A stretch of 42,916 nt of DNA from an uncultured Verrucomicrobia subdivision 3 bacterium (GTDB lineage Bacteria; Verrucomicrobiota; Verrucomicrobiia; Limisphaerales; UBA11358). Shown here in pieces: positions 1-42,916 of the stretch. Made by a program: the position numbers and the translations under genes. Position 1 is the stretch's first letter; each line of letters opens with the position of its first letter. The notes under the pieces are model-generated. The model was given only the letters and a program-made list of their open reading frames with translations. It ran no database searches and was not told the origin of the DNA. Location: positions 1-42,916 of the forward strand of contig CAIQWB010000091.1 in NCBI GenBank assembly GCA_903875465.1. Reading direction: 5' to 3'.

Positions 1-92
1 AGCGCAAAGCCCGAGGCTACCGGTCTTCCGAATATCAAATCGCCATGCTCTACTTCGTCGCCGGGAAATTAGAAATTCCTTACTATGGCTAA
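1..92 (+). CDS. C-terminal fragment of a probable transposase (ISL3-like), cut by the window edge
   Basis: Frame 3 is open from the left edge to a TAA at 90-92 and gives 29 residues beginning RKARGYRSSEYQIAMLYFVA and ending in PYYG. The run 'K.RGYR...Y...MLYFVAGKL' resembles the extreme C-terminus of DDE transposases of the ISL3/IS204 type, where an ARGYR-like stretch precedes a final hydrophobic helix. That is memory of the family and was not searched. The block of short palindromic repeats that follows fits a mobile-element neighbourhood. Only the last residues are visible, so no catalytic residue can be checked and it cannot be told whether the element is intact. It could also be the end of an unrelated protein. 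Confidence 0.45.
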   Translation, partial: RKARGYRSSEYQIAMLYFVAGKLEIPYYG

Positions 93-121
93 TTACCCAT
101 TACAAACGTCGAGGAACCAGA

Positions 122-179
122 TTTTTTACCCATTCAGCGGTGCCAGAGCGATCTGGCACGCCCTCCGGGGTGCGCGGGG
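122..179. repeat. 58-bp dispersed repeat, copy 1 (hairpin with GCGA loop)
   Basis: This stretch starts with TTTTTTACCCATTCAGCG and is repeated with the same length at 565-622; only the hairpin loop and a neighbouring base pair differ. It contains a perfect 8-bp inverted repeat, GTGCCAGA-GCGA-TCTGGCAC, with a GNRA-type tetraloop if transcribed. It ends in a G/C-rich block CCCTCCGGGGTGCGCGGGG. Confidence 0.85.
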
Positions 180-194
180 TTTGGGTGGGCTTTA

Positions 195-225
195 CCGGTG
201 GTCTCCAGGGGATTGCGACCACCGG
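195..225. repeat. 9-bp inverted repeat
   Basis: CCGGTGGTC (195-203) and GACCACCGG (217-225) are perfectly complementary around a 13-base spacer. It lies between the two dispersed elements of the repeat region and is not followed by a T-run, so it is not a typical intrinsic terminator. Confidence 0.65.
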
Positions 226-390
226 CTAATCCGGAACCAGGCAATAGAAATGCAGCGTTTGCTTGGTCTTTTTGTTCAAGGACTTCGTCGTGAACCGCTT
301 CCAGATCCATCGTGGATATGCTACGCGTCTCACTCCTCGCCTTGTACAAAAATCCACAGCGCAACCACTTGCCTTTCGATTGCATGGATC

Positions 391-456
391 CGGCTACTGG
401 CTGCCAAGCCTTTGGCTTGGGGGTTTAGGGCAGGGTGGGCTCATCGGATTACGCGC
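391..456. repeat. Second dispersed element, copy 1
   Basis: Starts CGGCTACTGGCTG and continues to CATCGGATTACGCGC. It matches 715-782 with a few substitutions and small length changes. It contains the small palindrome CCAAGCC-TTT-GGCTTGG. Together with the 58-bp element it forms a composite that occurs twice about 440 bp (first element) and 320 bp (this element) apart, suggesting duplication of a larger unit that has since decayed. Confidence 0.7.
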
Positions 457-564
457 GCCGTGGCGCAGGGGACGCAGAGTTGGGGGCACGCGATGTATTG
501 AAATATTGCCGGGGTTTGCGGTGGCTGGGGGCCACTGCCCTGCCCTGCCCTGATGGGGCCAAGG

Positions 565-622
565 TTTTTTACCCATTCAGCGGTGCCAGCAGGGTCTGGC
601 ACGCCCTCCGGGGTGCGCGGGG
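565..622. repeat. 58-bp dispersed repeat, copy 2
   Basis: Same length as 122-179 and nearly identical outside the hairpin loop. Here the hairpin is GTGCCAG-CAGGGT-CTGGCAC, so the 7-bp stem is kept while the loop differs. Conservation of the stem with a variable loop suggests that the fold matters, or that the two copies were inserted independently. Confidence 0.85.
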
Positions 623-637
623 ATGGGGAGCTGGTCA

Positions 638-657
638 CCCAGCGATGAATCGCTGGG
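638..657. repeat. 8-bp hairpin with TGAA loop
   Basis: CCCAGCGA (638-645), loop TGAA, TCGCTGGG (650-657): a perfect palindrome directly downstream of the second 58-bp repeat. The same TGAA loop recurs in the hairpin of the 137-bp tandem repeat. Confidence 0.8.
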
Positions 658-714
658 CTATTCGCTGGCGCCCTCCGGGCTGGGGATATAGCGCAGGTGA
701 ACTTGGGCGGCCAC

Positions 715-782
715 CGGCTACTGGCTGGCAGGCTTTCGGCTTGAGCGTTTAGGGACGGGTGAACGCATCGGATTAGGCGCGC
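715..782. repeat. Second dispersed element, copy 2
   Basis: Begins CGGCTACTGGCTGG and ends near GGATTAGGCGCGC; imperfect copy of 391-456. It directly precedes the 137-bp tandem repeats. Confidence 0.7.
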
Positions 783-800
783 AATACTTGGCTTATCTGC

Positions 801-1110
801 GTTGAGGCGGGCTGAAGCCCGCGCTCCGGGGAGGAGGGGCGGGTACGATTCTTACCAGTGGGTTGGGGAGTGCCGGGGGCGTCCCGATGGTGGCAGGGGG
901 GTGGGTTCGGTAGACCAGAGATGGTTGGCGTATGCACGTTGAGGCGGGCTGAAGCCCGCGCTCCGGGGAGGAGCGGCGGGTACGATTCTTACCAGTGGGC
1001 TGGGGAGTGCCGGGGGCGTCCCGATGGTGGCAGGGGGGTGGGTTCGGTAGACCGGAGATGGTTGGCGTATGCACGTTGAGGCGGGCTGAAGCCCGCGCTC
1101 CGGGGGGAGG
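801..1110. repeat. 137-bp tandem repeat, 2.3 copies
   Basis: Copy 1 is 801-937, copy 2 is 938-1074, and a 36-bp partial third copy is 1075-1110. Copies 1 and 2 differ at only three positions by eye. Each copy opens with the hairpin GCGGGC-TGAA-GCCCGC (807-822 in copy 1). Near identity implies recent duplication or active homogenisation. The partial third copy ends 75 bp before the CPBP start codon. Confidence 0.9.
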
Positions 1111-1185
1111 ACGTGATCCCCAGTCCGGGCGGGAGCTGGTCTTTTTCATGTTCCCCGGGCGCGGTTTGTACTAAGGTGTGCGGCG

Positions 1186-1932
1186 ATGCTGACAGTGAAG
1201 CGATGGCGGGCGGATGCGGTGATCCAGTTTTGTGGGTCGCTGATGGCCGGCTTTTTTCTGGGCAGCCTGATCATTGGGCTCTTGAACCAGTGGGGGGTGG
1301 CGGCGTTTCGGCTGCCGGATGGCTTTGGCGCGGTGGTGGTGGCCACACTGAGTTTTCAGGGGCTGGCCTGGGGTTTGATCACGATTTTTTTATGGCAGCA
1401 TGAGCTGACCTGGCCTGAGGCTTTCGGCTGGCGGGATCCGCAGCGGACGCGGGCGCTGCGGCTGGCCCTGCTGATGGTGGCGGGTTTGCTGCCGGTTTTG
1501 TGGCTGTTGCAAGCGCTGGCGGTGACGGTGCTCACGCGGCTGGGCTGGCCGCCCGAGGACCAGACGGCGGTGCAATTGTTTGAAAGCGCGCATTCGATCT
1601 GGGGCCGGCTCTACATTGGGTGGTTTGCGGTGGTGCTGGCGCCGGTGGCGGAGGAATTTATTTTTCGGGGCATGCTCTTTCCTTTCCTCAAGCAACTGGG
1701 CTTCCCCCGGCTGGCCTGGTTCGGGGTGAGCGGATTGTTTGCCTTGATTCATGTGAACGCGGCCATTTTTGTGCCGTTATTCGTCCTGGCGCTGGCGCTG
1801 ACGTGGTTGTATGAGAAAACGGATAATCTCCTGGCGTCGATTACGGCGCATGCCACGTTTAACGCGGTGAATCTGGTGCTGCTCATCGCCGAACCCTGGT
1901 ACCGTGCTCATTATCATTTGCCCGCTTCATGA
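1186..1932 (+). CDS. CPBP-family intramembrane glutamic protease (CAAX/Abi type)
   Basis: A 248-residue, strongly hydrophobic protein. It carries the three CPBP motifs in order: EEFIFR with glutamates 156 and 157 and arginine 161, a second motif FALIH with histidine 189 (asparagine 191 nearby), and a third HATFN with histidine 222 and asparagine 226. In the family these line an active site inside the membrane that cleaves prenylated or other membrane proteins; many bacterial members have unknown substrates. Several hydrophobic segments precede the motifs, consistent with six to eight helices. The ATG at 1186 is preceded by AAGGTG at 1173-1178, supporting this start. The stop overlaps the thiL start by 4 bp (ATGA), so the two are probably co-transcribed and translationally coupled. 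No link to thiamine or t6A synthesis is implied by family knowledge. Confidence 0.9.
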   Translation: MLTVKRWRADAVIQFCGSLMAGFFLGSLIIGLLNQWGVAAFRLPDGFGAVVVATLSFQGLAWGLITIFLWQHELTWPEAFGWRDPQRTRALRLALLMVAGLLPVLWLLQALAVTVLTRLGWPPEDQTAVQLFESAHSIWGRLYIGWFAVVLAPVAEEFIFRGMLFPFLKQLGFPRLAWFGVSGLFALIHVNAAIFVPLFVLALALTWLYEKTDNLLASITAHATFNAVNLVLLIAEPWYRAHYHLPAS

Positions 1933-2861
1933 ATGAATTCCAATTAATCAAGCGACTGACGCAGTCGCTGGCCACGAATCCCGCGGTGGTGGTGGGGCCC
2001 GGGGATGACTGTGCGGTGCTGGACCTGGGGGTGCCGGGGCAGCGGTTTTTATTGAAGACGGATGCGGTGGTGGAGGGCATTCATTTCACGCGGGAGACGC
2101 CGCCGGAAAAAATCGGCCGCAAAGCGCTGGCGCGGGGCTTGAGTGATCTGGCCGCGATGGCGGGCACGCCGATTGCCGCGCTGGTGACGCTGGCGCTGCC
2201 GAAGGATTTTGACCCGGACCAGGTGGCCGCCATTTACGCGGGCATGAATGCGCTGGCCCGGGAATTTAGCGTGGCGATTGTGGGCGGCGAGACGACCACG
2301 AATCCCGGGGGCCTGCTGATTTCCATCGCGCTGCTGGGGTCGGCGACGGCGGGGCGGATTCCGTTGCGGTCGGGCGCCCGGGTGGGGGACGGGATTTTTG
2401 TGAGTGGCACGCTGGGTGGTTCCATGGCGGGTCACCATCTGGATTTCACGCCCCGGCTGGCGGAGGCGCGGTGGTTGGTGGAGCATTTTGCGATTCACGC
2501 CATGATCGATGTGAGCGACGGGCTGGCGGGGGATTTGCGGCACTTGCTGCACGCCGCCAGCGTGGGGGCGGTGCTCCTGAAGACGAGCATTCCGGTGAGC
2601 CAGGCGGCCAAGGCGGCGGCCCGCGTGGGGACGAACGCCAAACCGGCGGTGCTGGCGGCACTGACGGATGGCGAGGATTTTGAACTGCTCTTCACCGCGG
2701 CTCCGGGCGACGCGGTGGCGCTGCTGGATGGCTGGAAACAGCAATTCCCGGACACCAAACTCACGTGCATCGGCAAAATTGTGGCGGGCGAGGGCATTCG
2801 CCTGAACGACCGGTACAGTTCCCAATTATTCCATGGCGATGGCTACGTACATTTCGCATAG
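1929..2861 (+). CDS. thiL: Thiamine-monophosphate kinase
   Basis: A 310-residue protein of normal ThiL length. The N-terminal half has the AIR-synthase-like signature: GPGDDCAVL near residue 22, the [10 protein letters not shown] stretch near residue 48, and [14 protein letters not shown] near residue 73. The later half has the GG-E-TT segment ([11 protein letters not shown]) and the ISDGL-type motif ([13 protein letters not shown]). The family phosphorylates thiamine monophosphate to thiamine diphosphate with ATP and Mg2+ in the cytoplasm, the last step of the pathway. Translation starts inside the stop of the protease gene (ATGA overlap), so start choice is well constrained. The 3' end overlaps tsaE by 29 bp. 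Other thiamine genes are not in the window. Confidence 0.95.
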
Positions 2862-3279
2862 TCCGGCGGAAACTGAAGCCTTGGGCGAAGGCTGGGGCCG
2901 GGCGGCGCAGAGCGGCCTGGTGCTGGCGCTTTCGGGGGATCTGGGCGCGGGCAAGACGCAGCTCGTCAAAGGGCTGGCGCGCGGGCTGGGGGTGACGGGC
3001 CGGGTGCACTCGCCCACGTTCACGCTGGTGAATGAATACAGCGGCGGCCGCCTGCGGCTGTTTCATCTGGACTTGTACCGGCTGGAAACCCCGGCGCAAA
3101 TCCGGTCCGCCGGGGTGGAGGAATTTCTGCAACCGGACGGCGTGGCGGTCATCGAATGGGCGGAGCGCCTGGCCCCGGAACTGCGTCCGGGGCCGCCCGG
3201 CGGTCCGTTCCGGCTGGTGACGGTGCGCCTGGAAATCACGAGCGACACCACGCGCACGATTGTCCACGACGAATTTTGA
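2833..3279 (+). CDS. tsaE: tRNA t6A37 biosynthesis ATPase TsaE
   Basis: 148 residues, typical for TsaE. A P-loop GDLGAGKT lies at residues 35-42 (lysine 41), followed by [10 protein letters not shown] and the HLDLYRL motif, then a W-x-E motif in VIEWAERL, all hallmark TsaE features. TsaE is the ATPase that works with TsaB-TsaD to make N6-threonylcarbamoyladenosine at position 37 of ANN-decoding tRNAs. tsaB follows 12 bp downstream, which supports the call. The start at 2833 lies inside thiL; an alternative in-frame ATG is at 2839, and no clear ribosome binding site separates them. Coupled translation from thiL is likely. Confidence 0.95.
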
Positions 3280-3291
3280 CCACGTATACGC

Positions 3292-3978
3292 ATGATTATT
3301 CTCGGAGTTGAATTTTCCGCCCCCCAACGCACGGTGGCCCTGCGCCGGGGTGCGGCGCTGGCGGAGGCCACCGAGCAGGGCGGCCGGCACACCGCCGCGC
3401 TGGGCATGATAGAAAAGGTTCTGACCGAAACCGCCACGGGGCGGGGGGAAGTGGACATCCTGGTGGTGGGCCTGGGGCCGGGCTCGTACACGGGGATTCG
3501 CGGTGCGCTGGCGCTGGCCCAGGGGTGGCAACTGGCCAATGGGGTGAAATTACTGGGGGTCAGCAGTGTGGAGGCGATCGTGGCCCGTGCCCACGCGGAA
3601 CAACTGACGGGCCGGGTGGCCGTGGTGATTGATGCGCAGCGGACGGAATTTTATCTGGCCAGCTATGACGTCACGGCGGCCGGCTGGACGGAAATCGAGC
3701 CGCTACGGATCGTGCCGCTGGCCGAAGTGCAGGCCCGGGCGGAGGCGGGGGCATTGATTATTGGGCCGGAGGTGACGCGGTGGTTTCCCACCGGGCGCAT
3801 CGTTTTCCCCACGGCGGCCACGCTGACCGCACTGGCGGGGCAGCGCACGGATTTTGTGGCAGGGGAACACCTGGAGCCCATTTACCTGCGCGAAACGACG
3901 TTTGTGAAAGCCCCGCCCAGCCGGGTGATTGAGACCCCGGCACCGCAGACCGCCGGTCACGGCGACACCAGCCGGTAA
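3292..3978 (+). CDS. tsaB: tRNA t6A37 biosynthesis protein TsaB
   Basis: 228 residues with the TsaB/YeaZ N-terminus: the ILGVEFS strand, the RHTAAL segment (the family usually has H.E.L) and the diagnostic GLGPGSYTGIRGALALAQG around residues 63-81. TsaB is an ASKHA-fold scaffold that dimerises with TsaD in the t6A machinery. The second half is more divergent, as usual. It follows tsaE closely and is the last gene of the 1186-3978 run. Its 3' end overlaps the stop of the convergent GH16 gene by 22 bp, so there is no room for a separate terminator between the two transcripts. Confidence 0.93.
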   Translation: MIILGVEFSAPQRTVALRRGAALAEATEQGGRHTAALGMIEKVLTETATGRGEVDILVVGLGPGSYTGIRGALALAQGWQLANGVKLLGVSSVEAIVARAHAEQLTGRVAVVIDAQRTEFYLASYDVTAAGWTEIEPLRIVPLAEVQARAEAGALIIGPEVTRWFPTGRIVFPTAATLTALAGQRTDFVAGEHLEPIYLRETTFVKAPPSRVIETPAPQTAGHGDTSR

Positions 3979-5561
3979 TACGCGCCGCGATTGGTCGGGG
4001 CGAGCCGGGCGGAGTTGGGGTATTGGGTAAGGTCGGTCCAATTGGTGCCGAGGGCGCCGCTGGTGGCATTGGTCTGCCCCTGCAAATGGCAGACGATATT
4101 CGTGGGCCAGGTGAGCAGCACGGCGCTGTTCGTGCGGGTGAGGGCGAGGAGCAGCGGCGCGGTGGGACGATACAGGCGCACGTAGTCCACGGCCATGATG
4201 CCCGGGAAGGTGGAACCACTGTTAATGGTGCTGGTGCTGGGATTGCCCAAATAGTTCCCGCCCACCGCGAGGTTCATGATGATAAAAAACGACTGGTTAA
4301 AGGGAAAGGGATAAGCACCCGAGGCGCTCGACCAACTGGTCTGGGTTTGATACAGGTGGCCGTCCACGTAATAGAGAATGGCATTGGTGGTCCAATCCAG
4401 GGTGTAGGTATGGACATTGGTGACGGAATCGCCGGGCAAAAAATTGAAATACCCTGTTTCATCGCTGCCGGAGTGCAGGCTGCCCTGCACGGTGCCCAAC
4501 ACACCGCCATTGTTTTCCATGACATCGATTTCGCCACAGTTGGGCCAGCCGATGGTGTTGATGTTGGTGCCCAACAGCCACAGGGCCGGCCAGAACCCCA
4601 CACCAGCCGGCATTTGCGCCCGCCACTCGAGGCGGCCGTACTGGAGGGAAAACAACCCCTGACTCTTGATCCGGGCGGAGGTATAACTCGAACCACCGAG
4701 CGATTCTTTTTGAGCCATGACGTGGAGATAACCACCGGTCACGAGCGCGTTGTTGGTCCGGCTGGTATAATTCTCGAGTTCACTGTTGCCCCAACCGTTG
4801 TTGTTCCCGGTGTCATAGGTCCAAACGGCGGGGTTGAGGCTGGTGCCGTTAAATTCATCGCTCCAGACGATGTTATAACTGCCGTAAGGCGAACCGCCGA
4901 CGCGGGTTAAGGTCAGGTCATCAAAGTACACGGAGCCGGCGGAATTATGGGCATCCCCGGCGAAGACGACTTGGTACCGGACGAAATAGGTGCCGGCGGG
5001 CGCCACCAACTGGCGGACGGTGTTGGTGAGAATTTGGGTGACGGGGTTGTACTGGTTGGTCACGGCCAGATCCACCCATTTGTTGACGGGAAAGGCCCCC
5101 GTTGCCAGACCGTTGGTGGTAATCAGCAGCGAACGGTAGAGGGCCAGGATATTGGCGCTGGCGTCGCGGAAGGTGACTTCCAGCCAGGCGGCGTTTTGGC
5201 CGGCGATTTTATCCGAGTTGGTGGTGCAGGCCCAGCCATCGGCCGTGTAAACCGCTCCCGGGCCGGCGATGTAGTCCTGATAAACGCCGGTGTAGTTCAC
5301 CTGGCCGTTGAAGGCCTGGTAGACTTTGAAATAATTGGTGCCCGAATGGGCAACGGCGGCGCTGGTCTCGGTGTAGGTATTGCCGCCATAGGCATTCCAG
5401 CCAGGCAGATTTTGCGTCTCCCCACGCCCATCCGCTTCAAAGCCGGGATTACCCAGCAGGCCGGCGCCCCGGCACGCGGGCAGGAGCAGCAGGCCCAGGC
5501 CCGCGAGCCAAAAACCCAGCCCGACCTGCCGCCGGAACCATCGAGCGAGCGAGGCATTCAT
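3957..5561 (-). CDS. Exported glycoside hydrolase family 16 (beta-glucanase-like) with N-terminal binding domain
   Basis: 534 residues. A signal peptide is visible (arginines then a leucine-rich core ending near LLPACRGAG); the cysteine in LLPAC could be a lipobox, so the protein may be lipid-anchored. Residues about 35-225 form a jelly-roll-like carbohydrate-binding domain (NPGFEADG...). The catalytic domain follows from about 230 (WSDEFNG) and holds the GH16 active site GEIDVME with glutamates 344 and 349 as nucleophile and acid/base and aspartate 346 between. The family cleaves beta-1,3/1,4-glucans, laminarin, agar or related galactans; substrate is not decidable here. The last 70 residues form the tail seen on other exported proteins in the window (WTDL...YYRLVSP). 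It lies 24 bp downstream of GH3, so an operon is likely. Confidence 0.9.
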   Translation of the reverse strand: MNASLARWFRRQVGLGFWLAGLGLLLLPACRGAGLLGNPGFEADGRGETQNLPGWNAYGGNTYTETSAAVAHSGTNYFKVYQAFNGQVNYTGVYQDYIAGPGAVYTADGWACTTNSDKIAGQNAAWLEVTFRDASANILALYRSLLITTNGLATGAFPVNKWVDLAVTNQYNPVTQILTNTVRQLVAPAGTYFVRYQVVFAGDAHNSAGSVYFDDLTLTRVGGSPYGSYNIVWSDEFNGTSLNPAVWTYDTGNNNGWGNSELENYTSRTNNALVTGGYLHVMAQKESLGGSSYTSARIKSQGLFSLQYGRLEWRAQMPAGVGFWPALWLLGTNINTIGWPNCGEIDVMENNGGVLGTVQGSLHSGSDETGYFNFLPGDSVTNVHTYTLDWTTNAILYYVDGHLYQTQTSWSSASGAYPFPFNQSFFIIMNLAVGGNYLGNPSTSTINSGSTFPGIMAVDYVRLYRPTAPLLLALTRTNSAVLLTWPTNIVCHLQGQTNATSGALGTNWTDLTQYPNSARLAPTNRGAYYRLVSP

Positions 5562-5585
5562 GCGGCAGGTTGGGTAAAAGGCATT

Positions 5586-7448
5586 TCAATAAGTTAACCC
5601 ATAACCCACCGGAAACAAGGGCTTGCCGGAGGGAAATTGCGCGGAGAGTTGCTGGTCGTTCTTGGGCCAGGGGCGGGGCAGCTTGCCGGTGGGGTGGGCA
5701 TCGCCAAACAAGACATCGGCCACGCCGGTGCCTTCCGTGCCGGGCAGCCAGGCGGCGATCAGCGCCTGGCTGGCTTTCAACACCGGGCCGAGCACCATGG
5801 GCCGGCCGGAGTAAAGGACGGTGATCACGGGCGCACCAGTGGCCTTGGCGGCTTGCACCAGGGCGGTATCGGAGACGCTCAGGTCCACGTTCGTGCGGTC
5901 ACCAAACATCTCGGCGTAGGGTTTTTCACCCACGACCACGATGATGGCGTCGGCGCCGGCGAGATTTTGGCCATCGGCCGAATAGGAGACTTCGGTGCCG
6001 GAGGAAACGGTTTGGCGAATGGCGGTCAGCAAGGTCGTGCCGCCATGGGTGACCGCACCGGTGCTGCCCTGCCAGGAAATGGTCCAGCCGCCGCATTGCA
6101 GCCCGAGGTCATCCGCCGCCGGCCCGGCCACCACCAAATGCTTGAGGTTTTTGGACAACGGCAGGGCGTGGCCGGAATTCTTGAGCACCACGAGGGATTC
6201 GCGGACACATTGACGGGCGACTTGCCGGTGTTCCGGGGAGCCGATTTGGGCGGTCAAAGCGGGGTCGGTCCAGGGATTTTCAAAGAGGCCCATTTGCACT
6301 TTGATGCGCAGAATGCGGCGGACGGCATCGTCGATGCGGGATTGGGGGACCTGGCCCAAATTGACGAGGTCTTTTAAGTCGGCAATAAATTCGGCGTAAT
6401 TGCCCGGCTGGCCGAGGGCGGCGGGAATCATGATCATGTCCAGCCCGCCGTTGATGGAGGCCTCGACATCCTTCTTGTAGTCCGGCGAAATTTGATCGAT
6501 GGCGGCCCAGTCCGAGACTAGAAACCCTTGAAAACCGAGTTCCCCTTTCAAGACTTCGGTGAGCAAATGGCGGTTGGCGTGCATTTTCAGGCCATTCCAA
6601 CTGCTGTAGGAAACCATGATGGAGCCGACCCCGGCTTTGATGGCGGCGGCATAGGGGGGCAGGTAGAGCTTGCGGAGGGTGGCTTCATCGCACACATCAT
6701 TGCCCTGATCCTTGCCATTTTGGGTGCCGCCATCGCCGATATAATGCTTGGCACAGGCCAGGACGGAGGTGGGGCCGGAGGAGAGTTGGTCGCCCTGCAA
6801 ACCGCGGACGGCCTCGGCGCCGAGCGCGCCCACCAAGGCGGTATCGGAGCCATAGCTCTCGTAGGTGCGACCCCAGCGTTCATCCTGGGCCACGGCGATG
6901 CACGGGGCGAAGGCCCAGCGAATGCCGGTGCCGGCCACTTCCTGGGCGGTCACTTGTTCGGCCTGCCGCATCAAGGCGGGATCATGGGTGGCGCCGAGCC
7001 CGATGTGATGGGGCAACACCACGGCACCATCAATATTATTGTGGCCGTGCACGGCATCAATCCCGTAGAGCAAGGGGATTTTCAGGCGGGTCTGCAAAGC
7101 CTGGGTCTGGAATTCGTTGACGGCCTTAAGCCAGGTTTGGGGCTCATTGTCAGCCGGATCCGAATTGCCACCACTGAGCACGGAGCCCAGAAAATATTTC
7201 TGCACGTCCGCCTTGTCGTGGAGGGCACCCATATCCACCTGCACCATCTGACCCAGTTTCTCATCGAGGGTCATTTGGGAGAGAATGGCGTCCACCCGCG
7301 CGTCGTTCTTCGCGAAGTCCTGGGCGAAGGCCGCCGGAAGGGTGAGGGTTAACCCCAACAACGCCAGCGAAACTGGCAACCCGAGAATAGTGGTGCCAGA
7401 AACACGAACAGTTTTCCGGGCGGCGTGATATAAATATTGACGATGCAT
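5586..7448 (-). CDS. Exported glycoside hydrolase family 3 (beta-glucosidase-like)
   Basis: About 620 residues from the ATG at 7448, with a signal peptide ending near LPAAFAQ. The frame can be extended to a TTG at 7511, but that would place 21 extra residues before the signal peptide. GH3 features: MTLDEKLGQMVQ near the N-terminus, GIDAVHGHNN, the AKHYIGDG segment, and the nucleophile aspartate in GFLVSDWAA (about residue 313). The C-terminal alpha/beta sandwich domain follows (VVLKNSG...LPLSK; later VVVGEKPYAEMFGD). The family releases terminal beta-D-glucose from cello- or laminari-oligosaccharides, usually in the periplasm. The following GH16 endo-enzyme on the same strand makes a two-step glucan pathway plausible. 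No recognisable C-terminal sorting tail is present on this one. Confidence 0.93.
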   Translation of the reverse strand: MHRQYLYHAARKTVRVSGTTILGLPVSLALLGLTLTLPAAFAQDFAKNDARVDAILSQMTLDEKLGQMVQVDMGALHDKADVQKYFLGSVLSGGNSDPADNEPQTWLKAVNEFQTQALQTRLKIPLLYGIDAVHGHNNIDGAVVLPHHIGLGATHDPALMRQAEQVTAQEVAGTGIRWAFAPCIAVAQDERWGRTYESYGSDTALVGALGAEAVRGLQGDQLSSGPTSVLACAKHYIGDGGTQNGKDQGNDVCDEATLRKLYLPPYAAAIKAGVGSIMVSYSSWNGLKMHANRHLLTEVLKGELGFQGFLVSDWAAIDQISPDYKKDVEASINGGLDMIMIPAALGQPGNYAEFIADLKDLVNLGQVPQSRIDDAVRRILRIKVQMGLFENPWTDPALTAQIGSPEHRQVARQCVRESLVVLKNSGHALPLSKNLKHLVVAGPAADDLGLQCGGWTISWQGSTGAVTHGGTTLLTAIRQTVSSGTEVSYSADGQNLAGADAIIVVVGEKPYAEMFGDRTNVDLSVSDTALVQAAKATGAPVITVLYSGRPMVLGPVLKASQALIAAWLPGTEGTGVADVLFGDAHPTGKLPRPWPKNDQQLSAQFPSGKPLFPVGYGLTY

Positions 7449-7778
7449 GCGGTGTGTAATAGCGAAACGTTGTTCGGGGTAATATCTAGCGCGCACGGGA
7501 ATTTGAGTCAATCACTATATTCATAGGTTCTCCAAAATAGCTTTCCTCATGTTTTATGGCTATCTTGCCACCCAATTGCCCCCTCATGGCACGAGCTTTT
7601 ACTTGGCCAGCCCCCGACTGGCCGGCGAATTCTGAGCCAGCCAGGGCCGGTTGACTCCAGCAGGCAAGGAATCCCCGGCTGGCTGACGGGGGCACTCTTT
7701 CGGGATACGTCTGGTCAAAATTAGACTTGCTTTTATGGTGCATTATGGTCTAATTGATATTCAGAAGTAGTTTTTTCC
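7449..7778. promoter_or_regulatory. Divergent intergenic region between GH3 and the 1093-aa lipoprotein gene
   Basis: 330 bp that should contain both promoters. Palindromic content is visible: GGCCAG (7605-7610) with CTGGCC (7618-7623), and CAGCCAG (7638-7644) with CTGGCTG (7679-7685). Nearest the plus-strand gene is an AT-rich stretch with TTGCTT (about 7727) and TCTAAT (about 7749) at 16-bp spacing, a weak sigma-70-like pair. An 85-codon open frame on the minus strand (7486-7743) has no recognisable features and is not called. Confidence 0.35.
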
Positions 7779-10700
7779 ATGAGCACGCAAAACCAAAAAA
7801 TGCGCCGGGGAATGGCCACCTGTCTGTGTCTGGCGGCAGCGTTTGGCTGCCTGCTCCTGGGCCTGACCGCCTGCCGCGAGGGCCGTCCCGATACCTGGCC
7901 CGTTTCTCACCTGGAAATCCCCCCCGTTGCCACCAATGCTTACCAGGTTTACAAAAACTCCCTGGAGGCCAAACGGAACATCATCGAAAGTAAATGCGTC
8001 TTTATCGATGGCAAAGACATTCAAATGCCCCTGACCTCCGGCAATTTTGACCCCCAGGACAACCGCATCTACTCCTTCTACATCTGGGCCTACGACCAGG
8101 ACGCCCCCAAAGAATTCACACTGAACGACTTGCGCAAAGATGGCACTTTCAATGTCGATGTGATCGGGGTCAAGGCCACCATTACTGTGCCGGATTATGG
8201 AGCTGCCGGCGCCCCGCCCCAGCCACTCCTTGATCGCACCACGAATGGCTCCTCGCTCAACACCTTCCAAACGCTGCAGAGCCATAATCTCTTGCAGGTG
8301 CAGATTAACTCCAAGGATATCAGCGGCCCCTTCACCATCCTCGCCTGGTTCCCGGACAAATACCGCAACTGGCATCCCAGCAGCCAGAGCGGCGTGCCCC
8401 TTTCCATTACCAACAACCTGGCCAACGCGAATCCCTACGGTGAAAAACGGGAGGTAAAGGTCTACAACGGCGATTTGCGCACGCGCATTGATATCATTGA
8501 TGAGCGCGAGGCGGAGGCCTCGTTTGGCACGCTCTTTCCCAAATATTTTTACATCGGCCGCATTTACCTCCGCAACCGCCATCCGGACAAGCGCATGGTC
8601 GTCTACACCACCTCCATGCGGGCCAATATACTCCTTTACCGTCCCCCGGTGCCCGAAAAACCCGAGGTCATCCCCGCCACCACCCGGGGCAAAGCCACCG
8701 AGCCGATGGTCTTGTCCTCCCGAAAACAATATGCCCAGGCCGATATTACCGCTGAGCAAAGGACCAATCTCAATACCAATCTGTTCCTGCTCTCCCAGCA
8801 GAAGACCAACCAACTGGTGCTGCAACAAATGGTGGCCACGGCGTTTGCTGATTATGAACCAAATGGCGTCGCAAAAAGTCCCAATTCAAAGCGCGTGGAA
8901 ATCGCTTTTGGCATTGTGACCAATTCCCTGAATCGGATTAATCTGCTGAATGTCAGTAATTATTGGGCGAACACCAACGATGCCGTGCAGCGCATCCTGC
9001 TCGTTTGGTCCCGGCTGGATGAAAACATCACTGCCCTCAAACAAGAAGCCACCACCGCGAATGCCGATGCGTTTGGTCTGATCCGCACGGAGCTGGCCCT
9101 CCCTCCCGCCGGTGCCGATCAAGACCAGGTGGCCCGCATCAATCTCTCGCCGGTGCTGCTGCAACTGAGTGGCAATGGCAATGGCCACGATCTCCGGGGC
9201 AGTTACCTGGCCGCGACCAATGCCATTAACCAAGCCAATTTTACCGCACCAGAGAAGGCCCGCCTGCTCGCCCTGGTGGACCAGGTCTATGCCTTGCGGC
9301 TGCATGCCCAGGAGCGCGCAGCCCTGGCTCGGGCGCTGGCCGCCAACAATCCCTTGCTCCTGGCCGATTCCCAGGAGACCCCCATCGCCTTGTTGGATGA
9401 ATACAACCGCTCGGTTGCCAAAATTCAGGCCGCCGCCCTGGAGGATAATGGCGCCTCCCCCAATCCTTTTGCCAAAGCCCGCCCCGTCAATGTGAATGCC
9501 TCCCCCCGCCAGCTTGCCCTTTCCGACGACCAGGATGCCCAGGTGCAACTCGCCCGCATTGGCTATCTCTGGCATGAGAGCTACCGCCCCATGACCTTCC
9601 AGGCGGTCCTCAATTCCCTCATGTACACCGATGAGAACAGCTATTCCGCGCGCACCATTCGCCTGCTCCAGTCCGCCGCCACCGTGGCCGGCGGCATGGT
9701 GGGCTTGGGCGTGGCCGTCCACGAGCTGAATTCCGTCGGCTATCTGGAGGGTGTCACCCTGTTCTCCACCATCTTCGTGCCCGAACTTGGCAAACTGATC
9801 CTGGATGACGTCAACAAACACGTTCGCAACTTGGGCGAGATGGCCATGGACACCGTCGTGGTGGTGCCGCCGAATGACGTTGTGGATCATTATGTTTTCT
9901 TCCCCAAAGGCCCCATTTATAACTTCTCCGACGAGTTCAACGTCACCGATCCGGCCTACATCAAGAACATCGACAACGACGACGTGGGCATTGAGGCCAC
10001 CCTGATTGACCAGGGTGTGTCCGTGCAGGGCGGCAGCATGGATTCCGCCACCCTCGTGGATCGCGCGCTGAACGAGGGCGAGTCGACGATTTCCGCCGAA
10101 ATGCTCAAGCAGGCCGACTTGAAGGACCGCTTGCGCCAGTTGGAACTCGTCACCATCACGACCCAGATAACTACCTTGTTGCAGTCCCAGCCCCTGGGCT
10201 CCAACAACGTCAAATCAACGCAGCGGCTGCTCGTGGAAAAGCAAATCTGCAATTTGGTGAAATCCTTCACCGCCCAATTTGGGGAGGATTCCACGGGAAT
10301 TTTGGCCAGCCTGCTGGGCACCAATCAGGTTGATTGTGTTAATTCCCCGCCCAAGTTCCTAACTGGCGCCACCCCGCCGGTCGATGTGTTGCCCGGGGTG
10401 ATCAGTGTGGCGTTGCCCCTCCCGGTTGCGGACGAATTTAGCCTCGCCAAATTGTTCATTACCAGCACTTCCAGCAACCCCGCGTTTATCGATCCTACCA
10501 ATGTGGTCATTGCCCCGACTGCTACTAACGTTACTTTTACTGTGCTGGCCGCCACGAATGCCGCGCCGACCCAGGACGCCCCGGTCACCCTGACCTTTGT
10601 CGCCTCCAATATCATGAACTTGACCGCGTCCTTGCCCATCCATGCCAACGTCCACACGCCGCAATTCACCTTTCAACCCCAGCCCGGGTTGCCATCTTAT

Positions 10701-11060
10701 AAAGATGTGAACGGCGTCAATATTGACCTGGCCAACACCAATTATGTGACCTTTATGACGGTGGTCCTGCCGGTCTATGACAGTGATTTAAGCAATCTGA
10801 CCAACTGGTCCTGCCGGGTGGCTTCGCAGACCAGTCAGGCCTTTCAGACGAATGGGTGGAACATTACTGTGACCGCGCCACAATTGCAGCCCTTGGGGCA
10901 GACCGGCCAGCAACATCAACTGTGCATGGGCTTGACGATTGACCCCACCGTGGCCACAAGCACCGTACTGCCACTTCCGATAACTATGCTATGCGGAGGC
11001 CGGGTAATTGCCTCCACCAACCTGCAGGTCGTGGCGGTCCCACCCGTAAATAACCCCTAA
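7779..11060 (+). CDS. Large lipoprotein of unknown function (1093 aa), first gene of a putative envelope cassette
   Basis: The N-terminus has a type II signal peptide: positive n-region (QKMRRG), hydrophobic core and lipobox LTAC at about residues 29-32, so the protein should be lipid-anchored. Residues about 245-290 carry SFGTLFPKYFYIGRIYLRN, and about 678-725 carry VRNLGEMAMDTVVVVPP...YVFFPKGP; both blocks reappear, much closer together, in the lipoprotein at 13265-14980. The middle is mostly helical with Leu/Ala/Gln-rich stretches and a short hydrophobic Gly/Ala segment near 645 (SAATVAGGMVGLGVAV). Residues about 858-950 look like a cadherin/Ig-type beta domain (SSNPAFIDPTNVVI). Codon third positions favour C, whereas the 1186-3978 genes favour G. 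The membrane-protein gene starts 6 bp downstream, so co-transcription is very likely. No family was recognised. Confidence 0.85.
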   Translation: MSTQNQKMRRGMATCLCLAAAFGCLLLGLTACREGRPDTWPVSHLEIPPVATNAYQVYKNSLEAKRNIIESKCVFIDGKDIQMPLTSGNFDPQDNRIYSFYIWAYDQDAPKEFTLNDLRKDGTFNVDVIGVKATITVPDYGAAGAPPQPLLDRTTNGSSLNTFQTLQSHNLLQVQINSKDISGPFTILAWFPDKYRNWHPSSQSGVPLSITNNLANANPYGEKREVKVYNGDLRTRIDIIDEREAEASFGTLFPKYFYIGRIYLRNRHPDKRMVVYTTSMRANILLYRPPVPEKPEVIPATTRGKATEPMVLSSRKQYAQADITAEQRTNLNTNLFLLSQQKTNQLVLQQMVATAFADYEPNGVAKSPNSKRVEIAFGIVTNSLNRINLLNVSNYWANTNDAVQRILLVWSRLDENITALKQEATTANADAFGLIRTELALPPAGADQDQVARINLSPVLLQLSGNGNGHDLRGSYLAATNAINQANFTAPEKARLLALVDQVYALRLHAQERAALARALAANNPLLLADSQETPIALLDEYNRSVAKIQAAALEDNGASPNPFAKARPVNVNASPRQLALSDDQDAQVQLARIGYLWHESYRPMTFQAVLNSLMYTDENSYSARTIRLLQSAATVAGGMVGLGVAVHELNSVGYLEGVTLFSTIFVPELGKLILDDVNKHVRNLGEMAMDTVVVVPPNDVVDHYVFFPKGPIYNFSDEFNVTDPAYIKNIDNDDVGIEATLIDQGVSVQGGSMDSATLVDRALNEGESTISAEMLKQADLKDRLRQLELVTITTQITTLLQSQPLGSNNVKSTQRLLVEKQICNLVKSFTAQFGEDSTGILASLLGTNQVDCVNSPPKFLTGATPPVDVLPGVISVALPLPVADEFSLAKLFITSTSSNPAFIDPTNVVIAPTATNVTFTVLAATNAAPTQDAPVTLTFVASNIMNLTASLPIHANVHTPQFTFQPQPGLPSYKDVNGVNIDLANTNYVTFMTVVLPVYDSDLSNLTNWSCRVASQTSQAFQTNGWNITVTAPQLQPLGQTGQQHQLCMGLTIDPTVATSTVLPLPITMLCGGRVIASTNLQVVAVPPVNNP

Positions 11061-11066
11061 AACGCC

Positions 11067-13082
11067 ATGCCCAAACCTTCCTCCAATAGTTCACCCTCCT
11101 TGGGCACCACCATCAAGGAGTGGTCAAAGCGCAATTGGCTCCTGATTTTGGCGGGATGGTGGCTGATTGGGGCAGGCCTGGTATTGGGCTTCCTCGATGG
11201 GCTGGCCAATAATCTACCCAAGGCGGAATGGTACGTGCCTGCTTGGGTGGTGGTGCTTTACGTGGTGGTTTTCCTTGTGTTGGTCCTCGGCTGGCTGCTG
11301 AACACCGGGCGTCAGTATGGGTTTCTCACGGCTCTGATTACCTTCTACCTTGTTGGTGTGGTATGCCTGGCGTTTTGGACCATCAATAACAACCTGCCAT
11401 CGGATAATCTATCCATCCATTCTTTCAGCACTCTCACCACAACGCGGCAGGTCGATTACCTTGAACAGCTCACAATCAGCGAACTTACCGTGCTGCACCG
11501 GGCCCAGGACGCCATCACCCGGTGGCAGTCCCCGGGCGGCACAAGTCTCGTCACGGCTGTTGATCAAGCCGATATTAGCGCAGGCCTGGCCCTGGCCGCA
11601 CAGTTGACCAACAATTTGGTCACCGTGACCGTGGGCGCCTATTCGGGCACCAATACTGTCAAAACCCAATTGCTGACCAACAATTTTGCGATTTCCAATT
11701 GGTCCGGCAAAGCCGGCATGTCCACCACCCTTTTGCTCACTCAGTCATCGCTTACCATCACCACCAATTTCGCCGGACCGAAAATCCCCCCGCAAACCAC
11801 CATCAGCCAGTCGCCCGTGCTCCTCCTCAACGGGGATTTGCGACAGGTTACCGCCTCCCAATTGCGCAATGCCTCCAGCCAGTTGGGCATCGCCATCGGG
11901 ATGTTGGATGCCCGCCACAATTTCCTGGCCACCCACTTCTGGCCGCCTGGTTCCGATGTGATCAAAAACTTTTACGCCTCCCCAGGCATTCCGCCCCTGA
12001 CCCCGGTTGAAGTTCAGAATTTGCAGACGCAGGTTCAAAATAGTTTGCCCGTGGCCGGCCAGTTTAACCTGTTCCTGCTCTTCCTGGCCTTTGGCGCGCT
12101 GGGTTCCTGCGTCAAGTTACTGGCCTCCTTGGTGCGCTATCTGGGCATGGAGCGCTTCAAGCCCAGTTGGGCGGCCTATTACTTTCTTCATCCCCTCGTC
12201 GGTGCGCTGCTGGCGGTGATCTTTTATTTGATCTTCAAGAGCGGGATTAGTTCGGCCCTCTCCACCACGACTCCGAACCTGGATACCTTTGGTTATTGCG
12301 CCATCGCGGTGCTGGTCGGGATGTTTTCCGATGAGGCCACCGTCAAACTCGAGAAAATTGCCACCGGCCTCTTGGCCGATAACACCTCCAAGGATGATGA
12401 TGAAATTTCCTCCGACCTTTCCATTTTGGGTGTGCGTATCGCCGGCCAGCCGGATTTAACCGTCGCCAATATCACCGACCTCCCTGGTCTCGTGAAACTG
12501 TTTCAAGCCCAGACCCCGGGTAATGCTGCCTTAAAGATGTCCGAACTCAAAACCACCGCCGATTTGACGAAGTTTTTGCTCGGCGGCTTGTCGGGCACCA
12601 CCCAGCATCTGTTGTCGAACTATATTTCCGGCAATGACCAGCAACTGGCCAAAGCCCTCGTGGACGACTTGAATGGGTTAATCAAAGCCAACTTGCTCTA
12701 CCAAGCCCCCTTGTTCAATACCTTCCACACTCCTGAAGTGGACCAGGTCCATAACCTCGTTTATGGCACAACGGTCATGCCCATTAACGGCCCCGTGCTC
12801 ACGGGCATTTGGAAATTAAACCGCTGGCTGGTCGCCTGGGCCTATGCGGATTACCTCGCCTGCTGGGTGATTACTCTCCAGGGTAGTGGCTTGCGGGCCG
12901 ATACCATTATTTCCATGGACGGAAAATCCCTGCCGAACAATGAGACGGCCGCCTTCACCAACGGCCAGTTGCAATTTAAACTCAAAATCACCGACCACGA
13001 ACCCGGCACCGTGGCCCTCAGCCTCCAGAATCCGGCCCCGAATCCCGGCCAATCCAGTGAGTTTGATATCGGCCTGGCTTGA
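11067..13082 (+). CDS. Six-helix membrane protein with soluble insert and C-terminal Ig/TIG-like domain, unknown function (671 aa)
   Basis: Three hydrophobic segments lie at about residues 27-50, 58-78 and 86-108. A soluble region of about 220 residues follows. Three more segments are at about 332-356, 373-395 and 407-424. The second cluster has an unusual pattern: GALGSCVKLLASLVRYLGME, then HPLVGALLAVIFYLIFKSG, then AIAVLVGMFSDEATVKLEKIA. From memory, similar hypothetical proteins in several phyla pair this with an IPT/TIG-like end, but no named family is claimed. The last 70 residues (ITLQGSGLRADTIISMDG...VALSLQNPAP) fit a small TIG/Ig-like beta domain. Six bp separate it from the upstream lipoprotein gene. 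It probably forms the membrane part of an envelope assembly with the two lipoproteins; that is inference from gene order only. Confidence 0.85.
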   Translation: MPKPSSNSSPSLGTTIKEWSKRNWLLILAGWWLIGAGLVLGFLDGLANNLPKAEWYVPAWVVVLYVVVFLVLVLGWLLNTGRQYGFLTALITFYLVGVVCLAFWTINNNLPSDNLSIHSFSTLTTTRQVDYLEQLTISELTVLHRAQDAITRWQSPGGTSLVTAVDQADISAGLALAAQLTNNLVTVTVGAYSGTNTVKTQLLTNNFAISNWSGKAGMSTTLLLTQSSLTITTNFAGPKIPPQTTISQSPVLLLNGDLRQVTASQLRNASSQLGIAIGMLDARHNFLATHFWPPGSDVIKNFYASPGIPPLTPVEVQNLQTQVQNSLPVAGQFNLFLLFLAFGALGSCVKLLASLVRYLGMERFKPSWAAYYFLHPLVGALLAVIFYLIFKSGISSALSTTTPNLDTFGYCAIAVLVGMFSDEATVKLEKIATGLLADNTSKDDDEISSDLSILGVRIAGQPDLTVANITDLPGLVKLFQAQTPGNAALKMSELKTTADLTKFLLGGLSGTTQHLLSNYISGNDQQLAKALVDDLNGLIKANLLYQAPLFNTFHTPEVDQVHNLVYGTTVMPINGPVLTGIWKLNRWLVAWAYADYLACWVITLQGSGLRADTIISMDGKSLPNNETAAFTNGQLQFKLKITDHEPGTVALSLQNPAPNPGQSSEFDIGLA

Positions 13083-13136
13083 TCGGCCGCATTATGGGGC
13101 ATTGCCTCCGCGATTGGTCGCCATCTGTTAGGGTAA

Positions 13137-13157
13137 GGCTGGCGCGTTGCGCCGGCC
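13137..13157. repeat. Short palindrome between convergent genes
   Basis: GGCTGGCGC (13137-13145) pairs with GCGCCGGCC (13149-13157) around a GTT loop, with one G-T mismatch. It sits in the 182-bp gap between two convergent genes. There is no T-run, so it is more like the dispersed palindromes of the window than a canonical intrinsic terminator, but it could still slow transcription from both sides. The rest of the gap shows no gene. Confidence 0.5.
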
Positions 13158-13264
13158 CCGCCGCCGAGCGCAGCGTCAGGCGACGGAACGAACCACTGCC
13201 AGCGCCGCATCCACCCGTCCCGCACCGATTGGAACGAATGGCCCAAGCCACCCTTTCGCCGGGA

Positions 13265-14980
13265 TCAGGGAGTTTTCAGCGAATAAGTCAAACGATAACC
13301 CGTCGTGACGAGCACCGTATTGCTGCGCACCACCATGGAACTGACGGCATAATCGGCGGCTGGCCTCGCCGGGTTTGTCCCCCCGGCCGGGGCCGACCCG
13401 GTGGTCTCGCTGAGGCTGGCAATGCCATCCTGGTAAGAATAATAATTTACCGCCACCTTGCCACCCGTCATGCTGCCGATGACGGCGGCGGCATGTTTGG
13501 GTTGTGGGGCGGCCGGAGTGGCTGAATTGTTTGTATTACCACTCGCTTGGGCCTCACTGTTTGTGGCGGTTTTAAAGGGAATTTGCAAACTGTCCAAGGT
13601 CAGCGAAAACAACGGTTCGAAGCAATGCCGAGCCAGCGGTTTGGATTCGTTATTCAAATTCTGCCAGTCCATCGAACCATTTAAGTAAGGATCTTGCAGG
13701 ATGCTCGGCCAAGTGGTTTTGGCAAAGAACACACACACCTCATGGACACTGCCGCCGTCTTTGGCAATCGTCACGGTGTCCGCCATGGCGAAATTCGTGA
13801 TGTTCCGTAAAAAATCGCCATTCCCGCCCGCCAAGGTGTCTTTAACCAGGCTGTAAATGTTTTGTGCGCTCACGGGTGCCAGTGAAACGGGCACGCTGAA
13901 CATCGGCCCGGAGTTGGTGGTGTCGCTCGCGACCAGGATTCGACCCTGCGCCGTAACGGCTCCCAACTGGATAATTTGATCCTGTTCGGATGGGTTGCGC
14001 AGCGTCAGGCGCACCGGGTAGTAATGCGTGGCCACATAATCACCAAACGAGTCCCTGGATTGCGCATAATTAAGGGGATAGGCCGTGATGTTTTGCTCCT
14101 CAATTTGGTGGCTCAGCACGGTGTCCCGGTAAACTTGCGAAGTAAACAACGTAAACGTGCGGGATCGGGAGGCCAGCAACTTGCCCGCTGGTGAATGAAA
14201 GACCAGGCCATTCGTCGAACCCGCCAGCAGGGTCCGTCCCAGGGTCTGGCCGGTTTTAAATGCCTCGGCCAGACTCGCGGCGGATGGGCTGCCCCTATTG
14301 GTGCTTGGAATACTAATAAAGTCGCCCAAACTCTTGATTTGATCGGTGTTCCAACCCGCCAAAACCGCTTTGACACCCAGCAATTTCGCCAGGCCCGAAT
14401 CTAGACTGGCCGCGGTTCCGTTATTTGTGTCGAGTTGCGCGACCAGGCCGTTTAGCAGACCGGCCAGATCATACTGCCCATGCACCACCCCCAGATCCTT
14501 CGGCCGCTCGGCGATGGTGACATTGATCACCAATTGATCCTTTGGATTCAATCGGGCGGTGGCATTGGTGGTGAATTGAATGAAAACCAAAGCATCCGTC
14601 ACATGGGTGTTCGTCGTGTCCAAACTATAGTCCTCGCCCGGTTTCAAGGGTGCCACCCCGGCCACCGAAATTGAAATCGTGCTAGCCCCGTCCCGCAAAT
14701 TTTGTCCGTACAGGGGAATCCGCAATTCTTTCGTTGGCTCAAAAATCAAGATGGGACTGGCATCGCCGATACTATGAATCCAGGGCTGGCTGCCCAACCG
14801 GGGTTTGGGGGGACTGGCTTTGGAAATTTCATGGGTCGCTTGGGCCGCCACCTCGCCAGTCGGCGCCGGCTTGGTCGGGACGGCTGGTTGGGCCCAGTGG
14901 CATCCCGTCGCGATCAAACTGGTGTAAATGATGAGTCCGGCCATAAACGCCGGCCTGTACCTGCCCTGCAGTATACTCAT
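13265..14980 (-). CDS. Lipoprotein of unknown function (571 aa), related to the 1093-aa lipoprotein
   Basis: The start at 14980 gives a short n-region (MSILQGRYRP), a hydrophobic core and lipobox ATGC; GTAGG just upstream is a plausible ribosome site. The open frame extends 45 codons further upstream but those residues do not look like a signal peptide. Residues about 75-160 resemble a beta domain (LRIPLYGQNLRDGASTISIS). About 308-350 contain SFGDYVATHYYPVRLTLRN and about 387-415 contain FLRNITNFAMADTV...VCVFFAK. Both blocks match the 1093-aa lipoprotein in the same order. Between them this protein has about 45 residues where the larger one has about 400. It is convergent with the membrane-protein gene, so it has its own promoter. 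Exported and lipid-anchored; function unknown. Confidence 0.85.
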   Translation of the reverse strand: MSILQGRYRPAFMAGLIIYTSLIATGCHWAQPAVPTKPAPTGEVAAQATHEISKASPPKPRLGSQPWIHSIGDASPILIFEPTKELRIPLYGQNLRDGASTISISVAGVAPLKPGEDYSLDTTNTHVTDALVFIQFTTNATARLNPKDQLVINVTIAERPKDLGVVHGQYDLAGLLNGLVAQLDTNNGTAASLDSGLAKLLGVKAVLAGWNTDQIKSLGDFISIPSTNRGSPSAASLAEAFKTGQTLGRTLLAGSTNGLVFHSPAGKLLASRSRTFTLFTSQVYRDTVLSHQIEEQNITAYPLNYAQSRDSFGDYVATHYYPVRLTLRNPSEQDQIIQLGAVTAQGRILVASDTTNSGPMFSVPVSLAPVSAQNIYSLVKDTLAGGNGDFLRNITNFAMADTVTIAKDGGSVHEVCVFFAKTTWPSILQDPYLNGSMDWQNLNNESKPLARHCFEPLFSLTLDSLQIPFKTATNSEAQASGNTNNSATPAAPQPKHAAAVIGSMTGGKVAVNYYSYQDGIASLSETTGSAPAGGTNPARPAADYAVSSMVVRSNTVLVTTGYRLTYSLKTP

Positions 14981-15085
14981 GAAGCCTACTCTAAATAAAA
15001 TGTTCCGAATGTCAACCAGTAGTTTGGCTGCTGATCCGGCCGGTCGTCGCTGGCGGCCACTCCCCCCCGGCGGCCTCAAGGTGGG

Positions 15086-15102
15086 ACAGGCTTCCAGCCT
15101 GT
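15086..15102. repeat. Short palindrome ACAGGCT-TCC-AGCCTGT
   Basis: Perfect 7-bp arms with a 3-base loop. It lies in the about 200-bp gap upstream of the 571-aa lipoprotein gene and downstream of the 874-aa gene. It has the same style as the GCGGGC-TGAA-GCCCGC hairpins at the left end and probably belongs to the same class of dispersed palindromes. Nothing else was recognised in the gap. Confidence 0.6.
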
Positions 15103-15178
15103 AACCGGCGCGCACGCCTGTGCGAGCAATTCCGTACCCTGCCAGTTTCTCCCCGCCCGGACAGCCCCGCGCCCGCTC

Positions 15179-17803
15179 TCACCGCCCGAACTGCGACCGG
15201 TAAAACTGTCCCATCCCGCCCGCCCCCGCAGGCACCGGCACGCTGATCCGCCCATTCACCGGCGAGTTGGTGTTGATGGCCGTCCAATGCACCAAATCCG
15301 TGGAGCTTTGCAGGATATATTGCTGCCCGGCACGGCCGCTGAACCGGGCAAACCACTCCCCATTGACCAGCGCCAAAGTCCCCAGGGACGCCACACCCAA
15401 CTGCCCAAGCAACTGGCTCGGCAGCGCCTCATAGGCGGCATCCGTGATCCCTAACTTTTGCTGCAGCGGATCGCTGGTATTCAGAAACGGGGATTGCACA
15501 CTCAAAGCGGGCGTGGCCAGCACGTCTCCCACATCCAGGAATTGCCCGCCCGGCTCACCCGCCCGGGTGACTTGAATGGCTCCCGCCAGGGACGCCACCG
15601 CCGGCGAATTGGAGGAAAGCACGATGGGCGTGAGCAGGGGGGAGGAGTAATCGGACGCGCTATTGGTCATGGCATTCAAGCCATCAAAGGGAACCGTCCA
15701 GGCCGAGGCATCGGGATTGTTCACCGAAAAGAAGGCCGGGCTGGGGTTGGTATTGAGCAGGGCGCACAGCAGGCTGGCCAGGTGCCAGTCATTGACCGGA
15801 CTGGTGTGTTGCGCCTCCCAAACACTGGGGACGCCCGACCACACCCGCCAGGTGTTGGTGCCAATTTGGGTTTGGGAGCCGGAAAATGTGCTGGCAGGTT
15901 GTAATATATCCGTGGCTTTGAGATAGATACTTTGCCACGGCGTGCCGCGATGAATCTGGCCCAGCCAGTTGGGGTTCCAGGTCTGGTTGGTGGGAAAATT
16001 CCAGGAATCGGAACCCACCACCAAGGGGTCTTTGCAGGCGAGATTATAGGCATTGGTGTCTACGTTGGAAAGTTTCGCCATTTGAACGGACCGGCCCCAA
16101 GGCTGATACGTTGGGAAGATTTGCGGGAGGTTTAGTCCGGGCACGTTAATCACAGCGGGAACGAAATCGGACTTAAGCAAGCCAGTAAAGGCGGGATCTT
16201 GGTAATTCAAATCGGCGGTCAGATAATGCACGAATGGATCATTGGCCACCCAAAGATCGTCATCGGATAACGTTCGGGTGGGGGTAAAGGGAGTGAGCAC
16301 ACTCAAATCCGTGTTCGTATGGCGAATGCCAGCATAGCTCCACGTCGGCGTCCAGAAGCCCCTAAAATACGCGGTTTTTGCAGCGGTTGTGGGAAGGCTG
16401 GCGGAAGGGGGGGACCAGCTCCCGCCCGGCGGTGGATTAGCCAACCCGCTCGAAACTAACAGCTGATTGACCGTGCCCCATGCGGGAGACGGTCCCGGGC
16501 CGTTTCCAAAGATATTGGTACTCCACATATAGCGAGTTTGGGTTGAGTCAGGATAGTTCGGATCGCCCAGTTCCAAATTCAGATTCCGGTTACGGTTTGG
16601 ACCGGTGAATTGAACATAATCAATTACATGCTGGGCTCCCACCGGCCCATCCAGGACAAACGCTTGCAGCCAGTTGGTGGTGGCAAGGCCGAATTGAGGC
16701 AGGGGGGGCACGGGGGGATTACTCACATCATTTGTCTCAAACGGCGGGTTCAATGCGGACATGGGCACAAAACCATTATTTTGAAATTGGTAAGCCGATA
16801 GGGGTAAACCGGGAAAGGTCCAGTTAATGGTCAAGAAGGAGGCGGGCACCGGCGCGGGTGCGGCGGCCGGCGCAGAAGTCCAAGCCGATCCCGGCCACTG
16901 GGTGAGACTGGCGACATAATTGACGTTGGTAATCTGGCTGCGATAGAATCCCTGATCGTTGGTCAGCACCATGCTCAACGTATCCTGCAAAAATACTGTC
17001 AAGTTCCCCGACCCGGTGTAAGGCGCATCATAGGAATTCCACCAGGCCACCCCCAGGTGGTTCGTGATGCCGATCACAAAGAGCTCGTTGGTCCGATAGA
17101 GGCTGGTATTTGAGAGATCCGGCGTGGGACGGGTGACCTGCAACATGCGCGTGACTTGCACCGTATTCAAGAGGTTCAACGCATTGAAACCGGGAAACCC
17201 TTTGCGGGCGCCAACAATCCAGGGCACGCCGTAGATATTGAGGCGGTCCGGATCGATCGCCACGGCACCACTGGCAATGGTCGCAATATCCAATGGCGGC
17301 GCCAGCGCATTATCCCCCAGGCCACTCACCGAAGCCACCACTTGATAGCCGTTGATAAACACATTGCCCGTGGCAGGGTCACGGTAAAAGGTGGGGCGAT
17401 AAACGGCCGGGCAGGCGTTGGAGCTGGTGGCCTCGAAGAGATTGGCCGTGACCTGGAGCAGGCGCTGCACCGAAGGCGAGTAGACAAAAGCGCCATTGAT
17501 ATAAACCGGGAGGTTGCCCAGGCCGAAGGCGTTGGTGACGGTGGCGCCGAAGGCATTGGTGAAGCCGGCAAAATCCTGCACCCGCCAGTTTGCGGTTTCG
17601 GCCTGCAACACCCGGTCCGCCACATTCGTGAAAAAGCTGGCGGGCGTGGAGGTATCAAACGCCGGCGCGGCCCCGGCGGTGAGCGCCAGGCCGGCGAGGA
17701 ACCCACCCGGCAGGGTGCGCCGGGCCAGGGTCCAAAGCCACTTTGGCAAGGGCGGTCGGATCAGAACATTACATCCCCATGATCTGGTAGCCGCAATCCA
17801 CAT
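15179..17803 (-). CDS. Large exported protein of unknown function (about 874 aa) overlapping the end of fabI
   Basis: The chosen ATG at 17803 has CAGGTG just upstream and gives a long basic n-region, a hydrophobic core (GGFLAGLALTAGAAPA) and then FDTSTPASFF. The open frame continues upstream to 18097, but those residues are the out-of-frame shadow of fabI. The start overlaps fabI by 35 bp, implying translational coupling. The body has NIYGVPWIVGARKGFPGFN and TRMLQVTRPTPD at about residues 195-235. From memory this recalls large exported proteins linked to Verrucomicrobial pilin-like ('Verru_Chthon') cassettes, but this is unproven. The last 60 residues form the tail 'YILQSSTDLVHWT...FYRSQF' also seen, in variants, on other exported proteins here. 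Substrate and role unknown. Confidence 0.75.
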   Translation of the reverse strand: MWIAATRSWGCNVLIRPPLPKWLWTLARRTLPGGFLAGLALTAGAAPAFDTSTPASFFTNVADRVLQAETANWRVQDFAGFTNAFGATVTNAFGLGNLPVYINGAFVYSPSVQRLLQVTANLFEATSSNACPAVYRPTFYRDPATGNVFINGYQVVASVSGLGDNALAPPLDIATIASGAVAIDPDRLNIYGVPWIVGARKGFPGFNALNLLNTVQVTRMLQVTRPTPDLSNTSLYRTNELFVIGITNHLGVAWWNSYDAPYTGSGNLTVFLQDTLSMVLTNDQGFYRSQITNVNYVASLTQWPGSAWTSAPAAAPAPVPASFLTINWTFPGLPLSAYQFQNNGFVPMSALNPPFETNDVSNPPVPPLPQFGLATTNWLQAFVLDGPVGAQHVIDYVQFTGPNRNRNLNLELGDPNYPDSTQTRYMWSTNIFGNGPGPSPAWGTVNQLLVSSGLANPPPGGSWSPPSASLPTTAAKTAYFRGFWTPTWSYAGIRHTNTDLSVLTPFTPTRTLSDDDLWVANDPFVHYLTADLNYQDPAFTGLLKSDFVPAVINVPGLNLPQIFPTYQPWGRSVQMAKLSNVDTNAYNLACKDPLVVGSDSWNFPTNQTWNPNWLGQIHRGTPWQSIYLKATDILQPASTFSGSQTQIGTNTWRVWSGVPSVWEAQHTSPVNDWHLASLLCALLNTNPSPAFFSVNNPDASAWTVPFDGLNAMTNSASDYSSPLLTPIVLSSNSPAVASLAGAIQVTRAGEPGGQFLDVGDVLATPALSVQSPFLNTSDPLQQKLGITDAAYEALPSQLLGQLGVASLGTLALVNGEWFARFSGRAGQQYILQSSTDLVHWTAINTNSPVNGRISVPVPAGAGGMGQFYRSQFGR

Positions 17804-18539
17804 AGAGCACCTGGCCGGTGATGGCGGCACCGCCATCGCTGGCGAGGAAGACGCCGGTGGCGCCGAGCTCTTCGGGGAGCACATTGCGCTTGAGCGGGGC
17901 GTGGGCCTCGTAATGCTTGAGCATTTCGCCAAAGCCACTGATGCCGCGGGCGGCGAGGGTGTTGACGGGGCCGGCGCTGATGCAGTTGACCCGGATTTTT
18001 TGGGGGCCCAAATCGTAGGCGAGATAGCGCGTGCTGGCTTCGAGGGCGGCCTTGGCCACGCCCATGACATTGTAGTGGGGGACGACTTTTTCGGCACCGT
18101 AATAGCTCATGGCCACGATGCTGCCGCTGGTGGTCATCAAGGGGGCGGCGGCGCGGGCGAGGGCCACGAGGGAATAGGCGCTGACATCATGCGCCACGCG
18201 AAAGGCTTCGCGGCTGGTGTTCACAAATTCGCCTTCGAGGGCGTCCTTGGGCGCATAGGCCACGGAGTGGAGGAGCAAATTCAGGGTGCCAAATTTTTCG
18301 CCGACCGTTTTGAAGACATGGGCGATGTCCTCGTCCTTGGTGACGTCGCAAGGGAGGATGAGGGTGTCGGGGCCAAAGGTGCCGGCGAGGTCCTCGACGT
18401 TTTCCTTGAGGCGTTCCCCCTGGTAGGTGAAGGCCAGGCGGGCACCTTCACGAGCCCAGGCCTGGGCGATGGCCCAGGCGATGGAGCGTTTATTGGCCAC
18501 TCCGAACACGATCCCAGTTTTTCCGGCAAGCAATGACAT
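17769..18539 (-). CDS. fabI: Enoyl-[acyl-carrier-protein] reductase (FabI type)
   Basis: 256 residues, the usual FabI length. The N-terminus has the atypical short-chain dehydrogenase dinucleotide motif GIVFGVANKRSIAWAIA. The active-site signature is SYYGAEKVVPHYNVMGVAK, with tyrosine 156 and lysine 163, the numbers known for the E. coli enzyme. NCISAGPVNTLAARGI and the C-terminal GQVLYVDCGYQIMGM complete the family pattern. It reduces trans-2-enoyl-ACP with NADH in the last step of each elongation cycle of fatty acid synthesis, in the cytoplasm. It is the target of triclosan and isoniazid-type inhibitors in other bacteria. It starts at a clear ATG and its end overlaps the following 874-aa gene. 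Confidence 0.96.
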   Translation of the reverse strand: MSLLAGKTGIVFGVANKRSIAWAIAQAWAREGARLAFTYQGERLKENVEDLAGTFGPDTLILPCDVTKDEDIAHVFKTVGEKFGTLNLLLHSVAYAPKDALEGEFVNTSREAFRVAHDVSAYSLVALARAAAPLMTTSGSIVAMSYYGAEKVVPHYNVMGVAKAALEASTRYLAYDLGPQKIRVNCISAGPVNTLAARGISGFGEMLKHYEAHAPLKRNVLPEELGATGVFLASDGGAAITGQVLYVDCGYQIMGM

Positions 18540-18640
18540 AATGACGATTGGTTTAAATTATTACGTGCGGGGGATGATAAAACATTTTACCCGCGCGTCC
18601 AGTCTCGACTCCCGGCGGGAAACCACCTAGAGTGCGGGCA

Positions 18641-19285
18641 ATGGACGAAAGAACCATCATAGACGGCCTGATTTATTATTTTGGGCTGGTGATCCTGCTG
18701 ACCTTCCACGAATTCGGGCATGCCTGGACGGCGTGGCGGTGCGGGGATGACACGGCCAAGCTGCAAGGGCGGGTCTCGTTGAATCCCCTGGTGCATATTG
18801 ATCCGGTCGGCACGGTGCTGCTGCCGCTGATCATGATTTTTGCCCCGCATGGCGTGTCCCGGTTCATGGTGGGCTGGGCGAAGCCGGTGCCGGTGAATCC
18901 CTACAACCTCGGGAATCCCCGGCGGGATGACATTCTGGTGACGATGGCGGGACCGGGGATGAACCTCGTGCTGGCGGTGCTTTTGATGGCCCTGACCAAG
19001 GTGGCCATCCTCCTGAATATCGGGGACATGGCGAATTTGTGCTATGACTGGGCCGCCCTGAGTCTGACCCTCTGCTTTTTTAATTTGATCCCGATTCCAC
19101 CGCTGGATGGTTCGCATGTGATGCGCAGTGTCACGGGCATGACGTACGAGACGTACAATCAACTGGCGCGGTTCGGGTTTCTGGCGGTGATTGTGGTGTT
19201 GCAGATTCCGTTGGTGCAAGGGGCTTTGAGCGGGGCCACGTTCGGCACGCGCAATTTGCTGGCGCGATGGTTTGGGGTTTTCTGA
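18641..19285 (+). CDS. Site-2-type zinc metalloprotease, M50 family
   Basis: About 214 residues, nearly all hydrophobic. The zinc motif HEFGH is at residues 23-27 inside the first helix. NPLVHIDPVGTVLLPL follows, and the third zinc ligand sits in NLIPIPPLDGSHV, the standard NPxPPLDG-type motif of minimal M50B proteases. These enzymes cleave substrates within the membrane; bacterial members act in sigma-factor or signal-peptide turnover, but this short rhomboid-like subgroup has no general known substrate. The start at ATG 18641 is preferred; a GTG three codons upstream (18632) is possible. It is divergent from fabI, with about 100 bp between them. Confidence 0.92.
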   Translation: MDERTIIDGLIYYFGLVILLTFHEFGHAWTAWRCGDDTAKLQGRVSLNPLVHIDPVGTVLLPLIMIFAPHGVSRFMVGWAKPVPVNPYNLGNPRRDDILVTMAGPGMNLVLAVLLMALTKVAILLNIGDMANLCYDWAALSLTLCFFNLIPIPPLDGSHVMRSVTGMTYETYNQLARFGFLAVIVVLQIPLVQGALSGATFGTRNLLARWFGVF

Positions 19286-19572
19286 CGATGGCCGGGGGGC
19301 GGTGCGAGGCGGTCCCAGGGCTTAACCCGGGCTTAAGGTGGCTGCTGCTAGATTTTGGGTGCGACGATGAGCTGACGCCGGAACCAATTGACCACCAGGA
19401 ACAACGCGGGACGCCGCAGGGAAATGGGTGCGTACGGGGCGGGTGAACGGGAGCAATGGGTCATCAGGTTTAGGCGGGTGGGTTGGGGATTTATTGAAAA
19501 ACTTCAAAATCCAAAATTCAAACATCAGAGAACATCCAAGATCCAAGCATAACAATTCAAATCTGCACCGCC
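19286..19572. other. Intergenic stretch before the MbnP-MbnH gene
   Basis: No gene is supported. The left part has CTTAA-CCCGGGC-TTAAG (about 19321-19337). The right part (from about 19496) turns abruptly A/C-rich with repeated 'TCCAAAATTCAAA'-like words, which is unlike the GC-rich surroundings and belongs to the long imperfect hairpin listed next. Confidence 0.5.
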
Positions 19573-19670
19573 ATGGCCAGTTCAATGCCAAACTTCAAAG
19601 TACTGCGAATGATCCGCCAGCGCTGGCATGGCGTTGGGAGTTTATTTGCAGTTTGGAGTTTGATGATGGA
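19497..19670. repeat. Long imperfect inverted repeat with AT-rich arms
   Basis: The inner arms are CGCCATGGCCAG (19569-19580) and CTGGCATGGCG (19623-19633), complementary except for one bulged base. Outward, the left arm is rich in CCAAAATTCAAA-like words and the right arm in the complementary TTTGGAGTTTGATG-like words, so the pairing pattern continues imperfectly to about 19500 and 19670. The palindrome GCCAGCGCTGGC lies at 19616-19627. The structure resembles a miniature inverted-repeat element. It contains the start region of the next gene. Confidence 0.5.
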
Positions 19671-21369
19671 ATTTTCCGCGTCCGCGGCGGTTTTGCAACT
19701 GCAGATCACGCCCAAATGGAATGGGGAAACGGTGCAACCCGGTTCGCTCCGCTACCAGTCGTCCGCCGGGGAGAGTTTCTCGATTACCCGGGTGAGTTAT
19801 TTGCTCAGCGACTTCGCCCTGCAACGGAACGACGGTTCCTGGCTGGAACTCACCAACACGGCGGCCTGGCTGGACCTCGGGGAGAGCCGGGACACCCTGC
19901 GGCTGGAAAATGTGGTGGCGGGCGAGTATCGGGCCGTGCATTTCTCGCTCGGGCTGGGCACTCATCTAAACCATGCGGATGTGACCAAATTCCCCGCCCG
20001 CGATCCGATGAACCCGAACTTAAACGGGCTCCATTGGAGCTGGCAGGGTGGTTATATCTTCCTCGCGCTGGAGGGGCTGTGGCGGAATGCGGATGGGGCG
20101 CTGGATGGCTGGGCCTACCACCTGGCCCGCGATCCCAATTACACCCGGATTATTCTCGCCGCGCCGATGGTCATCACCAACCTGACCCGTTTGGAACTGG
20201 ATTTCGACCTGGCCACCCTGCTCAACGCGCCGCACCCGCTCGCCTTCGCCAAGGACGGGAGCTCCACCCATTCGCGACCGGGTGATCCGGTGGCGGCCGC
20301 GCTGGTGGCCAACCTGCCCGGGGCGTTTCGCATCCACCATGTCAGCGCGCTGACGGACGCGGAAATCCAGGCGATCAACCCCCGGCCGTTGTATCTGCCG
20401 AAAACGTATACCCCCTACCCGTTGCAAATGAGCGCGACGTTTCCCATCCCCGATTTGCCGCGGGACAACCCGCTCATCACGGAGCGCGTGGAACTGGGCC
20501 GGACCCTGTTCTTTGAAAAACAGCTCGCGAGCAACAACCGCCAGGCCTGCGCCGACTGCCACCAGGTGCATTATGCGATGACGGATCACCAGCCAGTCAG
20601 CATTGGGGCGGAGGGCCAGACCGGGACCCGCAACGCCATGCCGTTGTTTAATCTGGCGTGGAAAAACTCCTTCTTCTGGGATGGCCGTGCCGCCAGCCTG
20701 CGAGAACAGGCCCTGCAGCCGATTCAAAACCCTTTGGAGATGCACGAAACGCTCACCAACGTGGTGGCGAAACTGGCGGGCGCGAAAGCCGACTATGCGG
20801 TGGCCTTTACCCGGGCTTTTGGCACACCCGAAATCACCCCGGAAAAAATCGCCCTGGCCCTCGAACAATACGTGCTGACGCTAATCTCCTTCAATGCGAA
20901 GTTTGACCGGGTGCAGCGCGGCGAGGCAACCTTTACCGCCGCCGAGCAACGTGGTTTTGAATTGTTCGCCACGGAATACGATCCCCGGCGCGGGCAGCAC
21001 GGGGCGGATTGCTTTCACTGCCATGGCGGGCCGTTGTTCCAGAGCCAGGGCTTTGCCAACAACGGGCTGGATGACCGGTTTTCCGATCCCGGCCGGGCCC
21101 GGGTCACGGGCCGGACCAATGATCTGGGAAAATTTGCCGTCCCTTCATTGCGCAACATTGCGCTCACCGGTCCATATATGCACGACGGCCGCTTTACGAA
21201 TTTGGACCAAGTGATAGACCACTACGCGGGCGGGGTGAAACGCAGCCCGACCCTGGACCCGAACCTGGCCAAACATCCCGACGGCGGCCTGCCGTTGTCC
21301 CGGGCGGACAAGCAAGCCCTGGTGGCGTTTTTGGAGACGCTGACGGATGAAAAGTATTCAGGGGAATGA
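19573..21369 (+). CDS. MbnP-like domain fused to di-heme cytochrome c peroxidase (MauG/MbnH-like)
   Basis: 598 residues. A signal peptide (core SLFAVWSLMMEFSASAA) precedes an N-terminal domain, residues about 38-250, with MbnP-family features: SYLLSDFALQR, the AGEYRAVHFSLGLG strand, LNHAD, and the HWSWQGGYIFLALEG motif with tryptophans 155 and 157. The C-terminal domain, from about 290, is a di-heme peroxidase. It has CADCH (residues 326-330) and CFHCH (480-484), plus TGPYMHDGRF with methionine 536 as a possible axial ligand. In methanotrophs, separate MbnH oxidises a tryptophan of MbnP to kynurenine, creating a copper site. Here both would be one periplasmic polypeptide. Start codons at 19573, 19585 and 19609 are all possible; 19609 gives the neatest signal peptide. 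No ribosome site is obvious. Confidence 0.9.
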   Translation: MASSMPNFKVLRMIRQRWHGVGSLFAVWSLMMEFSASAAVLQLQITPKWNGETVQPGSLRYQSSAGESFSITRVSYLLSDFALQRNDGSWLELTNTAAWLDLGESRDTLRLENVVAGEYRAVHFSLGLGTHLNHADVTKFPARDPMNPNLNGLHWSWQGGYIFLALEGLWRNADGALDGWAYHLARDPNYTRIILAAPMVITNLTRLELDFDLATLLNAPHPLAFAKDGSSTHSRPGDPVAAALVANLPGAFRIHHVSALTDAEIQAINPRPLYLPKTYTPYPLQMSATFPIPDLPRDNPLITERVELGRTLFFEKQLASNNRQACADCHQVHYAMTDHQPVSIGAEGQTGTRNAMPLFNLAWKNSFFWDGRAASLREQALQPIQNPLEMHETLTNVVAKLAGAKADYAVAFTRAFGTPEITPEKIALALEQYVLTLISFNAKFDRVQRGEATFTAAEQRGFELFATEYDPRRGQHGADCFHCHGGPLFQSQGFANNGLDDRFSDPGRARVTGRTNDLGKFAVPSLRNIALTGPYMHDGRFTNLDQVIDHYAGGVKRSPTLDPNLAKHPDGGLPLSRADKQALVAFLETLTDEKYSGE

Positions 21370-21480
21370 GTCCGGGAAAAAGTCACCGCACAGGCGCCCA
21401 CCCGGGCAACCTTGGCCGGACCCCAGCCCAAGGCCCAGAAGGGGTGAACGAGAATTGCCCCGACCCGGCCCCGCAGTGGC

Positions 21481-22155
21481 TTATTCCAAATGCACAATGC
21501 CGTTCCGGATGGCGCAAATGGCGGCCTCCGTGCGGTCATGCACCTTTAATTTGCTGAACAGTGTTTTCAGGCGCGCTTTGACGGTATCCTCGGTCACAAA
21601 CAAGGACAAGGCCATCTCCTTGTTGCTGCGCCCTTTCATGAGTTGCTGGAGGACTTCCATTTCGATTTCAGAAATGTCGGCGCGTTGGAGGCGGCGGGCC
21701 AGGCGGTTGGCCACTTTCGGCGGCAGAATTTGCTCGCCCTTGAAGACCGCGCGAATGGTGCCGGCCAGTTCGACATTGGGCGTGTCTTTCAGCAAATACG
21801 ATTTGGCCCCGCTCTGGATGGCGCGGTAGATGTCCTCATCCGTGTCAAAGGTGGTGAGGATGATCACGCGGGCCTCGGGAAATTGCTTGCGGATGGCCAT
21901 GGTGGTTTCCACGCCACCCATGCCGGGCAGACGCAGATCCATCAACACCACATCCGGCTGCTGGTCCTGATAGATTTGCAGCGCCTGGGTGCCGTTGCCG
22001 GCCTCGGCGACCACTTTCAAGTCCGGCTCGTTTTCAATGAGGGCCGCCAGGCCGGTGCGGAAGGCCGGATGGTCGTCCACGAGCATGACACGAATTTGTT
22101 GCTGCTTTTTCACAGGTTGCAGGCAAATGCTAAAGGCCCGCCGGCCGTCTGTCAT
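21481..22155 (-). CDS. NarL/LuxR-type response regulator
   Basis: 224 residues from the ATG at 22155. Receiver domain: VMLVDDHPAFRTGL near the start, phospho-acceptor aspartate in VVLMDLRLPG (residue 73 from this start) and a KSYLLKD segment with the conserved lysine. A C-terminal LuxR-type helix-turn-helix follows (EMEVLQQLMKGRSNKEMA...TVKARLKTLFSKLKV). A GTG at 22113 would put the aspartate at 59 and remove an untypical 14-residue extension, so the real start may be there. It is 19 bp downstream of the histidine kinase gene and almost certainly its partner. The TTTACCCG inverted repeats at 25356-25417 are candidate targets because NarL-class regulators bind paired heptamers; this is inference. 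Confidence 0.94.
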   Translation of the reverse strand: MTDGRRAFSICLQPVKKQQQIRVMLVDDHPAFRTGLAALIENEPDLKVVAEAGNGTQALQIYQDQQPDVVLMDLRLPGMGGVETTMAIRKQFPEARVIILTTFDTDEDIYRAIQSGAKSYLLKDTPNVELAGTIRAVFKGEQILPPKVANRLARRLQRADISEIEMEVLQQLMKGRSNKEMALSLFVTEDTVKARLKTLFSKLKVHDRTEAAICAIRNGIVHLE

Positions 22156-22174
22156 TGACTCATTCGGGTAGATT

Positions 22175-24238
22175 TCATGCGCCCAGCAAGGGGATGCGGA
22201 GGATGAGTTCCGTGCCCTGGTTCGCGGCGGAGCGAATGGTCAGTTTCCCATTCAAGGCCTGCGCGCGCTCGTGCATACCCACCAGGCCAAAGCCACCTTC
22301 ACTGCGCGGGGGACGGGCCGGATCAAAGCCGCGGCCGTTATCCGTCACCGTCAGGGTAAAATGTTTTTCCCCAAACTCGAGGCGCAACGCCAGGCGGGTT
22401 GCCCCGGCATGCTTCACGGCATTGGTGACGGCCTCCTGCCCCAAGCGCAAAACGTTGGTTTCAATGACGGCGGATAAACGGCGCTCCCGACCGGTCACGT
22501 CAAAACTCGTTTCGGCGACAATGCCGTCCGAGAGTTGTTTCAAAATATTTTTCAGGGCGCCGGCCAGGTTCCCGGTTTCCAGGACTTGGGGCCGCATGTT
22601 CCAGATGGAATTCCGGGCCTCCTCGAGGCTGTCGCGCACCATTTGCAAGGCCTGGTCCAAATAGCGCCCCACGGAGGGGGAGGCGCCGGCGGCGTGGATT
22701 TTTGCCAGTTGTAATTGCACCGAGGTGGCCGTCAAGCCTTGGGCCAAGGTGTCATGAATCTCGCGGGCCAGCCGGTTGCGCTCGGAAAGAATGGCGGAAA
22801 ATTCGGTTTCGGCCATGGTCCGGCGGCGCACCTGATCGGCCATCCGGCGGCGGGCGACCCACAAAACGCCGCCACTCACCATGAGGGAAATGCCGGCCAC
22901 CCCCCCGAGGAGGAACATGATGTGCACCGCAGTCCACCAGGAGGGCCATTGTAAAACCGTAACATCCGCCGGGGAACGCAGCAGGATTTGAAACGTTTGC
23001 GGATGCCAGATACCCATGACCGGCTTGGTTTCATCGTAAATAACATCGCAGATCCCCGCGACCTGGACCCGGCTGCCCGGTTGCCAGGCGGGCCAGGCAA
23101 CGGGCTGACCGGCGGACATGGGCGGGCGTAACACAGCCTTGAAGACGGTGGTATTTTGCTCCAGGGTCAATTCCAGGCCGTTTAGAACGGGTTGCAAATC
23201 GCGCAAACGGGCGGGCAGGCTTACCAGGTCGTCCTGATGGGCATAAGCCTCATCCGGATGGGCCAGCGGCAAGGCGGCGGGAGGAGTCCCGGAGCTGAGC
23301 TTGCGCGCGATGGCATCCTCGAGCACCGGGGTGGAGGAGCCGTAACCCGGAAAACCCAGCGCCTCAATTTTGTCGCCGGGCTGCCAGTCATCGGTTTGCC
23401 GGATTTGAATCCGCAACCCCGAACTTTCATCCCGAATCCAAACCAGGAAGCCCGGCTGGGAGCTCGTGACCACGCCGGCCACGTGGACCCGGTGGCCAAA
23501 GGGAATGTCCGGGGAATATTGCAGCAGACTCACGGCGGTGTGCACCGGGGCGGCATAGGGATCCGCCGGCGCTTCGCGTTTTAATCCCACCGTCCCGCCC
23601 TGGGGCACTTGCAAAACCGGGCTCAAAGCCTGACGGCGTTGATTGAATTCATACAGGCACACCGCCTGAATGGTCACCTCGGCATCGACCTGGATTTGGG
23701 GATTCTGCGGCAAGGGCAGGCGCACGGGGAGGGTGCCGCCATCGGCGGCCAGTTCGATCCGCCAGGTGGTGTCGTTCGTCTGGGCGGGCCAGCACTGACG
23801 GACCACGCCGCTGAGCTGGACATACTGGGCATCCAAAGCGCCGGTGATGAGCTCTTGGTAAGTCACCCGGCGCGCGGGGGGCAGTTCCCGCATCCCCAAA
23901 CTACGGGCCCGGGTGGCGAGCACACAGGGGGCATACTCGCCAGCGCTGGTCACCCCGGAGAGTTCCAGCAAATACTTGGCATGATAGGGGGCGAAGATAT
24001 TCGTCGCGGCATAAACGTATATGCTCGCACTAGCGTCCATCAAGATCAGGGCCCGTTCGCGCGGCTGGGATTCGTCCACCACCACCCCGCGCAAACGCAC
24101 CGGGCGGGCCTGCGCCGCCTCGGCAGCGGTGAGCCGCAGCACCTGGGCCGCGTTGGTGAGCACCTCCAGCGGGGCGGATGGCGACGTTTGCGCCCGGCCG
24201 GCGGCGCTGACACCGAATCCGGCGGCGGCCAGCAGCAC
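22175..24238 (-). CDS. Sensor histidine kinase (HisKA_3 type) with OB-fold-like extracytoplasmic region
   Basis: 687 residues from a GTG start; the n-region is short and uncharged, so the true start is uncertain. After a hydrophobic leader ending near AAGRAQ, about 400 residues hold several OB-fold-like units of the form 'V.L.GVV......F.WIRD.S.GLRIQ...GD.IEALGF'. One transmembrane segment is at about 430-455 (VHIMFLLGGVAGISLMVSGG). The kinase core then has the phospho-acceptor histidine 495 in AREIHDTLAQGL, typical of NarX/DesK-type kinases. The ATP-binding domain follows (ETNVLRLGQEAVTNAVKHA, DNGRGFDP, GGFGLVGMHERA). It should sense something outside the cytoplasm and phosphorylate the downstream regulator. 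The signal is unknown. Confidence 0.93.
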   Translation of the reverse strand: MLLAAAGFGVSAAGRAQTSPSAPLEVLTNAAQVLRLTAAEAAQARPVRLRGVVVDESQPRERALILMDASASIYVYAATNIFAPYHAKYLLELSGVTSAGEYAPCVLATRARSLGMRELPPARRVTYQELITGALDAQYVQLSGVVRQCWPAQTNDTTWRIELAADGGTLPVRLPLPQNPQIQVDAEVTIQAVCLYEFNQRRQALSPVLQVPQGGTVGLKREAPADPYAAPVHTAVSLLQYSPDIPFGHRVHVAGVVTSSQPGFLVWIRDESSGLRIQIRQTDDWQPGDKIEALGFPGYGSSTPVLEDAIARKLSSGTPPAALPLAHPDEAYAHQDDLVSLPARLRDLQPVLNGLELTLEQNTTVFKAVLRPPMSAGQPVAWPAWQPGSRVQVAGICDVIYDETKPVMGIWHPQTFQILLRSPADVTVLQWPSWWTAVHIMFLLGGVAGISLMVSGGVLWVARRRMADQVRRRTMAETEFSAILSERNRLAREIHDTLAQGLTATSVQLQLAKIHAAGASPSVGRYLDQALQMVRDSLEEARNSIWNMRPQVLETGNLAGALKNILKQLSDGIVAETSFDVTGRERRLSAVIETNVLRLGQEAVTNAVKHAGATRLALRLEFGEKHFTLTVTDNGRGFDPARPPRSEGGFGLVGMHERAQALNGKLTIRSAANQGTELILRIPLLGA

Positions 24239-24370
24239 ATATAGATTTAAACGAATCTGGGAGATACGAAATTATCCTTCAAAAAGACGCGGCGCGCAAG
24301 CTGGCACTTGGCCGGGCGAGGTGATCCGGGGGTGGTCCAGCCGGTGCAATAAAGTCCAACCAAAAGTCGC

Positions 24371-24415
24371 AAAGAAAATTGCCCGCAACCCTCCGGGTGG
24401 GGTGGTTGCGGGCAA
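24371..24415 (-). terminator. Intrinsic terminator of the PEP-CTERM gene
   Basis: On the minus strand, 25 bp after the PEP-CTERM stop, TTGCCCGCAACC pairs perfectly with GGTTGCGGGCAA (arms 24404-24415 and 24379-24390, 13-base loop) and is followed by TTTTCTTT (24378-24371). This is a strong Rho-independent terminator that insulates the histidine kinase gene from the PEP-CTERM gene. Confidence 0.9.
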
Positions 24416-24439
24416 CAGGGACAGACCCACAAGGGACCG

Positions 24440-25267
24440 TTAAATGAGGCGGGGTTTCCGCTTCGCCAGCACCAGGGCCAAAGCACCCAAACCGCCAAAC
24501 ACCCAGGTGGCAGGCTCAGGGGTGGGGACGACGTCGGCGAGGGTTTGGCCAACATAAATTTCATCCACATCCACCCAGCCATCGGCCTTCAAGGAGAGCG
24601 AGTTGAAGGAATCGGAGACGAGTCCCAAATCCACGGTCCGGGAACTGGCCAGGGGGCCGCCATAAGCACCCAGATAGTAATCAAGAGTGACGCTCAAATC
24701 GCCGGCGGTCCGGGTGAAATCGGCAATGACCTGATATTGGTTCATGCCCGACCAACCGGGGACGGTGGTTCCGTTGGCGTTCTGCTGAACGGAACCACCC
24801 ACACTGCCGTAGTAGGCGGTCTCGCCCTTGTTGGAGCCACCGGAATAGCCGAGACCGGCCATCAACTCTTTGGTGCCGGCGGTATTAATAAATCCGACCT
24901 GCGAAGCGTGGTCTGCCTGGTCCGATTGGATGAGATAGCTCAGATAAAAAGAGCCATCGGTGGCAAAGTTAATCGTGCCGGTCAGGGGGGCGGTGTACTG
25001 CGACAACCACCAGGCCGTGTGTTCGGCTGCCGGCCAGTTGGGCTGGATGGTTCCCCAGTGGGATCCCGCACCATCCACAACGGTCATGCCCTGCCCGCCG
25101 AGTTGTGTCCAGCTCCCAGACAAGCCCGCCGAGCTGCTGCCGGTGTAGCCCGCCAGTGCGGGATTACCCGTGCCTTGGGTAAAGCTTTCTTGTGCTATGA
25201 GTTGCGCGTGTGCGCCCAGGGGCAAAAGCGCGCCTGCAGTAATTGCCATCGTTATTCGTTGAATCAT
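24440..25267 (-). CDS. PEP-CTERM sorted exported protein
   Basis: 275 residues from the ATG at 25267, which starts a normal signal peptide (MIQRITMAITAGALLPLG then AHAQ). The open frame reaches 25354 but the extra residues are not signal-like. The C-terminus has the full PEP-CTERM signal: VPTPEPATWVFGG, a hydrophobic helix and the basic end AKRKPRLI. Such proteins are cleaved and sorted by an exosortase and are commonly associated with exopolysaccharide. The body (about residues 22-240) looks like a concanavalin-type beta-sandwich, with GSFYLSYLIQSDQ, and VDEIYVG before the signal; this is a common lectin-like shape in PEP-CTERM proteins. No exosortase gene is in the window. It is divergent from the prepilin-like gene across the TTTACCCG cluster. 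Confidence 0.92.
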   Translation of the reverse strand: MIQRITMAITAGALLPLGAHAQLIAQESFTQGTGNPALAGYTGSSSAGLSGSWTQLGGQGMTVVDGAGSHWGTIQPNWPAAEHTAWWLSQYTAPLTGTINFATDGSFYLSYLIQSDQADHASQVGFINTAGTKELMAGLGYSGGSNKGETAYYGSVGGSVQQNANGTTVPGWSGMNQYQVIADFTRTAGDLSVTLDYYLGAYGGPLASSRTVDLGLVSDSFNSLSLKADGWVDVDEIYVGQTLADVVPTPEPATWVFGGLGALALVLAKRKPRLI

Positions 25268-25355
25268 GACTTGGTCCGGTGTTCGTTTTTTATATGGTTT
25301 TTTCGGGGACGCCACCACTTTAGGCCATGGGGATTCGGCAGGGCAAACACCCATC

Positions 25356-25376
25356 CGGGTAAATCTTTTTTACCCG
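25356..25376. promoter_or_regulatory. Operator-like inverted repeat CGGGTAAA-N5-TTTACCCG
   Basis: Perfect 8-bp arms at 25356-25363 and 25369-25376 with spacer TCTTT. Its centre is about 99 bp upstream of the PEP-CTERM start codon. It is one of several sites with the same half-site within 140 bp, which is far above chance for an 8-mer. Confidence 0.65.
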
Positions 25377-25401
25377 CACTCCGGCAGGCGGCGGTGATGA
25401 A

Positions 25402-25417
25402 TTACCCGTTCGGGTAA
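25402..25417. promoter_or_regulatory. Operator-like inverted repeat TTACCCG-TT-CGGGTAA
   Basis: Perfect 7-bp arms with a 2-base spacer, the 7-2-7 arrangement known for paired NarL-type heptamers, but with a different core. A degenerate half-site TTTACCTG lies at 25424-25431. Confidence 0.65.
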
Positions 25418-25485
25418 CTCGGTTTTACCTGCAAGGGCATTGGACGCTGCCGCGCCTCGGCTGATAAAGTAGGGGCATCAGCCAT

Positions 25486-25493
25486 TTTACCCG
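25486..25493. promoter_or_regulatory. TTTACCCG half-site upstream of the prepilin-like gene
   Basis: Single half-site about 92 bp before the ATG at 25585. It mirrors the distance of the first inverted repeat from the PEP-CTERM start, so both divergent genes may be controlled by the same factor. The rest of the 25268-25584 region shows no gene. Confidence 0.45.
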
Positions 25494-25584
25494 AACCGCG
25501 AAGCGATGACCCGTCGACCCAACTAAAATCGAAGCGGTCTCCGGCGCGGCCGGAAGAAACTAATTTAAATCAAACCAATATTAA

Positions 25585-26427
25585 ATGAAGACCTGCCCCT
25601 CCCACCCATCCCGACCGGCGACCCGAGCTTTCACCCTCATCGAACTACTGGTCGTCATCGCCATCATCGGCATTCTGGCGGCCATGCTCCTGCCGGCGCT
25701 GGCCGCTTCGAAGCGCAAAGCCCAGCAGGTGAACTGCACTTCCAACCTCAAGCAGATGTCCCTCTCCGGGTTTATGTACACCACGGACTACGGCCCCTTG
25801 AATTACGACCCCAACCTGCTGTGGATTGCCTCCCTGATGACGTATCAATCCCAGGTGGCCAGCATTCGCTACTGTCCCAGTGCCAGCACCAATGATGTGC
25901 CGGCCGCCCAATATGCCACCCAGCGCTGGAATGGCACCGCCGGCTATGCCTGGGGCTATGACTACAAAACGAATGCCTCCAGTTACACCATCAACGGCTG
26001 GCTGTACCTGGACAGTGCGAATTCATTGCAATGGGTGGACAACCAGACTTCCGTCAAAGAGGCGGGCATGTTTCGGAAAATCGACAGCGTCCGGCACACG
26101 TCACAAACGCCGATGTTCTCCGACGGGGTCTGGCCGGATGCCTGGCCGGACAGCGGCACGGCTGGAGCGCTTGGGGACAACCTGCCCGGGACAGTCAATT
26201 TGTACACGGGAGTCAATAACACCAGTGTGGGCCAGATGATGGGGCGGGTGTTGATCGCCCGCCACGGCTTCAAAACCCCGGCGGCCGCGCCCACCGTGCC
26301 CTTCGCGGGTGTGCTGCCTGGCGGCATCAACGTGGGCATGGTGGATGGCCACGTTGAGTATTGCAAACTGAACACACTGTGGACCTATTACTGGCATGCC
26401 CAATCGGTTCCAAAGGGCAAGCCCTGA
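25585..26427 (+). CDS. Prepilin-like protein (type II secretion/pilin N-terminus, DG-type C-terminus)
   Basis: 280 residues. The N-terminal leader ends at alanine 15, then the class-III signal [20 protein letters not shown] starts at phenylalanine 16 with glutamate 20 as the '+5' residue. The usual glycine before the cleavage site is replaced by alanine, which prepilin peptidase often accepts. The remainder is the globular domain with [16 protein letters not shown] and the end [13 protein letters not shown], matching the H-X9-DG-type processing-associated pilin-like proteins that are amplified in Verrucomicrobiota and Planctomycetota. These are probably minor pseudopilins or secreted after cleavage; their exact roles are not known. 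It is the first gene of the rightward cluster and precedes the 1695-aa protein by 75 bp. Confidence 0.92.
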
Positions 26428-26502
26428 AGCTCCGGCCTCCCATCCGCCCAACCATTTCCCGCACCACACTGCTTTCCTTATCAACCCTGACAACCAAACT
26501 CC

Positions 26503-29500
26503 ATGACTAAAAATCCCATACTGAAGAGCCACTTGAGGCTCGCTTCCCTCCTCCCGTTCCTCGGGAAACCATGCCGGCTGGCCGGTTTAATGCTGACCGC
26601 GACCCTCGGGGGTCTCGCACTGCCGGCGGCCGCGCAAAACATTCAGGATTACGGCACCAACGCGCCCACGCCGGGAGCCAGTGACATTGCCCAGTTGGTC
26701 AATGGCAACGGCGGACCCTCGGGCCTCAATTATTACGTGGATAGCGGCAACCCCGGCCAGACGTTTACCACCGGGAGCAATCCCCAGGGTTACAGCCTGC
26801 AAAACTTGTACCTCAAGGAGCAAAGCGGCACAGCCGGGGGCGGCCAGCCTGGACTTTCGGCTTACACGCTGCGTATTTATAGTGTGGCCGGCACGGCAGC
26901 CACCTTGCTTTCCACCTATGTCACCACGAATCAAATCACCTTCACCCAGGGCGACTGGTTGAAATTCAACGGGTTGACGAACCTGCTGGCCTCCGGCTCG
27001 GTTTATGGCTTTGCGATCAGCCGCAATGGCAGCGGTTGGTGGCAACTGGCCGACTCTTCGGCGAACCCCTATGCGGGTGGCCAGGCAGCGGCCTTTCCCA
27101 AAACGACGGGAACCCTTAATTTTGGCTCCAGCACAAATTATGATGCCGCTTTTGATCTGGTGCTGCTGCCCTATAACGATCCGCTCGTAACCCCCACGGC
27201 CATTTCACCGGCGAATCCCGTTTATGCCGGCACCACGGTGACCTTGAGCGCCAATGTGAGCGGCACCGGGCCCTTCACCAATTTTATGTGGCAGACCGAC
27301 GGCGGTTCCGGCGGGGCCACCTGGTCCAATCTGGCCGGGTCCACGAGTGCGACCTACACGCTGGACACGACCCTGCTGGCTGCGGGCAACCTGCAATATC
27401 GCCTGATCGTCGCAGGTGCCGCGGGCACCACCACCAATACGCCATCCACCCTGGTTTTGAGCAATGCAGCGGCGCCCTTCCTGCTGGCCAACACCACGAT
27501 TGTGCCGGCTCCGGCGGCACTGGGCGGCACCATCACAGCCAGTGCTTCGTTTGCCGGCACCCTGCCCATTTATTATCAATGGCAGTTTACCGGGACCAAT
27601 GGCGTGACCCGGCTCCTGCCGGGGGCCACCAGCAGCGCGTTGACGCTCACGAATCTGCAATACACCAATGCTGGCACTTACAGCCTGGTGGCGTCGAACA
27701 ATGCCGGGGGCGTTCCCTCGGTCCTCGCGAGCACCCCGGCCACGTTGACCGTGCTGGCTCCCGTGATTTTCACCGATTTGGGGACCACGGCCCCCGTCCC
27801 CGGAATTTATGACATTGCCCAATTGAGCACCGCTGGCAATACCGGTGCGCCGGACGCGCCAGTGAATAACTATTACGACGACAACGGGACGCCCCAGGGC
27901 CAGACCTTCACCACGGGTGCGAATTCTTCCGGTTACGTTTTAAACTCCGTGTGCATTAAATATGGCACGGTCAATGGCGGCCATGGGGCGGGGCTCACTT
28001 ACACCTTGCGGTTTTATGCCCTGTCCGGCACGAACGCGACTCTCCTCTCGACCTATCAGAACAACAACACCGCCCCGGCGATTGCCCTGGGCGACTGGAC
28101 CCAATGGTCCGTGGGCCTCACCAATGTGCTGAGCCCCAATTCGGTCTATGCCTACACCCTGCACGCCAGCAGTGGCTATGAACAAATCGGGTGTGCCTCG
28201 GGCGACCCTTATGCTGGTGGTCAAATCGTCGCCATCCCGGCAGCGGGCGGCCTGGTGACCACAGGCACGGCCGGCACCTTTGACGGAACGTTCCTCGTGA
28301 ATCTGGTCCCCCTGGGTTTCCCGGTAATTAAAACTGCCAGCATTACCCCGGCCAACTCCGTGACCAATCCCGTGTACGGTGGCACGCCGGTGACATTGAA
28401 TGTTAACGCGATTGGTTCCACGCCCCTCAATTATATCTGGCAAACCGACAACGGCACCGGCGGGGCGACCTGGAGTAATCTGCCCAATGCCAACACCAAT
28501 AATTTGGTCTTGGATACGACCAGCATGGCGGCCGGCACTTACGAATACCAGGTGCTGGTGACCAATAATTTGAGTTCGGCCACGAGCGCCATTCTCACCC
28601 TGAACCTGCTGGCGGCTTCCGGCCCCGTGCTCAGCGCCGATACGAAGATCACCCCGCCGGCCACCTCGTTTGGCAACCCGGTGGTGTTGAGCACCACCTT
28701 CGCAGGCACACCGCCCATTGCTTATCAATGGTACTTCAATAGCGGCTCCGGGGCCACGCGCATTGCCGGGGCCAATAACTCCACTTACACCCTGGCCAGC
28801 GCCCAGGTCACGAATTCGGGGACTTACTTTGTCACGGCCTCCAATGTCATTGGTGGCAGTTTGATTGTCACCAGCACCCCCGCGAACTTGCTGGTCACGG
28901 CTCCCGGCGTGACCAATCTGATTTCCGCCGCCATCGTGGACGTGGGGACCACCACCCCCACCCCGGGAACCTACGACATCTCCCAGCTGGTCGCCGCCAC
29001 CCCGTCGATCGTGCCCGTCCTGAATTATTACGTGAACAATAACGCGCCACCGGGACAAACGTTCCTAACCGGCACGAATCCCCCCACGGCCGCCGGCTAT
29101 CCGCTGACCTCCATTGCCCTCCAGACCGAGCCAAATACGGTGGGCAGCGGGGGCGGGATTGCCCAGGTCTATACCTTGAACATTTATGTGGTTTCCGCCA
29201 CGAATGCGGCGTTGCTCACCTCGTATGTTTCCACCAATACCCTGACGATTGTGCAGGGTGACTGGGTCCAGTGGACGGGCTTGACGAACGTGCTCCGGCC
29301 CAACACCACTTATGCATTCTCCATCAATAATGATTACAACATCTACGGATGGTGGAAGGTGGCCAACGACGGCAGCCAGGCCAACGATCTCTACACCAAC
29401 GGCCAGTCCGCCTTGTTACCGGCCAGCGGTTATGGGGCGATGGCTTACAGTAGTGATGCCACCATTGACGCCGCGTTCGTGGTCGGTCTGACCCCACTCT

Positions 29501-31590
29501 CCAGTCCGGTGGTGGTGGCTGACACCACCATCTACCCGGCGGCGGCTTATGCGGGGAATCTGGTCACCCTGCAATCCTTGTTCTCCGGCACCAGTCCAAT
29601 TAAGTATCAATGGCAGTTCACGCCGACCAATGGCACGGGTACGGTCAATATTCCCGGGGCCACCAATGTGACCTACACCATCCAGAACATGTCGGCCGCC
29701 ACAGCGGGCACCTACAGCCTCCTGGCCTCCAACAATCCCGGAGGAATTCCCGCCACCAACGCCAGCACCCCGACACTGTTGAGCCTGCTCCCGGCCCCCA
29801 CCAACTTCGTGGCCAATTTCGCCTACTCGGTCCGTGGTCCCACCACCTATGCCGGACCCGGCGTGTTTCCGAGTGCCCAATATTGGAATACGATTGCCAA
29901 TTACAGCGGCGGCACGCCCAACGCCCTGGCCGACGACGGTTTGACCGATCTTTACATTAGCTTTACCTCCTCCCGCACCTGGGATTATGGCAACTACGCC
30001 AGTGGTGCGATTGGCTTGTTTGGCAATTATGAGCTCAATCAAGGCAGCACGCCCCAGCCCTTTGGCCTGAACAATTTGCCGGCCGGCGTGTACAACCTCT
30101 ACCTCTATTCGTGTGATGGTGGCTACGAAAAATCCCAGACCATCTTCACCATCAATGGCCAGTCCATTACCAATCTGAACACGACTGACTTGATCTTTCT
30201 GGAAACCAATAACTACTGCGTGTTCACCAATATTATTGTGACCAATGGCGTGCTCAATGGCACGTGGGCCGAGGGCAATTACGAAGGGTCTTTGAACGGC
30301 CTGCAAGTGCAGCTCGCTTATTCCTTCGCCAACCCGGCCATTTACATCGCCAGCCAGCCGGCGAATACCACGGTGGCCCTGGGACAACCGGCCAGCCTGA
30401 GCATCATGGCCTACGGACCGCCGACCTTGCATTATCAATGGCGGGCCAACGGGGTGCCCATGGCGGGAGCCACCAACAGCACGCTGACCTTTGCCAGCGC
30501 CACGGTGGCCAACAGCCTGCCCACCTATGATGTGGTGGTCACCAACACCACGGGCCTGAATGCCACCAGCACCACGGCCAATCTCACCGTACGCACCTCG
30601 GTGAATGACCTGGTGTGGCAGCCGTACTACAATAACGTCTGGGACCTGGCCACCGGCAACTGGGAAGACACCAACAGCCTGGCCGGCGGCATCGTCTTCC
30701 AGCAAGGCGACAATATCCTGTTTGATGACAGTGGCGCCGACTTCACGGTGGCCTTCAACCAGCGGCTCATGCCGGGCAGTGTTACCTTCAACGCCACCAC
30801 GGCGTATGACCTGCAAGGCTTCGGCTCGCTGAGCTTTACCATGAACCTGATTCTGCAAGGCACCGGGGCGGTCACCTTGGAAACGGTGAACGATTACACC
30901 GGCAATACCGTGCTCAGTCCGGGCACCACCCTGGCCTTGGCTGGCTCCGGTGCCATTGCCGCATCCAGCCAGGTTTATCTCGGGGCCGGGGCCACGCTCT
31001 CCGCCACGGGCCGGGCCGATAAAACCTTCACGGTGACTCCGGTGCAAACCCTGGCCGGTGACGGCGTGTATTATGTCAACGGCACCCTGGCCAACCAGGG
31101 CACCCTCGCCTTCAAGGTGAAGAAAGCCAGCGGCGTCATCACCAATGATCAAATCCAAGGCCTCACCAGAATGGCTTACGGTGGCCAGTTGCAATTAGCC
31201 CTCAGCGGCCAGGCCCTGGCGGTGGGTGATGCTTTCCAACTGATCACGGCCACCAATTACACGGGGGCGTTCACGACCATCGCGCCGGCCGCTCCGGGCA
31301 CTGGCCTGGCCTGGAACACCAGTGCGCTGGCGACCACGGGCGTCCTGAGCGTGGTTAACTCGGTCAACACCTCGCCCACGAAACTCACCAGTGTGGTGGC
31401 CGGCAACGTGCTCACCCTCAGCTGGCCGGCGGATCACACGGGCTGGCGGCTGCAGAGCCAGACCAACGCGCCCGGCCAGGGCTTGGGCACCAATTGGGTG
31501 ACTGTGTCCGGCAGCACCAGCACCAACAGTGCCGCCATGAATGTTAATCCGGCCAGCGGCTCCGTATTCTTCCGGCTGGTATATCCGTAA
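26503..31590 (+). CDS. 1695-aa exported multidomain protein: three anchor-like modules, Ig-like domains, beta-strand region, C-terminal tail
   Basis: The signal peptide ends near LALPAAAQ. Three homologous modules of about 180 residues lie at about 46-224, 421-603 and 807-1000. Each has 'G...PTPG..DI.QL', 'PGQTF.TG', 'YTLRIY......LLSTY', 'GDW..W.GLTN.L...S.YAF' and 'YAGGQ...P', a pattern like secreted 'choice-of-anchor' beta-sandwiches. Ig-like domains (YQW, GTYSLVASN) sit between them. A lectin-like domain spans about 1103-1276. Residues about 1368-1620 resemble autotransporter-associated beta-strand repeats (NDYTGNTVLSPGTTLAL). The last 65 residues form the tail WRLQSQTN...GTNW...SVFFRLVYP. 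No catalytic motif was recognised. It follows the prepilin-like gene by 75 bp and ends at a strong terminator. It is likely a surface or secreted structural or adhesive protein. Confidence 0.88.
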   Translation: MTKNPILKSHLRLASLLPFLGKPCRLAGLMLTATLGGLALPAAAQNIQDYGTNAPTPGASDIAQLVNGNGGPSGLNYYVDSGNPGQTFTTGSNPQGYSLQNLYLKEQSGTAGGGQPGLSAYTLRIYSVAGTAATLLSTYVTTNQITFTQGDWLKFNGLTNLLASGSVYGFAISRNGSGWWQLADSSANPYAGGQAAAFPKTTGTLNFGSSTNYDAAFDLVLLPYNDPLVTPTAISPANPVYAGTTVTLSANVSGTGPFTNFMWQTDGGSGGATWSNLAGSTSATYTLDTTLLAAGNLQYRLIVAGAAGTTTNTPSTLVLSNAAAPFLLANTTIVPAPAALGGTITASASFAGTLPIYYQWQFTGTNGVTRLLPGATSSALTLTNLQYTNAGTYSLVASNNAGGVPSVLASTPATLTVLAPVIFTDLGTTAPVPGIYDIAQLSTAGNTGAPDAPVNNYYDDNGTPQGQTFTTGANSSGYVLNSVCIKYGTVNGGHGAGLTYTLRFYALSGTNATLLSTYQNNNTAPAIALGDWTQWSVGLTNVLSPNSVYAYTLHASSGYEQIGCASGDPYAGGQIVAIPAAGGLVTTGTAGTFDGTFLVNLVPLGFPVIKTASITPANSVTNPVYGGTPVTLNVNAIGSTPLNYIWQTDNGTGGATWSNLPNANTNNLVLDTTSMAAGTYEYQVLVTNNLSSATSAILTLNLLAASGPVLSADTKITPPATSFGNPVVLSTTFAGTPPIAYQWYFNSGSGATRIAGANNSTYTLASAQVTNSGTYFVTASNVIGGSLIVTSTPANLLVTAPGVTNLISAAIVDVGTTTPTPGTYDISQLVAATPSIVPVLNYYVNNNAPPGQTFLTGTNPPTAAGYPLTSIALQTEPNTVGSGGGIAQVYTLNIYVVSATNAALLTSYVSTNTLTIVQGDWVQWTGLTNVLRPNTTYAFSINNDYNIYGWWKVANDGSQANDLYTNGQSALLPASGYGAMAYSSDATIDAAFVVGLTPLSSPVVVADTTIYPAAAYAGNLVTLQSLFSGTSPIKYQWQFTPTNGTGTVNIPGATNVTYTIQNMSAATAGTYSLLASNNPGGIPATNASTPTLLSLLPAPTNFVANFAYSVRGPTTYAGPGVFPSAQYWNTIANYSGGTPNALADDGLTDLYISFTSSRTWDYGNYASGAIGLFGNYELNQGSTPQPFGLNNLPAGVYNLYLYSCDGGYEKSQTIFTINGQSITNLNTTDLIFLETNNYCVFTNIIVTNGVLNGTWAEGNYEGSLNGLQVQLAYSFANPAIYIASQPANTTVALGQPASLSIMAYGPPTLHYQWRANGVPMAGATNSTLTFASATVANSLPTYDVVVTNTTGLNATSTTANLTVRTSVNDLVWQPYYNNVWDLATGNWEDTNSLAGGIVFQQGDNILFDDSGADFTVAFNQRLMPGSVTFNATTAYDLQGFGSLSFTMNLILQGTGAVTLETVNDYTGNTVLSPGTTLALAGSGAIAASSQVYLGAGATLSATGRADKTFTVTPVQTLAGDGVYYVNGTLANQGTLAFKVKKASGVITNDQIQGLTRMAYGGQLQLALSGQALAVGDAFQLITATNYTGAFTTIAPAAPGTGLAWNTSALATTGVLSVVNSVNTSPTKLTSVVAGNVLTLSWPADHTGWRLQSQTNAPGQGLGTNWVTVSGSTSTNSAAMNVNPASGSVFFRLVYP

Positions 31591-31613
31591 TCAGTTTGGC
31601 AATTTAGTTCCTG

Positions 31614-31652
31614 ACCCGGCGGCGGGACCACCCCGCCGCCGGGTCTTTTTTA
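31614..31652 (+). terminator. Strong intrinsic terminator
   Basis: ACCCGGCGGCGGG (31614-31626) pairs perfectly over 13 bp with CCCGCCGCCGGGT (31632-31644) around loop ACCAC, followed by a C and six T (31646-31651). It lies 24 bp after the stop of the 1695-aa gene and separates it from the GH43 gene. Confidence 0.95.
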
Positions 31653-31695
31653 TGAAGCACCTGGTTAACCGGCACCCCGTGCCCACACTATAACA

Positions 31696-32793
31696 ATGCG
31701 TTTCTCCCTATCTATCCTGGCCCGGTGGCTGACCATCACCTTATGCAGCGGGGCGGCGGCCCAAGGGGGCTCCTTCACCCCGGGCGCCGTCTGGCTCGAT
31801 ACCGACGGGCACCCCATTAATGCGCACGGCGGCGGCTTGCTGCAGTACGAAGGCGTTTACTATTGGTACGGTGAATTCAAAACCGGCCGGACCTACCTGC
31901 CGGACTGTAATAAGTCCTGGGGTGGCACCCGGGTGGACACCACGGGCGTGGCTTGCTACGCCTCCACCAACCTGGCTGATTGGAAAAATGACGGGATTGT
32001 GCTGGCCGCCACGCCGCAAGATCCCACGGGCGACCTGGCTCCCAGCCAGGTGTTGGAACGGCCCAAAGTGGTTTATAACGCGGCCACGAAACAATTTGTC
32101 ATGTGGATGCACATTGACTCGCCGAGTTATGGCGCCGCCCGTTGTGGCGTGGCCACCAGCGACCGGCCCACCGGCCCCTTCCATTACCGCGGCAGTTTCC
32201 GGCCCAATGCCGAAACCTGGCCCGTGAATGCGACGGCGGCGGACCAGCAGGCGGCGCCGACGAATTATCTCGCCCGGGATTTTCACACGGGCCAGATGGC
32301 CCGGGACATGACGGTCTTTGTGGATGACGATGCCCACGCCTATCTTTTTTATGCCTCGGAGGAAAACCCGGTTATGCATGTGTCCCTGCTCACCGATGAT
32401 TATTTGCGGCCGGCCAGCCAGTACGCCCGTATTTTCATTGGCCGGAGCATGGAGGATCCGGCGGTATTCAAGCACGGTGGCAAATACTATCTGATCGGCT
32501 CCGGCTGCACGGCCTGGGCCCCCAATGCCGCCCGCTCGGCAGTGGCGGATCATCCGCTGGGCCCGTGGACTGAACTCGGCAATCCCTGCACGGGGCCCGA
32601 CGCGACCAATACCTTCCATGCCCAAAGCACTTTCGTGCTGCCCCGCCCCGGCCATCCGGACGAGTTTATCTTCATGGCCGACCGCTGGCAGCAATGGCAC
32701 CTCCCGGACTCCCGCTACCTCTGGCTGCCCTTGGAATTTAACAGCGACGGCCGGCCCATCGTCCGGTGGCAGGAGCATTGGTCGCAGGAGTAG
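31696..32793 (+). CDS. Exported glycoside hydrolase family 43-like enzyme
   Basis: 365 residues with a short signal peptide ending near CSGAAAQ. The five-bladed propeller pattern of GH43 is visible: DTDGHPINAHGGGLLQYEGVYYWYGE in the first blade, ACYASTNLADWKNDGIVL, LERPKVVYN, ARDMTVFVDDDAHAYLFYAS, and MEDPAVFKHGGKYYLIGSGCTAW. This set resembles the galactan 1,3-beta-galactosidase-like branch of GH43, in which the usual catalytic base can be absent; subfamily and substrate are from memory. It is a single-domain enzyme without the C-terminal tail found on its neighbours. A strong terminator lies 44 bp upstream of the start codon, so it has its own promoter. The gene converges with the 2269-aa gene with 23 bp between the stops. 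Confidence 0.9.
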   Translation: MRFSLSILARWLTITLCSGAAAQGGSFTPGAVWLDTDGHPINAHGGGLLQYEGVYYWYGEFKTGRTYLPDCNKSWGGTRVDTTGVACYASTNLADWKNDGIVLAATPQDPTGDLAPSQVLERPKVVYNAATKQFVMWMHIDSPSYGAARCGVATSDRPTGPFHYRGSFRPNAETWPVNATAADQQAAPTNYLARDFHTGQMARDMTVFVDDDAHAYLFYASEENPVMHVSLLTDDYLRPASQYARIFIGRSMEDPAVFKHGGKYYLIGSGCTAWAPNAARSAVADHPLGPWTELGNPCTGPDATNTFHAQSTFVLPRPGHPDEFIFMADRWQQWHLPDSRYLWLPLEFNSDGRPIVRWQEHWSQE

Positions 32794-32816
32794 CGACTGG
32801 GCGACCCGGAGCTTGT

Positions 32817-35800
32817 TTAAGGCGCGGCGAGGCGGTAGAAGCGGGCGGGAACTGAGTTGGTGGCCGGGTCGCTGACGGGGGTGCTGGCCTGGGTGGCGAA
32901 AAAATTGGTCAGCACGGTCCAGTTGACCAGGTTCGTGGACGTATACACTGTGTACCAATAGCCCGGCTGGGTGGCAGCGGCCAGGACCCAAGACGGGCCG
33001 CCAGCCGGCGCGGCATAGGACAGGCCGAAGCCGCGGGCGGGGGGATTGGTGGCATTGGCCACGGTCAAGGGCGAGTGCAGGATGAATAGCTGGCCGGCAC
33101 TGGTGCGAAAGGCGAGGCGGTCCTGGCCGCAACGCAGCAGGCTGGCGGGGGTGCCGGTGACATTCAGAACGGCCTGGGTGCCGGTGGCCTGGAAAGTGCC
33201 CAGATCGAACGCCTGGATTTGCCAGTTGGTCCCGCTTTGGGTGAGGAAAAAGGCCCGCCCGGCGGAGCTGTCGATGGCTGGTGGACCGGCAACGCCAAAG
33301 TTGCCCAGAAGTGTCCCCGTGGCCGCATCCAGCACCTGCCCATTGGCAGAGTAAAGCCGGCCTTGGACCCATTGCAAACCGACGGGAACCGCCGTGAAAC
33401 CGGGGAGGCTGACCGTGGTGAAACCCGGGGGTCCCAAGGTCATGACCTCGACGCCATAGCTGCTGCCGGGGGACACCTGGCCAAACACGGTGGAGCCATC
33501 CAGGGAAAAGGCGAGGCCGCGGGCGGGACCGCCGGAGGTGGGCCGGGCCAGGCCGCCATCATAAGCCAGCACGGTGCTGGGGTATCCCGCCGCCATATTA
33601 TAGGAACTCAGCGAAGCCACGACGGTGTTGGGCTGGCCCGGTTGCACGAGCAGGTCCTGGGCATAATAAATGTCGTTGGTGGAAAATCCAAAGGCGAGGT
33701 CACCCGTGCCGGTGGCGAGGTTGAAGCGCTGGACACCCATGGCACCATCCAAGGCCACATAGAGGAAGGCACCATCCGCCGGGAGGGACATTTGGTCCGG
33801 TTCCGAGCCCGCCGCCAGGGCGCCGACGAGTGCCCCGGTGGCGGGATTAAAGGCGGCAATCAAGTTGCCGGTCAAGCTGTTGGAACCGGGGGTGGAGGCA
33901 TAAATCAGGTCCCGGGTGGCATCGTAGAGGAGCTGGCGCGTGTAGAGCGGAAGCACCAGCGGGGCGACGGGATTGGTGGTATAAATGGTCACGGCATTGA
34001 GGGCCGCGTTATTGCCCCAAAAGACATCGTTGAAATTGCCACTGGCCAGGGCGGTCACCGCGAGCGTCCCGGGCTGGGTGGCCCGGCCCGTGACGGTGAG
34101 TTGGGCGGTCGCGCCCGCGGCCAGGCTGCCGGCCAGCCAGGTCACCAAGCGGTTGGAATAGGTGGCGGTACCCGCAGCCGTGCCCAGGCTGACATTGGTC
34201 AGGGCGAGGGAAAATTTTTGGGTGACCACGACGGCCGACACCGGTCCAGGTCCGGCATTGGTGAGCTGGAGGGTAACGGTGAGCGGGTCATTGGTGGTGG
34301 CCGAGAGGGTGTTCAGGGACTGGGACAGCAGCACCTCGACCGGAGGGTTGGTGGGCACGAGCAGGCCCCGTAAAATCACCACTTGCGCATTGGTATTGAA
34401 GGCGGCGAGGCCATCCGGGCCCCAGCGAAGGAGTTTTTGCGGGGTATTGGTGAAGGTGGCGAGCGGCAAGGAACCCACCTCAATGCCCTGGCCAATGTCG
34501 AAGGCCCGGAGTGTCCAGCCGCCGGTGATGGGAGTCACAAAAAACACGCGACCACAGCCGGCATCCGGGGCCACCAGGGAATTGCTGGGAACGGGGAGCA
34601 AATCCACGCCGCGGGTGGTGGCGGGATTCACGACCATACCGCCATTGAAAAAGAGCCGGCCGCCCGAGGATTGGAGGTCGGTGGCGCTGGCTTGTTTGCC
34701 CGGCTGGGCGGTCAGCAGGCTTAAGCCGTTGGAACTGGTGTTCAACTGATAGAGCTTCACATTGCTATGCACGCCGTCGCACCCAAATAACTGGCCGGTG
34801 GTGTCCACAAAGGCAAAGAGGTCCTGAGTGCTCAATTCATTCGGCAATTCCACCCCGGCGAGGTGCAGGCTGGTTTTGCCGGCCGGTGAACGACGGATGG
34901 CGAGGAGATCGGAGTTGGTCGGACACACGGCCAGGCGCACCACGGTCTGGCTGCCGGGCACGGGAATGGCGCTCACGGGGGTCAAACCGGGCAGGGCCAG
35001 TTTCTGCACCACGCCCGCGCCATCCAGGGCCGCATACAAATACTGGCCGTCCGCAGACACGGCCAGGCGGCCGGGATTGGAGCCCACGGCAACCGGGGGA
35101 CTGACCGTGCCATGGATGGGGTCCAAGACCAGGACGGAATTGGCCAGCGCACCGGCATTGGTGCCCAGGCTGGCGTAAAGGACCGGACGGAGCGGGTCGG
35201 AGGCCAGATCTTTCACCGGCAAGGTCAGGGCGACGAGGCCGGAATTTTGGCTGGCGGGTTGAATCCACACCATGGCGGTAGCCTGATTGTTGGCAAAATT
35301 GGGATCGGTGGAGGAAGCATTGATCGTCATTTGATCAAAGGCAAGGCCGGCGGCGGGCAGAGCAAACGCCAGGGTAACGGAGGCGGTGGCCCCGGCGGCG
35401 AGGAGCGGAATGGCGCCGGTCACGGAAGTGGCATTGGTGGCGAGGCTGCCAGCGGAAGTGCTGGCCCCCGCCAGCACGGCGCCGGCGGGCAGGGTATTGC
35501 TCCAAGTGAGACTGGTGGCGGTGTTGGGACCGGCATTGGAGACAAGGAGCACGGCGGTGAGATTGCTTTGGGCAAAATAAGGGGGCGGGCTGAGGGCCAG
35601 GGAAACGGACAGGTCCGCCGGCGGATTGGTGGGGATGAGACTGCTATGAAACACGGCGAGCTGGTTGCTGCTGGTAAGGGCGGCAAAGCCGTCCACGTCC
35701 CAACGGAGGAAGCGGGTGATGGTGCCCAGGAGGCCAGGAATAGTCCGGCTGCCCGCCGGCAGCAAGGTGGGGCCATCATAGGCGCGCAGCACCCCGCCCG

Positions 35801-38800
35801 GGCTGAGCAAGAAAACGCGGCCGGAGCCGGCATCGCAGGCCACCTGCGAACCAGCCGGGATGCCGGCAATGGTGCCACGGAGGGTGTCGGTGAGGGGATT
35901 GATTACCGGGCCGGCCGAGGAATAAAGCGAGCCATTGTTCCACACCAGATTCAGGGGGGTGGAGGCGGGGAGCAGGCCGGTGTTTGAATCCAGCAGGGTG
36001 AGGCCGTTGGTGTCCACCGTATAGCGATTGAAAGCGGAGCCATTGTAAACGTAGAGGGGGGAGGGCTGGTCGCCGAATTCCAGGCTTAGCGCCGTGCTGT
36101 TAAAATTCGGCTCGGCGGCCAGTTGCGCGCCTTGGTTGAAGGCGGCCACCCAGGTGTTGTTGTTGGCGGTGGTTTTAATGCCGACGGCGACGACCGCGTT
36201 GCTGCCCGGGGCGACTTTGAGATCGTAGGCGGACACGCCCGGACTGGTGGGGTTGAGCAGAAAACGGCTGGTGACCGTCAGGGCCGGGAGGACGACGGTT
36301 GACACCCCGAAATCGGTGCGCGCGCAAAGCGTGGTGCCATCGCGCGAAAGCCCCACGCGGCCGGCATCCGAGCCCAGGGCCGCGGCGAATTGCACGGTTT
36401 GGGCCAGCGGATCCAGGGTGAGCAAACCGCCCGCCCAATTCGGCACACTGGCATTGGCGGTGACGAGGAACCGGCCCAGCGCGGGCGACCAGGCAAGGTC
36501 ATTGGCGGGCAAAGCGTAGAGCGTTGCGTTATCCAGACTGGCGGCTGGTCCGACCAGGGCCGTGGCCACGGCGGTGTTGTTGGAAAGGGCGACGTCAAAG
36601 GTGGAGGTGGTGGCGGCGGCCAGGAGGGTAAGCAAGCCGGGCTGGCTGGGTTGCAGCGTGCCGGTCAGGGTGGCCGTGGAGCCGGCGGAAAGGGCGGGCA
36701 ATGACCAAACCAGCGTCTGGCCAGTGGCGTTGGTGATCCAGGTGCCCGCTCCCGAGGATACGGCCAAGAGGGTGGCTCCGGCGGAAAGGGTATTGGTGAT
36801 CAGCACATTCGCCGCCGAAATAGTGCCTTGGTTGGCCACGGTCAGGGAAAACGTGGCCGGGCTGCCCGAGGACAGCGGGCCGGCGGGCGCGGTCAGGGTG
36901 AGGGCAAGGTCGGCAAACGTATCCGTGCGCACCAAGGGGGTGCGAATGATAAAGAGTTGACCGCCGGTGGTGGAAAAGGCCAGCCCGTCCGCCCCCCAGC
37001 GCAGGAGTTTGCCGGGCGTGCCCACGACATTGGAAATCATCAAGCTGCCCAGCCAGTTGCGGGTGGGGAGGTCGTAAGCGCGGAGCTGCCAGCCGTTATT
37101 TTGCGCAAGGCAAAAGACGCGGTGACTCGCAGGATCGGGCACAATGGCCGCGGTGGTTTGGGAGCCGGCGAACAGCCAGTCCACCTGAAAGGGATTGTCC
37201 TCCAGCATTTCCCCGCCGTTGTTGAACAGGTGACCGCCGCCACCATATTGCAGGTCCGTGCCGGCACCGTACAAGGTGGGAAACTGTTGGACGAACGTGA
37301 TGCCGCTGGCATCCAGGGAACAACGCCGGAGATCGCCGGCATTATACCCGAACAAGGTTCCCGAGTCGGTATCGAATACCGGCTCCCAGGAGCCGCCCAG
37401 GTCAGTGACGTTGGGGGCCAGCACCCCGTGCTGATACAAGCCCAGACCATAACCATATTCCAAGGAGCCGGCGTAAGCGTGGCGCACCGCCCAGGCGACG
37501 ACGGCATTGGGCTGGCCGGGAACCACGACGAGATTGCGGGCGTAATTGGTGTATTGCACGCCGTAAATGGACTCGCCGCCGACGGCAAACTGATAGGTGG
37601 CCGCCAGGGTCGGCAGGCTGAATTGCTGCACCATGCCGGTATCCGGCAGGGAAACATAGAGAAACTGGCCGTCGCCCGAGCGGGCGAGTTGTCCCGGGGC
37701 GGGGCTGAGCGGGACGAAGGCTTCCGTGAGGCCGGTGTAGGGATTAAAGAGGGCGAGGCCATTGGTTTGGGTCAGCCCGGGACCATTGGTTAACGAGAGC
37801 ACGAAGCGATCGCGGACGGGATCATAGAGCATGTCCTGCACGGCATAGTTTACGGGAAACGTGGTGAACCCCTGCTGGGGCAACTGCACGAAGAGGGGGA
37901 GCGCGACCAGATTATTCGTGAAGACGGGGTCCGCCTCAAACCCCAGCGCCCAGGCCAGGTTGGTCTGCCAGCCGCCGGCATTGAATTGCACGGTCATTTG
38001 CAAGGTGGCGTTGGAACCCGCCGCGAGGCCGGACACGCTCCAGACGAAGGCCGACGGCGTGAGCCGGACGGTGCCGGAGGAGGGCTGGCTCTGGATCACC
38101 ACGGCGGTGGCGGGCAAGGCATTGGTCACCTGGACCACCGAAGCGGTGCCCGGACCGGCATTGGACAGGATCAGGGAAAAGACATAATTCGACCCGGCAA
38201 CTGGTGCCGGGGCGGGGGCGGACACGGCCAGCGCGAGATCGGCGGGCGGGCGGGGCGGCTGGGTGGCCTCGGGGTGGATGAAGCCCAGGAGGTTGCCCTG
38301 CACATAGGCCAGACAATTCGTATCGCAACGCACGAGGCGCGCTGGCGCGCCGCCGGCGCCGGGCAGCGTCCATTGAAACAAAAGTTGATACAAATCCCGG
38401 TCATACATCTTCAAGGCAAAGGGGGCGGACCCGAAAGTAAGATTGCCACCGATATAATAAGCGCGGCGAAATACCGGATCCACTTCGGGGATGGCTCGAT
38501 AATACGATTGATCCAAAACCCCCGGATAAACACCGACCGCCGACAAGTTGGTGCTGGAGTAAACCGTGCCGCGATCATCGTAAAGCAAGCCGCCGCGATA
38601 ACGAACTGCGGTGCCGCCAAAATTAGCACTGGTGGCCAGCACGGTTCCGAGAGCCGCATTGCCGGTGGCCAGGGAAGGTGACAGGGCGATGGCCGAGCCG
38701 GTTTCCAGGCTCTCCACCAGCCACCCGCCGGTGGCCGTCAAGGCGGGCAGCGGGACCGGCACGCCGCTGTCGTAGCGATAGAGGCCGTCAATCGTCGTGT

Positions 38801-39626
38801 TGCCAAGATTGTCCTGCGAACGGGCGGCAACGACCACGGAGTCCGCCAGCCCGGAAGGAACACAGAAATCATAAGCAAAGCGGAAGGGATTGCGGTTGGT
38901 CCCCAGATTAAACGGTGGGCTGGCGAGCCGGGTGACAAGGTCGAAGCGCTGGAGCATGGTTTGGCTGGCCAGGGCCACATAGAGATAACTGCCATCCGGC
39001 GCAACTTCGAGCTGGGCCGGATCAGGCCCGACGGGATAGGCATTGGTCACGAGGCCAGACAGGGGGTCAATGGCCACGAGGCAGTTGGAATAGGTGCCGC
39101 CGCTGGCGGGGACGGAGGCCAGCAAGGTGTGCGAAGCGGGCAGCCAGGCGATATCGGTGACCGGCTGGGAACTACTGTAAAATAACGGGGGGATAACGGT
39201 GAAAGCATCACTCTGGCCGGGATATTCGAGGCAGCCCAGCCGCACCCCGTACCCCGGAACCAGCACCTGCTGGAGGTACACCCAGCGTTGTCCCTGGGCA
39301 AACGCCCCGGTATTCGTGATGGCCAGCGGCAAGGTTCCCGCCAGGCTGGTGGCGGTTAACGTGAGGGCCTGGTTGAAATTCGTTTGCACCACGCCATTCG
39401 TATCCAGGGCCGTGAGCTGCACATTGAAAGTGCTGCTATCCATGATGGCGGGAAGGGCGGAAAACTGGAGGTGGATGGGGCCAGTGGCCCGGGCGGGAGC
39501 CACGGCAAGCCCGAGGAAGGCGACCCAGAGGGCGGCCCGGCCAAGGTAAAACCAAGATAACCGGGCGGTGATGGCGCCCCGGTCGGAACCGCCCTTCGCA
39601 GGGTCACCCCGCAGCGATTGTTGCAT
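32817..39626 (-). CDS. 2269-aa exported protein: five beta-propellers alternating with four DUF11 domains
   Basis: The signal peptide (LWVAFLGLAVAPARA) is followed by a short Ig-like domain. Five YncE-like propellers begin near residues 157, 598, 1042, 1472 and 1899. Each starts with a 'V.DL.YDP....L.AS' strand and has a 'P..L..S.DG.YLYVAL....VQ.F.L' blade. Each ends with a variant of 'KLLRWG.DGLAF.T..GQLFIL...L..TNPPADL'. Between them are four DUF11-type domains ('NAGPG.A..V..TN.LP', at about 465, 908, 1338 and 1762). The last 60 residues form the tail WYTVYTSTNLVNWT...RFYRLAAP. The period of about 430 residues shows it grew by module duplication. It is probably a surface-exposed binding scaffold; ligand unknown. 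No transmembrane anchor is visible. Confidence 0.9.
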   Translation of the reverse strand: MQQSLRGDPAKGGSDRGAITARLSWFYLGRAALWVAFLGLAVAPARATGPIHLQFSALPAIMDSSTFNVQLTALDTNGVVQTNFNQALTLTATSLAGTLPLAITNTGAFAQGQRWVYLQQVLVPGYGVRLGCLEYPGQSDAFTVIPPLFYSSSQPVTDIAWLPASHTLLASVPASGGTYSNCLVAIDPLSGLVTNAYPVGPDPAQLEVAPDGSYLYVALASQTMLQRFDLVTRLASPPFNLGTNRNPFRFAYDFCVPSGLADSVVVAARSQDNLGNTTIDGLYRYDSGVPVPLPALTATGGWLVESLETGSAIALSPSLATGNAALGTVLATSANFGGTAVRYRGGLLYDDRGTVYSSTNLSAVGVYPGVLDQSYYRAIPEVDPVFRRAYYIGGNLTFGSAPFALKMYDRDLYQLLFQWTLPGAGGAPARLVRCDTNCLAYVQGNLLGFIHPEATQPPRPPADLALAVSAPAPAPVAGSNYVFSLILSNAGPGTASVVQVTNALPATAVVIQSQPSSGTVRLTPSAFVWSVSGLAAGSNATLQMTVQFNAGGWQTNLAWALGFEADPVFTNNLVALPLFVQLPQQGFTTFPVNYAVQDMLYDPVRDRFVLSLTNGPGLTQTNGLALFNPYTGLTEAFVPLSPAPGQLARSGDGQFLYVSLPDTGMVQQFSLPTLAATYQFAVGGESIYGVQYTNYARNLVVVPGQPNAVVAWAVRHAYAGSLEYGYGLGLYQHGVLAPNVTDLGGSWEPVFDTDSGTLFGYNAGDLRRCSLDASGITFVQQFPTLYGAGTDLQYGGGGHLFNNGGEMLEDNPFQVDWLFAGSQTTAAIVPDPASHRVFCLAQNNGWQLRAYDLPTRNWLGSLMISNVVGTPGKLLRWGADGLAFSTTGGQLFIIRTPLVRTDTFADLALTLTAPAGPLSSGSPATFSLTVANQGTISAANVLITNTLSAGATLLAVSSGAGTWITNATGQTLVWSLPALSAGSTATLTGTLQPSQPGLLTLLAAATTSTFDVALSNNTAVATALVGPAASLDNATLYALPANDLAWSPALGRFLVTANASVPNWAGGLLTLDPLAQTVQFAAALGSDAGRVGLSRDGTTLCARTDFGVSTVVLPALTVTSRFLLNPTSPGVSAYDLKVAPGSNAVVAVGIKTTANNNTWVAAFNQGAQLAAEPNFNSTALSLEFGDQPSPLYVYNGSAFNRYTVDTNGLTLLDSNTGLLPASTPLNLVWNNGSLYSSAGPVINPLTDTLRGTIAGIPAGSQVACDAGSGRVFLLSPGGVLRAYDGPTLLPAGSRTIPGLLGTITRFLRWDVDGFAALTSSNQLAVFHSSLIPTNPPADLSVSLALSPPPYFAQSNLTAVLLVSNAGPNTATSLTWSNTLPAGAVLAGASTSAGSLATNATSVTGAIPLLAAGATASVTLAFALPAAGLAFDQMTINASSTDPNFANNQATAMVWIQPASQNSGLVALTLPVKDLASDPLRPVLYASLGTNAGALANSVLVLDPIHGTVSPPVAVGSNPGRLAVSADGQYLYAALDGAGVVQKLALPGLTPVSAIPVPGSQTVVRLAVCPTNSDLLAIRRSPAGKTSLHLAGVELPNELSTQDLFAFVDTTGQLFGCDGVHSNVKLYQLNTSSNGLSLLTAQPGKQASATDLQSSGGRLFFNGGMVVNPATTRGVDLLPVPSNSLVAPDAGCGRVFFVTPITGGWTLRAFDIGQGIEVGSLPLATFTNTPQKLLRWGPDGLAAFNTNAQVVILRGLLVPTNPPVEVLLSQSLNTLSATTNDPLTVTLQLTNAGPGPVSAVVVTQKFSLALTNVSLGTAAGTATYSNRLVTWLAGSLAAGATAQLTVTGRATQPGTLAVTALASGNFNDVFWGNNAALNAVTIYTTNPVAPLVLPLYTRQLLYDATRDLIYASTPGSNSLTGNLIAAFNPATGALVGALAAGSEPDQMSLPADGAFLYVALDGAMGVQRFNLATGTGDLAFGFSTNDIYYAQDLLVQPGQPNTVVASLSSYNMAAGYPSTVLAYDGGLARPTSGGPARGLAFSLDGSTVFGQVSPGSSYGVEVMTLGPPGFTTVSLPGFTAVPVGLQWVQGRLYSANGQVLDAATGTLLGNFGVAGPPAIDSSAGRAFFLTQSGTNWQIQAFDLGTFQATGTQAVLNVTGTPASLLRCGQDRLAFRTSAGQLFILHSPLTVANATNPPARGFGLSYAAPAGGPSWVLAAATQPGYWYTVYTSTNLVNWTVLTNFFATQASTPVSDPATNSVPARFYRLAAP

Positions 39627-39871
39627 ATTTTATGGCCCGCCTGGGGCGGGGGATTTGAGCCCGGATACGGTACTGGTCGTCCCCGATGGTGCCGACCAAA
39701 GCAACCAGGCCGGCCGTTTTCTTCGCCAACCAAACCTGAGCATCCGTCCGGCAAGTGGCTGGAGGTTTGGCCAAGCATGGTTTATCGGAATGTGTGATTT
39801 TAGCCCCAACCGAGCCGTGGTTAAAGGAAAATTACGCGGACGCACCCGCGGCGTGAGCGGCAGGTGAAACA
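39627..39871. other. Upstream part of the divergent region between the 2269-aa gene and the BlaI-type gene
   Basis: The 306-bp gap between 39627 and 39933 should hold the 2269-aa gene promoter in its left part; no clear promoter or gene is seen there. The regulatory sites of the right part are listed separately. Confidence 0.4.
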
Positions 39872-39892
39872 ATGTGTGAAATAATCACACAT
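39872..39892. promoter_or_regulatory. Operator 1 of the BlaI-type repressor (ATGTGTGA-N5-TCACACAT)
   Basis: Perfect 8-bp inverted arms at 39872-39879 and 39885-39892 with spacer AATAA. It lies 6 bp upstream of a TTGACG -35-like hexamer. BlaI/MecI repressors bind such short-spaced palindromes as dimers, though the core differs from the TACA-type sites of staphylococci. Confidence 0.75.
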
Positions 39893-39897
39893 CAGAG

Positions 39898-39926
39898 TTG
39901 ACGGCGACGGCGCAATGTGTGAATAC
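39898..39926 (+). promoter_or_regulatory. Candidate promoter of the blaI-M56 operon
   Basis: TTGACG (39898-39903) and GAATAC (39921-39926) are spaced 17 bp, with TGT directly before the -10 (extended -10 like). A start of transcription about 7 bp later would fall at or next to the ATG at 39934, which predicts a leaderless or nearly leaderless mRNA. Confidence 0.5.
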
Positions 39927-39935
39927 TTCACATAT
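39915..39935. promoter_or_regulatory. Operator 2 of the BlaI-type repressor, overlapping the -10 and start codon
   Basis: ATGTGTGA-N5-TCACATAT with the same geometry as operator 1 and one mismatch between arms. It covers the -10 hexamer and the first bases of the start codon, an ideal place for autorepression. Confidence 0.75.
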
Positions 39936-40323
39936 GAACCTTCAATCGCTGAACCAAAATGAACTGGAGGCGCTGCGGATCTTGTGGGAGCGGGGGGAGC
40001 TGAAACCGACGGAGATTCAGGCTGAGTTCGCCTGGGCAATCGAGAATGCCACGTTGCGGTCGGTGCTGGTAAATCTGGTGGCTAAAAAGGCCATCTCGCG
40101 CCGGTTGCAGGGGAAGGCGTTTTTTTACGCGGCGGCCATTCCCAAGGCCACATTGCTGGAAACCACCTTGCAAACGCTGGCCCGCATTTTTGCCGGCGGC
40201 TCGCGCCAGGAGCTGGTGGTGCAATTGCTGGAAACCTCCGATCTCAAGCCGGGTGACCTCCAACTGCTCCGCCAAACGGCGGCCGAGCCCGCCATCTCCA
40301 AGAAACCAAGGAAATCCCAATGA
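39934..40323 (+). CDS. BlaI/MecI/CopY-family transcriptional repressor
   Basis: 129 residues from the ATG at 39934. The winged-helix pattern of the family is clear: LNQNELEALRILWERGELKPTEIQ, then ENATLRSVLVNLVAKKAISRRLQGKAFFYAA, and a C-terminal dimerisation part with QLLETSDLKPGDLQLL. In the family a homodimer blocks its operon and is cleaved or released when the partner M56 protease senses a signal. The next gene is an M56 protease overlapping by 4 bp (ATGA), the classical arrangement. The frame could be extended to a TTG at 39898, but the ATG sits at operator 2 and is the better start. No beta-lactamase gene is nearby, so resistance is not implied. Confidence 0.93.
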   Translation: MNLQSLNQNELEALRILWERGELKPTEIQAEFAWAIENATLRSVLVNLVAKKAISRRLQGKAFFYAAAIPKATLLETTLQTLARIFAGGSRQELVVQLLETSDLKPGDLQLLRQTAAEPAISKKPRKSQ

Positions 40324-42794
40324 ATACTGCCCACATGCTGGCGCTGCCGGGAATGGTGCCCGGGCTAAAATGGACATGTCTGCTCGCCCTGGCCTGGGGG
40401 GTGCATGGTTTGTTGCGTCACCGACATGCGCGCTGGCGGGTCATGCTCTGGCGCAGCTTGCTAGGCTGCGGGGTGCTGTTACCGCTGGTGGCGGGGCTGC
40501 CGATAACGGGGGTTCACATTCCGCTCCCAAGCCGGGAAAATGATCCGGCCGAATTTTTGGGAAGGGCGGCACCGGACGCAAAGCAAGGTGCGGTTCAGCC
40601 AGGGGCAGCCACGGCTGGGGAAACGCCCCGGGTGAACCCACCAATGACTTCGACGAGAGGCGCAACGCCCGGGCCTTTGGGCGTCAGGGCCAGGTCAATT
40701 CCTTGGGCAACCCGGCTGGTCATGATTTGGATGGCGGGAATGGTTTGGGGTGCGGCCAGGCTGCTGCGCTGGCATTGGGAACTCGGCCGGTTGCGCCGGT
40801 CTGCCGCTCCGGCCGCTCCGGAGCTGCAGCAACTGGCGCGAAACATGCAAACGCGTTTCGGGGTGGCGGGGGAGGTGGCGGTTCAAGTTTCGGAGGCGGT
40901 GGGGTCGCCGTTTGTTTGCGGGCTGGGGCGGCCGGTGATTCTGTTGCCGAGGAACTTGGTGGCGGCTTTAGAGCCGGGAGAACTGGCCGCGTTGTTGAGT
41001 CACGAACTGGCCCATTTGCGGCGCCACGATCTGGCTTGGTGTGTGGCCTGGCGCTGGATGCAGGTGATTTGCTGGTGGCATCCACTGGTATGGGGCATTC
41101 CGGCGGCACACAACCTGGCGTGTGAACAGGAGGCCGACCGGCTGGCGGCCGCGCAATTGGGCGAACCGGAAGCCTATCCGCGCTGGCTATCCCGACTCGC
41201 CCTGCGGGTGCTGGCGTTGCCGGCGGTGGAGACCCAATTGACGGTGAATGGCCGTTCGCAAATCGCGCGGCGGTTACAGCACCTGGCGCACAGCGGTGCG
41301 GGCACCTGGAACGAGCGGCATACAATAATGGGATACGCTTTGGCGGCGGGTATGTTTCTAATTACGGCCGGGTGCCAGTTTACCCAGGGCGATCCAGCCG
41401 GCGCCAAAGCGGCGGCGGTGGAGTATCAATACATGCGGGTGGTGGTGCAGGACAAGACGGGCCAGCCCATCGCCGGGGCGACGGTTTTGCCGGATGGTTT
41501 CCGGGTGAAGGGACGGCATTGGGTGGATGCCTATGGCTGGCGCAAGAATGTGTTCGGGCCGCCCCTGCCGGCCACCACGGACCAGGAGGGCATTGCCCGG
41601 GTCAGGTATCCGGTGATGGCGATTGCGGAGGAGAAGGAGCTGACGGGAGGCCTGGTTTTCTCGGTGGAGCATCCGGAATACGGCACCGTGCGCATCCAGG
41701 AATATCACGTGGACAGACCGGAAGCACCCATCCACCTCGTTCGCGGTCTGCCGGTGACGGTGTCGGGGTATTTTGGCAACGATCACGCGGCGGTGACCAA
41801 CCTAGTGCCCAATCTGAGCGAGGAGGGGTTGCATCTGAAGGACTGGCAGTACGATGGCAGCGGAGGTTTCACCTTCCACAAACTATCGCCGGGCGGACAT
41901 CTGCTGCAACTGATGGGGCGGCTGCCCTCGGGGGAAATTGTTTATAGCGACAGTCAGCCGATTGCCGCAGAACCGGGGCATACCTATCATTACTCGCTGG
42001 AAATGAAACCGGGGATTCGCGTGGAAGGACGGCTGGACGACCGGGTGCCGCGACCGGTGACCAACGGGCGGGTGTTGATCAGCGTCCGGCCCAAGGAATT
42101 GCCCGCCCAACTAATCCCCGAAGACAATGCGTCAATTTTCAAGAAATATGGTTATTTCAATAGCTGGCACAGCTACCGGACAATCGCGGCGGACGGCAGT
42201 TTTGCTTTTGAATCCGTGCCGCCCGGGGAGGTGGATGTGATTGTGCAGGGCGACGGCTTTGTTTCCAAAAGCATCGGCGTGCTGCAAAACCGCATCACGG
42301 ATGAGAACACCCACACCAGCAAGCTGGTGCCCGGTCCGAAATTCGGCATTCCGCAACCGTTTGCCCTGACCGCGCCCCTGACGACGATCGAAGTGGTGAC
42401 GGAACCGACAGCCACGCTGGAGTTGACGGCCATAACCAAAGCAGGCAAACCCATCGCCGGCACCAGCATTTGGCTGAACCCCAACGTAATCCGGATGCAC
42501 AATGGGATCTTTGGCGATATGAGCGATTCCAGCGAAACGGGCGTTCGCACCCTGCCGCCGCTACCCAAGATACCTTATCATGCCACCACCGATGCCAACG
42601 GACGGGCGGTCATCCGGAATATCCCAGCGCTGGGCGGGGGGATGGAGGTGGAGGATGCGCATTACCAAGTGCCGCTGAATTTGCCCGGGAGCATGCGCGA
42701 CCGGCAGGTGCGCATTCAATTCTCACCGGGGGAAACCAATCGCTTTGAACTGTTGCTGGAAGCGAAGGGCGGGGATTATATTGGCCGGGATTAG
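40320..42794 (+). CDS. M56 (BlaR1-like) membrane protease fused to a lipobox-like motif and carboxypeptidase-regulatory-like region
   Basis: 824 residues. The first part has three hydrophobic segments (about 17-33, 42-62, 136-152) and the M56 zinc site HELAH at 228-232, with ACEQEAD as the third-ligand region. A fourth segment at about 337-352 reads YALAAGMFLITAGCQ, ending in a lipobox-like TAGC. Then come about 450 residues of beta-rich modules, not a penicillin-binding sensor: VVVQDKTGQPIAGATVLPDG, a PGIRVEGRLDDRVPRPVTNGRVLI unit and ITKAGKPIAGTSIWLNP, each like CarboxypepD_reg/CnaB-type folds. It therefore probably senses something other than beta-lactams. It is coupled to the repressor gene by an ATGA overlap and likely cleaves that repressor. 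Confidence 0.9.
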   Translation: MNTAHMLALPGMVPGLKWTCLLALAWGVHGLLRHRHARWRVMLWRSLLGCGVLLPLVAGLPITGVHIPLPSRENDPAEFLGRAAPDAKQGAVQPGAATAGETPRVNPPMTSTRGATPGPLGVRARSIPWATRLVMIWMAGMVWGAARLLRWHWELGRLRRSAAPAAPELQQLARNMQTRFGVAGEVAVQVSEAVGSPFVCGLGRPVILLPRNLVAALEPGELAALLSHELAHLRRHDLAWCVAWRWMQVICWWHPLVWGIPAAHNLACEQEADRLAAAQLGEPEAYPRWLSRLALRVLALPAVETQLTVNGRSQIARRLQHLAHSGAGTWNERHTIMGYALAAGMFLITAGCQFTQGDPAGAKAAAVEYQYMRVVVQDKTGQPIAGATVLPDGFRVKGRHWVDAYGWRKNVFGPPLPATTDQEGIARVRYPVMAIAEEKELTGGLVFSVEHPEYGTVRIQEYHVDRPEAPIHLVRGLPVTVSGYFGNDHAAVTNLVPNLSEEGLHLKDWQYDGSGGFTFHKLSPGGHLLQLMGRLPSGEIVYSDSQPIAAEPGHTYHYSLEMKPGIRVEGRLDDRVPRPVTNGRVLISVRPKELPAQLIPEDNASIFKKYGYFNSWHSYRTIAADGSFAFESVPPGEVDVIVQGDGFVSKSIGVLQNRITDENTHTSKLVPGPKFGIPQPFALTAPLTTIEVVTEPTATLELTAITKAGKPIAGTSIWLNPNVIRMHNGIFGDMSDSSETGVRTLPPLPKIPYHATTDANGRAVIRNIPALGGGMEVEDAHYQVPLNLPGSMRDRQVRIQFSPGETNRFELLLEAKGGDYIGRD

Positions 42795-42796
42795 TT

Positions 42797-42916
42797 CTAC
42801 TTTGTTAGAATAGCTTTAGATTTCCGGTGTTTTTTGTGAGCGGAGTCGATGGCTTTTTGGCGGGCCTGATGGCGAAGAGACATGGCTGCGAGAACGTCCT
42901 CCGGCTCGCGCGCGCG
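42797..42916 (-). CDS. C-terminal end of an unknown gene, cut by the window edge
   Basis: On the minus strand a frame is open from the right edge to a TAG at 42799-42797 and encodes 39 residues. It contains EPEDVLAAMSLRHQARQKA and then a lysine-rich end HKKHRKSKAILTK. The composition (helical, then strongly basic) is protein-like but no family is recognised. It converges with the M56 gene with only 2 bp between the stops. It could also be a chance frame in a short edge stretch. Confidence 0.4.
   Translation of the reverse strand, partial: RAREPEDVLAAMSLRHQARQKAIDSAHKKHRKSKAILTK

Follow-up and report, generated by a model that had tools for sequence, protein, structure and literature searches.

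Judged from sequence comparisons, a module of about 115 residues (about 345 bp) is present as an in-frame insertion in many unrelated proteins, most of them membrane or exported proteins, and a profile search recovered it in 225 of the 313 genomes of the order. In the window, i.e. the whole 42,916-nucleotide stretch of DNA analysed here, a divergent copy lies within the gene of the membrane protein P0002 (12444–12860, plus strand; profile match over 62 residues, 494–555, with the outer limits set by eye), and it was detected with E = 1.1e-13 by a profile built without it and with 48.9 bits in a further profile search, the profile of which detected no module in the relative of P0002 in genome G082 (locus L049). 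Pfam domains of 13 kinds were identified in the hosts, those of MurJ and ClC among others. The module itself gave no match in Pfam or NCBIfam, none in the plasmids and phages scanned and nothing credible in a PDB sequence search (best E 1.4), and no published description was found in the literature on in-frame elements, on the order or on inserted domains.

The 75 distinct copies fall in 38 clusters according to their flanks. In the ClC, MurJ and BrkB hosts and in one BPD_transp_2 host the Pfam match is divided into two stretches, with an edge of the listed stretch at most 20 residues from the module. The site was found to be empty in 27 of 30 congeneric host loci, and a pair of MMPL homologues showed reciprocal empty sites, that is two sites in one host family; together these empty sites show that the module was inserted in frame. 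Filled and empty hosts are at most 68% identical, too distant for judging target duplications. Inspection of the aligned ends of 63 copies showed no terminal repeats, and no palindrome was found in the 10 of these that were tested, with self-complementary matches of 7–19 bases only. A palindromic element, considered as a candidate, was rejected on the lack of a palindrome and of terminal inverted repeats and on the length of about 345 bp against 105–146 bp in the Rickettsia elements.

When analysing the copies by codon position, identities of 0.497, 0.614 and 0.353 were obtained for positions 1, 2 and 3, chance being 0.27–0.30, and the excess at positions 1 and 2 over position 3 indicates that the module is maintained as protein sequence. 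Among the matches listed all lie in open frames, as found with a protein profile, which would miss decayed copies. An element that removes itself, either an intein or an RNA intron, would fit with a position in frame within conserved genes but is highly improbable, since protein conservation extends up to the borders, no stops occur among the matches listed and inspection of the borders (no intein profile was used) showed neither an invariant nucleophile nor a terminal Asn. Inteins are recognised by a conserved N-terminal nucleophile and a C-terminal Asn followed by Cys, Ser or Thr. Copies in different hosts of the same genome had a mean identity of 0.358 (41 pairs) as compared with 0.371 between genomes, and the module tree contained no grouping by genome; there is thus no sign of recent movement, and a recent burst was set aside as being without support.

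Alternatively, and this we regard as possible though somewhat doubtful, selection would have recruited the module again and again as an ordinary accessory domain that serves in binding, mainly outside the cytoplasm, and it would not have spread as an element. Its maintenance as protein would agree with this, as would the hosts, with a hydrophobic helix predicted in 30 of the 38 clusters and side calls leaning outward (11 clusters out, 3 in and 24 of 38 undecided), the topology estimate being crude and one of the outward calls, that of P0002, being unreliable and left unused because a helix of P0002 was missed. However, the hosts with Pfam domains have no function in common, single well-defined domains (ClC, MurJ, BrkB) are interrupted, two sites are used within the MMPL family and no helix was predicted in 8 of the 38 clusters. 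The reading that we give an even chance is that the module, with about 345 bp of coding sequence, has spread as an element in frame through proteins of the whole order (by inference the Limisphaerales), interrupting single flippase, channel or permease domains and persisting there as a folded domain. Such an element would correspond to those of Rickettsia but be larger, selected as protein and non-palindromic, and it would move in a way of its own. In our main reading the module has entered unrelated, mostly membrane or exported, host proteins in frame and has since been maintained as protein, and the hosts probably tolerate it because the insertion sites are in loops.

If one peptide enters many unrelated membrane proteins, some of them probably essential, this would be a route to new domain architectures in bacteria. 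The insertions would then document naturally where transporters permit an insert, and they would raise the question of what moves the module. They also call for caution in annotation, as module matches do not imply a common function among the hosts. For these reasons the module is of greater importance than the pair of lipoproteins encoded around P0002, for which the region was originally singled out.

The gene of P0002 (671 aa, 11067–13082, plus strand) is one of three open reading frames proposed in the first-pass annotation, all of which were borne out. Hydropathy agreed with the layout suggested there: helices 1 to 3 are hydrophobic, a soluble stretch of 223 residues (11376–12044, plus strand) separates helix 3 from helix 4, and more hydrophobic helices follow. 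A structure prediction from the single sequence gave a similar pattern of three plus three helices with low confidence (pLDDT 38.6). The soluble stretch is predicted to be periplasmic by the positive-inside rule, using hydropathy and K/R counts only. In the second helix group (12051–12389, plus strand) two clear hydrophobic segments were seen in P0002 and three in the proteins of G111, which harbours the orthologue (36% identity), and G082. The C-terminal end (12867–13064, plus strand) is a TIG-like domain similar to NF058597 (CoaZ_rpt_PGGG, choice-of-anchor Z repeating domain, TIG-like by eye), which matches the C-terminal ends of P0002 (E = 4.2e-5, 23.5 bits), of its orthologue (30.3 bits) and of the G082 relative (53.5 bits); the copy in P0002 differs from the others in being below the cut-off of 30 bits, with its start interrupted by the module. 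A PAP2_3 match (E 0.14) was set aside, and the N-terminal helices also gave matches in G051 and G036. The protein had been thought to belong to no named family, but with a second helix group that recurs in five further genomes, a TIG-like tail and a widespread inserted module it is not wholly novel.

The second helix group resembles YLATT (PF20303, YEATS-Like-Associating Three TM; curated cut-off 26.7 bits) in being a three-helix membrane group, and in two relatives of P0002 the register is nearly full-length. The scores of these two, 15.5 bits in G184 and 14.1 bits in G111, are below the cut-off, as is the case in all seven genomes compared, and the helix groups of the remaining five (G000, G082, G033, G243 and G098) were unmatched. 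Unrelated places in the searched genomes scored equally high (18.4 and 15.1 bits), and with the same E limit 8 of 14 control genomes gave matches, none above the cut-off. A PDB sequence search with the helix group found nothing credible (best E 0.12), and the available part of one article on conflict systems (PMC7159879) contains nothing on it.

The surroundings of the helix group raise the question of whether P0002, together with the large lipoprotein P0001 encoded next to it, acts in a conflict (defence) system as its membrane-bound effector or sensor. The five non-orthologous relatives of the group, two of which are congeners with the same gene arrangement, are each encoded within two genes of a caspase (L049), of TIR-AAA_35 and AAA_35-WD40 genes (L050, TIR/STAND), of E2-ThiF-JAB genes (L055, E2-E1-JAB) or, one gene away, of a DUF1156 methylase (L052 and L053; a PHO4 match of L052, E 3.7e-6, was below its cut-off and was set aside), and behind the pair at locus L044, after a gap of 901 bases, there is a WD40-TIR gene of the same orientation. 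Against this, PADLOC returned nothing for P0001, P0002 or the small lipoprotein P0003, the YLATT scores are below the cut-off and no NTPase, TIR, caspase or other defence gene was found among the neighbours in the window, where Pfam, the only library used, identified among others GH16, GH3 and a gene of the enoyl-ACP reductase family. We regard a defence role for the pair as unlikely.

The large lipoprotein P0001 (1093 aa, 7779–11060, plus strand) has a signal peptide with the lipobox LTAC, read directly, a core split by 415 residues and a C-terminal part, the fold of which could, on sequence, be assigned to no named family. Its block one (S248–N266, 8520–8576, plus strand) was located by alignment and by a profile that covers this block in the outside relatives, and a helical stretch together with block two (9561–10013, plus strand; block two proper 9822–9908) with hhalign and a profile. 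The protein was found in two genomes, that of the window and G111, a MAG of the Limisphaerales; the single orthologue is 51–55% identical, and its contig, PLJQ01000241.1, was the sole match in a scan of the genome contigs with alignment A2 (a weak scan, with two short N-terminal patterns). Plasmids scanned with P0001 and viral contigs scanned for relatives gave no match. Five weak matches to the C-terminal part were seen in G073, G147, G157, G164 and G184 (E 0.0026–0.009).

The small lipoprotein P0003 (13265–14980, minus strand) has 571 aa from its ATG, a GTG start giving 616 aa. A putative TIG-like N-terminal domain, labelled by eye (14501–14794, minus strand), aligned with L046 and L047 but matched no family in Pfam or NCBIfam. 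Block one (S311–N329, 13994–14050, minus strand; 122.4 bits over residues 267–382, 93.1 bits with a block-one-only profile) and block two (L391–K421, 13718–13810, minus strand; 35.7 bits over residues 389–469) follow from alignments and profiles, and the helical stretch that precedes block two in P0001 is missing. Relatives were found in G204 (two copies), G129, G187 and G539, with no further ones when genome contigs were scanned and no match in phages. The lipobox of P0003, likewise read directly, is ATGC with an atypical Ala at position -3, a position that is also atypical in G539. All seven members with an N-terminal part (P0001, P0003, P0004, G111, G204 twice and G539) have a lipobox Cys after a hydrophobic stretch, as called by eye without a signal-peptide program and with the start in G111 uncertain.

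A direct comparison of P0001 and P0003 was not significant (BLASTP E 0.32), and homology was instead seen through their relatives. A profile from five outside relatives of P0003 detects both proteins, with 30.6 bits on P0001 residues 646–715 (best of 400 shuffles 3.5), and hhalign between the small-protein family and the large pair gave E = 1.5e-5 and a probability of 79.5 at block two. With block one alone, P0001 scored 6.8 bits (best shuffle 4.3) and its orthologue 11.9 bits (best 5.0), while a G024 protein scored 1.7 bits, within the range of the shuffles (500 each). In the opposite direction, a profile of the large pair reached five relatives of P0003 (5.3–15.9 bits; best of 1000 shuffles 2.0), and in P0003 itself it did not reach block two and gave only -2.4 bits at block one. 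On these profiles the two lipoproteins have a homologous, unnamed core in common, solid at block two and weaker at block one, with both blocks in the same order as had been proposed. The proposed spacing of about 400 residues held for the large protein, whereas in the small one the blocks are 61 and not about 45 residues apart (between N329 and L391). The core appears beta-rich by eye, and P0001 carries a further large insert. A structure prediction for the core of P0003, from an alignment with four short rows, was of low confidence (pLDDT 36.0), and neither a PDB sequence search with the core (nothing credible, best E 0.47) nor Pfam, NCBIfam and PADLOC provided a family, in line with the first-pass annotation. 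The lipoprotein pair alone is a modest new family.

In the original interpretation all three gene products form a single envelope complex, the related lipoproteins being its two lipid-anchored subunits and P0002 their membrane partner; the adjoining genes in the window and the core shared by the lipoproteins speak for this interpretation. The genes of P0001 and P0002 are indeed adjacent, 6 bases apart on the same strand, in both genomes with P0001, the orthologue of P0002 being directly behind that of P0001 in G111. The third subunit is the part that found no support: G111, the only other genome with the pair (82% complete), gave no match to P0003, the gene of P0003 is convergent with the pair, and a P0002-type membrane protein was found at none of seven other loci of the lipoprotein family (L045–L048, L051, L054 and L067; several short or at contig edges). 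All three genes occur together in the window only; the three-gene cassette is not conserved in the genomes compared, and a single complex of all three is quite improbable. What we hold to be probable is a rare two-gene envelope unit of P0001 and P0002, known from two genomes, with P0003 as a related lipoprotein inherited separately and the module not specific to the unit. As for the function of the pair, we infer that P0002 is probably anchored in the inner membrane with its soluble stretch facing the periplasm, where it could meet its lipid-anchored partner. Its tail is a TIG-like domain broken by the module of about 115 residues.

When comparing the module with known systems, BEAN and HABAS, lineage-specific insertional domains of RNA polymerase, are similar in having been inserted independently in different lineages, according to the available part of PMC11515920, but lie in RNA polymerase subunits, while the hosts of the module are of 13 domain kinds. 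Closer are the Rickettsia-specific palindromic elements (RPE), described in the available part of PMC2229807 as small sequences fused in frame into 19 reading frames of conserved protein genes that are unrelated to each other, one of their hosts being a guanylate kinase that is active despite the insert with a changed substrate affinity. The module shares with them the position in frame inside unrelated protein genes. The RPEs are, in the same source, 105–146 bp long, form stem-loops with terminal inverted repeats and also occur as intergenic copies; the module differs in its length of about 345 bp, in having no detected palindrome or terminal repeats, in being conserved as protein and in belonging to another phylum.

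The positions and features described for the three genes in the first-pass annotation were borne out: in a genome of 5.3 Mb, a large lipoprotein (7779–11060, forward strand, 1093 aa), a membrane protein (11067–13082, forward strand, 671 aa) and a small lipoprotein (13265–14980, reverse strand, 571 aa). Its finding as a whole, an envelope cassette of two related lipoproteins and a membrane partner, all without a named family, is partly right. The lipoproteins are indeed without a family in Pfam, NCBIfam or PADLOC, and ten core segments searched against Pfam with E allowed to reach 10 gave a best E of 0.086 and no family, while the membrane protein has a single notable library match, C-terminal and CoaZ/TIG-like. 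Elsewhere in the window one protein (19573–21369, forward strand) contains two domains, MbnP and then di-haem peroxidase (CCP_MauG), and an open frame of 2269 aa is found at 32817–39626 on the reverse strand.

The more unusual result lies inside the middle gene, where the membrane protein contains an in-frame module of ~115 aa (12444–12860) that is also present in unrelated proteins of many genomes across the order. Other genomes showed weak matches to residues ~460–600 of the membrane protein, and these lie within ClC channels, an MMPL protein, SDF and SSF symporters and TPR-containing membrane proteins, among others. A profile built from eight copies, the window's copy left out, revealed the module in at least 225 of 313 genomes of the order, belonging to at least 101 of 118 genera, and the copies in one genome reach at least 13; the window's genome has two, one in the window and one in an MMPL protein. 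A genome consisting of a single contig (G132) carries one copy, which argues against an assembly artefact.

When 40 further regions were added to the earlier loci, 75 distinct copies were obtained, the flanks of which fall into 38 clusters, an upper bound on unrelated hosts: MFS, MMPL and BPD_transp_2, for example, account for two clusters each, and one frame of G076 for two more. This giant open frame (G076:C21, 17972 aa) contains at least two copies, and in locus L168 (G104) two copies, one of them weak (35.6 bits), share an open frame of 683 residues; the copy of L031 is also weak (31.9 bits). Pfam searches of 17 hosts gave matches in all but one (L150), representing 13 kinds of domain: Voltage_CLC, MMPL, SDF, SSF, TPR, Cu-oxidase, BPD_transp_2, MurJ, Virul_fac_BrkB, MlaD, ABC_membrane, PTS_EIIC and MFS_1. 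In the TPR, Cu-oxidase, MlaD and SSF hosts, among others, the module is situated outside the best-matched stretch. In L024 (ClC), L153 (MurJ), L171 (BrkB) and L170 (BPD_transp_2) the domain was matched as two stretches, and the one reported begins or ends at most 20 residues from the module, which therefore appears to interrupt the domain. Most of the hosts are membrane or exported proteins: a hydrophobic helix is predicted in 30 of the 38 clusters and in none of the other eight, among them the cluster of L150.

Empty sites were found for two hosts. The TPR-containing membrane host of G032, which we take to be DUF2723-like, has a match in 48 of the 49 genomes searched within its genus, and among 30 loci fetched the module is present in three while the sequence runs straight across the site in 27, one of these (L111) with an ambiguous base at the site. 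The MMPL homologues of the window's genome and of G215 are reciprocal, each carrying the module at a different site, where the other has none (the motif applied did not detect two further loci fetched), and this is direct evidence that the module was inserted independently.

In a comparison of 71 copies, the three codon positions have identities of 0.497, 0.614 and 0.353, in that order (chance near 0.27–0.30), and the higher values at the first two positions indicate that the module is maintained as a protein. Likeness is greater between copies that share a host cluster but come from different genomes (mean identity 0.497, 124 pairs), whereas identity between copies in different hosts of one genome (0.358, 41 pairs) is no higher than the 0.371 of pairs differing in both. 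In a tree of 74 copies, which rests on few columns and leaves many forks open, copies group by host (16 changes against 31–38 in 200 shuffles) and not by genome (33 against 30–37). The insertions are therefore mostly old and have since been passed on together with their hosts. Ten copies were checked for a palindrome and none has one, nor was any terminal repeat observed.

Compared directly, the two lipoproteins show no likeness beyond chance, and it is their relatives that form the bridge. A 386-residue lipoprotein of G024 carries both blocks proposed to be common to them, and in G187 both lipoproteins match a single open frame, the small one at block one (E 7.5e-14) and the large one near block two (E 0.009); further relatives occur in G204 (two), G129 and G539 (one each). 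In profile-profile comparisons block two falls in register (E 1.5e-5), also when the G024 protein is used. Circularity is lowest in a test with a profile of five outside relatives of the small lipoprotein: that lipoprotein scored 122.4 and 35.7 bits (best of 200 shuffles 0.2), and block two of the large one 30.6 bits (best of 400 shuffles 3.5). A profile of block one only gave 6.8 bits on the large lipoprotein and 11.9 on its orthologue, each above all 500 shuffles, and 1.7 bits on the G024 protein, not above its shuffles. In the other direction, a profile of the large pair found block two in five relatives but did not reach that of the window's small lipoprotein. Block two and the preceding helical stretch are thus homologous, and block one is likely to be homologous too. 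The blocks are separated by 415 residues in the large lipoprotein and 61 in the small; the helical stretch is absent from the latter and an extra insert is present in the former.

The proposed co-occurrence of the three genes may hold for two of them. The large lipoprotein has a match (E up to 0.01) in 9 of 245 genomes of the order, full-length in only two, the window's own and G111 (orthologous pair on contig PLJQ01000241.1); of the others, two are core-family proteins (G098, G187) and five match its C-terminal part weakly. Among 320 genomes of the order the core profile matched seven, six that had gone into building it and the already known G129; among 288 sampled from the phylum it matched G539 and the window's own genome. 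Wherever the large lipoprotein was matched in full, the gene of the membrane protein follows directly on the same strand, and the helix group of this protein was found at none of seven other lipoprotein-family loci, of which L046 is only 3.5 kb and others end at contig edges. On this thin evidence the large lipoprotein and the membrane protein are a conserved pair and the small lipoprotein an independent relative. Behind the G111 pair (locus L044), after a gap of 901 bases, a WD40-TIR protein is encoded (2947–6051, reverse strand) with a GTPase-like P-loop recognised by eye, and an FRG-domain gene is nearby (14496–15446).

The positive-inside rule suggests, with some uncertainty, that the membrane protein has its N-terminus inside, its soluble stretch in the periplasm and a cytoplasmic C-terminal part. 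The second of its helix groups recurs in five genomes, at loci (L049, L050, L052, L053 and L055) with conflict-type genes at most two genes away: it adjoins a caspase-domain gene in G082, a TIR-AAA_35 gene (TIR/STAND) in G184 with an AAA_35-WD40 gene near, and an E2-ThiF-JAB gene (E2-E1-JAB) in G098, and DUF1156 methylase genes are one gene away in the congeners G033 and G243, which share the arrangement. PF20303 (YLATT) matches the helix groups of G184 and G111 nearly end to end, and the other five not at all; these matches are far below the cut-off, unrelated places score equally and 8 of 14 control genomes also gave weak matches. A conflict-system role of the pair is therefore kept as a live rival, though a rather improbable one.
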